Part shown: piece after piece, positions 1-43,422 of the stretch | How positions within the stretch are numbered: position 1 is the stretch's first letter | How the letters are laid out: the number at the start of each line of letters is the position of its first letter | DNA from: Bacteroidota bacterium | Lineage (GTDB): Bacteria > Bacteroidota > Rhodothermia > Rhodothermales > UBA10348 | Direction: 5' to 3' | Assembly: GCA_029262835.1 (NCBI GenBank) | Contig: JAJCYQ010000086.1 | Span: 1 to 43,422 of the forward strand | Length of the DNA stretch: 43,422 nucleotides | Made by a program: the position numbers and the translations under genes | The notes under the pieces: model-generated | Databases searched by the model: none | The model's input: only the letters and a program-made list of their open reading frames with translations | What the model was told of the DNA's origin: nothing

Positions 1-141
1 CAAGGCCATCAAGGTCAAGAGCCGGGGCTTCCGCAACAAGCAGCGATTTGCAAATGCCATCTACTTCCATCTGGGAGGCCTCGACCTCTACCCTGCAGGG
101 GCTCGATGAACGGCGCTACCCACACGAACAATCGTAGAGCC
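1..141 (+). mobile_element. 3' end of an ISL3-type insertion sequence
   Basis: The window opens inside a transposase gene. About 30 bp after its stop codon is a terminal sequence that reads GGCTCTACGATTGTTCG outward to inward on the reverse strand and ends at base 141. A start of GGCTCT and a CCCACACGAA segment just inside the end fit ISL3-family terminal repeats as I know them. The next eight bases, AAAATATG (142-149), would be the 8-bp target duplication, but the other end of the element lies outside the window, so neither the repeat nor the duplication can be paired here. The insertion cut the permease gene that follows. Confidence 0.6.
2..109 (+). CDS. Transposase, C-terminal fragment (ISL3 type)
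   Basis: Frame 2 is open from the window edge to a TGA at 107-109 and gives 35 residues. It contains a basic stretch (KVKSRGFRNKQRF) followed by AIYFHLGGLDLYP, which resembles the C-terminal end of ISL3-family transposases. The catalytic DDE core would lie upstream, outside the window. The family call rests on this short tail plus the terminal repeat that follows. Confidence 0.6.
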   Translation, partial: KAIKVKSRGFRNKQRFANAIYFHLGGLDLYPAGAR

Positions 142-984
142 AAAATATGTGGTATAGTTCTGTTCGGTGTTGTTGGGATCGCGGTGGCGGAGTCTGTGGA
201 GGTGGACTGTTCTGGTCAAGGTGTTGATGCATCATTAACCGGTTTCTTGGGTGCCACAGCTCTTGGTATTCTGGCTTTTAAGGGTTTTACGACAATTACC
301 AACAGCGGCTCCGAGTTGAAAAATCCGCATAAGAATGTCGGCCGTGCCATCATAATCTCCATCGCACTTTGTGTTGTGATCTATGCCTTGGTAGGCTTTG
401 CTGTTGCAAGCAATTTGTCTCTCCCGGAAATCATCGAAACCAAGAATTACTCGCTGGCCGCTGCGTCAAAACCGGCTCTCGGTGTCTATGCTGTATGGTT
501 TACGGTCGTCCTCGCAATGTTGGCGACAGCAGGCGGTATTGTCGCCAGTATATTTGCGGTCACCCGGACGTTGGCCATGTTGACGGAAATGAAGCTCGTC
601 CCTCACAGCCACTTTGGAATGCCGGGAAGCATTCAAAAGCACACGCTGGTCTATACCGTGCTACTTGGCCTCCTCCTAACGGTGTTCTTTGACATGACAC
701 GCATTGCAGCGTTGGGCATTATTCTATATTTGATAATGGACATCGCCCTTCATTGGGGCATTTTTCGACATCTAAGAGAGGAAATAGGAGCTAACCCCGC
801 TATTCTGCTTGGAGCCATTTTTCTTGACTTGATTGTCCTTGCTGGATTCATCTGGATCAAGATTAGCAGTGACGTACTGGTTGTGGGAGTGGCTGGCGCT
901 ATTATGGTGACGATCCTGGCTGCAGAAGCTCTCTTCTTGCGTTACAACCAGGTTGAAGATGATGCGGTATCTCAACGGCATTAG
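142..984 (+). pseudogene. APC-family amino acid permease, 5' truncated
   Basis: About 280 residues with eight or so hydrophobic helices form the C-terminal two thirds of an APC-superfamily amino acid/polyamine permease. The segment FLGATALGILAFKGFTTI followed by SELKNPHKNVGRAIIIS is the typical helix-6 and loop region (substrate path, E..NP..N.PRAI-like motif). The open frame starts at an ATG at 106, but its first 12 residues are encoded by the ISL3 terminal repeat; the permease sequence proper begins at base 142. The N-terminal helices are missing, so transport activity is very unlikely. It ends one base before the stop of the convergent methyltransferase gene. Confidence 0.75.
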
Positions 985-1671
985 TCAAAGGATCGGGTCC
1001 ATTACTTGCTCCTGCGGCGGCTCATAGCGGACGCCCCAGCGCGGGATGAATCGGGGAATCTGCGTCGCATAGGAGTCATGGACCACTCCGAAGCGCTCTC
1101 GAATCTCACGTTCCTCGAGCCTTGCGAGACGGGCATACATCCAGACGAGCACGGGAAACATCGCCAGTGTCAGGATGGTGGGCCACTGCAAGAGAAATCC
1201 GAGCAGCACTGCCACGAAGCCGATGTATTGCGGATGACGCACATAGGCATAGGGACCAGTCGTTGCCAGACGCTCGTTGCGCTGTGCCTTGTAGAGAACA
1301 CGCCAGGCATTCATGATCAGAATGACGCCGCCAGCAATGAAAACGTTGCTCAGTATATGCAACACGTTGAAGTGGGCCACCATTGGGTTGCCCGCACTCA
1401 TGCCGAACATTGTTTGCCAGAGGTGGCCGTTGTCGTGGGCGAACAGATTCAGGTCCGGATACCGGCTGCCCAGCCACCCGGAGAGCAGATAGATTGTCAG
1501 CGGAAAGCCGTACATTTCGGTGAAGAGCGCCACGATGAAAGCCGCAAAGGCCCCAAAGGAGCGCCAGTCTCGCCAGTTCTTTGGGCGCGTGAAGCTGAAG
1601 GCGAAGACAATGAAGATCAGCGACATGACAATCGCCGTCAACCAGTAGCCATATTCGTAAGGGCCGTTCAT
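985..1671 (-). CDS. Isoprenylcysteine/phosphatidylethanolamine methyltransferase-like membrane protein
   Basis: This 228-residue protein has about five membrane segments. It ends with the pattern of the ICMT/PEMT superfamily: LATTGPYAYVRHPQYIG (about residues 136-152, the SAM-binding RHPxY box) and a late LARLEEREIRERFG segment (E..L...FG). Family members methylate prenyl-cysteine, phospholipid or other lipid-like acceptors using SAM at the membrane; the acceptor here cannot be told. Such genes often travel with heavy-metal resistance genes. A predicted 40-bp operator lies 224 bp upstream (1896-1935), with no convincing gene between, so it probably belongs to the same regulon as the copper genes. 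The start is the first ATG of the frame. Confidence 0.75.
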   Translation of the reverse strand: MNGPYEYGYWLTAIVMSLIFIVFAFSFTRPKNWRDWRSFGAFAAFIVALFTEMYGFPLTIYLLSGWLGSRYPDLNLFAHDNGHLWQTMFGMSAGNPMVAHFNVLHILSNVFIAGGVILIMNAWRVLYKAQRNERLATTGPYAYVRHPQYIGFVAVLLGFLLQWPTILTLAMFPVLVWMYARLARLEEREIRERFGVVHDSYATQIPRFIPRWGVRYEPPQEQVMDPIL

Positions 1672-1895
1672 GATGGGGTACCGCTTTGCTGTGGAATGCC
1701 AATCCCAAACCAGGCTTCGAGCGTTCGCCCAGTTTCTTCAAATTCCAGTTATTTTAATAGCTGACAGCCGCTACCGGAGCAGTTGGCCAGCACACTGGCG
1801 GCATACATTCCTGTTATTCCGCGCAATGTCCGGTAGCTGTGCCAGATCGTCGCTTCGTTCTCGGACACCGTTCTCGATAAGAAAGCCTTGGGTGC
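1672..1895. other. Leader region without a gene
   Basis: This is the interval between operator copy A and the methyltransferase start. I see no ORF worth calling (the longest reverse-strand reading is 18 residues). There is a spaced inverted repeat, GCTACCGGA at 1770-1778 and TCCGGTAGC at 1829-1837. The two arms are 50 bases apart and have no T run, so the repeat does not look like a terminator. Confidence 0.4.
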
Positions 1896-1935
1896 CTTAA
1901 CCAGACCTGAACGTTCTCTTAAACTCACTTCAGGG
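1896..1935 (-). promoter_or_regulatory. Predicted response-regulator operator, copy A
   Basis: There are four half-sites 11 bp apart, given on the plus strand: CTTAACC (1896), CTGAACG (1907), CTTAAAC (1918) and TTCAGGG (1929). They share register and order with five other copies in the window. It lies upstream of the reverse-strand methyltransferase gene. The role is inferred from the repeat geometry, which suits an OmpR/PhoB-type regulator. Confidence 0.7.
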
Positions 1936-1944
1936 GAGTTGCCT

Positions 1945-2345
1945 CGTTTCAGTGGACGCCTCTGGCGAGGACCTCAAGCGCGAGTTGACGTGGGTCAAGC
2001 AGGAACGGACTTGGCATCGCCTGAGGAAAAGCGGCCGCGTACTTCGCGAGCGAGTCCGTTTATTCTTGTCCAACAACCTTTTAGAGTCTGAGGCAATGTC
2101 TCGATTCTCTGGTGAGTAGCCATTTGGCCTCATGTGTCACTGTCTGAACGTGTCACGGAGTGGGGGGGTACCTGGACAAGGCGGTTGCAGCCACCACGAA
2201 CGTCTGAAAATGATGGCCTGCTGGCTCACATCCAGTTGCTGCATGAGAACAGTGACGGTGCGTGGGAAGACAGCCGACCATGGGACGGGTTGACGAACGA
2301 GGGTATTGCTTGCGGGTTGACGGCATGCGGATGTCCTGGGAAGGG
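1945..2345 (+). pseudogene. Decayed IS3-family transposase (orfA tail and orfB head)
   Basis: No intact frame exists, but pieces in different frames look like an IS3-type transposase. GEDLKRELTWVKQER (about 1955-2000) resembles the leucine-zipper tail of OrfA. CLNVSRSG (about 2135-2160) matches the start of OrfB (VSRSGYYAW). After a frame change, WTRRLQPPRTSENDGLLAHI, followed by a segment with LHENSDGAW and TNEGIACGL (about 2170-2325), matches the OrfB helix region, whose family pattern is W..R..S.RA.EN..LL..I...H.ES.G.YG with a later EGI.CG. Several frameshifts and stops separate the pieces. The catalytic DDE part is gone. Nothing recognisable is left from about 2350 to 2520. Confidence 0.5.
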
Positions 2346-2520
2346 GTCATGAGGATTCCTCTTCGTTGAACGAGTTTGGGGAGCACAGTAAGGTCTTCCT
2401 CAACGTGAAGGCGCGTACCGGATGCGGTCGGCCGTAGGTAGAAGCCACGGTAGATGGGTAGCAACGCACCCGTCCTGGGTGCCGCCGGTCAGGCTTCATG
2501 ACCGGTGGTCTCTCAGCAGG

Positions 2521-3306
2521 TCAGCGCCACAGCCGTACGCCGAAAACAAGGTGAACCTCGGAGCCAGACACACCTTCGGCTCGGGCGAAGTCTTTTGCGC
2601 TGCCAAACCGATTCGTCCACGAGATGCCGACATAGGGAGCCACCTCGCGCTGAATCTCATAGCGGAGGCGAAGTCCGGCTTCGATATTGTTCAGCCCGCT
2701 ACCAACACCCCAGTCCGTGACCTCCTGGAGCGCGAGGTTAATTTCGGCCTCCGTCTGAAGCACAAGGCGCTGCGTTATGAGCAGATCATAGGACCCCTCC
2801 AGCCTGGCTGAGAGATCGCCCGCGGTGCTCAAGAATAGGGCCGGCTCAACCTCAAACCAGTACGGGGCCAGTCCTTCCAGACCCACTACCAGCTGGGGCC
2901 GGGCTCGCAGATCGCCCCCTCCGAATTCAGTGTCCAGCCGGACACCAGCCTGAGCCTCAAAGTAGGGACTGATGAGACGGCTGTAGAGCGCCTGCACTTC
3001 GGCCTCTCCCGTGCCCGTTGAGATCAGCCCTTCGCCCTCGCCCTTGAGCCAGAAACGGGTGTAGTCGTTGCCAATGCGGTAGAGTCCTTCAAGGCGGGCC
3101 GGCACGCCAGCCGCTACCGGCGCCACCTCGAAGAGGTCGAGGAGCGCGAGGCTATAGAAGTGCTGGTCGCCCATGGCCGAGGCACCCGGCTTGAAGTCCG
3201 GATATTCGGGGAAGGGCGGGTCGTCCTGCGCCTTCGCCGGAGACGCTGCGAGGAGCAGGGTTATTAAGAGAACAGAACGAAGCATATAGCTGGAAAGGAA
3301 GCTCAT
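2521..3306 (-). CDS. copB: Copper resistance protein CopB (outer membrane)
   Basis: This 261-residue protein has an N-terminal signal peptide (hydrophobic to about residue 25, ending SPAKAQ). Its body belongs to the CopB/PcoB family: QHFYSLALLDLFE near residue 50, EGEGLISTGTGEAEVQALYSR, YFEAQAGVRLD, and an alternating-strand C-terminus ending in FGVRLWR. The family forms an outer-membrane barrel that works with the multicopper oxidase CopA. Its ATG overlaps the copA stop codon in an ATGA (3303-3306), so the two are translationally coupled. It lacks the long Met/His-rich N-terminal repeat found in proteobacterial CopB; only a short MGDQH motif is present. Confidence 0.9.
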   Translation of the reverse strand: MSFLSSYMLRSVLLITLLLAASPAKAQDDPPFPEYPDFKPGASAMGDQHFYSLALLDLFEVAPVAAGVPARLEGLYRIGNDYTRFWLKGEGEGLISTGTGEAEVQALYSRLISPYFEAQAGVRLDTEFGGGDLRARPQLVVGLEGLAPYWFEVEPALFLSTAGDLSARLEGSYDLLITQRLVLQTEAEINLALQEVTDWGVGSGLNNIEAGLRLRYEIQREVAPYVGISWTNRFGSAKDFARAEGVSGSEVHLVFGVRLWR

Positions 3307-5123
3307 TGGGAAGCCAGTTCAGCGGGAATGGTGGCACCCGGCGGCTGGACCATCGCCACGCGAAACATGCCGAGTTCCATGTGATAGAGCACGTGACAGT
3401 GGAAGGCCCACGGCCCGAGGGCGTCGACCTCAATGAGCAGCGAGAGTCGCTCAGCGGGTTTGACGACGACAGTATGGACGCGCGGGATACGCTCGCGGTG
3501 GCCGTTCTCCAGTTCCATCCACATCCCATGCAGGTGCATTGGGTGGTTCATCATGGTATCGTTAACCATGGTGAGCCGAAGACGCTCGCCGAGCGTCATC
3601 GGGATGAGCGGCTCCTCGGCGTAGGTCTTGCCATTGATTGACCACATATAGCGCTCCATATTGCCCGTCAGGTGCAGTTCGATCTCGCGGTCCGGAGCAC
3701 GTCGCGGCTCCGCGTGAAACGCACGCAGGTCGGTGTAGACAAGGACGCGGCGACCGTCACCACCAAGACCAACGCCAGGTTCATGGAGGCGGCTGCGAGT
3801 GATATCAGGAGTCATTGCGTTTCCCGGGCCGTGACCATCGCCCTCGTGGGACGTAGGCTCTGGGAGGGTGCCGGGCGGGCGCAGGCCATTGTGATCCAAA
3901 CCAGGCATAGCCACATCTCCAGGCATATCGTGGCCGGAGTGATCCATACCGGGCATATCGTGGCCGGTCATGTCATCACCCTGCATGTCCATCGCGCCAT
4001 GCGCCATGCCCATATCCATCATCGTGAGCATGGGCCGTTCGCGCTCTTTGGGGACTACGGCTGACATGCCGGGACGGGGCGCGAGGGTGCCGCGAGCGTA
4101 GCCCGAGCGGTCCATTGACTCGGCGAAGACCGTGTAAGCCTGATTTCCTGGCTCGACGATGACGTCGTAGGTTTCCGCAATGCCTATGCGGAACTCGTCG
4201 ACCGTGACGGGCTCGACATGCTGCCCGCTGGCTTGGACGACCGTGAGTGGGAGGCCGGGGATGTGCACGTCGTAGAACGTACCCGCACTCGCGTTGATGA
4301 ACCGGATGTGGACGCGCTCGCCCGGTTGGAACTGGCCGAACCAGCCGGGGTCGGGCGCCTGCCCGTTCATGAGGTAGGTGTAGGTGGCCCCTGTGATGTC
4401 GGAGATGTCCGTGGGGTCCATCCGCATTCGGTCCCATGTGAGGCGCTCGCTCAGACTCATCCCCTCCCCCTTCAGGAGTCCAGCGAGCGTCTGGCGCTGA
4501 AAGTTGTAGGAATTGGGACGATTCTTGAGGTTGTCGAGAACGGCAAAAGGGTTCTCGAACGTCCAGTCCGAGAGGACGACGACGATCTCACGGTCGAAGG
4601 CATAGGGATCGCCACCGGCAGGATCAATCACGAGCGGGCCGTAGTGGCCGAGTTGCTCCTGAAACGCCGAATGGCTGTGGTACCAGTACGTTCCGTACTG
4701 GTTGATCGGATAGCGGTACTCGAATGTCGAGTGGGCCTTGATGCCGGGGAAGTTGACGCCGGGTACCCCGTCCATGTTGTTCGGGAGCAGGATGCCATGC
4801 CAGTGGACCGACGTGTCTTCGTCCAACCGGTTATGGATACGAATGATCGCATCGTCCCCCTCGGTAAAGCGAAGGAGCGGACCGGGCACGGTCCCGTTGA
4901 TTGTCACCGCGTTGCCGGTCCTGCCACCGAAGGCCAACGGCGTCCGGTCGATGGTCAAGTCATACTCCACAAGACGGCCGGTGCGACGGGTCGGTGCAAG
5001 GCCCGGGGGGCGGAAGGGACTGCCTGGCTGGGAGTGTGCCCAAGCAGGAATGGGCACGCCTATCCCCGACAGGAGACCAAGCGCTGCGGAAGAGCGGATA
5101 AATGTGCGGCGATCCATGGACAT
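3303..5123 (-). CDS. copA: Multicopper oxidase, CopA family (periplasmic copper resistance)
   Basis: A 606-residue laccase-like multicopper oxidase. The chosen start (5123, or 5117 two codons later) places the twin-arginine motif DRRTFIRSS at the N-terminus; the frame is open to 5189 but the extra residues would bury the signal. The copper ligand motifs are all visible: HWHG (about residue 107), YWYHSHS, HPMHLHG, and the final WAFHCHVLYHMELGMF, which carries the type 1 Cys and Met. A Met/His/Asp-rich insert (MGMAHGAMDMQGDDMTGHDM and on, before the last domain) is typical of CopA/CueO-like copper-binding regions. Family members oxidise Cu(I) and bind copper in the periplasm after Tat export in folded form. 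It is followed by copB with ATGA overlap. It probably shares a transcript with the upstream DUF2231 gene, 170 bp away. Confidence 0.95.
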   Translation of the reverse strand: MSMDRRTFIRSSAALGLLSGIGVPIPAWAHSQPGSPFRPPGLAPTRRTGRLVEYDLTIDRTPLAFGGRTGNAVTINGTVPGPLLRFTEGDDAIIRIHNRLDEDTSVHWHGILLPNNMDGVPGVNFPGIKAHSTFEYRYPINQYGTYWYHSHSAFQEQLGHYGPLVIDPAGGDPYAFDREIVVVLSDWTFENPFAVLDNLKNRPNSYNFQRQTLAGLLKGEGMSLSERLTWDRMRMDPTDISDITGATYTYLMNGQAPDPGWFGQFQPGERVHIRFINASAGTFYDVHIPGLPLTVVQASGQHVEPVTVDEFRIGIAETYDVIVEPGNQAYTVFAESMDRSGYARGTLAPRPGMSAVVPKERERPMLTMMDMGMAHGAMDMQGDDMTGHDMPGMDHSGHDMPGDVAMPGLDHNGLRPPGTLPEPTSHEGDGHGPGNAMTPDITRSRLHEPGVGLGGDGRRVLVYTDLRAFHAEPRRAPDREIELHLTGNMERYMWSINGKTYAEEPLIPMTLGERLRLTMVNDTMMNHPMHLHGMWMELENGHRERIPRVHTVVVKPAERLSLLIEVDALGPWAFHCHVLYHMELGMFRVAMVQPPGATIPAELASQ

Positions 5124-5293
5124 GACGATCAGTTGAATAATGCTCGGAATACGGGATGAACGAACAGGCGACCGAAACTTTCCGTCCACCTACGTGGATT
5201 TCCTTTAAGGTCGAGTAGGTAGATGTAATACTATCGTGAAGGTGTTACTGGCGCGGCCCGCCTGTCCGCTGACTGTGCACACGTGACACGACT

Positions 5294-6373
5294 CTACCGT
5301 AACGAGGTGGCAGCCAAGAGGCGCAAAAGCACTGTGCCGCTGCCGTCGAGGTAGAGGCCTACCGGACCAGGATCGGGAGCATCGCCGTGTCCGTGTGTGA
5401 GCATCTTGCCGCCGGCATAGCCGCGGAAGTGGGTGCCGTCACTGACGGCGCGGAGCGTGATCCACGCTGTAGTATCGAGCGCCTGCTCGGCAAATATTGT
5501 CCGTGTTCCACCTTGCAGGCGGCCCTGGTGCAACTGCCCATCAGTTAATTCCAGAAAATCGTAGTTTTGCGCATCCTGCACGTGATGCACCAGGCGTATG
5601 GTGCCGTCAAACTGCGCGGCATTCAGCGTGGCTTCGGCTTGGACACTGGCGATCTGCGCACCTGCGGTAAAGAGTACAGGGCCACGCTGAAGCTGCACAC
5701 CGAGGGCGGAGTCCGCCACGGCTGCCTCGACGCTCAAGTCATTGAAGCTGCCTAGCGCAAAGCGGAAGTCCTCCGCAAGCACTTGCCCGGCACCAATCCC
5801 CGGCTGCCACTGCCAAGAGTCGTCCTTCTGAATAAGCATCCGCACGGCCTCGCCAGGTGCCACGTGAGGCGCTGGTTTCGACGGACTGGCCGCCGCCTGC
5901 TCCATGACTGGTTGTACGCCAAGGCCATGCGCGTAAACCAATCGGGCACCGAGATCCCCCGTCTGTATCACCAGATAGTAGCCGCCGACGCCTATGAGGA
6001 ACAGGAGTGTGTGCACCCCTGTCTGTGCCCAGCGCCTGCCCTGGAGGTCGAACCAGAGAACGGTGAGTCGGATGACTGCGTAAATGCCGAAAAACCAAAG
6101 AGTAAGCTCTGCCATGTCGGCGTGGTTGTTTACAGCCGAAACGACCTCCGACGGCAGGTCAAAGGCGTCGGCGGCGCTGCGGCCGGTAAGAAACGCCGTG
6201 AGCACACCGAAAGCACCGAGCGCGAAGAGAATGACGGCTGCGATGCGAACGCCCTGCCACTTTCGTGTGAACAGCGATATCAGATCGATCAGAATCGCCG
6301 TAGACAGCAGCGCAATTGGGAAGTGGATGATGAGCGGATGGACGTTCGGAGCCCATTCAGGTAAAGGGAACAT
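5294..6373 (-). CDS. DUF2231 membrane protein with C-terminal LamG-like domain
   Basis: A 359-residue protein in two parts. Residues 1 to about 150 hold four membrane helices with the DUF2231 signature HPLIIHFPIALL near the start and conserved His in NNHADMAELTLW. These His pairs suggest heme or metal binding in the membrane, which is an inference. Residues about 190-359 form a soluble beta-rich domain (DFRFALGSFNDLSVEAAV, FDGTIRLVHHVQDAQNYDFLEL, TAWITLRAVSDGTHFRGYAGG) that resembles concanavalin-like/DUF1080 jelly-roll folds. The lone Cu-relevant motif is LTHGHGD near the end. Operator copy C and a 30-residue ORF precede it, and copAB follow, so it is probably part of a copper operon. Its biochemical role is unknown to me. 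Confidence 0.75.
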   Translation of the reverse strand: MFPLPEWAPNVHPLIIHFPIALLSTAILIDLISLFTRKWQGVRIAAVILFALGAFGVLTAFLTGRSAADAFDLPSEVVSAVNNHADMAELTLWFFGIYAVIRLTVLWFDLQGRRWAQTGVHTLLFLIGVGGYYLVIQTGDLGARLVYAHGLGVQPVMEQAAASPSKPAPHVAPGEAVRMLIQKDDSWQWQPGIGAGQVLAEDFRFALGSFNDLSVEAAVADSALGVQLQRGPVLFTAGAQIASVQAEATLNAAQFDGTIRLVHHVQDAQNYDFLELTDGQLHQGRLQGGTRTIFAEQALDTTAWITLRAVSDGTHFRGYAGGKMLTHGHGDAPDPGPVGLYLDGSGTVLLRLLAATSLR

Positions 6374-6541
6374 GTGAAGCTTGGATCAGGATGCAAAAGG
6401 GCAGTCCTCTCAGCGAGTAGCGTAGACGTCCTGCGTGCCCCGTTTGTCAAAAAAAGGATGTTGATTGCGGGGGACGGTCCAAAAAATCATCAATCTCAAT
6501 GCAGACAGGAAGGGCGTAGCCTCGTTGAATGATTGGGTCTT

Positions 6542-6571
6542 AAATATCATTTTCATGGAGATATGATATTT
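6542..6571. repeat. AT-rich inverted repeat in the DUF2231 leader
   Basis: Perfect 9-bp arms, AAATATCAT (6542-6550) and ATGATATTT (6563-6571), enclose a 12-base loop. It lies between the stop of the 30-residue ORF and the DUF2231 start, in a 200-bp stretch with no other recognisable gene. It could be a regulator site or a weak hairpin in the leader mRNA. Confidence 0.4.
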
Positions 6572-6579
6572 TGTTATGG

Positions 6580-6672
6580 TCAGCTGGGGCCTTGCAGACT
6601 GCGGTCGAATGCTACCCAGCACGCGAGAAGGAGTACTATCCAGAGTGCGATTCCGACTTCAAACCACGGCAT
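6580..6672 (-). CDS. 30-residue single-span membrane protein (small ORF)
   Basis: The ATG at 6672 lies 27 bp downstream of operator copy C and opens a 30-codon frame ending in TGA at 6580. The product begins MPWFEVGIALWIVLLLACWV and ends in RSLQGPS: a single hydrophobic helix with one Cys and a basic tail. Short one-helix proteins of this kind recur in the island (39 residues at 11608-11727), which supports a real gene. There is no homology I can name. It would be the first gene of the transcript that goes on to the DUF2231 protein and copAB. Confidence 0.5.
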   Translation of the reverse strand: MPWFEVGIALWIVLLLACWVAFDRSLQGPS

Positions 6673-6699
6673 GACGCACCTCAATATCGGTTGATGAAC

Positions 6700-6739
6700 C
6701 TGAACGCCACCTTAATACGATCTTAAATTCCACTAATCC
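6700..6739 (-). promoter_or_regulatory. Predicted response-regulator operator, copy C
   Basis: The half-sites at 11-bp steps on the plus strand are CTGAACG (6700), CTTAATA (6711), CTTAAAT (6722) and CTAATCC (6733). The last is the weakest of its kind among the six copies. Its promoter-proximal edge is 27 bp from the 30-residue ORF on the reverse strand. The forward ferredoxin gene begins 226 bp away on the other side, so a divergent effect is possible but unproven. Confidence 0.65.
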
Positions 6740-6965
6740 CAAGCGACTGGCCGCGGCTTCGACCAGCACGTTGACCATGAGACACGCTAGTTGCTCCCCT
6801 TTATCCAGTTTACAGAGGACGGGTGACCTGCAAGCACCTCGTTTGGTGAGGAAGCAGGAATAGAGCAAGAATGGCTTTAGATTGAAGGCGTCGAGTGGTC
6901 CTTTCGTGCAGGATTCTCCCTCCTGCGCCTGCCGTTTCTTTCCGCTAACATAGATGAGGCCATAA
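6740..6965. other. Intergenic region upstream of the ferredoxin gene
   Basis: This lies between operator copy C and fdxA. No ORF, hairpin or promoter-like element stands out. The reverse-strand frame that covers it (to 6659) shows no family pattern and overlaps the ferredoxin start. Confidence 0.4.
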
Positions 6966-7310
6966 ATGCCATACGTTGTTGCTGAACCGTGCATCAACTG
7001 CAAATACACCGATTGCGTTGAAGTCTGTCCTGTAGATTGCTTTTATGAAGGACCCAATTTTCTCGTCATCCACCCGGATGAATGCATCGATTGCAATGCC
7101 TGCGTGCCGGTCTGTCCGGTTGAGGCTATCTACGCAGAAGATGAGTTGCCCGAGATGTGGGCACATTACACGCCGTGGAACGACCATCTGGCTCGACAAT
7201 GGAAGTCATCTGACCACAACATCATTGAAAAGAGGGAAAAGGTGCCGTTGCAACCAGACTGTTCCGAGCAGGCGAAGTCAGAGGAGGACATCTTGACGTG
7301 GGGTGGGTAG
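6966..7310 (+). CDS. fdxA: 7Fe ferredoxin ([3Fe-4S][4Fe-4S])
   Basis: This 114-residue protein begins with the classic 7Fe ferredoxin sequence [17 protein letters not shown]. Cysteines at about residues 9, 12, 17 and 21 (C..C....C...CP) and at about 40, 43, 46 and 50 ([12 protein letters not shown]) bind one [3Fe-4S] and one [4Fe-4S] cluster. The conserved EDELPEMW follows. The C-terminal 45 residues are the longer tail seen in FdxA of aerobic bacteria. It is a small cytoplasmic electron carrier. It is one of few forward genes in the island, and the electron partner is unknown. The PII-like gene converges on it. Confidence 0.95.
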
Positions 7311-7388
7311 ATGCAATATCGGGCCTATTGAGTGATGAAGTCGTCTCCGGCAGTCCGACTTGACGGCTCGATGCCTGCTTCTCGCGCA

Positions 7389-7736
7389 TCAGCCAGAAGT
7401 GCGTTCCTCTGGCGAAGTGTTGGCGGTCATCTCTTCATGATTGCGGATACGCACAACACGCTCGACAGGCATTACCGCCACCAAGCCGTCGCCCTCGGTA
7501 TGGGTCTCGGCCGTCTCTACGATCGCACTGACGATGTCATTGACCTGATCCTCGGGAACGAAGATCTCCAACCGAGCGTGCTCGGTGTAGTGGTCGGTGT
7601 TGTAGTAGTTGGCATATTCACCGGTGCCCTTGACCCGGCAAAAGCTGAAGCCACTGACGCCCAGCTTCTGGAGCATTTCCTCGACCTCCTCCAAGCGATG
7701 GAAGCGGATATAGGCGTGAATCTTATGGTAACGCAT
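7389..7736 (-). CDS. PII-family signalling protein (metal-cluster associated, PII-NG-like)
   Basis: At 115 residues it has the length and ferredoxin-like pattern of a GlnB/PII trimer subunit: MRYHKIHAYIRFHRLEEVEEML (strand 1 and helix), GFSFCRVKGTGEYANYY (start of the T-loop), HARLEIFVPEDQVNDIVSAIV, and GDGLVAVMPVERVVRIR (strand 4). The classical T-loop uridylylation Tyr context (RGSEY) is absent. A divergent PII group (called PII-NG) is known to sit beside CusA-type metal efflux genes, and this gene fits. It has its own operator (copy D, 85 bp upstream), although GAPDH lies directly upstream on the same strand. Likely role: sensing nucleotide or metal status and binding a transporter; this is an inference. 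Confidence 0.8.
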   Translation of the reverse strand: MRYHKIHAYIRFHRLEEVEEMLQKLGVSGFSFCRVKGTGEYANYYNTDHYTEHARLEIFVPEDQVNDIVSAIVETAETHTEGDGLVAVMPVERVVRIRNHEEMTANTSPEERTSG

Positions 7737-7821
7737 GACTGGCCTCGCGTTCGGTGAAAAGAACTTTGACTCATGGAATCTGGCATTTCCCAGGCTCCAA
7801 GGACAACCTGCAACCTTGATT

Positions 7822-7861
7822 CTTAACGCAACCTGAAGGCATTCTTAATTTGCATTAAGGT
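7822..7861 (-). promoter_or_regulatory. Predicted response-regulator operator, copy D
   Basis: The half-sites at 11-bp steps on the plus strand are CTTAACG (7822), CTGAAGG (7833), CTTAATT (7844) and TTAAGGT (7855). The last seven bases overlap the stop codon of the GAPDH gene (TAA, 7855-7857). It is 85 bp upstream of the reverse-strand PII-like gene. It implies a promoter inside the gene cluster that gives the PII gene its own control. Confidence 0.7.
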
Positions 7862-8910
7862 GATGCCTTGGGCACCAGGTGCCCGGTGATTCCGAGGGCG
7901 AAATTGGTCTTTTCGATGGATGTTGCTCCCTCCTTTTCCAATTCTGTCAATGCCCGGATGGCGTCGATGGTTTCGGGGATGACGATGGCCTGATTATCGA
8001 CCATGTAGGCGTAGAACGCCTCGTCGCCCTGCACCGTGAGCATGTCCTCCCAGAGCGCTACCTCGTAGAGGTTGTCGTGCGGGCGGCCCAGGTCGGCCAT
8101 GAGTTCCTTGACCGTGTTGAGTGCCGTGAGGCCGTCCACTATGCGGATAAAAGCGATCCGGGACGAGGTGCGAAAGGCGTCCAGTACTTCGTCGTTCGAG
8201 GCCGTGCGCGTAAGCTGGACGGACCAATAGTGGAGGTGGGCGAGTGTTTCCGGTACCTTTACAGCCATCGTCACCACATCAAGGTCGGGATCGACGGTCT
8301 GGGCATCGGGACCCTGATGGCTGGGGATGTCCGGCTCGGGCACAAGCGTGTTCATGATGCCACCGAGGTGACTCTCCCACGGGTCGGTAGCGCGGCGCAG
8401 AAGCGTACCCCGCGCCCGTTTCAGCAGCCCGGCCCGCTTGAGCGCCGTGAGCGTCCGGACCGTTGAGGTGGTGTTGCAGGAGACGACGCGGGTGGCATCG
8501 CGCCCGAAGGCCGTATCGTAGTTGTTCTCAGCAGTGAACGAGTGGCCCGTGACGGAGTGCTTCTCGCCGCCCTGTACGATGAACTTGATGCCGCGCTCGC
8601 GGTAGCGCTCGACATTCTTAGCGGCCACCTTCTTGGGCGTGCAGTCCACAACGAGGTCGGCCGCGTCGAGGAGGTCTTCCAAGGTGCCTTTCGGGTTGAG
8701 ACCAACCTCCTTCATGGCGCTGACGTGCTCAGCGGTGGTACCGTAGAGCGGGAAGTCCTTCGAGCGTACCACGGCCACACGCCAGTCGGTCGCCACGTCG
8801 GCGACTCCGATGAGGGTCATATCGACCTGCGCCGCCACGGCATCGGCGACGCGCTTTCCAATCACGCCGTAGCCGTTGACGGCTACGCGGATGTTCTGGG
8901 AGTGGATCAT
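7855..8910 (-). CDS. gap: Type II (archaeal-type) glyceraldehyde-3-phosphate dehydrogenase
   Basis: A 351-residue protein of the archaeal GAPDH class: RVAVNGYGVIGKRVADAV (NAD(P)-binding Rossmann start, residues 8-25), DCTPKK near 90, the catalytic Cys145 in VVSCNTTSTVRT, and RRATDPWESHLGGIMNTLVP. It oxidises glyceraldehyde-3-phosphate with phosphate and NAD(P) to 1,3-bisphosphoglycerate. Bacteria normally use the unrelated type I enzyme for glycolysis, so a type II gene in a metal island suggests a special job. It lies 40 bp after an MFS exporter gene. Arsenate resistance can use a GAPDH plus MFS pair (GapDH/ArsJ), but this transporter does not look like ArsJ. Another idea is a metal-tolerant replacement for a copper-sensitive housekeeping GAPDH. 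Both are inferences. Confidence 0.9.
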   Translation of the reverse strand: MIHSQNIRVAVNGYGVIGKRVADAVAAQVDMTLIGVADVATDWRVAVVRSKDFPLYGTTAEHVSAMKEVGLNPKGTLEDLLDAADLVVDCTPKKVAAKNVERYRERGIKFIVQGGEKHSVTGHSFTAENNYDTAFGRDATRVVSCNTTSTVRTLTALKRAGLLKRARGTLLRRATDPWESHLGGIMNTLVPEPDIPSHQGPDAQTVDPDLDVVTMAVKVPETLAHLHYWSVQLTRTASNDEVLDAFRTSSRIAFIRIVDGLTALNTVKELMADLGRPHDNLYEVALWEDMLTVQGDEAFYAYMVDNQAIVIPETIDAIRALTELEKEGATSIEKTNFALGITGHLVPKASP

Positions 8911-8950
8911 GATTATTCCTCTTGTATTGGAGTAAGCTCGGATTGGAACG

Positions 8951-10195
8951 TTATGTGTTGGTGATGGCTGGTGCCCGGACGGAGCTGGACGACAACCTGC
9001 GCCCCACGCCCCAGATTCCAGCGGACAGGAGGAGGGCTATGCCAGCCGTCACCTGAAAAGGAAGGTCGACTTGCCAGCCAAAAAGCAGCCCGCCCAGCAG
9101 TGGTCCGGCAATCTGGCCCAGGCTGCTGAAGGTGTTCTGCAGGCCCAGCCCGGCCCCGGTGTGCGACCCGCTGCGGTTGGCGACGAGTGTGAGCAGGTTT
9201 GGCGTGATGAGGGCCACGCCGAGTGCCAGCAGCCCCACCACCGCCAGCACCGCCGACAAGGAATGGACCCACAGCAGCAGCCCCACCCCTACTCCGAGCA
9301 TACCGAAACCAGTAGCAATCTGGTGCCGCGGGCGCACCCGTCCTGTCAAAAAACCCACCACGCCGCCCTGGAACACCGCCATCACCAGCCCGCAGAGCGC
9401 AAATGCGTATCCAATCTCCGTCATTCCAAAGCGCAACACCTGGTCCGCATAGAGGGCAAAGACGGCTTCGAAGAGCGTGAGCGCGGCCTGGCTGAAGAAC
9501 ACCAGCGCGAGCACGTCCTTCAGGCGCAGCCCGAGGTCGGCCCATTGCACAGATGATCGGACAGCCTCGGGCGTACGGGAGGTTCCCAGCGATTCCGGGA
9601 GCCACACCGTCACGAGCGGGAGTGTAGCCAGGGCCAGCCCTGCAGCCGCAAAAAAAGGAATGGAGAATCCATCAAATACGAGATGACCCGGCGCCGTGCC
9701 CAGATGCCAGTCGTGCCGGGCCAGGAGTCCGCTCAGGACCGGGCCAACGAAAAACCCGAGGCTGAGGGCCGTGCCCATCCACGCCATTCCACGTCCTCGG
9801 GCATTTTCCGGCAGTGTGTCGGCCACGTAGGCGGAGGCCGCCGTCAGTAGCGCCGCCGAAAAGACGCCGGCGACCAGGCGCGCACCGTAGAGTAGCGGCA
9901 GGGACGTACCCAGGCCGAAGATGGCCTGCGTTAGCGCAAAACCGCCCAGCCCGATCACGATCATTGGCTTTCGCCCGTACCGGTCAGACCACAGGCCCCA
10001 AAGTGGTGCCAGTCCCAGTTGCGTCAGCGCGTAGGCACTCGTCAGCGCTCCCACATGGAAGGCGACTGCAGACCGCGAAGCCGCCTCACCGAGCGCCAGC
10101 CGTTCGACGAAGAACGGCAGTACTGGCAGCGTGATGCCAAAGCCGATCATGGCAATGAAGAGGGTAAAGAAGAGCAATAACAGGCGTTTGTTCAT
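8951..10195 (-). CDS. MFS drug/metabolite exporter, TetA-like (DHA1)
   Basis: A 414-residue protein with 12 predicted helices. The MFS motif A is clear in the loop between helices 2 and 3 (GLWSDRYGRKPMIVIG, about residues 67-82). Antiporter motif C appears in helix 5 (LGFFVGPVLSGLL). The start ITLPVLPFFVERL resembles tetracycline and multidrug proton antiporters. The substrate is unknown. It lies between the CDF transporter gene (154 bp upstream) and GAPDH (40 bp downstream), which makes an exported glycolytic intermediate or analogue thinkable; ArsJ-type sequence features were not recognised. Confidence 0.85.
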   Translation of the reverse strand: MNKRLLLLFFTLFIAMIGFGITLPVLPFFVERLALGEAASRSAVAFHVGALTSAYALTQLGLAPLWGLWSDRYGRKPMIVIGLGGFALTQAIFGLGTSLPLLYGARLVAGVFSAALLTAASAYVADTLPENARGRGMAWMGTALSLGFFVGPVLSGLLARHDWHLGTAPGHLVFDGFSIPFFAAAGLALATLPLVTVWLPESLGTSRTPEAVRSSVQWADLGLRLKDVLALVFFSQAALTLFEAVFALYADQVLRFGMTEIGYAFALCGLVMAVFQGGVVGFLTGRVRPRHQIATGFGMLGVGVGLLLWVHSLSAVLAVVGLLALGVALITPNLLTLVANRSGSHTGAGLGLQNTFSSLGQIAGPLLGGLLFGWQVDLPFQVTAGIALLLSAGIWGVGRRLSSSSVRAPAITNT

Positions 10196-10349
10196 GTGGA
10201 GTCGTATGAAGCAATGCGACGGCCGCTGAATACCGACAAAGAAGGCGTCGTGATCGGAGGATACAAAGCGAGCATTCCGGTCGTCATTCGATGAGGCCTA
10301 CCTATCTGCAGCATCCACGCTGAGATCCTCCCTACATGGCTCACTTCCT

Positions 10350-11279
10350 TCAATAGGCAATTTCTTGCGTCGCCTCGCGCTCCAAACACTCGGTTTCGAG
10401 TTGCACCGTGGAGAAATAGACATCAAACTGGTCCACAAGCAGCCGGTAGATTGTGTGCTGGAGCGCTTCGGTCCCCTCATGATTGTCCACCAGCACGTGC
10501 ATTGAGACCACATTCTTGCCGGTGGTAAGGGCCCGAGCATGTACGTGATGAACGTCGCGGACGCCCGGCAGGGCTTCGACAGCAGCCTCCACAGCGGCAA
10601 GATCAAGGTCCTCGGGCACCTTGTCGAGCAAGATGTGCAGTGATTGACGGATGATACCCCAGGAGGCCCACAGCAGGACCACGCCGAAAGCCATGCCCAG
10701 GATCGGGTCGATCGCCAGGAACCCCGTAAAGCGGATTACCAACGCCGCTACAATAATGAGCAGGCTCCCGACGAAAGTTTGCAAGATGTGCCAGAAGGCT
10801 CCCTTCATGTTCAGGTTGTCCTTCTGTCTCCTGTACAACAACCGGATAGCAATCACTTCCGTTATCAAACCACCCACAGCCGCCAGGAGCATCGGCCCGG
10901 TAGGAACATCCACCGGGTTCTGCAGCCGGTTGGCACCCATCCACAGGACAAGTAAGGCCATGATGAGCAGGAAGAGGCCATTGAACAGCGCGCCCACGAT
11001 CTCGGCCCGAATCAGACCGAAGGTGGCTTGCTCCGTTGCTGGGCGAGCGGCGTAGTGTCCGGCGACAAGAGCGACGAGAACGCCGCCAACGGCCGAGAAG
11101 GTGTGGAAAGCGTCCGAGGTGACTGCCACCGAGCCGGTCCACAGCCCGATACCCAGCTCAATGACGAAATAGACGCCAGTGAGCCATCCTGATATTTTCA
11201 GAGCACGGGTGTTGCCGTCCGTAACCGCCGGCATCACGTGCCCGCTGTGGCCTGAAGGCTGCTGCACTTGCTTTTTCAT
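10350..11279 (-). CDS. Cation diffusion facilitator transporter with altered metal site
   Basis: A 309-residue CDF/CzcD-like protein: six helices (about residues 28-230), then a cytoplasmic ferredoxin-like domain (about 235-305, LPGVRDVHHVHARALTTG). The family motifs align well (TFGLIRAEIVGALFNG; DNLNMKGAFWHILQ; LDKVP). The transport site is unusual. In CzcD-type proteins helix 2 has H...D and helix 5 has H...D. Here helix 2 reads DAFHTFSA (His59, Ala63) and helix 5 reads WHILQT (His164, Thr168), so both Asp ligands are replaced while both His remain. A short His-rich N-terminus is present (GHSGHV). It may move a different ion or be non-transporting. It lies in a run of reverse-strand genes, 27 bp after the DUF5676 gene. 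Confidence 0.85.
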   Translation of the reverse strand: MKKQVQQPSGHSGHVMPAVTDGNTRALKISGWLTGVYFVIELGIGLWTGSVAVTSDAFHTFSAVGGVLVALVAGHYAARPATEQATFGLIRAEIVGALFNGLFLLIMALLVLWMGANRLQNPVDVPTGPMLLAAVGGLITEVIAIRLLYRRQKDNLNMKGAFWHILQTFVGSLLIIVAALVIRFTGFLAIDPILGMAFGVVLLWASWGIIRQSLHILLDKVPEDLDLAAVEAAVEALPGVRDVHHVHARALTTGKNVVSMHVLVDNHEGTEALQHTIYRLLVDQFDVYFSTVQLETECLEREATQEIAY

Positions 11280-11306
11280 GGCTGCGTGGTGTTACATGAC
11301 AAGACC

Positions 11307-11576
11307 CTATGCCGTTTTTGGGGTGCCCCAGCGCCGGTAAAGCGCATTGTGGATTGGCGTGAATACGAGCCCGATATATGCGCCCCAGAGGAAGCTCTCG
11401 ATCAGGCCCAGCAGGAAGCTGCTGACACTGATCCACTCGAACGCTGGCAGCACGATTTCCAGGAACTCGTGCATGTGAAGGGTCTCTGGGGTGACCAAGC
11501 CAAAAATCACGCACAGCACGTAGCTGACTGTAGTGAACAGGCTCAGTGCCCATGTGATGAGTTTGGTATTCAGCAT
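11307..11576 (-). CDS. DUF5676-like small membrane protein
   Basis: An 89-residue protein with three hydrophobic stretches (LITWALSLFTTVSYVLCVIFG; EWISVSSFLLGLIESFLWGAY) and the ending LVFTPIHNALYRRWG, which resembles DUF5676 membrane proteins found beside metal exporters. I start at the ATG at 11576; the frame is open to 11660 but the extra residues are hydrophilic and unlike the family. It lies between the 39-residue His-rich protein and the CDF gene with gaps of about 30 bp, so it is likely in the same operon. Function is unknown. Confidence 0.6.
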   Translation of the reverse strand: MLNTKLITWALSLFTTVSYVLCVIFGLVTPETLHMHEFLEIVLPAFEWISVSSFLLGLIESFLWGAYIGLVFTPIHNALYRRWGTPKTA

Positions 11577-11607
11577 TGTGTCCTCTCTTTCATTGTTGGC
11601 AGGTAGA

Positions 11608-11727
11608 TCAAGGTCGGAAGGAATCGCGCGTACCATGTCCTTCATGCCCGCCGTGACCAAACAGGTGTACGGCGATGAAGGCCAGCAGCAGCAGGGCGAA
11701 GAACCAGTTTTCAGTGAGCCATTCCAT
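11608..11727 (-). CDS. 39-residue membrane protein with His-rich tail
   Basis: From the ATG at 11727 the product is one hydrophobic helix (MEWLTENWFFALLLLAFIAV) followed by a tail containing GHGGHEGHG, a likely metal-binding patch. The layout resembles DUF2933-type small proteins of copper and silver clusters. The start overlaps the end of the patatin gene by 17 bp. The longer frame to 11799 would add a hydrophilic basic leader and is less likely. Confidence 0.6.
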   Translation of the reverse strand: MEWLTENWFFALLLLAFIAVHLFGHGGHEGHGTRDSFRP

Positions 11728-12694
11728 TTTGCGTGTCCGTATGGGTTTCGAATGTGTGTACAACAGGAGAGGGGGTTTCGGCTTCGTTCTGCGTCTCACC
11801 GGGCGCGAACGGATCGGCCGTGACGGTACTCAGCAGTAGCCCCAACTCGTCTCGGTGCTGCCGGACCACACCCATGCCGGCCGCGACGCATTCCCGGCGA
11901 GCATCAAAATCCATTGTGTCGATGGGGCGGCGAAATAACGGACGCAGCACCAGGTCGGCCCCTGAGAAACGGGCATCGGCGTGGCGCAGGTGGCAGATCT
12001 CCATGGCGCGCATCAGAGCTTGATACCCGTTGCGAATATCCGTTGATGCCAAATCCTGACCCGGGTCAATCGCGATGATCACTGGGTTGCCGAAGTCTCG
12101 CGCCACATCTACAGGTGCCATGTCGGCGTATGCACCGTCAGCGAGCAAGCGACCGTCTTGCTGCAAGGGTGGCAACACACCGGCCAATGCCGCGCTGGCA
12201 TAGAGCGCATCTGCTGCATTCCCGGTACGCAGCACAAACCGTTGTCCAGTGTATAGATCGGTGGTCGAGACCGCCAGCGGAATTCGCCCTGCTTCCAAGA
12301 GGCGCCCTTGCGTCAGGTTTAGCAGAAGCTGCTTTCCGGCACCGAGAGCACGCACTCCCGGCCCCCACCCGAACACCATGTTTTGAATCACCCTTGCTTT
12401 TCCCATCCAGGTCCGCAACCGTGGTCTAAACCCACCCTTTTGTGTCGGGCGAATTTGGAGGGGCCCGGGGAAAGCGCTGGTGTCCATGTCCAGCACGGCT
12501 TGGTACCAGTCGCTGCGTAGTGCATAGGTCACGCCGACGACTGCTCCCATCGAGACGCCGACGACAGCACTGGGATGATAGCCTTCGGCTTCAAGGGCAC
12601 GCAGCACACCGGCGTGGGCAAAGCCCCGCGCTCCACCCCCGGCCAAAACCAGAGTAAAAGGGCGATGTGCTTGGTTGGCCAAATGTGATGACAT
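11711..12694 (-). CDS. Patatin-like phospholipase
   Basis: About 327 residues from the ATG at 12694 (the frame continues to an ATG at 12751). The patatin signature is complete: GGGARGFAHAGVL (oxyanion-hole glycine loop near the N-terminus), the nucleophile Ser in GVSMG, and the dyad Asp in DGAYADMAPVDVAR. Such enzymes hydrolyse acyl esters of membrane lipids. No signal peptide or obvious membrane helix, so it probably acts on the cytoplasmic side (RssA/YchK type). In this cluster it stands with two methyltransferases and a geranylgeranyl-reductase-like protein, which suggests lipid turnover linked to metal stress; that link is inferred. Confidence 0.85.
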   Translation of the reverse strand: MSSHLANQAHRPFTLVLAGGGARGFAHAGVLRALEAEGYHPSAVVGVSMGAVVGVTYALRSDWYQAVLDMDTSAFPGPLQIRPTQKGGFRPRLRTWMGKARVIQNMVFGWGPGVRALGAGKQLLLNLTQGRLLEAGRIPLAVSTTDLYTGQRFVLRTGNAADALYASAALAGVLPPLQQDGRLLADGAYADMAPVDVARDFGNPVIIAIDPGQDLASTDIRNGYQALMRAMEICHLRHADARFSGADLVLRPLFRRPIDTMDFDARRECVAAGMGVVRQHRDELGLLLSTVTADPFAPGETQNEAETPSPVVHTFETHTDTQNGMAH

Positions 12695-12707
12695 CGTGAT
12701 ATACGGG

Positions 12708-12809
12708 TCAGGCTGGTCTAAAGGATGGGCAATGGCTGTCCATATCCACATACATCCCGATGAAGCACAGCGTCAGAACAAGCGGGAAGAACCGCGGGCT
12801 GATGCTCAT
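12708..12809 (-). CDS. 33-residue ORF ahead of the patatin gene
   Basis: An ATG-initiated 33-codon frame fills the otherwise empty interval between the flavoprotein and patatin genes. The product has a hydrophobic segment (FFPLVLTLCFIGMYV) and two Cys, and ends 13 bp before the preferred patatin start. No homology is recognised. It may be a small membrane protein like the others in this island, or chance. Confidence 0.3.
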   Translation of the reverse strand: MSISPRFFPLVLTLCFIGMYVDMDSHCPSFRPA

Positions 12810-12890
12810 ATTCCCAGGATGAATGAGACAATGTTATCGCAATCCGTTGGCTTGTCGGAATCAGGGTCAGATCTTCAATATGCTCAATGA

Positions 12891-14069
12891 TCAAGATGCG
12901 GGCCTCACCGAATAGTCCTCAATGCATTCGTCCATATCAGCTGCGTCCTCGAGCCGGGCGTGCTCGCACCAGAGACACTGACAGTGCTCTCCATGACATG
13001 CAGGCTCCACAAGCATCGGGTGGTCCCCTTGCCGGGCAATTTCGTGGATTAGCGACTTCGTGCCAGAAGACTGGTATTGCCGCCTCAGGATTGCCATTGC
13101 ATTGCGGCCTGCCGATTGCCGCAGCGCCCACGCATAACCTGCCTGTCCCAGCTGCCGGAATATGACGCGGTTGGCCAGTGACACCTCCTGCACGGGTACG
13201 ATAAATCGCCGGCAAAGCGCATCGTAGTCCTCGTTCATGGCAATGGCCCGAGCAGCGAGCACGCCCGAGAGTAGAGCATAGCGTAGTCCGAAGCCCCAGA
13301 GTGCGTCTTGAAAGCCGGCGCGCTCACCCACGAACGAGAATCGCTTGCCGCGCGTCCAAGGTGGGGACATGCTGAAGTTCACATACCCCTGTACGTAACG
13401 GGGTGAACGAACATCAATGCCCAGTTCGTCGCGTACCGCAATAAGCGCCTGGGCAAGGCGTGTGTGCATGAGTTCCGCCCCGTCGAAGCACCAACTGGAG
13501 AGTGTGGCACGGCCATCGCGGATGAGCAATGAGGTATGTCCTCCGGGGGCCAGGCGGTCGTCAAGGAAGCCAACAAAAGCATCGGGATCCGAGGTCTCGA
13601 AGACCACCTGCGTCACATGTGCGTCTGCGGTGCGAGCACCTGTCGCTACGATGACGTGTTCGGCGTCGGAGTGCTCGACATGCTCGCCGAAGCGGATTGT
13701 GGCACCCGCCGCCAGGGCTTGCTCCTTCAGACCTCGGTCGAAGGCCCCTGGACTGCGTCCACGATCGACCTGGTAGAACAGTGGACGTGTCGCCGAAATC
13801 TCGTGCGCGTGGCGATTGGGATCGTAAAATGTTCCAACGGAGACGGGGTCGCAGCGGAAGTTGACGAGCATTCCAAGCGAGGCAAAAATCGCCTTTGCGT
13901 CTTCTTCTGTTGACCAATTTTCCAGGCACTGTAGTGTACCGTCAACGTGAACACCTACATCGTCGGCCTGCTCGAAGACTACGGGCTTTAGCCCTACACG
14001 AGCCAAATATATCGCTGCTGCCAATCCCGCCGGCCCGGCTCCTATAATATGGACGAGTGATTTCGTCAT
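12891..14069 (-). CDS. FAD-dependent oxidoreductase, geranylgeranyl-reductase-like
   Basis: About 392 residues from the ATG at 14069. The N-terminus holds the FAD-binding Rossmann motif HIIGAGPAGLAAAIYLAR with an acidic residue (VFEQA) at the end of strand 2. The middle has the ATG motif (VIVATGAR), and WGFGLRYALLSGVLAARAI is the second FAD-contact region of the GGR/squalene-epoxidase-like group. Such enzymes reduce isoprenoid chains of lipids or quinones. An odd C-terminal tail contains CHGEHCQCLWCEHARL, four Cys and two or three His that could bind a metal ion. The start overlaps the stop of the upstream methyltransferase gene in an ATGA, so the two are coupled. The substrate is unknown. 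Confidence 0.75.
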   Translation of the reverse strand: MTKSLVHIIGAGPAGLAAAIYLARVGLKPVVFEQADDVGVHVDGTLQCLENWSTEEDAKAIFASLGMLVNFRCDPVSVGTFYDPNRHAHEISATRPLFYQVDRGRSPGAFDRGLKEQALAAGATIRFGEHVEHSDAEHVIVATGARTADAHVTQVVFETSDPDAFVGFLDDRLAPGGHTSLLIRDGRATLSSWCFDGAELMHTRLAQALIAVRDELGIDVRSPRYVQGYVNFSMSPPWTRGKRFSFVGERAGFQDALWGFGLRYALLSGVLAARAIAMNEDYDALCRRFIVPVQEVSLANRVIFRQLGQAGYAWALRQSAGRNAMAILRRQYQSSGTKSLIHEIARQGDHPMLVEPACHGEHCQCLWCEHARLEDAADMDECIEDYSVRPAS

Positions 14070-14713
14070 GCTGCTTCTCCCCTGGCGACGTAGACGAATC
14101 CCATGAAGTGCTCTCGCATCTCGGAAGCCGAGAAATACCGCGCAACGGACTCCCACGGGTGTCGCTCAGCCAGGTCGAGCGTTACTCCGAACGGTTTGGT
14201 GATGAGCAACATCAGCTTGAGAAGCCACTCAGGCGTGTTCTCAGGCTTCCTGAAATCCAGAATGACGAACCTGCCTCCCTGAGACAGAGCATTCGATCCT
14301 CGCCGAATAACAGCATCGTAATCCGGGAGGAGTGTAAGTGCGAACGTGGACAACACGCCATCGACCCGCTGCGGGAATTCGTAGAGTGACGCATCTGCGC
14401 AGACGAGTTCTACGTTCGACCATCCATTGCGGAGTACCCGGCCCTGCGCTGCCTTCAGCATTTGATCTGTCAGGTCCACTCCAACGATGCGCCCCGTTGG
14501 ACCGATAGCCTCTTGCAGGTACGAGAAATTAAGCCCTGTACCGCAGCCCAACTCTACTACCGTTTCTCCCGGCTGAAGCCTGAGGGCGGCAACGGCTTTC
14601 TTCCTGTAGGCAGCTTCGCGGAAGCCGATGAGATAGTACAGATTGGCCGACACGTCGTACCACCCGGCACGTCGCCGATAGATTTCAATGACTTCCTGCT
14701 TGGAAAACGCCAT
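14066..14713 (-). CDS. Class I SAM-dependent methyltransferase
   Basis: A 215-residue protein with the standard class I fold. Motif I is VVELGCGTGLNFSYL (about residues 52-66), the acidic loop VGVDLTDQML (about 78-87), motif II/III VELVCADAS, and GGRFVILDFRKPE later. The start YRRRAGWYDVSANLYYLIGF resembles UbiE/PhcA-type enzymes acting on lipids or quinones. It is translationally coupled to the geranylgeranyl-reductase-like gene (ATGA), so the two probably act on one lipid-like molecule. It follows the copper ATPase gene by 16 bp. Confidence 0.85.
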   Translation of the reverse strand: MAFSKQEVIEIYRRRAGWYDVSANLYYLIGFREAAYRKKAVAALRLQPGETVVELGCGTGLNFSYLQEAIGPTGRIVGVDLTDQMLKAAQGRVLRNGWSNVELVCADASLYEFPQRVDGVLSTFALTLLPDYDAVIRRGSNALSQGGRFVILDFRKPENTPEWLLKLMLLITKPFGVTLDLAERHPWESVARYFSASEMREHFMGFVYVARGEAA

Positions 14714-14729
14714 GGCGACTGTCGGGTTA

Positions 14730-16733
14730 TCAATCCGTCTTCAGAAAACGGGCATTGATGGATACGATGACGGTGCTTGCGGACATGAATACGGCACCGA
14801 CGGCAGGACCAAGAAGGATCCCGAAGTTGAACAGCACGCCTGCTGCCAACGGAATGGCGAGAATATTGTAACCGGCAGCCCACCACAGATTCTGGATCAT
14901 CTTGCTGTAGGTCGCACGTGAGAGCGTAACAACGGTTGTTACGTCCACTGGATTGCTCCTGACGAGGATCACATCGGCTGTTTCGATGGCAACGTCAGTT
15001 CCAGCCCCAACGGCAATACCAACGTCCGCCTGAGCGAGAGCAGGAGCGTCATTGACTCCGTCGCCAGTCATCGCTACCGAAAGGCCCCTGGCCTGTACTT
15101 CTTTGACCTTTTCCGCCTTTTGCTGGGGAAGCACTTCGGCGAATACTTCATCCAGCCCGATCTCCTTGGCTACCCAAGCTGCTACTTTCTTGTTGTCGCC
15201 GGTGAGCATCATGGTCCGGATGCCCATTTCTTTGAGTCGGGCAACGGCTTCCTTCGACTCGGGTCGGATGACATCGGCCAGTGCGATTGCCCCCGACAAT
15301 GTGCCGTCAATGAGGACGAATACGACGGTCTTCCCCTGCTCTGACAGGTCTTCGAAACGAGGATCTTCAATATCAAGACCCAAGTCGCGGACGTAGCCGG
15401 GGCTGACAACCTTTATGTTCCGTCCCTCGACCACTCCCTCGGCACCCTTGCCGGGTATGGCGGCGAAATCCTTGACATCGGCCGGTTGTTCGGTAGCCGC
15501 TGCGATCGCCTGGGCAATCGGGTGCTCAGACCGAGCCTCGACCGACGCCGCCAACCGGATCAATTCAGTCTTGGATACCGTCTCGTCAAATACCAATGTA
15601 TCCGTGATGCCGAAGCGCCCCTCGGTCAGGGTGCCGGTCTTGTCGAAGATGACTGCCTGGAGATTACGCGCTGCCTCAAATGCCGTTCGATTTCGAATGA
15701 GCAGACCATTTCCCGCAGCTCGCGAGGTGCTAACGGCGACGACCAGCGGGACGGCAAGTCCGAGCGCGTGTGGACAAGCGATTACCATGACAGTCACCAT
15801 CCGCTCCATGGCGAATGCAAAGTCAGCCCCCATGACGGCTGTCCATACAAAAAGGGTGACTGCTCCGCCACCGAGGGCCACTATCGTGAGCCAGAGGGCA
15901 GCCCTGTTGGCGAGGTCCTGTGTGTTCGACTTCGATTCCTGTGCCTGCCGAACAAGGTCAATGACTTGCGAAAGGAAACTGTCGCTGCCTGTCTTTTGCA
16001 CCTCAACAGTGATTGAGCCTTCACCGTTGATGGATCCACCAATGACTTCATCGCCGGTTTTCTTGGACACCGGGACCGACTCACCCGTCAGCATCGATTC
16101 GTTTACTGAAGTCTGTCCCTCGACGACGACGCCGTCCGCCGGAAGCTTCTCACCAGGCTTCACGACAATGCGGTCGCCGTGTTGAAGGTCCTCAACCGCC
16201 ACGTCCACAACACGTCCATCGGCTTCTACGCGGTGCGCCTCGCTTGGCATCATGCGGGCAAGTTCTTCGAGCGCCCTGGAGGCTCCCATGACACTGCGCA
16301 TCTCGATCCAGTGGCCGACCAGCATTACATCGATGAGAGTAGCAAGCTCCCAGAAAAAGATGGCTCCCTCGAGACCCACAACGACCGCGCTGGAGTACAC
16401 GTAGGCAGTCGTGATAGCGACGGAAATCAGCGTCATCATGCCGGGCCGTCCACTGCGGATTTCCTTATAGAATCCCTTCAGGAAAGGCCAGCCGCCAAAG
16501 AAAAATATTGCCGACGAAAGACCCCACAGAACATAGGAACTCCCAGGAAAGGCCAATTCCGCCCCCAACCCCAGGAACTGCTGGATCATGGGCGAGAGCA
16601 CCAGGATCGGTACCGTCAGGACCAGCGAGATCCAGAACCGCTTCTTGAAATCCTCGACCATCATGGCGTGGTGGTCGTGGTGCCCCTCGTGCTTGCCTTG
16701 GGACGAGTGTCGTTCAGAGTGGTCGTGCTGCAT
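14730..16733 (-). CDS. Copper/silver-translocating P-type ATPase, CopB type (CPH motif)
   Basis: A 667-residue P1B ATPase. The N-terminus lacks a CxxC metal domain and instead is His-rich (residues 2-24, ending HHDHHAMM). The ion channel motif is ACPHAL (Cys320-Pro-His), typical of the CopB/IB-3 subgroup, which exports copper or silver from the cytoplasm. Other motifs: TGES (216-219), phosphorylated Asp364 in DKTGTLTEG, SEHPIA, MLTGDNKK and GDGVNDAPAL. It is in a row with the lipoprotein, SHOCT and Spy-like genes upstream and a methyltransferase downstream, and is probably transcribed from operator copy E. Confidence 0.95.
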   Translation of the reverse strand: MQHDHSERHSSQGKHEGHHDHHAMMVEDFKKRFWISLVLTVPILVLSPMIQQFLGLGAELAFPGSSYVLWGLSSAIFFFGGWPFLKGFYKEIRSGRPGMMTLISVAITTAYVYSSAVVVGLEGAIFFWELATLIDVMLVGHWIEMRSVMGASRALEELARMMPSEAHRVEADGRVVDVAVEDLQHGDRIVVKPGEKLPADGVVVEGQTSVNESMLTGESVPVSKKTGDEVIGGSINGEGSITVEVQKTGSDSFLSQVIDLVRQAQESKSNTQDLANRAALWLTIVALGGGAVTLFVWTAVMGADFAFAMERMVTVMVIACPHALGLAVPLVVAVSTSRAAGNGLLIRNRTAFEAARNLQAVIFDKTGTLTEGRFGITDTLVFDETVSKTELIRLAASVEARSEHPIAQAIAAATEQPADVKDFAAIPGKGAEGVVEGRNIKVVSPGYVRDLGLDIEDPRFEDLSEQGKTVVFVLIDGTLSGAIALADVIRPESKEAVARLKEMGIRTMMLTGDNKKVAAWVAKEIGLDEVFAEVLPQQKAEKVKEVQARGLSVAMTGDGVNDAPALAQADVGIAVGAGTDVAIETADVILVRSNPVDVTTVVTLSRATYSKMIQNLWWAAGYNILAIPLAAGVLFNFGILLGPAVGAVFMSASTVIVSINARFLKTD

Positions 16734-16793
16734 ATGTCGTCAATTCAAGGGATTAGAGTTCTCTTAGCCCCGTGGTACTTATCGGGCCCATCG

Positions 16794-17243
16794 TTAAAGG
16801 GACTCGCGACCCATATGGAAGCTTGCAGACCAGGTCTCGCTGGCCATAGGCATGGTGACGTGGGCCGTAGTAAACTCGTGAGTTCCGGAAGGCAGAGTGC
16901 CCATCAAATGGTCTCCCATCATAGTGAGCGGAACGACGTGTTCTTCCCCGTCCACGGACTCGATTGTTGCCGTAGCATCGCCGATGCCTTCCATGGAGTG
17001 CGGTCGTTGGTCCCCATCGAACGGGTAAATGAAAAAACGACCATTGTCAAGGACCATTTCCATGTGCCCACTACCGGCGCTTTGCACCATGCCACCGTGC
17101 ATGGCCGTTTGGCCTTCATGCATTTCTTGTGCTTCAGAGTGAACGTCGGCGGAATCGGAGGCGCATGCCGAGAGGCCAGCCGCAAGGACAATACTGAAGC
17201 TCAGCACGAGCATGTGCCGAGTGAGTGTTCGTAAGTATGGCAT
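16794..17243 (-). CDS. Secreted metal-binding lipoprotein
   Basis: A 149-residue protein with a lipoprotein signal peptide (LAAGLSAC lipobox, about residues 20-27). The mature part is rich in His and Met (MHEGQTAMHGGMVQ, GHMEMVLD) and has a compact beta domain (GRFFIYPFDG, EEHVVPLTMMGDHLMGTLPSGTHEF). The pattern HGG.V...G..HMEMV recalls small periplasmic domains near CusB proteins that handle copper. Likely role: binding Cu(I)/Ag(I) in the periplasm. It lies 8 bp after the SHOCT gene and 60 bp before the P-type ATPase gene. Confidence 0.65.
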   Translation of the reverse strand: MPYLRTLTRHMLVLSFSIVLAAGLSACASDSADVHSEAQEMHEGQTAMHGGMVQSAGSGHMEMVLDNGRFFIYPFDGDQRPHSMEGIGDATATIESVDGEEHVVPLTMMGDHLMGTLPSGTHEFTTAHVTMPMASETWSASFHMGRESL

Positions 17244-17251
17244 AGAATTTT

Positions 17252-17503
17252 TCAGTTTTGGGAGTCAGGAAAAGAATGGATGAGGCGGTCTTTACGCTCC
17301 TCGTATTCTTCGGTGGTGATATCGCCAGCTGCGTACCGGCGCTTGAGGCTATCCAGTGGTGTATCCGCCCGTGTTTCCGGCTGTTGGGTTCGGCCTCTCA
17401 GCCCGCGCGAGAGCGCTAGCACTACGATCAAAATGAAGGTGAGCCAGAAAACCCACCATCCCCAGTACATTCCCCACATGTCATGGTGTCCGTCAAACAT
17501 CAT
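17252..17503 (-). CDS. SHOCT-domain small membrane protein
   Basis: An 83-residue protein: a Trp/His/Met-rich start (HHDMWGMYWGWW), one membrane helix (FWLTFILIVVLALS), and a C-terminal SHOCT motif (PLDSLKRRYAAGDITTEEYEERKDRL). SHOCT motifs are short helical pairs for protein contact. Genes of this form are common in copper and silver clusters of many phyla. It sits 18 bp after the Spy-like gene, in the same run. Confidence 0.8.
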   Translation of the reverse strand: MMFDGHHDMWGMYWGWWVFWLTFILIVVLALSRGLRGRTQQPETRADTPLDSLKRRYAAGDITTEEYEERKDRLIHSFPDSQN

Positions 17504-17521
17504 TCAACTCGAGTGTTGGGT

Positions 17522-18178
17522 TCACTTGTTCATCATCCCCTGCTTCATCATCCCCATCTTTTCACCGGACATCATGCCACCGTGCATGGCCTGCATCATC
17601 TCCATCATGGTCATGTTCGTCATCATATGATGGTGCATTTGCATGGGCTTCATGCCGGACAGCTTCGCCCGTTGCTCGGCCGAAAGCATCCCTTTCATCT
17701 CCGCGGCCGTCTCGAAGGCCAAGGCCTGCATCCGTGCACCATGGGAGGCGGTTTCTTCGAGCATTGAACGGACGCGATCTGGCGGCGAATCTTCTGAAGC
17801 CAGAAGCTCATCCAGCTGCTCCTTCGCCTTCTTCATCTGCTGTTGGTGCGTGTCGTTGCGCTCTTTGAATTGCTGTGTGCTTTGATTCATGCGCATCACT
17901 TGGTCGTCGGAGAGGCCCAGCGATTCCTGCATGGTCGGTAGCATGTGCACGAGCATTGCCGAACGGCGCAATGGGTCATCCATCATAGTCATGTGCTCTT
18001 GCATCATGTTCATCATAGCTGGCCCGCTAGCAGGGGCCTCCTGCTGTTCATCGGCCTTCTTGTGTTCGTGCTGCGCAAAGGTTGGTGCCACCATACCCAG
18101 CATCAATATCGACAAGAGTAGAATTTTGGGTGCTGCTGTCAAGGATTTCATATACACTGCTTTTATCGAATGTGTCAA
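17522..18178 (-). CDS. Spy/CpxP-like periplasmic Met-rich protein
   Basis: A 218-residue secreted protein, with a signal peptide ending PTFAQ (start at 18178 or, giving a neater signal, at the ATG at 18151). A helical body contains two LTxxQ-like motifs (LGLSDDQVMRM and MLSAEQRAKL), as in Spy/CpxP-like proteins, which bind misfolded protein or metal in the periplasm. The flanks are very Met/His-rich (MMNMMQEHMTMMDD; MKPMQMHHHMMTNMTMMEMM), which suits Cu(I)/Ag(I). It is the first gene after operator copy E, divergent from the response regulator, like a combined sensor and buffer of the system. Confidence 0.75.
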   Translation of the reverse strand: MTHSIKAVYMKSLTAAPKILLLSILMLGMVAPTFAQHEHKKADEQQEAPASGPAMMNMMQEHMTMMDDPLRRSAMLVHMLPTMQESLGLSDDQVMRMNQSTQQFKERNDTHQQQMKKAKEQLDELLASEDSPPDRVRSMLEETASHGARMQALAFETAAEMKGMLSAEQRAKLSGMKPMQMHHHMMTNMTMMEMMQAMHGGMMSGEKMGMMKQGMMNK

Positions 18179-18206
18179 TAATCAATTGCAAGATGCGGCG
18201 ACAAAC

Positions 18207-18246
18207 CTGATTGCAGCCTTAACGCCGTCTTAAATCTATTTCAGGT
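18207..18246. promoter_or_regulatory. Predicted response-regulator operator, copy E (divergent)
   Basis: The half-sites at 11-bp steps on the plus strand are CTGATTG (18207), CTTAACG (18218), CTTAAAT (18229) and TTCAGGT (18240). It lies between the reverse Spy-like gene (28 or 55 bp away) and the forward response regulator (69 bp to its ATG). Being next to the regulator's own gene suggests autoregulation plus activation of the reverse operon. Confidence 0.75.
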
Positions 18247-18315
18247 AAGAAACATTGCGCTGTACTGGTGTAAGTGAATGAGAAAGTGCTTCTGAAAACC
18301 CATCGCTCCAGATCC

Positions 18316-19008
18316 ATGTGGCTACTACTTGTTGAAGATGAAACGCGCCTGGCCACCTCTCTCAAGATGGGTCTTGAAGAAGAGGGCTACGTTGTCGATA
18401 TCGCGAGTGACGGGATGGAGGGTGAAGCCATGGCGATGGGTAGTGCGTACGATGCCCTGATCGTGGATTGGAGACTACCGCAGCAGGATGGAAAAACCGT
18501 CGTCGAACACGTGCGCGCCGCAGGACAAAACGTCCCCATCCTCATGCTGACTGCATTGGACGATGTCGAGCACCGTGTGGCTGGTCTGGACGCGGGTGCT
18601 GACGACTATCTTCCCAAACCGTTCAAGTTTGAGGAGTTGTTGGCCCGCCTTCGCGCCCTGCTCCGAAGACCACCCCTGAACACACAGCAAGACGTCATTC
18701 AAGTAGGTGGCCTGGAACTGCACACGAAGCAAAGACTGGCAACACTTCAAGGCGATAAGCTTGAGTTGAGGACAAAGGAATACGCCTTGCTTGAGGACTT
18801 CGCACGGCATCCGAATGAAATCATATCGCGAACGGTCATGGCCGAGCGCGTGTGGGGGGATGCGTTCTACGTGACCGACAATGTGATAGACGTCACGATT
18901 TCAGGACTTCGCCACAAGCTGGCAGAAGCAATGGAGTCCCATCCCGACGGTGAGCCTCTTCGAATCGAAACGGTACGGGGAGTCGGGTATCGCCTGGTAA
19001 CCGAATAA
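18316..19008 (+). CDS. OmpR-family response regulator (CusR/CopR-like)
   Basis: About 230 residues from the ATG at 18316, which gives the family start MWLLLVEDET; a GTG at 18274 in the same frame would add 14 unlikely residues. Receiver domain: acidic pair in VEDE, phospho-acceptor Asp51 (ALIVDWRLP), Thr79, Lys101 (DYLPKPFKF). DNA-binding winged helix from about residue 130 (ELRTKEYALLEDFARHP, VWGDAFYVTDNVIDVTISGLRHKL, RIETVRGVGYRL). It forms an operon with the sensor kinase 30 bp downstream. Tandem binding to sites 11 bp apart is the known mode of this family and matches the six operator copies. Confidence 0.92.
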   Translation: MWLLLVEDETRLATSLKMGLEEEGYVVDIASDGMEGEAMAMGSAYDALIVDWRLPQQDGKTVVEHVRAAGQNVPILMLTALDDVEHRVAGLDAGADDYLPKPFKFEELLARLRALLRRPPLNTQQDVIQVGGLELHTKQRLATLQGDKLELRTKEYALLEDFARHPNEIISRTVMAERVWGDAFYVTDNVIDVTISGLRHKLAEAMESHPDGEPLRIETVRGVGYRLVTE

Positions 19009-19038
19009 CTACTGGGTCCATTGCCCGGAATACGTCCA

Positions 19039-20457
19039 ATGAAGCACTTCTTCCGCACGTTCTTTTTGCGCATCTCTACTCGACTGACAATGTGGTTCGG
19101 TCTGACGCTGCTTGTCCTGTTGAGCCTTTTTGCACTGTTCTCCTATCTGGCCTTTCATTCGAGTCTCCACCGGGACTTCGACCGACATTTGAGTCACGAG
19201 ACCCGTGAACTCGTGCCGTATATCAGGTTTATCGACAACGGGTCCGTGGCCTTTGCCGCGCTGGACGAACTCAGGTCCGTTGCTTATGGGACGGACGGGA
19301 TCTACGGTACGTATGTGCGCCTGATTTCACCTCAAGGGACCATACTGTACAGTAGCCCGAACTTTGAAAACCATATTCCACTTGCGGTCAGAATCCCCAG
19401 GACGAATTCGAACCATTCGATCAGCCGGGAGTGGGAAGGAAAACCCGCCCGATCCAGCTATACGCCCATGACTGCCGATTCAGGGGACATCAGAGGCTGG
19501 CTTGAAGTCAGTGGATTCGAGTGGTCCCTGCACCAAGAACTCTACCGGTTGCGTGTAGCGCTGCTCCTGGGAATCACTTTGAGTATGATTTTGGCAATGG
19601 GTGGCGGGTATTGGCTGGCCCGACGTGCGTTGCGTCCAGTGGCAGCCTTGACCGAGGCAGCGGACGAAATCCGCGCCACGAAGCTCACGGCCCGGCTACC
19701 TACCAGTTTCGGCGTACGTGATGAACTGACCGACCTGGCAGAGAGCTTCAATAAAATGCTATCCAGAATTGAAGCTTCCTTCGACCGCGAACGGAGATTT
19801 ACCGACAATGCAGCTCACGAATTGCTGACTCCACTCACGACAATGCGCAACGGGATTGAGGTTGCACTCCGACGCGAGCGCACTCGAGAAGCATATCAAC
19901 AAGCGCTTGAATCCATGATGCTGGATGTGGAAGAGTTGACAGAGACCGTCCAAGGCCTCTTGCAACTCGCACGTGTCGACCGTCTAAAAGAGCTCCCTCG
20001 AAGACGTGTCGACTTGAGCCGAATAGTGCACCAGCACACGAATCGATTCCAAGACCGGGCCGTTGGAAAAGGGATCAAATTGCAACAAAAAATTCTCCCA
20101 CATGTCCACGTCTTGGCCGATGAAGGTCGCATCGGGGAGGTCATAGACAATCTCGTGGACAATGCCATCAAGTACTCCCCGGACGGAGCCACTGTGACTG
20201 TGGAAGTAAGTCGACAAGACGACAACGGTCGTCTTATCGTGTCTGACACGGGGATGGGCTTCGATCCTGAAGCCAAGGAACGCCTTTTCGACCGATTCTA
20301 CAGGGCAGACGCCAAAGAGGTACAGGCACAACACGGTAGTGGTCTCGGCTTGGCGATCGTCCAGGCCATTACCTTCGTCTACGGCGGCAAGATTTCTGCC
20401 GAAAGTGATGGTATAAATTGTGGAAGTCGTTTCGTGGTTAGTCTTCCGACCGCATGA
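19039..20457 (+). CDS. Sensor histidine kinase (CusS-like)
   Basis: About 472 residues from the ATG at 19039 (a TTG at 19021 is less likely). Two helices (about 15-40 and 170-195) enclose a periplasmic sensor region of about 130 residues with few His or Met, so the metal site is not obvious. Then come HAMP (RRALRPVAALTEAADEI), the H-box with phospho-His in DNAAHELLTPLTTMRN (about residue 260), N-box (VIDNLVDNAIKYSPDG), G1 (DTGMGF), F-box (LFDRFYRAD) and G2 (GSGLGLAIV). It phosphorylates the regulator encoded just upstream. It ends 15 bp from the convergent cusA stop. Confidence 0.9.
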   Translation: MKHFFRTFFLRISTRLTMWFGLTLLVLLSLFALFSYLAFHSSLHRDFDRHLSHETRELVPYIRFIDNGSVAFAALDELRSVAYGTDGIYGTYVRLISPQGTILYSSPNFENHIPLAVRIPRTNSNHSISREWEGKPARSSYTPMTADSGDIRGWLEVSGFEWSLHQELYRLRVALLLGITLSMILAMGGGYWLARRALRPVAALTEAADEIRATKLTARLPTSFGVRDELTDLAESFNKMLSRIEASFDRERRFTDNAAHELLTPLTTMRNGIEVALRRERTREAYQQALESMMLDVEELTETVQGLLQLARVDRLKELPRRRVDLSRIVHQHTNRFQDRAVGKGIKLQQKILPHVHVLADEGRIGEVIDNLVDNAIKYSPDGATVTVEVSRQDDNGRLIVSDTGMGFDPEAKERLFDRFYRADAKEVQAQHGSGLGLAIVQAITFVYGGKISAESDGINCGSRFVVSLPTA

Positions 20458-20472
20458 GAAACCATCACAGCG

Positions 20473-23400
20473 CTATTCTTCGCCCGTCCCAGTCTCGCTG
20501 CCGACAAAGGAATTACGTAATTGAAAGCCCTTCACAATCGTATACATGGCCGGAATGACCACAAGCGTGAGGATGGTCGCGCTCACGAGCCCTCCAACCA
20601 TGGGAGCTGCGATACGCTTCATGACCTCACTACCGGTGGCTGTTCCAAACATGACAGGTAGCAAGCCCAGGATTGTCGTAAACACGGTCATCAACAACGG
20701 TCGGACGCGCATGACCGATCCTTCCTCCAGGGCGCGGTTGAGCTGACTTTTTGACGTAAGCCGACCTTCGCTTCGATAGCGCGCAATAGCTTCATTCAAA
20801 TACACTTGAATGACCACGCCAGTCTCAGCGGCCAGTCCGGCAACCGCGATAAAGCCGACACCTACAGCGATTGACATGTTATATCCCAACAGCACGATGA
20901 GCCAAATGGCGCCCACGATCGCAAACGGGAGGGTAGCCATGAGAATCATCGTTTCAGTAACATTTCTGAAATGAAGGAAAAGCAGCAGGAAAATGATGGC
21001 CAGTGTAATCGGCACCAATAGTTGCAATCGCTTGTTGGCGCGTTCCATGTATTCGTACTGCCCGCTCCATTTGATGGAATAACCTGCTGGTAGTGAAATC
21101 CGCTCCGACACGACTTCGCGGGCACGCTGTACATATGTACCCACATCCACCCCTTGCTTGAGGTCCACAAACACCCAGGCGTTTGGTCGTGCGTTTTCAC
21201 TTTTGATCATGGGTGGGCCGTCTACCAGGTTCAACTCTGCCAATTGACCGAGAGGAACCTGTATTCCTGTGGAAACGGGCACAAGCACCTGACGTAGTGA
21301 CGGGATGTCCGAACGCAGGTCCCGGGGGTACCTCACGTTGACGTTGTACCGTTCCAGTCCCTCTACCGTCCTCGTAACGTTCATCCCGCCAATCGCGCTT
21401 ACGATAACGTCCTGAACGTCACCCGTTGTCAAGCCGTAGCGGGCGGCCTCGACGCGATCGATATCGATATCGAGGAAGCTGCCTCCCATGACACGCTCGG
21501 CGTAGACGGATAGCGTACCCTCCGTTCCTTTCAATACGCCTTCAATCTGTTCGCCAATCTGTTGGAGGACCTGGAGGTCTTCGCCGGCTATCTTTATTCC
21601 TACGGGTGTCTTGATTCCGGTCGCAAGCATGTCCGTCCGCGTTTTAATCGGCATTGTCCATGCATTCGTCAGTCCCGGGATCTGTATCGCAGCATCAAGA
21701 TCTGCAACAAGTTTTTCCCGCGTCATCCCTTCACGCCATTCATCTTCCGGCTTCAGAACAATGGTGGTCTCGATCATGGTCAGGGGGGCTGGGTCTGTTG
21801 CCGTTTCCGCCCGTCCGATCTTGCCAAACACCGACGCGACTTCAGGAAAGCTCTTGATGATGCGATCCGTCTGTTGCAAGATTTCCTTTGCCTTTTGAGG
21901 CGAAACACCTGGTAGGGTTGTCGGCATGTAGAGCATGTCCCCCTCGTTCAATGCCGGCATGAATTCCGAACCTATCTGAGGAAACGGAATCAGGGGATGA
22001 CCCAGCAACATGCGCTGTACGGGAAGGAGTGTCATGAAAAGCACCAGAATCCCTGCTGAAACAACGACCCACGGGTGGCGAAGCGTCCCACGTATAACCG
22101 GTCGATACATGCGAATGAAAAATCGCGCTACAGGGTTTTCAGCCTCAGACCGAATTCGCCCCCGGACAAAGATCATCATCAGCGCGGGTACAAGTGTAAC
22201 GGCCAGGATAGAGGCCGAGCCCATTGCGAACGTCTTTGTGAGCGCAAGGGGGCTGAACAATCGTCCTTCGACCTGTTCAAGTGTAAAGACAGGCAGAAAG
22301 CTGACGGTCACAATCAGCAGCGAGAAAAAGAGGCTTGGACCGACTTCTTTGGCCGCGTCGAGTACGGCTTGTGTTCGTTCCGCCGGCTCCAAGTCACGTT
22401 GAAGGTGATTCGTCATGCGTTCGATATGCTTGTGGGCGTTCTCGACCATGACAAGTGATGCGTCCACCATCACACCAATGGCGATTGCTATACCACCAAG
22501 CGACATGATATTGGCGTTTAGTCCGATGGCATTCATGATCAAAAGCGAAGCCAGAATCCCAACCGGTACGGTGATAATGGCCACGAATGCACTCCGGGCA
22601 TGCATCAGGAAGATCATCACGATAAACGCAACCACGAGCAGCTCTTCCCAAATCTTCGTCGTCAACGTATCGACAGCACGCTTGATGAGTGCGGACCGGT
22701 CATATTCGACCACGATTTCCACGCCCTCCGGAAGTCCCACTTCCAGCTCAGCCAAGCGCTTCTTTACCCGTTCTATGACCTTCATGGCATTGTCTCCATA
22801 CCGCAGGATGACAATACCACCAACGACCTCACCCTCACCGTTCTTCTCGGCGATTCCGCGCCTGATCTCAGGGCCCATCTGAACCGTGGCTACGTCATTG
22901 ATGGTTACGGATGTCCCTCCAACGGTTTTGATCGGGATGGCTCTAATGTCATCCATACCCTTCAAGTAGCCTTTCCCGCGGACAATGAACTCGCGCTCCC
23001 CCATCTCAAGCAATCTACCGCCCACATCCTGGTTGCTCCTCTTGAGCTGCATCTTGAGGTGTGACAGGGAAATCCCGTACGCCGAGAGCTTTTGTGGGTC
23101 AACCACCACCTGGTACTGCTTCTGGAAGCCACCGATGGTAGCAATTTCGCTAACCCCTTCAATGGCCTGAAGCTCGTACTTGAGGAAAAAATCTTGAATG
23201 GAGCGTAATTGAGACAGGTCGTAGGTACCGGTCGTGTCCCGAAGGCTGTATTGATACACCCAGCCAACTCCAGTAGCATCCGGGCCGATGGCCGGTTTTG
23301 CCTGCTCGGGCAAGTCCCCCGTGACCTGGTTCAGATACTCCAGAACCCGACTCCGAGCCCAATACATATCTGTTCCATCCTCGAAAATGACGTAGACGAA

Positions 23401-23673
23401 ACTCGTGCCGAACATCGAGTATCCTCGAACGGTCTTTGCGTACGGGACACTCAGCATTGCCGTGGCCAACGGATAGGTAATCTGCTCCTCGACAATCTGC
23501 GGCCCCTGCCCGGCGTATTCCGTCTTTACGATTACCTGTACGTCCGAGAGGTCCGGAATGGCATCGACGGGCATGTTCATCAGCGTCCAACCGCCAACGA
23601 CAGACATCAGGACCGTCACGAGGATCACCAACAGGCGATTGTGTGCGCTCCACTCAATTATTGATCTCAACAT
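20473..23673 (-). CDS. cusA: Heavy-metal RND efflux pump, CusA type
   Basis: A 1066-residue inner-membrane HME-RND transporter, full length (12 helices, two large periplasmic loops). The start WSAHNRLLVILVTVLMSVVGGW and DAIPDLSDVQVIV are typical. The three methionines that bind Cu(I)/Ag(I) in E. coli CusA have clear counterparts: LYMPTTLPG, PLTMIETTI and TDMLATGIKTPVGIKI. The proton-path Asp lies in helix 4 (IAIGVMVDASLVMVENAHKHIE). It drives metal from the periplasm out through CusB and the outer-membrane channel. It follows cusB by 14 bp and ends facing the sensor kinase gene. Confidence 0.97.
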   Translation of the reverse strand: MLRSIIEWSAHNRLLVILVTVLMSVVGGWTLMNMPVDAIPDLSDVQVIVKTEYAGQGPQIVEEQITYPLATAMLSVPYAKTVRGYSMFGTSFVYVIFEDGTDMYWARSRVLEYLNQVTGDLPEQAKPAIGPDATGVGWVYQYSLRDTTGTYDLSQLRSIQDFFLKYELQAIEGVSEIATIGGFQKQYQVVVDPQKLSAYGISLSHLKMQLKRSNQDVGGRLLEMGEREFIVRGKGYLKGMDDIRAIPIKTVGGTSVTINDVATVQMGPEIRRGIAEKNGEGEVVGGIVILRYGDNAMKVIERVKKRLAELEVGLPEGVEIVVEYDRSALIKRAVDTLTTKIWEELLVVAFIVMIFLMHARSAFVAIITVPVGILASLLIMNAIGLNANIMSLGGIAIAIGVMVDASLVMVENAHKHIERMTNHLQRDLEPAERTQAVLDAAKEVGPSLFFSLLIVTVSFLPVFTLEQVEGRLFSPLALTKTFAMGSASILAVTLVPALMMIFVRGRIRSEAENPVARFFIRMYRPVIRGTLRHPWVVVSAGILVLFMTLLPVQRMLLGHPLIPFPQIGSEFMPALNEGDMLYMPTTLPGVSPQKAKEILQQTDRIIKSFPEVASVFGKIGRAETATDPAPLTMIETTIVLKPEDEWREGMTREKLVADLDAAIQIPGLTNAWTMPIKTRTDMLATGIKTPVGIKIAGEDLQVLQQIGEQIEGVLKGTEGTLSVYAERVMGGSFLDIDIDRVEAARYGLTTGDVQDVIVSAIGGMNVTRTVEGLERYNVNVRYPRDLRSDIPSLRQVLVPVSTGIQVPLGQLAELNLVDGPPMIKSENARPNAWVFVDLKQGVDVGTYVQRAREVVSERISLPAGYSIKWSGQYEYMERANKRLQLLVPITLAIIFLLLFLHFRNVTETMILMATLPFAIVGAIWLIVLLGYNMSIAVGVGFIAVAGLAAETGVVIQVYLNEAIARYRSEGRLTSKSQLNRALEEGSVMRVRPLLMTVFTTILGLLPVMFGTATGSEVMKRIAAPMVGGLVSATILTLVVIPAMYTIVKGFQLRNSFVGSETGTGEE

Positions 23674-23687
23674 CGTAATTGCCGTTG

Positions 23688-25262
23688 CTAGAAGTGTGTC
23701 CTGGAGGATGCGACGAACGTGCCTTTCAATACGTTGGCATCACAGATAATGGAGAGCGTCCCGGTGTTTTCGGCCAAGACATCGATGACAACCGATTCGT
23801 GCATGGGAAGCGCGGTCGTCTCTATCCCCAAGTCCGGAATGGCGACAGATAATGCGCACGCTGTATCCGAATGGCGTGTCACGGTGATCCGCGTGGTCTC
23901 GCCTTCGGCGAGTTCAATGTTCACCGGCTCGAACTCTGCACCCGATTTGCCCACATCGATAGTGACGGTGTGCACATCGGGTTGACCACCGCCCTTCGTC
24001 TGAGTCATGGCGTTGACAGCGCTTGCAAGTTGCGCCTCAGAGTCAATCAGGAACTGCCCGCTTGTCACGACCTGTTCCGTTCCTGACAGCCCATCCAGTA
24101 TTTGTATTCGGCCATCGGCCTCCAGGCCAACCGTTACTTCTGTGGGCAAGAATCGACCATCCCCGAGGGCCACGATCACCACATCGCGTTCGCCCGTTCG
24201 GATGACTGATTCAGCAGGTACAACCGGGTATGCGGTGGCCGTCGTGCCAACGAGCCTCACGGAGGCATACATCTCTGGCTTCAGCCGTAAGCCGGGATTC
24301 GGAATGTCGATACGGGCCTTCACCGTCCGGGACGCCGTGTCCAACTCGTCATAGATAAAGCTTACGCGACCTTGTATGGTCTGACCAGGGTTGTACGGCA
24401 GCTCTATGGAAGCCATCGTCCCGACAGCCACCCATGCCAAATCCTGTTCGTACAGGTCGACATTGAGCCACAGGGATGACAGGTTGGACAGTTTCATCAA
24501 CGTCTGTCCGGCGGCGATTCTCTGGCCTTCAACGACATTCGTTTCAGCAACGGTGCCGTCGGCCGGGGCATACAATGTCAGGGTCTTTGTTGGCTCGCCG
24601 GTCTCTTCCAGGCGCCGTACCTGGGCGTCCGAAATATCCCAATACGCCAAGCGGCGGCGGGCCGCTTCTATCAAGCGATCTGAATCGGCCGAGATTCCCA
24701 GACGTTCCGCATTGCGGAGGGCCAGTAGATACTCTTCCTGCGTTGCAACAAGTTCGGGGCTGTAAATTTCCAGCAGCGGCTGATTGGCCTTGACACGCGC
24801 ACCCTCGAAATTCACGTGCAGGGTTTCCACCCACCCGCTGATTTTGGGCGATACGGCAACAACTTCTTGTTCATTCACGGTAAAACGCCCCGTGGTTCGT
24901 ACCGTGTGCTGAAGCGGCTCTATGACCACACGTGCCGTTCGAACGCCGATGTTTTGCATCGTGACGGGGTCGATGGAGACAACCCCTTGCCCCGAGGCCT
25001 CATCTGCATAGACGGGAACGAGATCCATTCCCATCCGGGACGTTCCGGGCGCATCATAGATTTCGTTGGGGTTCATGGGCGCGCGCCAGTAGAGGACGGG
25101 GCGTTCCGCAGACTCCGCGTGCGTATTTCCATTCTCCGAATGGGGAGCGTCTGACGATCCTCCTGCACCCGTCATTCTTCCGGCAAAATATGCAGCACCT
25201 GCGACCAGGATCATGACGAGTAACGAGAGAGCAAGCCGTTGGGTACGTTGTAGAGTCTTCAT
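23688..25262 (-). CDS. cusB: RND periplasmic adaptor CusB with fused cupredoxin-like tail
   Basis: A 524-residue protein, about 100 longer than usual. One N-terminal helix anchors it. The metal-handling N-region APMNPNEIYDAPGTSRMGMD keeps the three Met ligands known from E. coli CusB (Met63, 77 and 79 here). Adaptor domains follow: barrel-sandwich (VAVSPKISGWVETLHVNFEG), a helical hairpin, and beta-barrel segments to about residue 400. Residues about 429-524 form an extra beta domain (VHTVTIDVG, FEPVNIELAEGETTRITVTR, IICDANVLKGTF) like the cupredoxin domains of metal proteins. Its two Cys (about 469 and 507) are kept, but the Met-rich CGMNM of typical members is CDANV here. It lies between the cusC-like gene and cusA. 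Confidence 0.93.
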   Translation of the reverse strand: MKTLQRTQRLALSLLVMILVAGAAYFAGRMTGAGGSSDAPHSENGNTHAESAERPVLYWRAPMNPNEIYDAPGTSRMGMDLVPVYADEASGQGVVSIDPVTMQNIGVRTARVVIEPLQHTVRTTGRFTVNEQEVVAVSPKISGWVETLHVNFEGARVKANQPLLEIYSPELVATQEEYLLALRNAERLGISADSDRLIEAARRRLAYWDISDAQVRRLEETGEPTKTLTLYAPADGTVAETNVVEGQRIAAGQTLMKLSNLSSLWLNVDLYEQDLAWVAVGTMASIELPYNPGQTIQGRVSFIYDELDTASRTVKARIDIPNPGLRLKPEMYASVRLVGTTATAYPVVPAESVIRTGERDVVIVALGDGRFLPTEVTVGLEADGRIQILDGLSGTEQVVTSGQFLIDSEAQLASAVNAMTQTKGGGQPDVHTVTIDVGKSGAEFEPVNIELAEGETTRITVTRHSDTACALSVAIPDLGIETTALPMHESVVIDVLAENTGTLSIICDANVLKGTFVASSRTHF

Positions 25263-25318
25263 ATCGACGTAATCATTGTGGGGGCCACGGGTAGAAGAGA
25301 GCTGAGGAAATTCACCTA

Positions 25319-26641
25319 CTACCTCTCAATTTCATCGAGTGTGCGGATACCGAGAGCACGCTCCAGACGTGCCGACGCTTGGAGGTATCGCTCCAAAGCA
25401 TCTTCGTAGCCCATTTGCAGCGTAAACAGCATGCGTTGGGCATCGAGCAGGTTCAGGAAATCGGTTCGCGCTGTGGTGTAGGCCGACAGCGTCGATTCCA
25501 GTGTTGTCTCAGCCTGAGGGATAAGGACGCCGCTGAAGAGCGAGAGCTGTTCCTCCTCTCGTTTCAGCTGATTCAGGAGATCGGAAAGCTGGGTGCGATA
25601 GCTGGTCATCAGTGCCTCCTGGCGTGCTGTGACCTGTGCAACCCGGATCTGCGTCTCCTGGACGCGGGCCCTAAGCTTCTTGCGCCAGAGAGGTACCTTC
25701 ACCGAGATGCCGAGTGCCAAGGCGTCGCGGCCATTCGCGGTCGGCGGCATTGGCCGCGACGCCATATCGAAATAGGTGATATTGAAGCCAAAATCGGGTA
25801 GAAACTGCTTTTGAGCGAGTTCAACCTGCATTTCCGCGCGTGTCATGGCGCTGGCCAGGGCATCCTCTTCCGGTCGCTCCCGTCGGGCGATCTCGATGAG
25901 CTGTTCAATTTCTGAGGTAATGGGTCCAGGCTGTGCTACACGTACGTGGACGTCTGCCGCGATGGGCTCGTTGATGAGACGGCTCAGCGTCTCGATCGCT
26001 GTCATGCGACTTCTGGTCAGAGTGAGAAGTCGTTGAGACAGGGCGTTCTTTTCCAGTTGGGCTTTCAGGATCGCCTGCTGCAGCCCGATTCCCACTTCAT
26101 ACTGCGTTGTTGCAGCATCCTCGAACGAACGCATCCTCTCCTGGAACTCCTCCACGTATAGAATCTGCTCCTGTATGCGGTACAATTCGTAGTACATCGT
26201 CTTTACCTGGAAGAGCAGGTCCTGCCTGAATGTCTCGGCCTCATAGTGCGCCACGTCTGCGCTAAGCCCCGCAATGTCTCCCTGAAGGCCAAGCTTGCCG
26301 GGGAACGGGACCATCTGCTCCACACGCCACTGCGAGCGCTGGGCGCCTCGGCCGGTCAGCACGGAAAACGGTTGGTAGGTTGCCATCACTACCGGATCCG
26401 GAAGTGACGATACCTGGGCCCCCTTTGTCGCTAGCGCATCTGTTTCCATCAACGCAGCGCGGAGTGAGGGATTGTTGGCTTGAACAGCCATCAGCAAATC
26501 GTCCATCCGCAAGAATCGGACGTCGGCTGAGTCGGCGGCTCCGTGGAAATCGTTTGGAAGTACCTGCGCTCGGGCAGTTCCTACCAGCAGGAGCAGAGGG
26601 AGTACGGCGCAGAGCGCGCCGAAACGTCGGGATTGAGACAT
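25319..26641 (-). CDS. cusC: TolC/CusC-like outer membrane efflux protein
   Basis: A 440-residue protein with a signal peptide ending TARAQ. It has two copies of the outer-membrane-factor helix pattern: NNPSLRAALMETDALATKGAQVSSLPDP near residue 55, and RPEEDALASAMTRAEMQVELAQKQFLPDFG near 240. Long coiled helices fit a TolC-type trimer tunnel. It supplies the outer-membrane exit for CusBA, 56 bp upstream of cusB. The symbol is by position and role; sequence alone says OMF family. A large hairpin sits just upstream, in the gap to the preceding gene. Confidence 0.88.
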   Translation of the reverse strand: MSQSRRFGALCAVLPLLLLVGTARAQVLPNDFHGAADSADVRFLRMDDLLMAVQANNPSLRAALMETDALATKGAQVSSLPDPVVMATYQPFSVLTGRGAQRSQWRVEQMVPFPGKLGLQGDIAGLSADVAHYEAETFRQDLLFQVKTMYYELYRIQEQILYVEEFQERMRSFEDAATTQYEVGIGLQQAILKAQLEKNALSQRLLTLTRSRMTAIETLSRLINEPIAADVHVRVAQPGPITSEIEQLIEIARRERPEEDALASAMTRAEMQVELAQKQFLPDFGFNITYFDMASRPMPPTANGRDALALGISVKVPLWRKKLRARVQETQIRVAQVTARQEALMTSYRTQLSDLLNQLKREEEQLSLFSGVLIPQAETTLESTLSAYTTARTDFLNLLDAQRMLFTLQMGYEDALERYLQASARLERALGIRTLDEIER

Positions 26642-26643
26642 GA

Positions 26644-26742
26644 TGATCTGACGGAGGACAGTGGTTTCGGATAGCGGGTCTGGTAGGTATTCACGCGCAC
26701 GCGGTGCGGGAGTGATACCAGCTTCCGAAACGGGTCAGATCA
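26644..26742. repeat. Long imperfect hairpin between the Cys-rich gene and cusC
   Basis: Nested arms: TGATCTGAC (26644-26652) with GTCAGATCA (26734-26742); GTTTCGGA (26664-26671) with TCCGAAAC (26724-26731); CTGGTA (26680-26685) with TACCAG (26716-26721). The loop is GC-rich. The stop codon of the upstream gene (26735-26737) lies in the outer arm. No T run, so it is not a standard terminator. It may tune expression or mRNA decay inside the cus operon, or be a small mobile repeat. Confidence 0.55.
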
Positions 26743-27199
26743 GGAACGAACCAAGGAGTGCATGTCGAAGGGGCGTAGTCGTATAGGAAGGGGCACGGGC
26801 CCTTACATCTGACGACTTACCATTTGGCACACCAATCGGTACCGTTGGAGTGTCACGCAACAGGAAGTCGGTAGCGGGTAGAGTGGCAATGCGTTGGCCT
26901 GTGGCCGGGAGCAGTGTCACCAATACCGGCAGCGCCCCGTGTTGATTGCAGCACACGTGACGGGCCGCAGACTGGTCCATTGGGCAGCGGACGTCGACCG
27001 TTTCATGGCTCGCCATTTCGGACGTGTGCGTACCCAACGTGTGCGAACCCATTGACGCCATTTCACAGGCTGCCGTGACCGAAGGGACGGCCATTCCGAA
27101 GAGTAGCACGACGCCGACGATCAGCGGGAGAATGCGATATGTACGAAGATGGAACGTGGCTCTGGCCTTATTGATGGATATAGGACTCACATGAGACAA
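26735..27199 (-). CDS. Secreted Cys/Met/His-containing protein of unknown function
   Basis: About 154 residues. No ATG is available near the signal peptide; the start would be TTG at 27199 or GTG at 27190. A hydrophobic segment (ILPLIVGVVLLFGMAVPSVTAA) should direct export. The next 50 residues hold CEMASMGSH, TSEMASHETVDVRCPMDQ and HVCCNQH: five Cys with several Met and His, a plausible copper-binding region. The second half is Thr/Pro-rich with no known domain. It is the first gene after operator copy F (37 bp) and leads the cusCBA genes, so it may be a periplasmic metal carrier for that pump. I do not recognise a family. Confidence 0.6.
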   Translation of the reverse strand: MSHVSPISINKARATFHLRTYRILPLIVGVVLLFGMAVPSVTAACEMASMGSHTLGTHTSEMASHETVDVRCPMDQSAARHVCCNQHGALPVLVTLLPATGQRIATLPATDFLLRDTPTVPIGVPNGKSSDVRARAPSYTTTPLRHALLGSFLI

Positions 27200-27236
27200 C
27201 GCTCACACGATCAGCCGGTAGCTTACGGAGTATTTT

Positions 27237-27276
27237 CTTAACGACTCCTTAAGCCATTCTTAAATTTAATTCAGGT
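27237..27276 (-). promoter_or_regulatory. Predicted response-regulator operator, copy F
   Basis: This is the clearest copy. The half-sites at 11-bp steps on the plus strand are CTTAACG (27237), CTTAAGC (27248), CTTAAAT (27259) and TTCAGGT (27270). It is 37 bp upstream of the gene that leads the cus efflux genes on the reverse strand, and 37 bp from the end of the azurin-like gene. Confidence 0.8.
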
Positions 27277-27313
27277 TGCTTTTCCTGATCGAAGATGGCC
27301 ACAAAAGAGTAGA

Positions 27314-27793
27314 TCAGTCCGTCACGTTCAGTACTCCACGCATCAGTACATAATGACCGGGGAAGGTGCAAGTATAATAGTATGTGCCCGGGCTGGGCGC
27401 GGTGAATGTCACTTCAACCGTTTCACTGGGAGCTGCCAGCGGAGTATGGAACAGAATGTCTTCATCCTCTGGGATGTACTCGGTCTCTGCTGCTGCAATA
27501 GCCGCCACACCCACCCGGTCTATAGCCTCTTCATTGGACAGAAAAACCACGTTGTGTGACATCCCCATGACCGTCGCTTGGTTTTCGAAGACCAGATGCA
27601 CCGTTGTACCGGTTTTCAAAGTGACTTCCGTTTGTACGAACTTGAGTTCATTTCCGGAGGATTGAATGACAACTTCAGAGGGCACTTCCTGCGACTCAGA
27701 TTCAAGTGCAGGCGTTTGAGCCTGTGCATTGAGGCAAGCGGACAGGCTGATTCCAATAAGTATCAGGGTTGAGCGTAACGTACTATGTTTCAT
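27314..27793 (-). CDS. Azurin-like blue copper protein
   Basis: A 159-residue protein with a signal peptide; LSAC at residues 17-20 may be a lipobox. The mature domain is an azurin/plastocyanin fold with type 1 copper ligands His80 (MSHNVVF), Cys142 (YYYTCTFPGH), His147 and Met151 (YVLMRG). It carries single electrons, or stores copper, in the periplasm or on a membrane. Its ATG overlaps the stop of the diheme cytochrome gene (ATGA, 27790-27793), so the two are made together, and an electron path cytochrome-azurin is likely. Confidence 0.92.
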   Translation of the reverse strand: MKHSTLRSTLILIGISLSACLNAQAQTPALESESQEVPSEVVIQSSGNELKFVQTEVTLKTGTTVHLVFENQATVMGMSHNVVFLSNEEAIDRVGVAAIAAAETEYIPEDEDILFHTPLAAPSETVEVTFTAPSPGTYYYTCTFPGHYVLMRGVLNVTD

Positions 27794-28437
27794 AAGTTGT
27801 TAAGGGGTGTGGTTTGGCCTTGGGACACAGCCCAGACAAAAGCAGCAACCTGTTGTGCCTGTTCTTCGCTGATGCCGCCTGGATAGGCCGCCATTGCGGT
27901 TCCTGATACACCATTTCGGACAATCTCCAGGATCGTGGTGAAGTCCCCGTTGCCGCGCTTCCATTGGCTGTCCTTCAGGTTGGGGGCGATGGGACCTCCT
28001 TCAAGCCCGCTCCCATGACACGCAAAGCACGTTCCGGCACCGTTATAGACCAGTCTTCCTTGTGCGATTAGTTCGTCCGTCACTTCAGAGGGCGGGGACA
28101 GATCGCCGCGTAGACGGGCAGGCCTCAGGGCCGCATCGTTCGAGGCCAGCAGAAAATCCCGGACAAGCGACGCCTGCCTGCGGGTGAGATTGGCGCGCGT
28201 CTGCATGTGTTGCATGATTATCACCCATTCCCGGTCGGTCCGCTCTTCCGGCCCACGAGGGTTATGGCACCGTTGGCACGTCCGCGAAAAAAGTTCAGCG
28301 CCCTGACCGATGCGCACTGCCAAGGTGGTGTCACTCAGCGTCGCGTCGTCCAAAGACAATGGTGGCACGGGAGTCTTAAAAGCCAAGCCCATGTAGAGCA
28401 TGATGAGTGCAGCCATCGTAGTCGAAAAGAGTCGCAT
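27790..28437 (-). CDS. Diheme c-type cytochrome
   Basis: A 215-residue protein with an N-terminal hydrophobic export segment and two heme c sites: CQRCH (residues 54-58) and CFACH (137-141). The second domain looks like a class I cytochrome c with a distal Met (GTAMAAYPGG). The first half, EWVIIMQHMQTRANLTRRQASLVRDFL, is like the helical c-type domains of quinone- or metal-linked enzymes. It probably passes electrons between the azurin-like protein and the respiratory chain. It is 14 bp after the porin-like gene. Confidence 0.9.
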   Translation of the reverse strand: MRLFSTTMAALIMLYMGLAFKTPVPPLSLDDATLSDTTLAVRIGQGAELFSRTCQRCHNPRGPEERTDREWVIIMQHMQTRANLTRRQASLVRDFLLASNDAALRPARLRGDLSPPSEVTDELIAQGRLVYNGAGTCFACHGSGLEGGPIAPNLKDSQWKRGNGDFTTILEIVRNGVSGTAMAAYPGGISEEQAQQVAAFVWAVSQGQTTPLNNL

Positions 28438-28451
28438 GGGAAGTCTCCGAT

Positions 28452-29648
28452 TTAAAATCCAAAAGCGATTTGGATAGCGAGGCGGTTGTTGTCAATGCTG
28501 TGCTCCTCTTCATTGATGAGGTACTCCACCTTGACCACAACCGCTGGCTCGAACCAGTAGTCCAGCCCGAGGGCGAGTTGCTGTCCGGCATCCGTGACGA
28601 CTTCTCCATCGATGTCGCTTTCAAAAAGCTGGGTCCAGCGTACGACCGGCTGCCACTTACCCTGCCGATAGCCCGCCTGCACCCAATAGCCGTTTCGCGT
28701 CAGGGTTTCGGCGCTGTCGTCAACTGCCGGGATCTCGTCCTCCTCGTGGGCCACGTCCTGCCAGGTTTGTATGAACTCGCCGTGCACCGTGATGCTTCGG
28801 TGCCGCCCTTCCACGTGCGCCCCGACGGCGCTGAAGCGAAGGTCACCTGCCGGGTCGAACGCGGCTGTCATACCGGAGACATTGACCTCGAAAAACGGGG
28901 CAATGCCGAAACCAAGCCGACCACCGAGCAGCTTGTTTTCATTGTTGTCCGTAAAGTCACCACCAAAGGCGAGGTCCCCAGGACCGGTGATCCCCTCCCC
29001 GCTGGCAAAGCCGACCTCCGTGGTCGCGATGGTGGCCTCATCGTGCCCCTCCTCTGCTCCGTCTTCGTGTGCTGCCTGCATAGGCCCCTGTGTAATGAAC
29101 GCCTCGGCCGTGATGGTTCTGAAGCGTCCAACACTAAAAGCACCACGTAATTGTACGCCCACGTCTGAAAGAACGGGCAAGAGCGGATCGGTCGGTGTAA
29201 GGGCACCGTGGCCGCCGTAGAGAGCCGGAGCGCTGATAAGTCGATTTATCCAGGTAGGATGGAGCCTCTCCGAAAACGTATTAAAGGGCAGGAGGAATTT
29301 GCCCGCGACCAGCGTCAGGTTGTTGCTGAGCGCCATATCCACTTGGGCATACTCCAGCGAGGTGGCCGTGACGTCGTCTTCGATCCCGAATTCAAGTTCT
29401 CCCTCAAAAAGAAATCGGTCGGAAACCTGGAACAGCATGATGGGCGCAAAAATTGCCGAGAAGTCGTTGGGCTGTCCTTCTTCGGCGAAAAGCGTCTGAA
29501 AGCCAGCACCCCCATAACCCGTGAGCAGGTAGCCTTGCCGGGGGAAGAAGCGTTGCGCATCCGCTTGATCCTGTGCACTGGCCAAGTCCGAGCCGAAAAG
29601 AGCCAGCATGACGCAACCGAGCAGTAAAGGATGGGTCCGTTGGTTCAT
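28452..29648 (-). CDS. Outer-membrane porin-like beta-barrel protein
   Basis: About 398 residues from the ATG at 29648, which gives a clean signal peptide (HPLLLGCVMLALFGSDLASAQ); the frame is open to 29723. The mature sequence alternates in the way of a barrel and ends in aromatic residue F (IAIQIAFGF). Segments FLFEGELEFGIED, NLTLVAGKFLLPFNTFSERLHP and YWVQAGYRQGKWQPVVRW recall phosphate-selective porins (OprO/OprP type). An acidic/His loop (EDGAEEGHDEATI) may lie outside. It leads an operon with the cytochrome and azurin genes. Its cargo is unknown. Confidence 0.75.
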   Translation of the reverse strand: MNQRTHPLLLGCVMLALFGSDLASAQDQADAQRFFPRQGYLLTGYGGAGFQTLFAEEGQPNDFSAIFAPIMLFQVSDRFLFEGELEFGIEDDVTATSLEYAQVDMALSNNLTLVAGKFLLPFNTFSERLHPTWINRLISAPALYGGHGALTPTDPLLPVLSDVGVQLRGAFSVGRFRTITAEAFITQGPMQAAHEDGAEEGHDEATIATTEVGFASGEGITGPGDLAFGGDFTDNNENKLLGGRLGFGIAPFFEVNVSGMTAAFDPAGDLRFSAVGAHVEGRHRSITVHGEFIQTWQDVAHEEDEIPAVDDSAETLTRNGYWVQAGYRQGKWQPVVRWTQLFESDIDGEVVTDAGQQLALGLDYWFEPAVVVKVEYLINEEEHSIDNNRLAIQIAFGF

Positions 29649-29772
29649 TGTCGTCACCAATTGGTGGAAAAGGCGTGAGCCCAAGGGAAGGAGAGCTGAT
29701 TGCCCCTGACAGACAGCGCGCACCGAGCGAGAAGACTGAAAGTTGAATCGCCGAAAAAGTGAGTCAGAGAAA

Positions 29773-29812
29773 CTTAAATGAACCTGAACAAGACCTTAAA
29801 TATGTTTCAGGT
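29773..29812 (-). promoter_or_regulatory. Predicted response-regulator operator, copy G
   Basis: The half-sites at 11-bp steps on the plus strand are CTTAAAT (29773), CTGAACA (29784), CTTAAAT (29795) and TTCAGGT (29806). It is 124 bp upstream of the ATG chosen for the porin-like gene on the reverse strand. It is the rightmost copy, close to the apparent end of the metal island. Confidence 0.78.
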
Positions 29813-30125
29813 GTTCGTGTACCTGGCAGCGCGCCATCATGCAACAGCGTAAACAGCGCTGGTCCGGGTCTGCCGGACACGTTGAATGCACATTTACGTG
29901 CAATCTTGCGATCTGGGCGATCCAGCATCGCTTCAGTATTCCGACCGGGCGGAAATACACTAAATGCGCGAGAAGGTATCCCAGTCCGGTATTCGAGGCT
30001 GAGTTCACCTCGCCGTTGACCATCATCTATTCTTGACCTATTCCTTGACCCAGAATCCGCTCACTTCTGTAACTCGTTGACAGACAAACAGATATAGCGT
30101 ATCTATGGACTCCAGTCCTGGGCAC
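29813..30125. other. Gene-free junction between metal island and chromosome-like region
   Basis: There is no ORF with family-like sequence on either strand. The segment ends in a forward terminator, so a small forward transcript is possible, but no known RNA family was recognised. GC content and gene type change across it. Confidence 0.4.
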
Positions 30126-30163
30126 AAAGCGGAGCCGCTCTTACGAGCCGCTCCGCTTTTTTT
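30126..30163 (+). terminator. Rho-independent terminator
   Basis: Stem AAAGCGGAGC (30126-30135) pairs with GCTCCGCTTT (30150-30159); an inner 4-bp stem with a TTAC loop stacks after a C-C mismatch. Seven T follow on the forward strand (30157-30163). No forward gene is evident upstream; the reverse DinB gene ends 28 bp away and may also use the hairpin. Confidence 0.75.
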
Positions 30164-30190
30164 ATGCGCGTGTCACGTCACCAGTGGGAA

Positions 30191-30679
30191 TCACCCCTCA
30201 TCCGCGCTCGGGCCGTAGAGTGCGGGCACGGGTACGTCGAGCAGGCGGAGGTACACGCCGAGCTGCCCGCGGTGGTGAATCATGTGATTCATGACGAAGG
30301 AGCGAAGCACCACCGCGCGTGGCATGGTAAAATAGACCTCATCGCCAGCCCTGAGCGACCAGTTGACCGCGAGGTCCTCGGCCGTCGCGGGCTCAAGCGC
30401 CGCGCGGGCCTCTGTAACCGCCTTGTCGAAAAGCGCAACGAGGCCCTCCGTCGTGTCCGGTTTCGGCTCCTCGAAAGGACCCGACACGTCGAGATCTTCG
30501 GTCGCCAGCGTCATGCCGATCCAGGACGGCACGTTGGCCAGATGGGACGCCAACTTGTGAAGCGTCATGGACTTTTCATGGGGTGCCCAGGCGAACTGGC
30601 CCTCGGGCACGCGCTCCAGCATGCGGCGGGTGCCCGCCATTTCCTGGTCAAATTCTGCTATGAAGTCAGCTCCTGTCAT
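30191..30679 (-). CDS. DinB-family protein
   Basis: A 162-residue four-helix-bundle protein with the three spaced His of DinB/YfiT metal sites: LHKLASHLANVPSW (about residue 45), and MNHMIHHRGQLGVYLRLLDVPVPALYGPS near the C-terminus. The latter segment is diagnostic of the family. Members are thiol S-transferases or metal-dependent hydrolases of unknown substrate, usually stress-linked. It lies alone, divergent from the amidohydrolase gene. Confidence 0.9.
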   Translation of the reverse strand: MTGADFIAEFDQEMAGTRRMLERVPEGQFAWAPHEKSMTLHKLASHLANVPSWIGMTLATEDLDVSGPFEEPKPDTTEGLVALFDKAVTEARAALEPATAEDLAVNWSLRAGDEVYFTMPRAVVLRSFVMNHMIHHRGQLGVYLRLLDVPVPALYGPSADEG

Positions 30680-30735
30680 GGTGTAGGCGAGTTTTCATTA
30701 TGTTGATAGTCGATCCACCAAAAGTACCCACCACC

Positions 30736-32049
30736 ATGTACAGGCGCATTACCTCCGCATCACTTCTTTTTCTCGCCATCGCCCTGCTGCCGGCCGTCTC
30801 CCTGCTGCTGTGGGCGCCGATGGCGGCCGAAGCACAAACCGGCGCATCCAGCGAATATACTGCGATTCAGACGCGCGCTGTGGTCGACGTGGAGCGCGGG
30901 ACGCTGTTGCCAGGTGCCACGATTCTGATACGCGGCAACCGGATAGAGGCCGTAGGCGCGGACGTGGGCGTGCCATCTGGAGCCCGCCACATTGACCTCT
31001 CCGACAGGTATGTGCTGCCTGGTCTGATGGATGCGCACACCCATATCACCCTCACCCCGGGATACGCCGAGCACAACCCCATCCTCTACAAATCCGTGCC
31101 CTACCGGACGGTTGAGGCGGTTGCGGCCGTGCGCGAAACGCTGATGGCCGGCTTTACGACCATCCGCGATCTGGATTCGGAGGGCGCCGACTGGGCCGAT
31201 GTCGGTGTGCGCGATGGCGTGAACAACGGGATTGTGCCGGGGCCGCGCATGCAGGTCGCAACACTCGCCATCAGTATTACGGGCGGGTACATGAACAACG
31301 ACGGGCTGGCGCCCCAGATCGATGTGCCGCAGTTTGGCGCGCTCGCCGATTCGCCCGCCGCGATCGTGGAGACGCTGCGCCGCCAGGTCAAATACGGCGC
31401 CGACTGGATCAAGCTCTACGCGACCGGCACGACGAAGCACATTGACCTCGACAACATGGCACCGCTCCCGCAGTTCACGGACGATGAAATCCGCCTCGTG
31501 GTAGACGAAGCCGCGCGCTTCGGAAAACCCGTGGCTGCTCATGCCTACGGGGGCCACGCCGCGCATGTGGCCGTGGACGCTGGCGTCCGCTCCATTGAGC
31601 ACGGTATGATGCTGGGTAACGAGACGCTCGACCTGATGGCCGAGCGCGGCACGTTCTGGGTGCCGACCATCAACGTGTATTTTCCGCTGGATGCGGACGC
31701 CGAGCTGACCGAGCGCCAGGTGGCGATCACGGAAAGTCACAGGCGGGTGTTTGGCGAGGCGCTCCGGCGCGGCGTCCGGATTGCCTACGGGACTGACGCT
31801 GGGGCGCTGCCGCACGGGGACAATGCCATTGACTTCGCGCGCATGGTCGAGTACGGCATGACGCCTGCCCAGGCGCTCCGCTCCGCCACACTCACCGTCG
31901 CCGAACTCATGCAGCTCGACGAGGACCTGGGCACGATTGAATCTGGCAAGCTCGCCGACATCATCGCCGTGGACGCCAACCCCCTTGATGACATCTCAGC
32001 CCTCTGGAATGTCAGTTTCGTGATGAAAGACGGGGTGGTGTACCGGTGA
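30736..32049 (+). CDS. Secreted metal-dependent amidohydrolase (imidazolonepropionase/prolidase-like)
   Basis: A 437-residue protein from the ATG at 30736, with a signal peptide ending AAEAQ. Amidohydrolase-superfamily metal ligands are visible: HxH in GLMDAHTHITL, the Lys in WIKLYATG, His in VAAHAYGG, His in SIEHGMM, and Asp in AYGTDAGALPHG. The C-terminus GTIESGKLADIIAVDANPL is typical of the composite beta domain. Relatives cleave dipeptides with C-terminal proline or related amides, in the periplasm. Codon use is more GC-rich than in the metal island, as expected for a chromosomal gene. Confidence 0.88.
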   Translation: MYRRITSASLLFLAIALLPAVSLLLWAPMAAEAQTGASSEYTAIQTRAVVDVERGTLLPGATILIRGNRIEAVGADVGVPSGARHIDLSDRYVLPGLMDAHTHITLTPGYAEHNPILYKSVPYRTVEAVAAVRETLMAGFTTIRDLDSEGADWADVGVRDGVNNGIVPGPRMQVATLAISITGGYMNNDGLAPQIDVPQFGALADSPAAIVETLRRQVKYGADWIKLYATGTTKHIDLDNMAPLPQFTDDEIRLVVDEAARFGKPVAAHAYGGHAAHVAVDAGVRSIEHGMMLGNETLDLMAERGTFWVPTINVYFPLDADAELTERQVAITESHRRVFGEALRRGVRIAYGTDAGALPHGDNAIDFARMVEYGMTPAQALRSATLTVAELMQLDEDLGTIESGKLADIIAVDANPLDDISALWNVSFVMKDGVVYR

Positions 32050-32098
32050 ACCGCGTCCGTAGCAAGGCGTACCTACCATTCATTTGACCGACAGTCCC

Positions 32099-32299
32099 AT
32101 GCCAGATGTTGCTTTTACTCATGACGCATTAAAACAAGCCCTGAAAGAGGCACTGCAGGAGACGCTAACTGAGCAGCGCGACCTGTTCCGGGATGTTTTC
32201 GCCGAAGTGCTGGAAGATTTGGCAATGGTCGAAGCCATGGAGGAAGGCCGCACATCCGGTACCGTGGCCAGAGAACGGATTTCATCTCAGTTGCCGTAG
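32099..32299 (+). CDS. Small acidic helical protein, antitoxin-like
   Basis: 66 residues from the ATG at 32099 (the open frame starts with a TTG at 32084). Sequence such as LKQALKEALQETLTEQRDLFRDVFAEVLEDLAMVEAMEEG is all-helical and acidic, with a short Thr/Ser-rich C-terminus. Proteins of this form are frequent in Bacteroidota-like and cyanobacterial genomes next to toxins. Its end overlaps the hicA end by 18 bp on opposite strands. No toxin partner adjoins on its own strand. Confidence 0.6.
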   Translation: MPDVAFTHDALKQALKEALQETLTEQRDLFRDVFAEVLEDLAMVEAMEEGRTSGTVARERISSQLP

Positions 32300-32524
32300 C
32301 ACTTCCTCCTTGCTTACTTCCAGATGCGAAGCTACATCTGTCAAAATGCCGTTCAACGTACCGACACGAAGAGAAGCATGAAGAGGCACCGTGATGTGAT
32401 GATCTCCCGTCAGTGATTTCCTCGTCAGCCGCACATGACTTCCGGTCTGCCGCGTCCGCTCATAATCAAATTTCTTGAGCCGCTGAATCAAGTCCTGTCC
32501 GCTCCAGTCCCTCGGTACCCTCAT
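32282..32524 (-). CDS. hicA: HicA-family mRNA interferase toxin
   Basis: An 80-residue YcfA/HicA protein with a double-stranded RNA-binding-like fold. RDWSGQDLIQRLKKFDYERTRQTGSHVRL contains the catalytic His in the GSH motif; THxxTxPxH-like DHHITVPLHASLRVGTLNGIL follows. HicA toxins cleave mRNA and are blocked by HicB. It overlaps the hicB stop by 4 bp (ATGA), with the antitoxin first, an order found in many hicBA loci. Confidence 0.9.
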   Translation of the reverse strand: MRVPRDWSGQDLIQRLKKFDYERTRQTGSHVRLTRKSLTGDHHITVPLHASLRVGTLNGILTDVASHLEVSKEEVLRQLR

Positions 32525-32730
32525 GCGGCAATGATCTCTTCCCGGACAAAGTGCAGACGGATGACCTTTGGACGCTCGGCATCATCGAAATGACACGCAA
32601 CTGCATCGCGGATCATGTCGCGCAGCTCATCGAGTGAATCGGCCTCTGTATGGATCGAATGCGACAAGGCCTTTGCCTCAAAACCGCCTTCGGGGGAATC
32701 ATGAACCTGGAAAATAATCTCGCTATCCAT
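32521..32730 (-). CDS. hicB: HicB-like antitoxin
   Basis: A 69-residue partner of HicA: MDSEIIFQVHDSPEGGFEAKALSHSI is the degraded RNase H-like fold of HicB proteins, followed by an acidic helix with LDELRDMIRDAV. It is shorter than HicB of E. coli (no C-terminal DNA-binding helix seen), so promoter control may be by another protein. An AT-rich inverted repeat lies upstream at 32818-32851. Confidence 0.85.
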   Translation of the reverse strand: MDSEIIFQVHDSPEGGFEAKALSHSIHTEADSLDELRDMIRDAVACHFDDAERPKVIRLHFVREEIIAA

Positions 32731-32798
32731 GGCGTTTTTTCGGTCTCCGTGGAGTTTCTGTAATGCGCTGAACGAGCGTTAACTCTTCGTTCCGCATT

Positions 32799-32856
32799 CA
32801 GTTGCAGCAAGTATGTGCTGATATATCATAAATATATCTATAATATATCAGTTGCA
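32799..32856. repeat. AT-rich inverted and direct repeats upstream of hicBA
   Basis: Arms CTGATATAT (32818-32826) and ATATATCAG (32843-32851) flank a run of A and T. The direct repeat CAGTTGCA occurs at 32799-32806 and 32849-32856, 50 bp apart. It lies 68-126 bp before the hicB start and 120-177 bp before the dipeptidase start on the other strand. It may be the hic promoter/operator. Confidence 0.45.
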
Positions 32857-32975
32857 AACGCCCGGTTGAAAGCGCTGCTTTTCGCCGGTTGGCCCCGTTC
32901 CCTGAACGATTTTGCACGGGTTGGGTCGGATTGACTACATTGGGGTCCCCTTTTCAACCACGCCCCACCTCGACC

Positions 32976-34304
32976 ATGACCTTACGCCAGATGTCCGCGA
33001 CGTCGCGCCGCACCGCACACCTCTTCTCCGTTTTTGCCGCCGCCCTCCTGTTTGCGGCCTGCGCGGGCGAACCCGCACCCGAAACCGAAGAGCAGCTCGT
33101 GGAGCGCGCGCGAGGCATTCATGAGCGCGTCATTACGCTCGATACGCACGACGACATCAACGTCGCCAACTTCACGGACGAAAAGAACTATACGATGGAT
33201 CTGCCGACGCAGATCACGCTTCCAAAAATGCGCGAGGGCGGGCTGGATGTGGCCTGGTTCGTGGTCTATACCGGGCAGGGCGACCTGACGGACGAAGGAT
33301 ATGCGGCCGCGTATGAGAACGCGATTTCCAAGTTCGATGCCATCCACTGGCTGGCCGAAGAAAAGGCTCCGGACGAGATTGAACTGGCCTACACGTCGGA
33401 CGACGTCCGGCGCATTGTATCGGAGGGCAAGCTCGTTGCCATGATCGGCGTCGAGAACGCGTATCCGGTGGGTCTTGACCTCGACAACATTCGGCTCTTT
33501 CACGAGCGCGGCGCGCGCTACATGTCGCTTTCGCACAACGGCCACAGCCAGTTCTCGGACTCCAACACCGGCGAGCGCGACGATGTCTGGCTCTACGACG
33601 GCCTGAGCGACATGGGCCGCGAAGCCGTTGGCGAGATGAACCGGCTGGGCATCATGATCGACCTGTCGCATCCATCGAAAAAAGCCAATATGGAAACCAT
33701 GGCGCTTTCCAAGGCGCCGGTCATTGCTTCGCACTCATCGGCCCGCGCCATGAACGATGTGTCGCGCAACCTGGACGACGAAGAGCTGATGGCGCTCAAG
33801 GAGAACGGCGGCGTCGTGCAGACGGTGGCGTTTCGCAGCTACGTGGACAGCGAAAAAGATGCCGCCTACCGTGAGGCGGTGAACGCGCTTCGCGCTGAGA
33901 TTGCGGCCGAAATGGGCGTGGAAATCGTGGCGTCGCGCCGCGAACTGTTCGACATGTCGGCCGACGACCGCGCGGCCTACGAGGCGCGCGTTGCCCCGGT
34001 CGAGGAGGCGCTCGAAGCCCGTATGGATGAAATCACCGCCGAGCCCGTCGGTGTCGCCGACTTTGTGGACCACATCGATTACATGGTCGAGCTGATTGGC
34101 CTCGAGCACGTCGGCATTTCGTCGGACTTTGATGGCGGCGGCGGCGTGGACGGCTGGATGGATGCATCGGAAACCTTCAACGTGACGCTCGAGCTCGTCC
34201 GGCGCGGCTATACGGAAGAGGAAATCGGTATGCTCTGGAGCGGCAACCTGCTCCGCGTGCTCGACGAGGTGCAGGCCGTTGCGGCCGAACTGCAGGGGGA
34301 ATAG
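32976..34304 (+). CDS. Membrane dipeptidase (M19 family) lipoprotein
   Basis: A 442-residue protein from the ATG at 32976, with a lipoprotein signal (AAALLFAACAGE). Metal ligands of renal-dipeptidase-like enzymes are visible: ITLDTHDDIN (HxD), MIGVENAYPVG (bridging Glu), IDLSHPSKKAN, VIASHSSARAM, and ISSDFDGGGGV. It would cleave dipeptides outside the cytoplasmic membrane. A long middle insert (about residues 285-340, acidic helix) is more than usual for the family. Isolated gene, not linked to the metal island. Confidence 0.92.
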   Translation: MTLRQMSATSRRTAHLFSVFAAALLFAACAGEPAPETEEQLVERARGIHERVITLDTHDDINVANFTDEKNYTMDLPTQITLPKMREGGLDVAWFVVYTGQGDLTDEGYAAAYENAISKFDAIHWLAEEKAPDEIELAYTSDDVRRIVSEGKLVAMIGVENAYPVGLDLDNIRLFHERGARYMSLSHNGHSQFSDSNTGERDDVWLYDGLSDMGREAVGEMNRLGIMIDLSHPSKKANMETMALSKAPVIASHSSARAMNDVSRNLDDEELMALKENGGVVQTVAFRSYVDSEKDAAYREAVNALRAEIAAEMGVEIVASRRELFDMSADDRAAYEARVAPVEEALEARMDEITAEPVGVADFVDHIDYMVELIGLEHVGISSDFDGGGGVDGWMDASETFNVTLELVRRGYTEEEIGMLWSGNLLRVLDEVQAVAAELQGE

Positions 34305-34367
34305 GCGGACCGTTCTTCTCGTCTATCCTTGCATATTGAAAGTCTCACTTTGAATTTGCAAGGATGA

Positions 34368-34469
34368 TCGATCAACGTGTATATGCTGATTGGCCCGCGC
34401 CCGGTCGGCAAGACGACGCTGGCCCATGAGATCGGCGTAAACGTAGCGGCCATCGGCCTCCGAGGCTGA
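34368..34469 (+). pseudogene. Remnant of an AAA ATPase (Walker A only)
   Basis: A 33-codon open stretch without a usable start reads VYMLIGPRPVGKTTLAHEI, the N-terminal Walker A (GPRxVGKTT) of ATPases of the DUF4143/ATP-binding group. The rest of the gene is missing: sequence after GVNVAAIGLRG runs into the copy of the nucleotidyltransferase region. It is a fusion of two broken genes. Confidence 0.6.
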
Positions 34470-34561
34470 GTGTCATCTTGCCAACCGTGGTATTCGCGCC
34501 GGATGGATTCGAGCGCCGGATGGTTTCGGGCGCCTCCAGGCGCCGCTCAAAAGGTTGCTCC
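34463..34561 (-). pseudogene. Remnant second copy of the nucleotidyltransferase gene junction
   Basis: About 90 bp closely match 36560-36644: GGCTGAGTGTCATCTTGCC, then AACCGTGGTATTCGCGCC, and later CGCCTCCAGGCGCCGCTCAAA. In this copy a stretch beginning CGCCGGATGG is repeated in tandem. It represents the end of the partner gene and the start of the nucleotidyltransferase gene on the reverse strand; both genes are otherwise missing here. Confidence 0.7.
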
Positions 34562-34616
34562 TGGGAAAGGGCGAGGCTCCTGATGGGATTGATGTTGCGG
34601 GAACCGAATCTCCATT

Positions 34617-34668
34617 ATTGTCTTATGTAAACGACTTATTGATTCTTATGTCGTACATATAAGACAAT
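34617..34668. promoter_or_regulatory. Inverted-repeat operator of hipBA
   Basis: Outer arms ATTGTCTTA (34617-34625) and TAAGACAAT (34660-34668) are perfect. Inner arms ACGAC and GTCGT share the same centre. The right arm touches the hipB ATG (34669), so a bound HipB dimer would block both promoter and start region. Autorepression is known for HipB; the site is inferred. Confidence 0.7.
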
Positions 34669-35019
34669 ATGAACAAAAATCCCATCCAAACACATTCCCG
34701 CGCGCTTTCGCTGAAGACACGCCTGGCAATAAGCGTGCTGGGTAAACTCATTCGGACGAGCCGGATTGAGCGGAAAATGACTACGACTGAACTCGCCGAG
34801 CGCGCGGGCATTTCCAGGGACATGCTGTACCGCGTGGAAAAAGGCGATCCCCGATGCGGGATCGGTGTCGTATTCGAAGTAGCTACGATCGTTGGGGTCA
34901 CGTTGTTGGAACCGGAGGAGAGCGCGCTGCGGAGGCTCGACTGCACGGTCACCGACCGGCTCGCCCTGCTCCCGAAATCGGTCCGGCATACACCCGACGA
35001 GGTGTACGATGACTTCTGA
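34669..35019 (+). CDS. hipB: HipB-like antitoxin, XRE-family regulator
   Basis: A 116-residue protein with a helix-turn-helix in residues about 25-80 (LGKLIRTSRIERKMTTTELAERAGISRDMLYRVEKGDP). It is the DNA-binding antitoxin paired with HipA: its stop overlaps the hipA start by 11 bp. The start codon is directly at the end of the 52-bp operator, leaving almost no leader. Confidence 0.88.
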   Translation: MNKNPIQTHSRALSLKTRLAISVLGKLIRTSRIERKMTTTELAERAGISRDMLYRVEKGDPRCGIGVVFEVATIVGVTLLEPEESALRRLDCTVTDRLALLPKSVRHTPDEVYDDF

Positions 35020-36250
35020 CCGTCAGGCATTCGTCTGGATCTGGTTGCCCGGTTCAACACGCCCGGTGGTTGCCGGCCTGTTGGCGCATACGCCCAAGGG
35101 ATTGCAATTCAACTACGGCCAGAGCTACCTCGACCGAGCCGATGCCATACCCATTTCGACACGCGAATTACCTCTGAGAAAGGGCCTTCAACCGCTGTTG
35201 CCGGGTCTGAGCATGCCCGGATGCCTGCGCGACGCCTCGCCCGACGCGTGGGGGCGGCGCATACTTCTCAACAGATTGCTCGGCCTCAAGGGTCGGGACG
35301 CCGATCCTACCATTGTCGATGAACTGACGTATTTGTTGGAATCCGGATCGGACCGGATTGGGGCATTGGATTTCCAGCGTTCAGCTACCGAATATAAGGC
35401 CCGGTCGGGCGATTCGGCCACACTGGAGGATCTGATGGAGGCAGCCGAACGCGTGGAGAAAGGGCAACCGCTTCCCGACGTTCTGGGCACAGCGCTGCTG
35501 CACGGCTCTTCCATAGGCGGCGCCCGGCCCAAGGCCATACTTGACGACGACGGAACGCCTTTCATCGCAAAATTTTCCGCGAGCACGGACCTCTATCCGG
35601 TCGTTAAGGCAGAGTTTGCCGCCATGCGTCTGGCGGCTCACGTGGGCATCCAGGTCGCCGAGGTTCGACTTGTGCGTGCAGCCCGCCGGGACGTTCTGAT
35701 GGTGAAGCGATTCGATCGTGAACCAGCAGCAGACGGTCACTGCCGACGACTCATGATCTCTGCGTTGACGCTGCTTGAACTGGATGAAATGATGGCTCGC
35801 TATGCCAGCTATGAACGCCTGGCCGATACCATTCGGCACACGTTCACTGAGCCCGATGCGACGCTGCGCGAGCTGTACGCCCGCCTGGTATTCAATATCC
35901 TGTGCGGCAATACGGACGATCATGCGCGCAATCATGCCGCGTTCTGGGATGGCCACAATCTTGAATTGACGCCGGCATACGACATTTGCCCCCAACTCCG
36001 AAGGGGCGGAGAAGCAGTCCAGGCCATGTTCATCCACGGAGACAGCCGATTCAGTCGCCTGGACGTCTGCCTGGATGCAGCCACCATATTCCACCTCTCA
36101 ACGCACGAGGCCCGGGCCATCATCGACAATCAGGTGGAGACGATCCGGTCGCGTTGGCCCGAGGTCGCCGATGAGGCCAGCCTGTCCGAGGCCGAGCGCC
36201 AGCAGCTCTGGGAACGCCAGTTCCTGAATCCGTACGCGTTCGGGAAATAA
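35009..36250 (+). CDS. hipA: HipA-like serine/threonine kinase toxin
   Basis: A 413-residue protein from the ATG at 35009, inside the hipB end. The N-terminal HipA domain (FVWIWLPGSTRPVVAGLLA) is followed by the kinase part: GSSIGGARPKA (nucleotide loop), FIAKFSAS (Lys), VMVKRFDRE, the catalytic NTDDHARNHA (about residues 300-310), and metal-binding Asp in YDICPQL. HipA toxins phosphorylate glutamyl-tRNA synthetase or similar targets and slow growth. Complete, with all key residues present, so probably active. Confidence 0.92.
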   Translation: MTSDRQAFVWIWLPGSTRPVVAGLLAHTPKGLQFNYGQSYLDRADAIPISTRELPLRKGLQPLLPGLSMPGCLRDASPDAWGRRILLNRLLGLKGRDADPTIVDELTYLLESGSDRIGALDFQRSATEYKARSGDSATLEDLMEAAERVEKGQPLPDVLGTALLHGSSIGGARPKAILDDDGTPFIAKFSASTDLYPVVKAEFAAMRLAAHVGIQVAEVRLVRAARRDVLMVKRFDREPAADGHCRRLMISALTLLELDEMMARYASYERLADTIRHTFTEPDATLRELYARLVFNILCGNTDDHARNHAAFWDGHNLELTPAYDICPQLRRGGEAVQAMFIHGDSRFSRLDVCLDAATIFHLSTHEARAIIDNQVETIRSRWPEVADEASLSEAERQQLWERQFLNPYAFGK

Positions 36251-36284
36251 GCGAAGCGCGAACATTTACGTACTCCGGAATCTT

Positions 36285-36572
36285 CTACTCCAGCTGCTCG
36301 AGATCAGCACGGTCCTGGTGTCGACCCACCGACCGCTTGTTCTGCTTCAGGTGCTCGAGATCAATGAATGGAACGGATACGCCATCAATTTCCACCAGCA
36401 CCTTGGCTTCATAACACGCGTCAAATTCAACCCCTTTCAAGCTCGTGATGAGATCAATGGGATGAGGTGTATGTCCATGGAATGCAATGGCATAGCCACC
36501 AACCACCAGAAACCGAACGTCACGTGCGTTTAACAACGCGACAAACTCTTTGAAGTCGGGGCTGAGTGTCAT
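36285..36572 (-). pseudogene. Nucleotidyltransferase (AbiEii/MNT-like) with internal deletion
   Basis: 95 residues: the start MTLSPDFKEFVALLNARDV then FLVVGGYAIAFHGH matches the N-terminus of minimal nucleotidyltransferase proteins, and HPIDLITSLKGVEF then VPFIDLEHLKQNKRSVGRHQDRADLEQLE matches their C-terminus. About 55-60 residues between (HGH to TPHPID) are missing, including the catalytic DxD segment that normally follows HG. The frame is kept. A catalytic function is thus unlikely. It overlaps its partner gene by 53 bp. Confidence 0.7.
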
Positions 36573-36705
36573 CTTGCCAACCGTGGTATTCGCGCCGAAT
36601 GGTTTCGAGCGCCTCCAGGCGCCGCTCAAAGGGCTGCTCCTGCCAGTAGGCGAAGTCGCTCGGCGCCTCATCAATCCTGTATTTCCGTACAATCTTGCGG
36701 TCCAT
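36520..36705 (-). CDS. Small partner protein of the nucleotidyltransferase
   Basis: 61 residues (DRKIVRKYRIDEAPSDFAYW and RRLEALETIRREYHGWQ; C-terminus RVCRVVKR) match a common small protein encoded just before minimal nucleotidyltransferases in Bacteroidota-like and other genomes; often read as the partner in a toxin-antitoxin or defence pair. Complete in this copy. Its last 18 codons overlap the nucleotidyltransferase start. Confidence 0.65.
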   Translation of the reverse strand: MDRKIVRKYRIDEAPSDFAYWQEQPFERRLEALETIRREYHGWQDDTQPRLQRVCRVVKRT

Positions 36706-36760
36706 CCTGCATAGTAGGTTGCCCAGGTGATGCTGTCAAGCGGGAAGAGCAGGCACTCGA

Positions 36761-37051
36761 TTATCGACGTTTCTTCCAGTATCCCGGCTGACGATGGAGG
36801 CTCATCACCGCTACCACATATATCCCGGTCGGCTCTTCGGAGTACAGGATTCCGTACGGAAATCGCCTTACCAAAGCTCTTCTTACATCGCCCTCGAGTA
36901 CAGCCCACGCTTTCGGCAATTCGACAGACCGTTTGATGGCTGAATAAATCTCCAGCGCAAAGTCATAGCCCAACCCGGGCTCGGCGTCTTCGTAATATTC
37001 GACTGCTGCATTGAACTCCGCTTCTGCCTCTGGATGAAAGGAGAAGCTCAT
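36761..37051 (-). CDS. ParE/RelE-family toxin
   Basis: A 96-residue protein of the RelE/ParE fold: FHPEAEAEFNAAVEYYEDAEPGLGYDFALEI (helical hairpin), RRALVRRFPYGILYSEEPTGIYVVAVMSLHRQPGYW (strand core with basic residues). ParE-type members poison gyrase; RelE-type cut mRNA; the sequence here is nearer ParE. Its ATG overlaps the stop of the antitoxin gene (ATGA). Confidence 0.9.
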   Translation of the reverse strand: MSFSFHPEAEAEFNAAVEYYEDAEPGLGYDFALEIYSAIKRSVELPKAWAVLEGDVRRALVRRFPYGILYSEEPTGIYVVAVMSLHRQPGYWKKRR

Positions 37052-37272
37052 TTCTCAAACCGTTCCCAAATCTTCCGAAAGACTTCTTCCCCTGAAATTG
37101 CCTCCACGTAGCCCGAACGGAGTTCCGCAAGGCGCCGCGTTGATTCTGCGGCCCACAGCTTATCCATGGCCGATTCTGGCCTGTTTAGACTGCGCAGTAG
37201 CGAGTCTGCCACACGGACGCGCTCTTCAACCGGCAGAGATACAACTTCATCAATGAGCTGCTTCGTGGTCAT
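37048..37272 (-). CDS. Addiction-module antitoxin (TIGR02574-like)
   Basis: A 74-residue protein: MTTKQLIDEVVSLPVEERVRVADSLLRSLN is the typical N-terminus of this antitoxin family; DKLWAAESTRRLAELRSGYVEAISGEEVFRKIWERF follows the known pattern (W..E...R..E...G). Coupled to the ParE-like toxin gene by ATGA. The pair is probably working. Confidence 0.88.
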   Translation of the reverse strand: MTTKQLIDEVVSLPVEERVRVADSLLRSLNRPESAMDKLWAAESTRRLAELRSGYVEAISGEEVFRKIWERFEK

Positions 37273-37393
37273 CAGCGACCTCAGGAAGGTAAACTTTTAA
37301 AACGTGAGACCTATGTAACTACAGTGACCAGTTGGGGGTTTCTGCCAGCATTCGGGCACTCCACGGAATGCCGTGAAACCGGCGCAATGCCCG

Positions 37394-38731
37394 TCACTCC
37401 GCCTTGACAACCGTGCGCAGTACGCGGCGCTCCCCGGCGCGGATTTCAATGACGTACATACCGGTGCCAAGCGTGGGCGCGGCCGCCCAGTCCACGTCGT
37501 GCGAGCCGGCTGGCAGGCTGCCGAGGGCAGCGCGCGACACCTCGCGGCCGAGCAGGTCCCACGTTGTAACGGTGACAATTCCTGGAGCGGGCAAATCCAA
37601 CCGTAGCGTCGCCCGGTCCCGGACCGGGTTTGGCCAGAGGGCCACGCCGAGCTGTGGCAGCGTAATTTCCTGGGTCGATACGCTCGTCGCGTCAAACCCG
37701 AGCTCCGTGAGCGGCCGTCTGTAGAGTCCAAACCCGGCGCTTGTCGGCGCTTCATCGTCGTTATCGACCACCAGCACGTACATGTCGTCGCCTACAATCT
37801 GCCACCGACGGATGGCCGAGTCGCGGGCGCCTGCATCTACCAGGTTCTCGCTCATTTCCGTGAAGGACGCGCCGCCGTCGTGGCTCACGTAAATCCGGTC
37901 ATTCGGCGCGTACATGATGGACTGGCCGCTGACGAACAGCAGGCTCTGCTGGCGCAGGGGCGTCGCCTGCCCGCCGAAAATGCCGCCGCGTGAGGGCGCG
38001 ATCGTGACGTCCGACCAGGTCTGGCCGCCATCGGTGCTGCGCTTGAGCACAGCGCTTGCCGTTGGACTGACAAAGGGCGACATCAGAACGTATAGATCAT
38101 TGTTTTCAGCCACGAACCCGGCGGCGGCGCTGCTGAGGCCCGTGTCGATGAACGTCAGGCCGCCATCGGTCGAGAGAAAGGTGTCGCCCCCGAACTGATT
38201 ATACCCGGCGAGAATGGTGTCGCGCCGGGCGTGAACCCACGTGATTTCCCCGTCGAGGCTCACAAGGGAAGTCGGCGACCACGTGGCGCCCTCATCGGCA
38301 CTCGTGAGCAGGTTGGCCGACTGGGTTCCGGCGTAAAGCCGTCCCGTTTCTCCGTCGCGGAAAAACGTGGTCACGTTTGATCCTGGTCCGGGTACGTCCG
38401 ACCAGTCGTTACCCGCAGCCGATGCCGTGTAGTTTACCTGCCCGGCAAGATTGGTAACGAATCCAGTAGACGTGGCCGCCACCGCACGGCCATCCCGCGT
38501 CGTGAGCGGCGTGGTAAACGTCCAGGTCTGCCCGAGATTGGGCGATGTAATGAGCGCTTCTCCTCCACCGCCCTTGTTCGTGACTACGATTGTCGATCCG
38601 TGGACAGCAAAGTCGGTGTACGTGCGCCCAGGTTCAGATATGTTTACCCACTGGGCGCTGGCTGGGTGGATGACAGCGGCAAGCGCGAGAATGACGAAAA
38701 GGGAAGTAACGGGCCGCAACAGTCCAGTCAT
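37394..38731 (-). CDS. Secreted BNR-repeat-like protein with T9SS sorting domain
   Basis: A 445-residue protein with a signal peptide ending PASAQ. The body has repeated Asp-box-like beta-propeller motifs (STDGGLTFIDTG, STDGGQTWSDVTI, SHDGGASFTEMS, SADEGATWSPTS), as in sialidase/BNR and photosystem-stability-like propellers. The last 75 residues are a type A type-IX-secretion C-terminal domain: LWPNPVRDRATLRL, DLLGREVSR, GSHDVDW, GMYVIEIRAGE. It would be exported through the T9SS of a Bacteroidota-type cell. The substrate is unknown. Confidence 0.85.
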   Translation of the reverse strand: MTGLLRPVTSLFVILALAAVIHPASAQWVNISEPGRTYTDFAVHGSTIVVTNKGGGGEALITSPNLGQTWTFTTPLTTRDGRAVAATSTGFVTNLAGQVNYTASAAGNDWSDVPGPGSNVTTFFRDGETGRLYAGTQSANLLTSADEGATWSPTSLVSLDGEITWVHARRDTILAGYNQFGGDTFLSTDGGLTFIDTGLSSAAAGFVAENNDLYVLMSPFVSPTASAVLKRSTDGGQTWSDVTIAPSRGGIFGGQATPLRQQSLLFVSGQSIMYAPNDRIYVSHDGGASFTEMSENLVDAGARDSAIRRWQIVGDDMYVLVVDNDDEAPTSAGFGLYRRPLTELGFDATSVSTQEITLPQLGVALWPNPVRDRATLRLDLPAPGIVTVTTWDLLGREVSRAALGSLPAGSHDVDWAAAPTLGTGMYVIEIRAGERRVLRTVVKAE

Positions 38732-38871
38732 GGCACAGAACAGGGCGAGTGAGAAGGGCAGAAAGGGATTCTGCCATCAAACTACCCGTGGGAGTGCATG
38801 CTGGATATACCCGGTGGTGGGTATTTCGCGTATTTCAAGCGCAGCTCACCCAATGCCTTCCAGCTTCGCAT

Positions 38872-39556
38872 TTATTCGACCCGCGCCAGCTTCCTTCCAA
38901 TGATGAACGGCACCATGTCTTGAAGCATACCGCCATTTATTGTTGACCAGAGCATTCCCGCTTCAGACGAATAAGAGGAGATACCTTCACCACTCTCAAG
39001 TTGAAAGGACGAAAGGTATTTTCCACTCATATCGAACACGTCTACGCGTCGAGGCCTACTTATATCAGAATATCTGACCTCAACCAGAGTCCAGGTACTC
39101 TCTACCTCAAGTATTTTACTAATCTGGGCCGGCAGACTACCTCCAATATTCATTCCATCTACGACACGAGGCCTGGAGGGCTCCGATAATCCTGAATCAA
39201 CAAGCTCAATGTTAAGCAGTGGACTGAAATCACGTTTCAGAACCTCAATGCGATATGGGTACGGCCACGCGTAATAGACGCGTGTTTTTGATATATGTAC
39301 AGATGGGAAGGCACCGACTCACCATTCAACTCCATAACCCGGTCGTATGAGGTGTTGAATTCATTTACCACGGTCCCATCACCGGAGAAAGATACCATAT
39401 TTACAGCCTCATCCGAAGATAAAGCCATAAAATCAGATACGTGTATCACACCATCATCATCGACGCCCCACGACCCAAAAACATCAACCGGAATAGACGT
39501 CTGTACAGAGCCATCATTCATGCTAAGACTGGATATAGTTCGAGTTGAGTCCCTAT
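38872..39556 (-). pseudogene. 6-bladed beta-propeller-like protein, truncated and frameshifted
   Basis: The reverse strand reads, in one frame, LSMNDGSVQTSIPVDVFGSW up to VPSHLYI, then continues in another with SKTRVYYAWPYPYRIEVLKR through MNIGGSLPAQISK to RKLARVE and stop (38872). Removing one AT from the ATATAT run at 39291-39296 would restore a single frame. The 5' part is cut by the left end of the IS256-type element. Sequence style (DDDGVIHVSDF; YAWPYPYRIEV) fits 6-bladed beta-propeller proteins of Bacteroidota. Confidence 0.65.
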
Positions 39557-39573
39557 TCTTGTGTAAAAGCTGT

Positions 39574-39600
39574 CGGTGACTGAAAGAGCAAAGGTCACCG
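39574..39600 (+). other. Hairpin in the left end of the IS256-type element
   Basis: Perfect 7-bp arms CGGTGAC (39574-39580) and GTCACCG (39594-39600) with a 13-base loop, between terminal repeat and transposase start. Structures here can reduce read-through transcription into transposase genes, a known control in other IS families. Confidence 0.45.
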
Positions 39601-39654
39601 CGCCCGCTTAGGTTGGCTTCTAATCACTGAAGTAACCCCAACCCAGCGAACACG

Positions 39655-40881
39655 ATGACCCGAGCACAGATTAACCTTGACGCCGACCAAATCCAAGACC
39701 TTCTCAGCGGAGACACGAACGGCATGCGCCTCCTCGTCCAACAGGCTGTGAATCAGTTCCTTCAGGCCGAGCTCAGCGAGCACCTCCAGGCCGATCCGGG
39801 TGAACGCACAGGTGAGCGGCGCGGCTACCGCAACGGAACGTACGCACGCCGAATCACAGCGCGTGTTGGAACGATTGAACTGGAAGTCCCCCGTGACCGC
39901 GATGGGACGTTCCGTACGGAGCTGTTCGAGCGTTTTCAGCGTAGCGAACGGGCCCTGGTACTTGCCCTCATGGACATGGTCGTTCACGGCGTAGCGACCC
40001 GTAAGGTAGCTACGATCACGGAGACGCTCTGCGGACACAGCTTTTCAAAATCGACGGTCAGCCGCCTCTCGGCAGATCTGGATGCCGTGGTCGAGGCCTG
40101 GTGCAGTCGGCCTTTGAGCGGGCAGAACTACCCGTTCGTGATCGCCGATGCCATGTACATCAAGGTGCGGCGTGAGGGGCGTGTGCGCTCGACAGCAGTC
40201 CTCATTGCGGTGGGTATCGGCGAGGATGGCTACCGCGAAGTGCTCGGCGTTGAGACAAGCATCAGTGAAACGAGAGCGGCCTGGAGCAGCTTTCTGGGCC
40301 GACTTCGCGAGCGGGGCCTTCACGGTATTGACTACACGGTGTCCGACGCGCATGAGGGCCTTGTAGACGCCCTCAGAGAACACTTCCCGGGTTCCACCTG
40401 GCAGCGGTGTCAGGCCCACTTCATGCGCAACGTGCTCGATGTCACTCCCAAGAAGCACCGAGACCGCATGGTAACGCTCCTCCGGCAGATATTGCACGCC
40501 GATACGCCTGGCGATGCCCGTGAGGCGCTAACCCGCGCCCAGGAGGAAATGGAGGATAGCGCCGACAAAGCGTTGTCCATTCTGGAGACGGGCTTCGACG
40601 ACGCCACCTCCGTCATCGTTCTGCCAGAGAAGTACCGCAGGCGCCTTCGCACGTCGAACATGCTCGAGAGGCTCAACGAGGAGGTCCGGCGCCGGGAGCG
40701 GCCCATCCGCATCTTCCCGAACGAAGAGTCCGCACTACGGCTCATCGGAGCCCTGGTCATGGAACAGCACGAAGCATGGGTGGCCAGCCGACAATACCTT
40801 GACCTCGATGAATTCCGGCAATGGAAGACCGACACCGAAACTGACGCAGAAAACACCATGACGACAACAAACGCAGCTTAA
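39655..40881 (+). CDS. IS256-family (Mutator-type) transposase
   Basis: A 408-residue protein with the Mutator/IS256 layout: N-terminal GERRGYRNGTYARRITARVG, EVPRDRDGTF, catalytic Asp in VIADAMYIKVR, second Asp in DYTVSDAHEGL, the C/H region WQRCQAHFMRNVLD, and catalytic Glu in TSNMLERLNEEVRRRERPIRIFPN. Full length and without stops, so probably active. Confidence 0.95.
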   Translation: MTRAQINLDADQIQDLLSGDTNGMRLLVQQAVNQFLQAELSEHLQADPGERTGERRGYRNGTYARRITARVGTIELEVPRDRDGTFRTELFERFQRSERALVLALMDMVVHGVATRKVATITETLCGHSFSKSTVSRLSADLDAVVEAWCSRPLSGQNYPFVIADAMYIKVRREGRVRSTAVLIAVGIGEDGYREVLGVETSISETRAAWSSFLGRLRERGLHGIDYTVSDAHEGLVDALREHFPGSTWQRCQAHFMRNVLDVTPKKHRDRMVTLLRQILHADTPGDAREALTRAQEEMEDSADKALSILETGFDDATSVIVLPEKYRRRLRTSNMLERLNEEVRRRERPIRIFPNEESALRLIGALVMEQHEAWVASRQYLDLDEFRQWKTDTETDAENTMTTTNAA

Positions 40882-40919
40882 CCCTCCGCCAACCTGAGCG
40901 AAATCGCTTTTACACAAGA

Positions 40920-41148
40920 TTCAGGACTTGATCGGCTCCCTTTTTATCATGTTCCGAGTTCCCGCAGTTCCACCAAAGCGCCTGGATCAAGATCACGCCA
41001 CCTCTATGCCGGACACCACCCACCCAGTCAACAGGCACCTGATGGGCTTGTCCCGGAGATAGTTGTCGCCTCCGGTTTTGATGTCGTCTAATCAGTTTCG
41101 ACACGTCAATAGTGATTCGTTTGCACTCGTCTTCTTGATCCTTACATG
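40920..41148. other. Short region between the IS256- and IS66-type elements
   Basis: 229 bp with no ORF showing family-like sequence and no clear repeat. The eight bases before the IS66 end are CTTACATG and could be its target duplication; the matching right flank is outside the window. Confidence 0.4.
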
Positions 41149-41164
41149 GTAACCATCCGGTGAA

Positions 41165-42649
41165 CTACACGTTGCTCTTTTCCCAGCTGTTGGGTAGGAG
41201 TTCTGCGACGCGTTTGGCTGGATGGGTCGGGATGCGGGCCAGGACATCGGCCATCCAAGCTTGAGGGTTCACGCCGTGCTTCTTGCACGTCGCCAGGAGC
41301 GAGTAGATGACTGCAGACCGCTGCGCAGCGTTATGACTGCCGGCGAATAAGTAGTTCTTACGACCGATTGCTACGGGACGGATGGCATTCTCGACGAGGT
41401 TGTTGTCAATTTCCAATCGCCCGTCATGGACATAACGCGTCAGTTTGTCCCACCGAGTAAGGGTATAGGCCACGGCCTTGCCCCAGGGCGACTTGGGCAG
41501 CCCGGGGTTCTCTGTGAGGAACGTCTTCAACGCGTCAAGGACCGGCATGGCCATTTCCTGGCGCAGCTGGGCGCGTTCCTCGGGGCTCGCTTCCTCCTCG
41601 CGAAGCCGCCGCTCAATGTCATAGAGTTCTCCAATCCGCAACATGACCCATTCCGCCCGCTCCCCGGCCGAGTCCTTCGCGTCATGGAAGTATCGACGTG
41701 CATGCGCCCAGCAACCCGCAAGCGTTGCCCGCACGAACTGATCATATACGCCGTAGCCATCGCATTGAAGCAATCCGTCATAGTCCGGTCCGAGCCACGT
41801 GGCCGGGCCCGCCCGGCCACGGCCCTTTTGGTAGTCCATGACGACCACGCCGCGTTCCGGCGCATGATAGACCCAGTACCATCCCCTGTGCGTGGCGCCC
41901 GGTTTATCGCTGTCCTGCACCTTGATCGGGGTTTCGTCCGCCTGGATGTAGCCGGATGCCCGGGCCTGCCTCGCCAGTTCGTCGTAGAGCGGCGCGAGCA
42001 GGTCCGCCGTCTGGCTGACCCAGCCGCCGAGCGTCGACTCGGACACGGTAACGCCCTGCCTGGCCAGCATGCGCGCCTGCCGGAAGAGCGGAAGGTGGTC
42101 CTCGAACTTGCTGACAACCGTGTGCGCAAGCAGTCCGGCCTCGGCAATGCCCTTTTCAATGGGGCGGGCAGGAAGCTCTGCAATGATGATTTCGCCGCTT
42201 GTGGCCACGTACTTCGGCCGCTCGCGACGGATGACTATGATTTTGGCCGCCTGGTAGTCCAGTGTTTCCGTGACCTCGGTTCCGAGCCTGCGCATGCCGG
42301 TCGTATCCACGTCCGGCTCAATCACAATGCGGTGGCGCGGAAGGTGCGACGGAAGCACCATCCGAACGGGCTTCTTGGCCTCGCGAACCGGCGTGGTGGT
42401 CTGTTTTTCGAGCGCCGGAGCCGAGGCAGCAGGCGGAGTCACCTGGAAGAGCGCCAATTGATCCGGATTTTCCGGCTCGAAGCGCTCGCTTTTCGTGCCG
42501 TACACAATCCGCTTCAACTGATCGAGCTCAAAGCGCAGAAGAGCCACGTTTTCCTGGCTCAGTGCCAGCATGCGCTCGAGCTCCTCTTTGCCCTCGCGTA
42601 GCAGGAGATTTTCGGCTTTCAGCGCGGCCATTTGTGCGGACAAATCCAT
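41165..42649 (-). CDS. tnpC: IS66-family transposase TnpC
   Basis: A 494-residue protein: an N-terminal coiled coil (AENLLLREGKEELERMLALS), a zinc-ribbon-like region lacking most Cys, then the IS66 catalytic core: YIQADETPIKVQ (Asp), LLQCDGYGVYDQF, GCWAHARRYFHDA, and DNNLVENAIRPVAIGRKNYLFAGS (Glu). The C-terminus has the family tail WMADVLARIPTHPAKRVAELLPNSW. Complete. Its stop codon lies inside the left terminal repeat. Confidence 0.95.
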   Translation of the reverse strand: MDLSAQMAALKAENLLLREGKEELERMLALSQENVALLRFELDQLKRIVYGTKSERFEPENPDQLALFQVTPPAASAPALEKQTTTPVREAKKPVRMVLPSHLPRHRIVIEPDVDTTGMRRLGTEVTETLDYQAAKIIVIRRERPKYVATSGEIIIAELPARPIEKGIAEAGLLAHTVVSKFEDHLPLFRQARMLARQGVTVSESTLGGWVSQTADLLAPLYDELARQARASGYIQADETPIKVQDSDKPGATHRGWYWVYHAPERGVVVMDYQKGRGRAGPATWLGPDYDGLLQCDGYGVYDQFVRATLAGCWAHARRYFHDAKDSAGERAEWVMLRIGELYDIERRLREEEASPEERAQLRQEMAMPVLDALKTFLTENPGLPKSPWGKAVAYTLTRWDKLTRYVHDGRLEIDNNLVENAIRPVAIGRKNYLFAGSHNAAQRSAVIYSLLATCKKHGVNPQAWMADVLARIPTHPAKRVAELLPNSWEKSNV

Positions 42650-42709
42650 ACCAGAAAGATACGGATTCAGGCACTTTCAGGCCACATAAAAACAGCAATA
42701 ATAACGCTA

Positions 42710-43063
42710 TCAGGCCACTTTATTGGGCAATTCGTACCGCTTTCTGAAGCGCGCCGTTCGCAGCGATACGCCCTCGAGCATGAGCATCAGGTTGGGCCAC
42801 GAGAGCGCGCCGCCAGCCGTCAACCTGGGCGCCTCGAACGTGCCTTTTTCAAGCCTTTTGTAGTACAGCACAAACCCGTTCCGGTCCCACGCGAGCAGCT
42901 TGATGTGTGTTCGGCGCCGGTTGAGAAAAACGAACACATCACCGGAGGTCGGATTGCGCCCAAGCTCGCGCGAGACGACGCCGCAAAGACCGTCGAAGGA
43001 TTTACGCATATCCGTCGGCTCAACGTGCAAAAAGAACCGCTGGCTGGGCGTGAACGGTGTCAT
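42710..43063 (-). CDS. tnpB: IS66-family accessory protein TnpB
   Basis: A 117-residue IS66 Orf2 protein: FFLHVEPTDMRKSFDGLCGVV, PTSGDVFVFLNRRRTHIKLLAWDRNGFVLYYKRLE is the diagnostic pattern. Needed for transposition of IS66 elements, molecular role not settled. Starts within the tnpA stop (ATGA), 60 bp before tnpC. Confidence 0.95.
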   Translation of the reverse strand: MTPFTPSQRFFLHVEPTDMRKSFDGLCGVVSRELGRNPTSGDVFVFLNRRRTHIKLLAWDRNGFVLYYKRLEKGTFEAPRLTAGGALSWPNLMLMLEGVSLRTARFRKRYELPNKVA

Positions 43064-43356
43064 CGGGCGCGGTCGACAAGCATGAGAAGAAGCGCCGCGT
43101 CCAGCGGACCGCTGTACGAGAGCCGGGCGCCGTTTGCAAATTCAAGGTCGACGGCTGACCCTCGCTCGTGCATATCAGGCCGCACTTCGATAAAGGCCTC
43201 CTTGCCCTCTTCCCGGAACCTGCGCCGCCAGTAGTCCAGCGTTCCGACCTTGATGTCATGCCGCGCTGCAAAGTCCTCGCGCCGCTCCGAACCCGCTTCG
43301 AAAGCCTCTACGAGCGGCCTCATATCCTCCATTTTTCGTCGTCCTGGCATCCCCAT
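43060..43356 (-). CDS. tnpA: IS66-family accessory protein TnpA
   Basis: A 98-residue protein, first gene of the element, with a helix-turn-helix-like start (LVEAFEAGSERREDFAARHDIKVGTLDYWRRRFREEG). The C-terminus (VDLEFANGARLSYSGPLDAALLLMLV) matches the short form of IS66 Orf1. Likely DNA-binding. Coupled to tnpB by ATGA. Confidence 0.85.
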   Translation of the reverse strand: MGMPGRRKMEDMRPLVEAFEAGSERREDFAARHDIKVGTLDYWRRRFREEGKEAFIEVRPDMHERGSAVDLEFANGARLSYSGPLDAALLLMLVDRAR

Positions 43357-43422
43357 TCCTTTTTGCCAGAAAGATGGGGACCGACAACGACCTGCGCAAT
43401 GTGTACTTCACCGAGTGCTTAC

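Follow-up and report, generated by a model that had tools for sequence, protein, structure and literature searches.

A recurrent type II glyceraldehyde-3-phosphate dehydrogenase of bacterial copper islands as a candidate glycolytic backup under metal stress

The closest described relatives of the enzyme reported here are the type II glyceraldehyde-3-phosphate dehydrogenases (GAPDH) of archaea, which commonly accept NADP+. The four for which structures are available, from Methanothermus fervidus (1cf2), Pyrococcus horikoshii (2czc), M. jannaschii (2yyy) and Sulfolobus solfataricus (1b7g), belong to the same family, share the fold and the catalytic Cys and His, and are 35-40% identical to our protein in full-length alignments. 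They differ from the bacterial clade described below, which has Asp in place of Lys at the end of strand beta2 and Gln in place of the second His of the PSHH motif, and which is mobile, linked to metal genes and a second enzyme in its hosts. Type II GAPDH genes are likewise found on plasmids of Bradyrhizobium and Streptomyces (L118, L181), but their products are 32-35% identical to ours and carry Val at position 38, and the genes have no annotated metal genes nearby, lying in biosynthesis-like and nucleotide-metabolism contexts.

A GAPDH gene adjoining a gene of the major facilitator superfamily (MFS) in a metal island is familiar from the ArsJ/type I GAPDH arsenate pair, although the locus studied here has a type II GAPDH and a non-ArsJ MFS protein, in a pair that is not conserved. 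In Staphylococcus aureus, copper binds and inhibits the type I enzyme GapA, an effect that is reversed by a Cu(I) chelator, and under copper metabolism is altered and slightly more GapA is made (PMC6350627); the PRPP synthetase (Prs) of this species is also inhibited by copper (PMC10249872). GapA as a copper target gives a physiological reason for a spare GAPDH, but S. aureus has not acquired a second enzyme of the other type. In Pseudomonas aeruginosa, a GAPDH gene that is differentially expressed with copper stands at the end of a copper-induced copA/norA cluster of 18 genes on ICE13534, which adjoins a cueR homolog (norA being an efflux gene by name), whereas in the sister element ICE24TCP the same GAPDH gene is not differentially expressed and two ORFs are inserted before it (2026, PMC13393423). 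The resemblance to our locus lies in the terminal GAPDH gene of a mobile cluster that is induced by copper and includes copA and norA, with cueR next to it, and it may count as partial, independent support, given that the host and the element are different, the GAPDH class is not stated there and the authors assign the gene no function. Our literature searches found no paper that joins "type II glyceraldehyde-3-phosphate dehydrogenase" with copper, and none that combines isoprenylcysteine methyltransferase, GAPDH, copper and plasmid.

The window, by which we mean the whole stretch of 43,422 nucleotides that was analysed, comes from a Bacteroidota bacterium of the order Rhodothermales and carries the following features around its type II GAPDH gene:

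2521-3306, minus strand: CopB outer membrane protein (Pfam PF05275, 241.6 bits)
3303-5189, minus strand: CopA-type multicopper oxidase (TIGR01480, 746.5 bits, cut-off 479)
6966-7310, plus strand: FdxA-type ferredoxin (FdxA model, 129.4 bits, below the cut-off of 135)
7389-7736, minus strand: PII-like signalling protein, downstream of the GAPDH gene (Pfam PF00543)
7855-8910, minus strand: type II (archaeal-type), predicted phosphorylating GAPDH, 351 aa, with C145, H225, D38 and Q199 (over the NF003251 and TIGR01546 cut-offs)
8951-10195, minus strand: DHA1/Tet-like MFS exporter, 414 aa, probably cotranscribed with the GAPDH gene (Pfam MFS_1; Tet models below cut-off)
10350-11279, minus strand: CDF cation efflux protein, ZitB-like (TIGR01297, over cut-off)
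11307-11576, minus strand: DUF5676 small membrane protein (Pfam PF18926)
11711-12751, minus strand: patatin-like phospholipase (Pfam PF01734)
14730-16733, minus strand: copper P1B ATPase with a CPH motif (TIGR01511, 623.7 bits, cut-off 397)
18274-20457, plus strand: heavy-metal two-component system, CopR/CusR-like and CopS/CusS-like (best models TIGR01387 and TIGR01386, both below cut-off)
20473-26641, minus strand: CusA/CzcA-type RND efflux system, made up of the next three ORFs
20473-23673, minus strand: CusA/CzcA (TIGR00914, 1222 bits, cut-off 701)
23688-25262, minus strand: CusB-like adaptor (CusB model, below cut-off)
25319-26641, minus strand: CusC-like ORF, without a model match

The first-pass annotation of this DNA had placed the gene in a copper island, and the surroundings are indeed a copper-resistance island: the CopA-type oxidase, the CPH ATPase and CusA/CzcA all exceed their curated cut-offs, and CopB is recognised through Pfam. 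Mutator-family and IS66 transposases lie on its right side. Among the ORFs of the window that were scanned, there are no ars genes. Unlike many other islands, the window has no further energy-metabolism enzyme beside the GAPDH. The small DUF5676 protein recurs at 8 of the 104 type II GAPDH island loci that we compared, and a scan for promoters and terminators around the GAPDH operon gave nothing above chance.

In curated profile searches the GAPDH reading frame reached 448.8 bits against NF003251 (cut-off 185) and 324.8 bits against TIGR01546 (cut-off 232.9), and it had no match to the type I profile TIGR01534, whose sole match in the host genome lies elsewhere. Its type II assignment and intact catalytic Cys145, both noticed at first reading, hold: the residue (motif SCNTT) aligns with the catalytic Cys of all four archaeal structures and, together with H225, is invariant across 104/104 type II loci and these 4/4 structures. 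By family and active site, the product is predicted to have phosphorylating GAPDH activity. An AF2 model of the protein, of low confidence at residues 174-197 and 269-280, finds the four archaeal enzymes as its top structural matches (Z 40-41), and it also aligns to type I GAPDH structures with a Z of about 25 over 277-289 residues. Judged from this model, type I and type II GAPDH are distant enzymes with a common fold, and the initial description of the type I enzyme as unrelated has to be given up. The gene is under strong purifying selection, with dN/dS values against its relatives of 0.09-0.17. Since GC3 is 0.80 both here and in the host's type I gene, codon and GC composition are silent on a foreign origin.

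The search of the host for a type I gap gene that the first-pass annotation had suggested returned exactly one, C46:16480-17448, well over the TIGR01534 cut-off, in a genome that is 97.6% complete. A type I GAPDH is also found in 8/8 type II carriers of the order (the host included) and in 49 of 50 carriers outside it, whereas only 8 of 100 relatives, apparently counting the host, have a type II GAPDH that exceeds the cut-off. In G001 and G002, two of the three congeners, neither the type II GAPDH gene nor the MFS gene was found, and the ATPase closest to that of the island is 41-54% identical. The presence of a type I gene in the host and in nearly all carriers makes the type II gene an accessory second enzyme, as had been supposed; the case of a host with no other GAPDH is excluded, and with it a housekeeping role.

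To see in which surroundings such genes lie, again a comparison proposed at first reading, 8 kb on each side of 104 type II genes (the window, 80 genome contigs, plasmids and relatives) were set against 40 type I loci drawn from the genomes of the same carriers. Those on genome contigs are the best 80 matches of a pattern search, with a bias towards Rhodobacterales; relatives found in all numbered 261. A P1B ATPase lies within 8 kb at 67/104 type II loci and at 0/40 type I loci. Similar contrasts (type II/type I loci) were obtained for ECF sigma factors (32/0), DMT transporters (29/0), isoprenylcysteine methyltransferase (ICMT)-like proteins (27/0), CFA synthase (26/1), phosphoketolase (25/0), arginine deiminase (21/0), carbamate kinase (21/0), UbiB (15/0), nucleoside-monophosphate (NMP) phosphorylase (15/0), beta-CASP RNase (14/0), glycogen phosphorylase GlgP (11/0), CueR (11/0) and Prs (9/0). 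After thinning to one representative per 80% identity cluster among loci of at least 10 kb, which left 33 type II and 35 type I loci, P1B ATPases remained at 17/33 against 0/35 (p 2.6e-7), any copper marker at 22/33 against 0/35, and fermentation or glycolysis genes at 22/33 against 1/35. From the 4 to 26 ATPases per genome we estimate a chance frequency of about 5% for a P1B ATPase in random 17-kb stretches. Since the controls are housekeeping regions of the chromosome, some of the difference may be due to accessory DNA as such. The ATPases at type II loci carry the metal motifs CPD (35), CPC (23) and CPH (13), the CPD form being a subtype that was newly described for Rhizobiales copper ATPases (PMC5552934). 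CueR-type dyads gave three matches in 1.57 Mb, none of them near a type II GAPDH gene.

The type II gene is found on 37 plasmids, 17 of them predicted to be conjugative, in Alpha-, Beta- and Gammaproteobacteria, Actinomycetota, Deinococcota and Bacteroidota, and the 104 loci as a whole span at least six phyla in a patchy distribution. For example, the Paracoccus plasmid pAK2 has an oxidase, ICMT, GAPDH, an ATPase, PRPP synthetase and a gene annotated as xylulose 5-phosphate 3-epimerase, which served as the seed for the phosphoketolase counts. A Corynebacterium marinum plasmid has a copper ATPase, GAPDH, aldolase and phosphoketolase, one of Meiothermus has aldolase, GH57, GlgP, PFK and GAPDH, and one of Agrobacterium has CusA, a CsoR-like protein, ICMT, GAPDH, CueR and a metal ATPase. 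A match in a phage collection, a 4-kb faecal contig without annotation, was left out. In the tree the 68 rows of the island clade stand apart from the archaeal structures with support of 100/99, and the window gene groups with genes of Rhodothermota and Gemmatimonadota, though neither the rooting nor the long branches of the archaea and of Streptomyces can be relied on. Two residues mark the clade. Position 199 is invariably Gln in the island clade and His, the second of PSHH, in all six comparators; position 38 is Asp in 104/104 island-type loci, Lys in 4/4 archaeal structures and Val in the two distant bacterial enzymes. In the AF2 model D38 closes strand beta2. At this place in Rossmann folds an acidic residue is the classical determinant of a preference for NAD+ over NADP+, and the Lys of the archaeal enzymes presumably takes part in cofactor selection here. 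The uniform Asp at this position thus predicts NAD+ use, and points to a catabolic, NAD+-linked enzyme. Taken together, the window gene is best explained as encoding an accessory type II GAPDH that spreads horizontally and is specialised for the metal islands, mainly copper islands, of bacteria.

We hypothesise that this enzyme is a mobile, NAD+-linked phosphorylating backup of glycolysis and energy supply for metal-stressed cells, a reading to which we give a probability of about one half and for which we infer the NAD+ preference, metal tolerance, metal induction and rescue role of the enzyme. Copper or a similar soft metal would inhibit the housekeeping type I GAPDH and damage respiration; the type II enzyme could then oxidise glyceraldehyde 3-phosphate with NAD+ (step 6 of glycolysis), and phosphoglycerate kinase would still yield the ATP that P1B efflux pumps need. 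Many islands also hold genes for other enzymes of substrate-level energy supply, namely phosphoketolase, acetate kinase, arginine deiminase/OTC/carbamate kinase, glycogen phosphorylase and phosphofructokinase, as well as for PRPP synthetase, itself a known copper target. As the islands hold second versions of both copper-inhibited enzymes, GAPDH and PRPP synthetase, together with respiration-free routes to ATP, a mobile backup would be the simplest account. On the other hand, a Cys and a His (C145, H225) are also present in the active site of the type II enzyme, so the fold by itself does not imply copper resistance, and the sequence gives no measure of metal tolerance. On sequence grounds, the comparison gives indirect support to the idea of backup glycolysis, raising it from a guess about one locus to a recurrent association across phyla.

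The first-pass annotation had also weighed an ArsJ-like pair. In such a pair the enzyme would make an organo-metal(loid) product for the MFS protein to export, and the window does offer some ground for this: the MFS gene lies upstream on the same minus strand, its stop measured 40 bases from the GAPDH ATG, exactly the spacing first given, and the pair is repeated with a wider intergenic gap in one congener, L034, in the same gene order as in the window (ATPase, FAD oxidoreductase, DUF5676, CDF, MFS, GAPDH). The exporter had been called TetA-like; Tet(A/B/C) is indeed its top curated model, but its 147.8 bits are far under the cut-off of 475. Against such a pair, the ArsJ model NF033734 has zero matches in the host genome, even at E 10. 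The pairing with an MFS gene is moreover confined to a single genus, the nearest recognised neighbour over the 104 type II loci being CFA synthase at 23, UbiB at 9, an ICMT-like gene at 7, a P1B ATPase at several and an MFS gene at 2, so a conserved MFS partner is also out. Furthermore, ArsJ is present in 16 of the 50 carriers with 17 genes, and in 17/17 cases the partner, at a distance of 42-72 bp, is a type I GAPDH and never a type II gene, while a type I GAPDH occurs in none of the 104 type II loci; with the ArsJ/type I module already elsewhere in those 16 carriers, the type II gene must be something else. The detoxification pair is therefore rejected as very improbable, and the MFS gene of the window is best explained as an independent passenger of the metal island.

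The strongest rival to the copper backup is a general enzyme of low-oxygen or energy stress, belonging to a fermentative survival kit (arginine deiminase pathway, phosphoketolase, acetate kinase and a lactate-type dehydrogenase) in which the type II GAPDH would support fermentation whenever respiration stops, the metal genes being co-selected neighbours. Among 94 long type II loci, 16 have fermentation or glycolysis genes and no copper marker, and several plasmids also bear Crp/Fnr-type regulators, CBS and universal-stress proteins, all of which fits this idea; yet 20 have copper genes and no fermentation gene (6 have neither), the window itself is among the islands with no other energy enzyme, the copper linkage holds after thinning, and some copies adjoin CueR, copper ATPase or copper-protein genes, so that we consider it doubtful. 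That the enzyme instead supplies NADPH for thiol defence, feeding glutathione and thioredoxin reduction under metal stress, would agree with the NADP+ use of archaeal type II enzymes and with the stress that copper puts on thiol pools, but it is made improbable by the classical NAD+ signature, Asp rather than the archaeal Lys, at the end of beta2 in every locus. It is likewise unlikely that the gene is simply carried along by metal plasmids and islands as a neutral passenger that plays no part in metal stress: the variable immediate neighbour and the general richness of plasmids in metal genes speak for this, whereas the strong purifying selection, the invariant active site and the retention beside metal pumps in at least six phyla speak against it.

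Accounts of metal resistance usually name export, oxidation and sequestration. To these a GAPDH of the other evolutionary type, moving across phyla beside metal pumps, would add the replacement of a poisoned enzyme, following the logic of trimethoprim-resistant DHFR, and because copper inhibition of a bacterial GAPDH is documented, the replacement idea is directly testable. It would also correct annotation, since such genes are labelled as glycolysis and overlooked in metal islands. More tentatively, and with somewhat less confidence than in the GAPDH backup itself, metal islands may carry a portable substitute set for central metabolism that bypasses metal-sensitive housekeeping enzymes, comprising the type II GAPDH, PRPP synthetase with nucleoside-monophosphate phosphorylase and beta-CASP RNase, phosphoketolase/acetate kinase, the arginine-deiminase pathway and class I aldolase. 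If so, target replacement and substrate-level ATP would form a third, transferable layer of metal resistance, of which an NAD+-adapted archaeal-type GAPDH would be the commonest part.

Some further features of the genes around the type II GAPDH can be added. In five relatives of the order (L033, L036, L131, L132 and L133) FdxA follows the GAPDH gene on the same strand, and in L131, a relative from the host's order, the row reads Lgt, phosphoketolase, UbiB, GAPDH and FdxA, with a CusB-like gene a few genes away. Plasmid-borne relatives of the window's MFS protein number only six at E 1e-40, and the Methylophaga record among them also holds a type II GAPDH, several genes apart. A cyanobacterial relative of the MFS protein lies near a gene for a four-helix copper-binding protein.

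Among the carrier genomes, that is those with a type II GAPDH gene (G102-G142), the pairing of ArsJ with the usual bacterial type I GAPDH was cleanly confirmed, the type I gene lying 42-72 bp from the ArsJ gene in 17 of 17 cases (16 carriers).

The surroundings of the type II gene itself were compared across 104 loci, made up of the window and loci from other genomes and plasmids (L-numbers). In the window, the gene directly downstream of type II GAPDH encodes a PII-like protein, an arrangement found at no other of these 104 loci:
7389-7736, PII-like protein
PII-like proteins close to metal efflux genes are a known group, which is poorly explained. A ferredoxin gene is also near the type II GAPDH gene in the window but on the opposite strand; in five loci from relatives of the host's order (L033, L036, L131, L132, L133), an FdxA ferredoxin follows type II GAPDH on the same strand. 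There is no evident functional tie between the ferredoxin and GAPDH. At the window edge lies an amino-acid permease ORF:
106-984, amino-acid permease, Pfam model matched over its C-terminal half only
Because of this partial match, the gene is either cut or has its start outside the contig. Permeases related to it are found again close to the type II genes of L035, L070, L075 and L085.

The metal ATPases adjoining type II GAPDH most commonly carry CPD in TM6, in place of CPC or CPH (35 matches, including L114, L180 and L039), with hosts in Proteobacteria and Actinomycetota. The single paper found on ATPases of this form covers three rhizobial proteins (PMC5552934).

A trio of genes for PRPP synthetase, an archaeal-type thymidine/AMP phosphorylase and an aCPSF1-like beta-CASP RNase also recurs in the islands:
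L119, 817-4648, trio
L123, 15413-22096, trio
L125, 2376-6168, trio
The trio could possibly act as a salvage route for RNA or nucleotides, yielding energy or PRPP.

Finally, a type II GAPDH with 73% identity is encoded at 449-1471 of the phage collection record MT839732.1, a 4-kb faecal contig labelled 'Bacteriophage sp.', which is probably bacterial DNA entered as phage.
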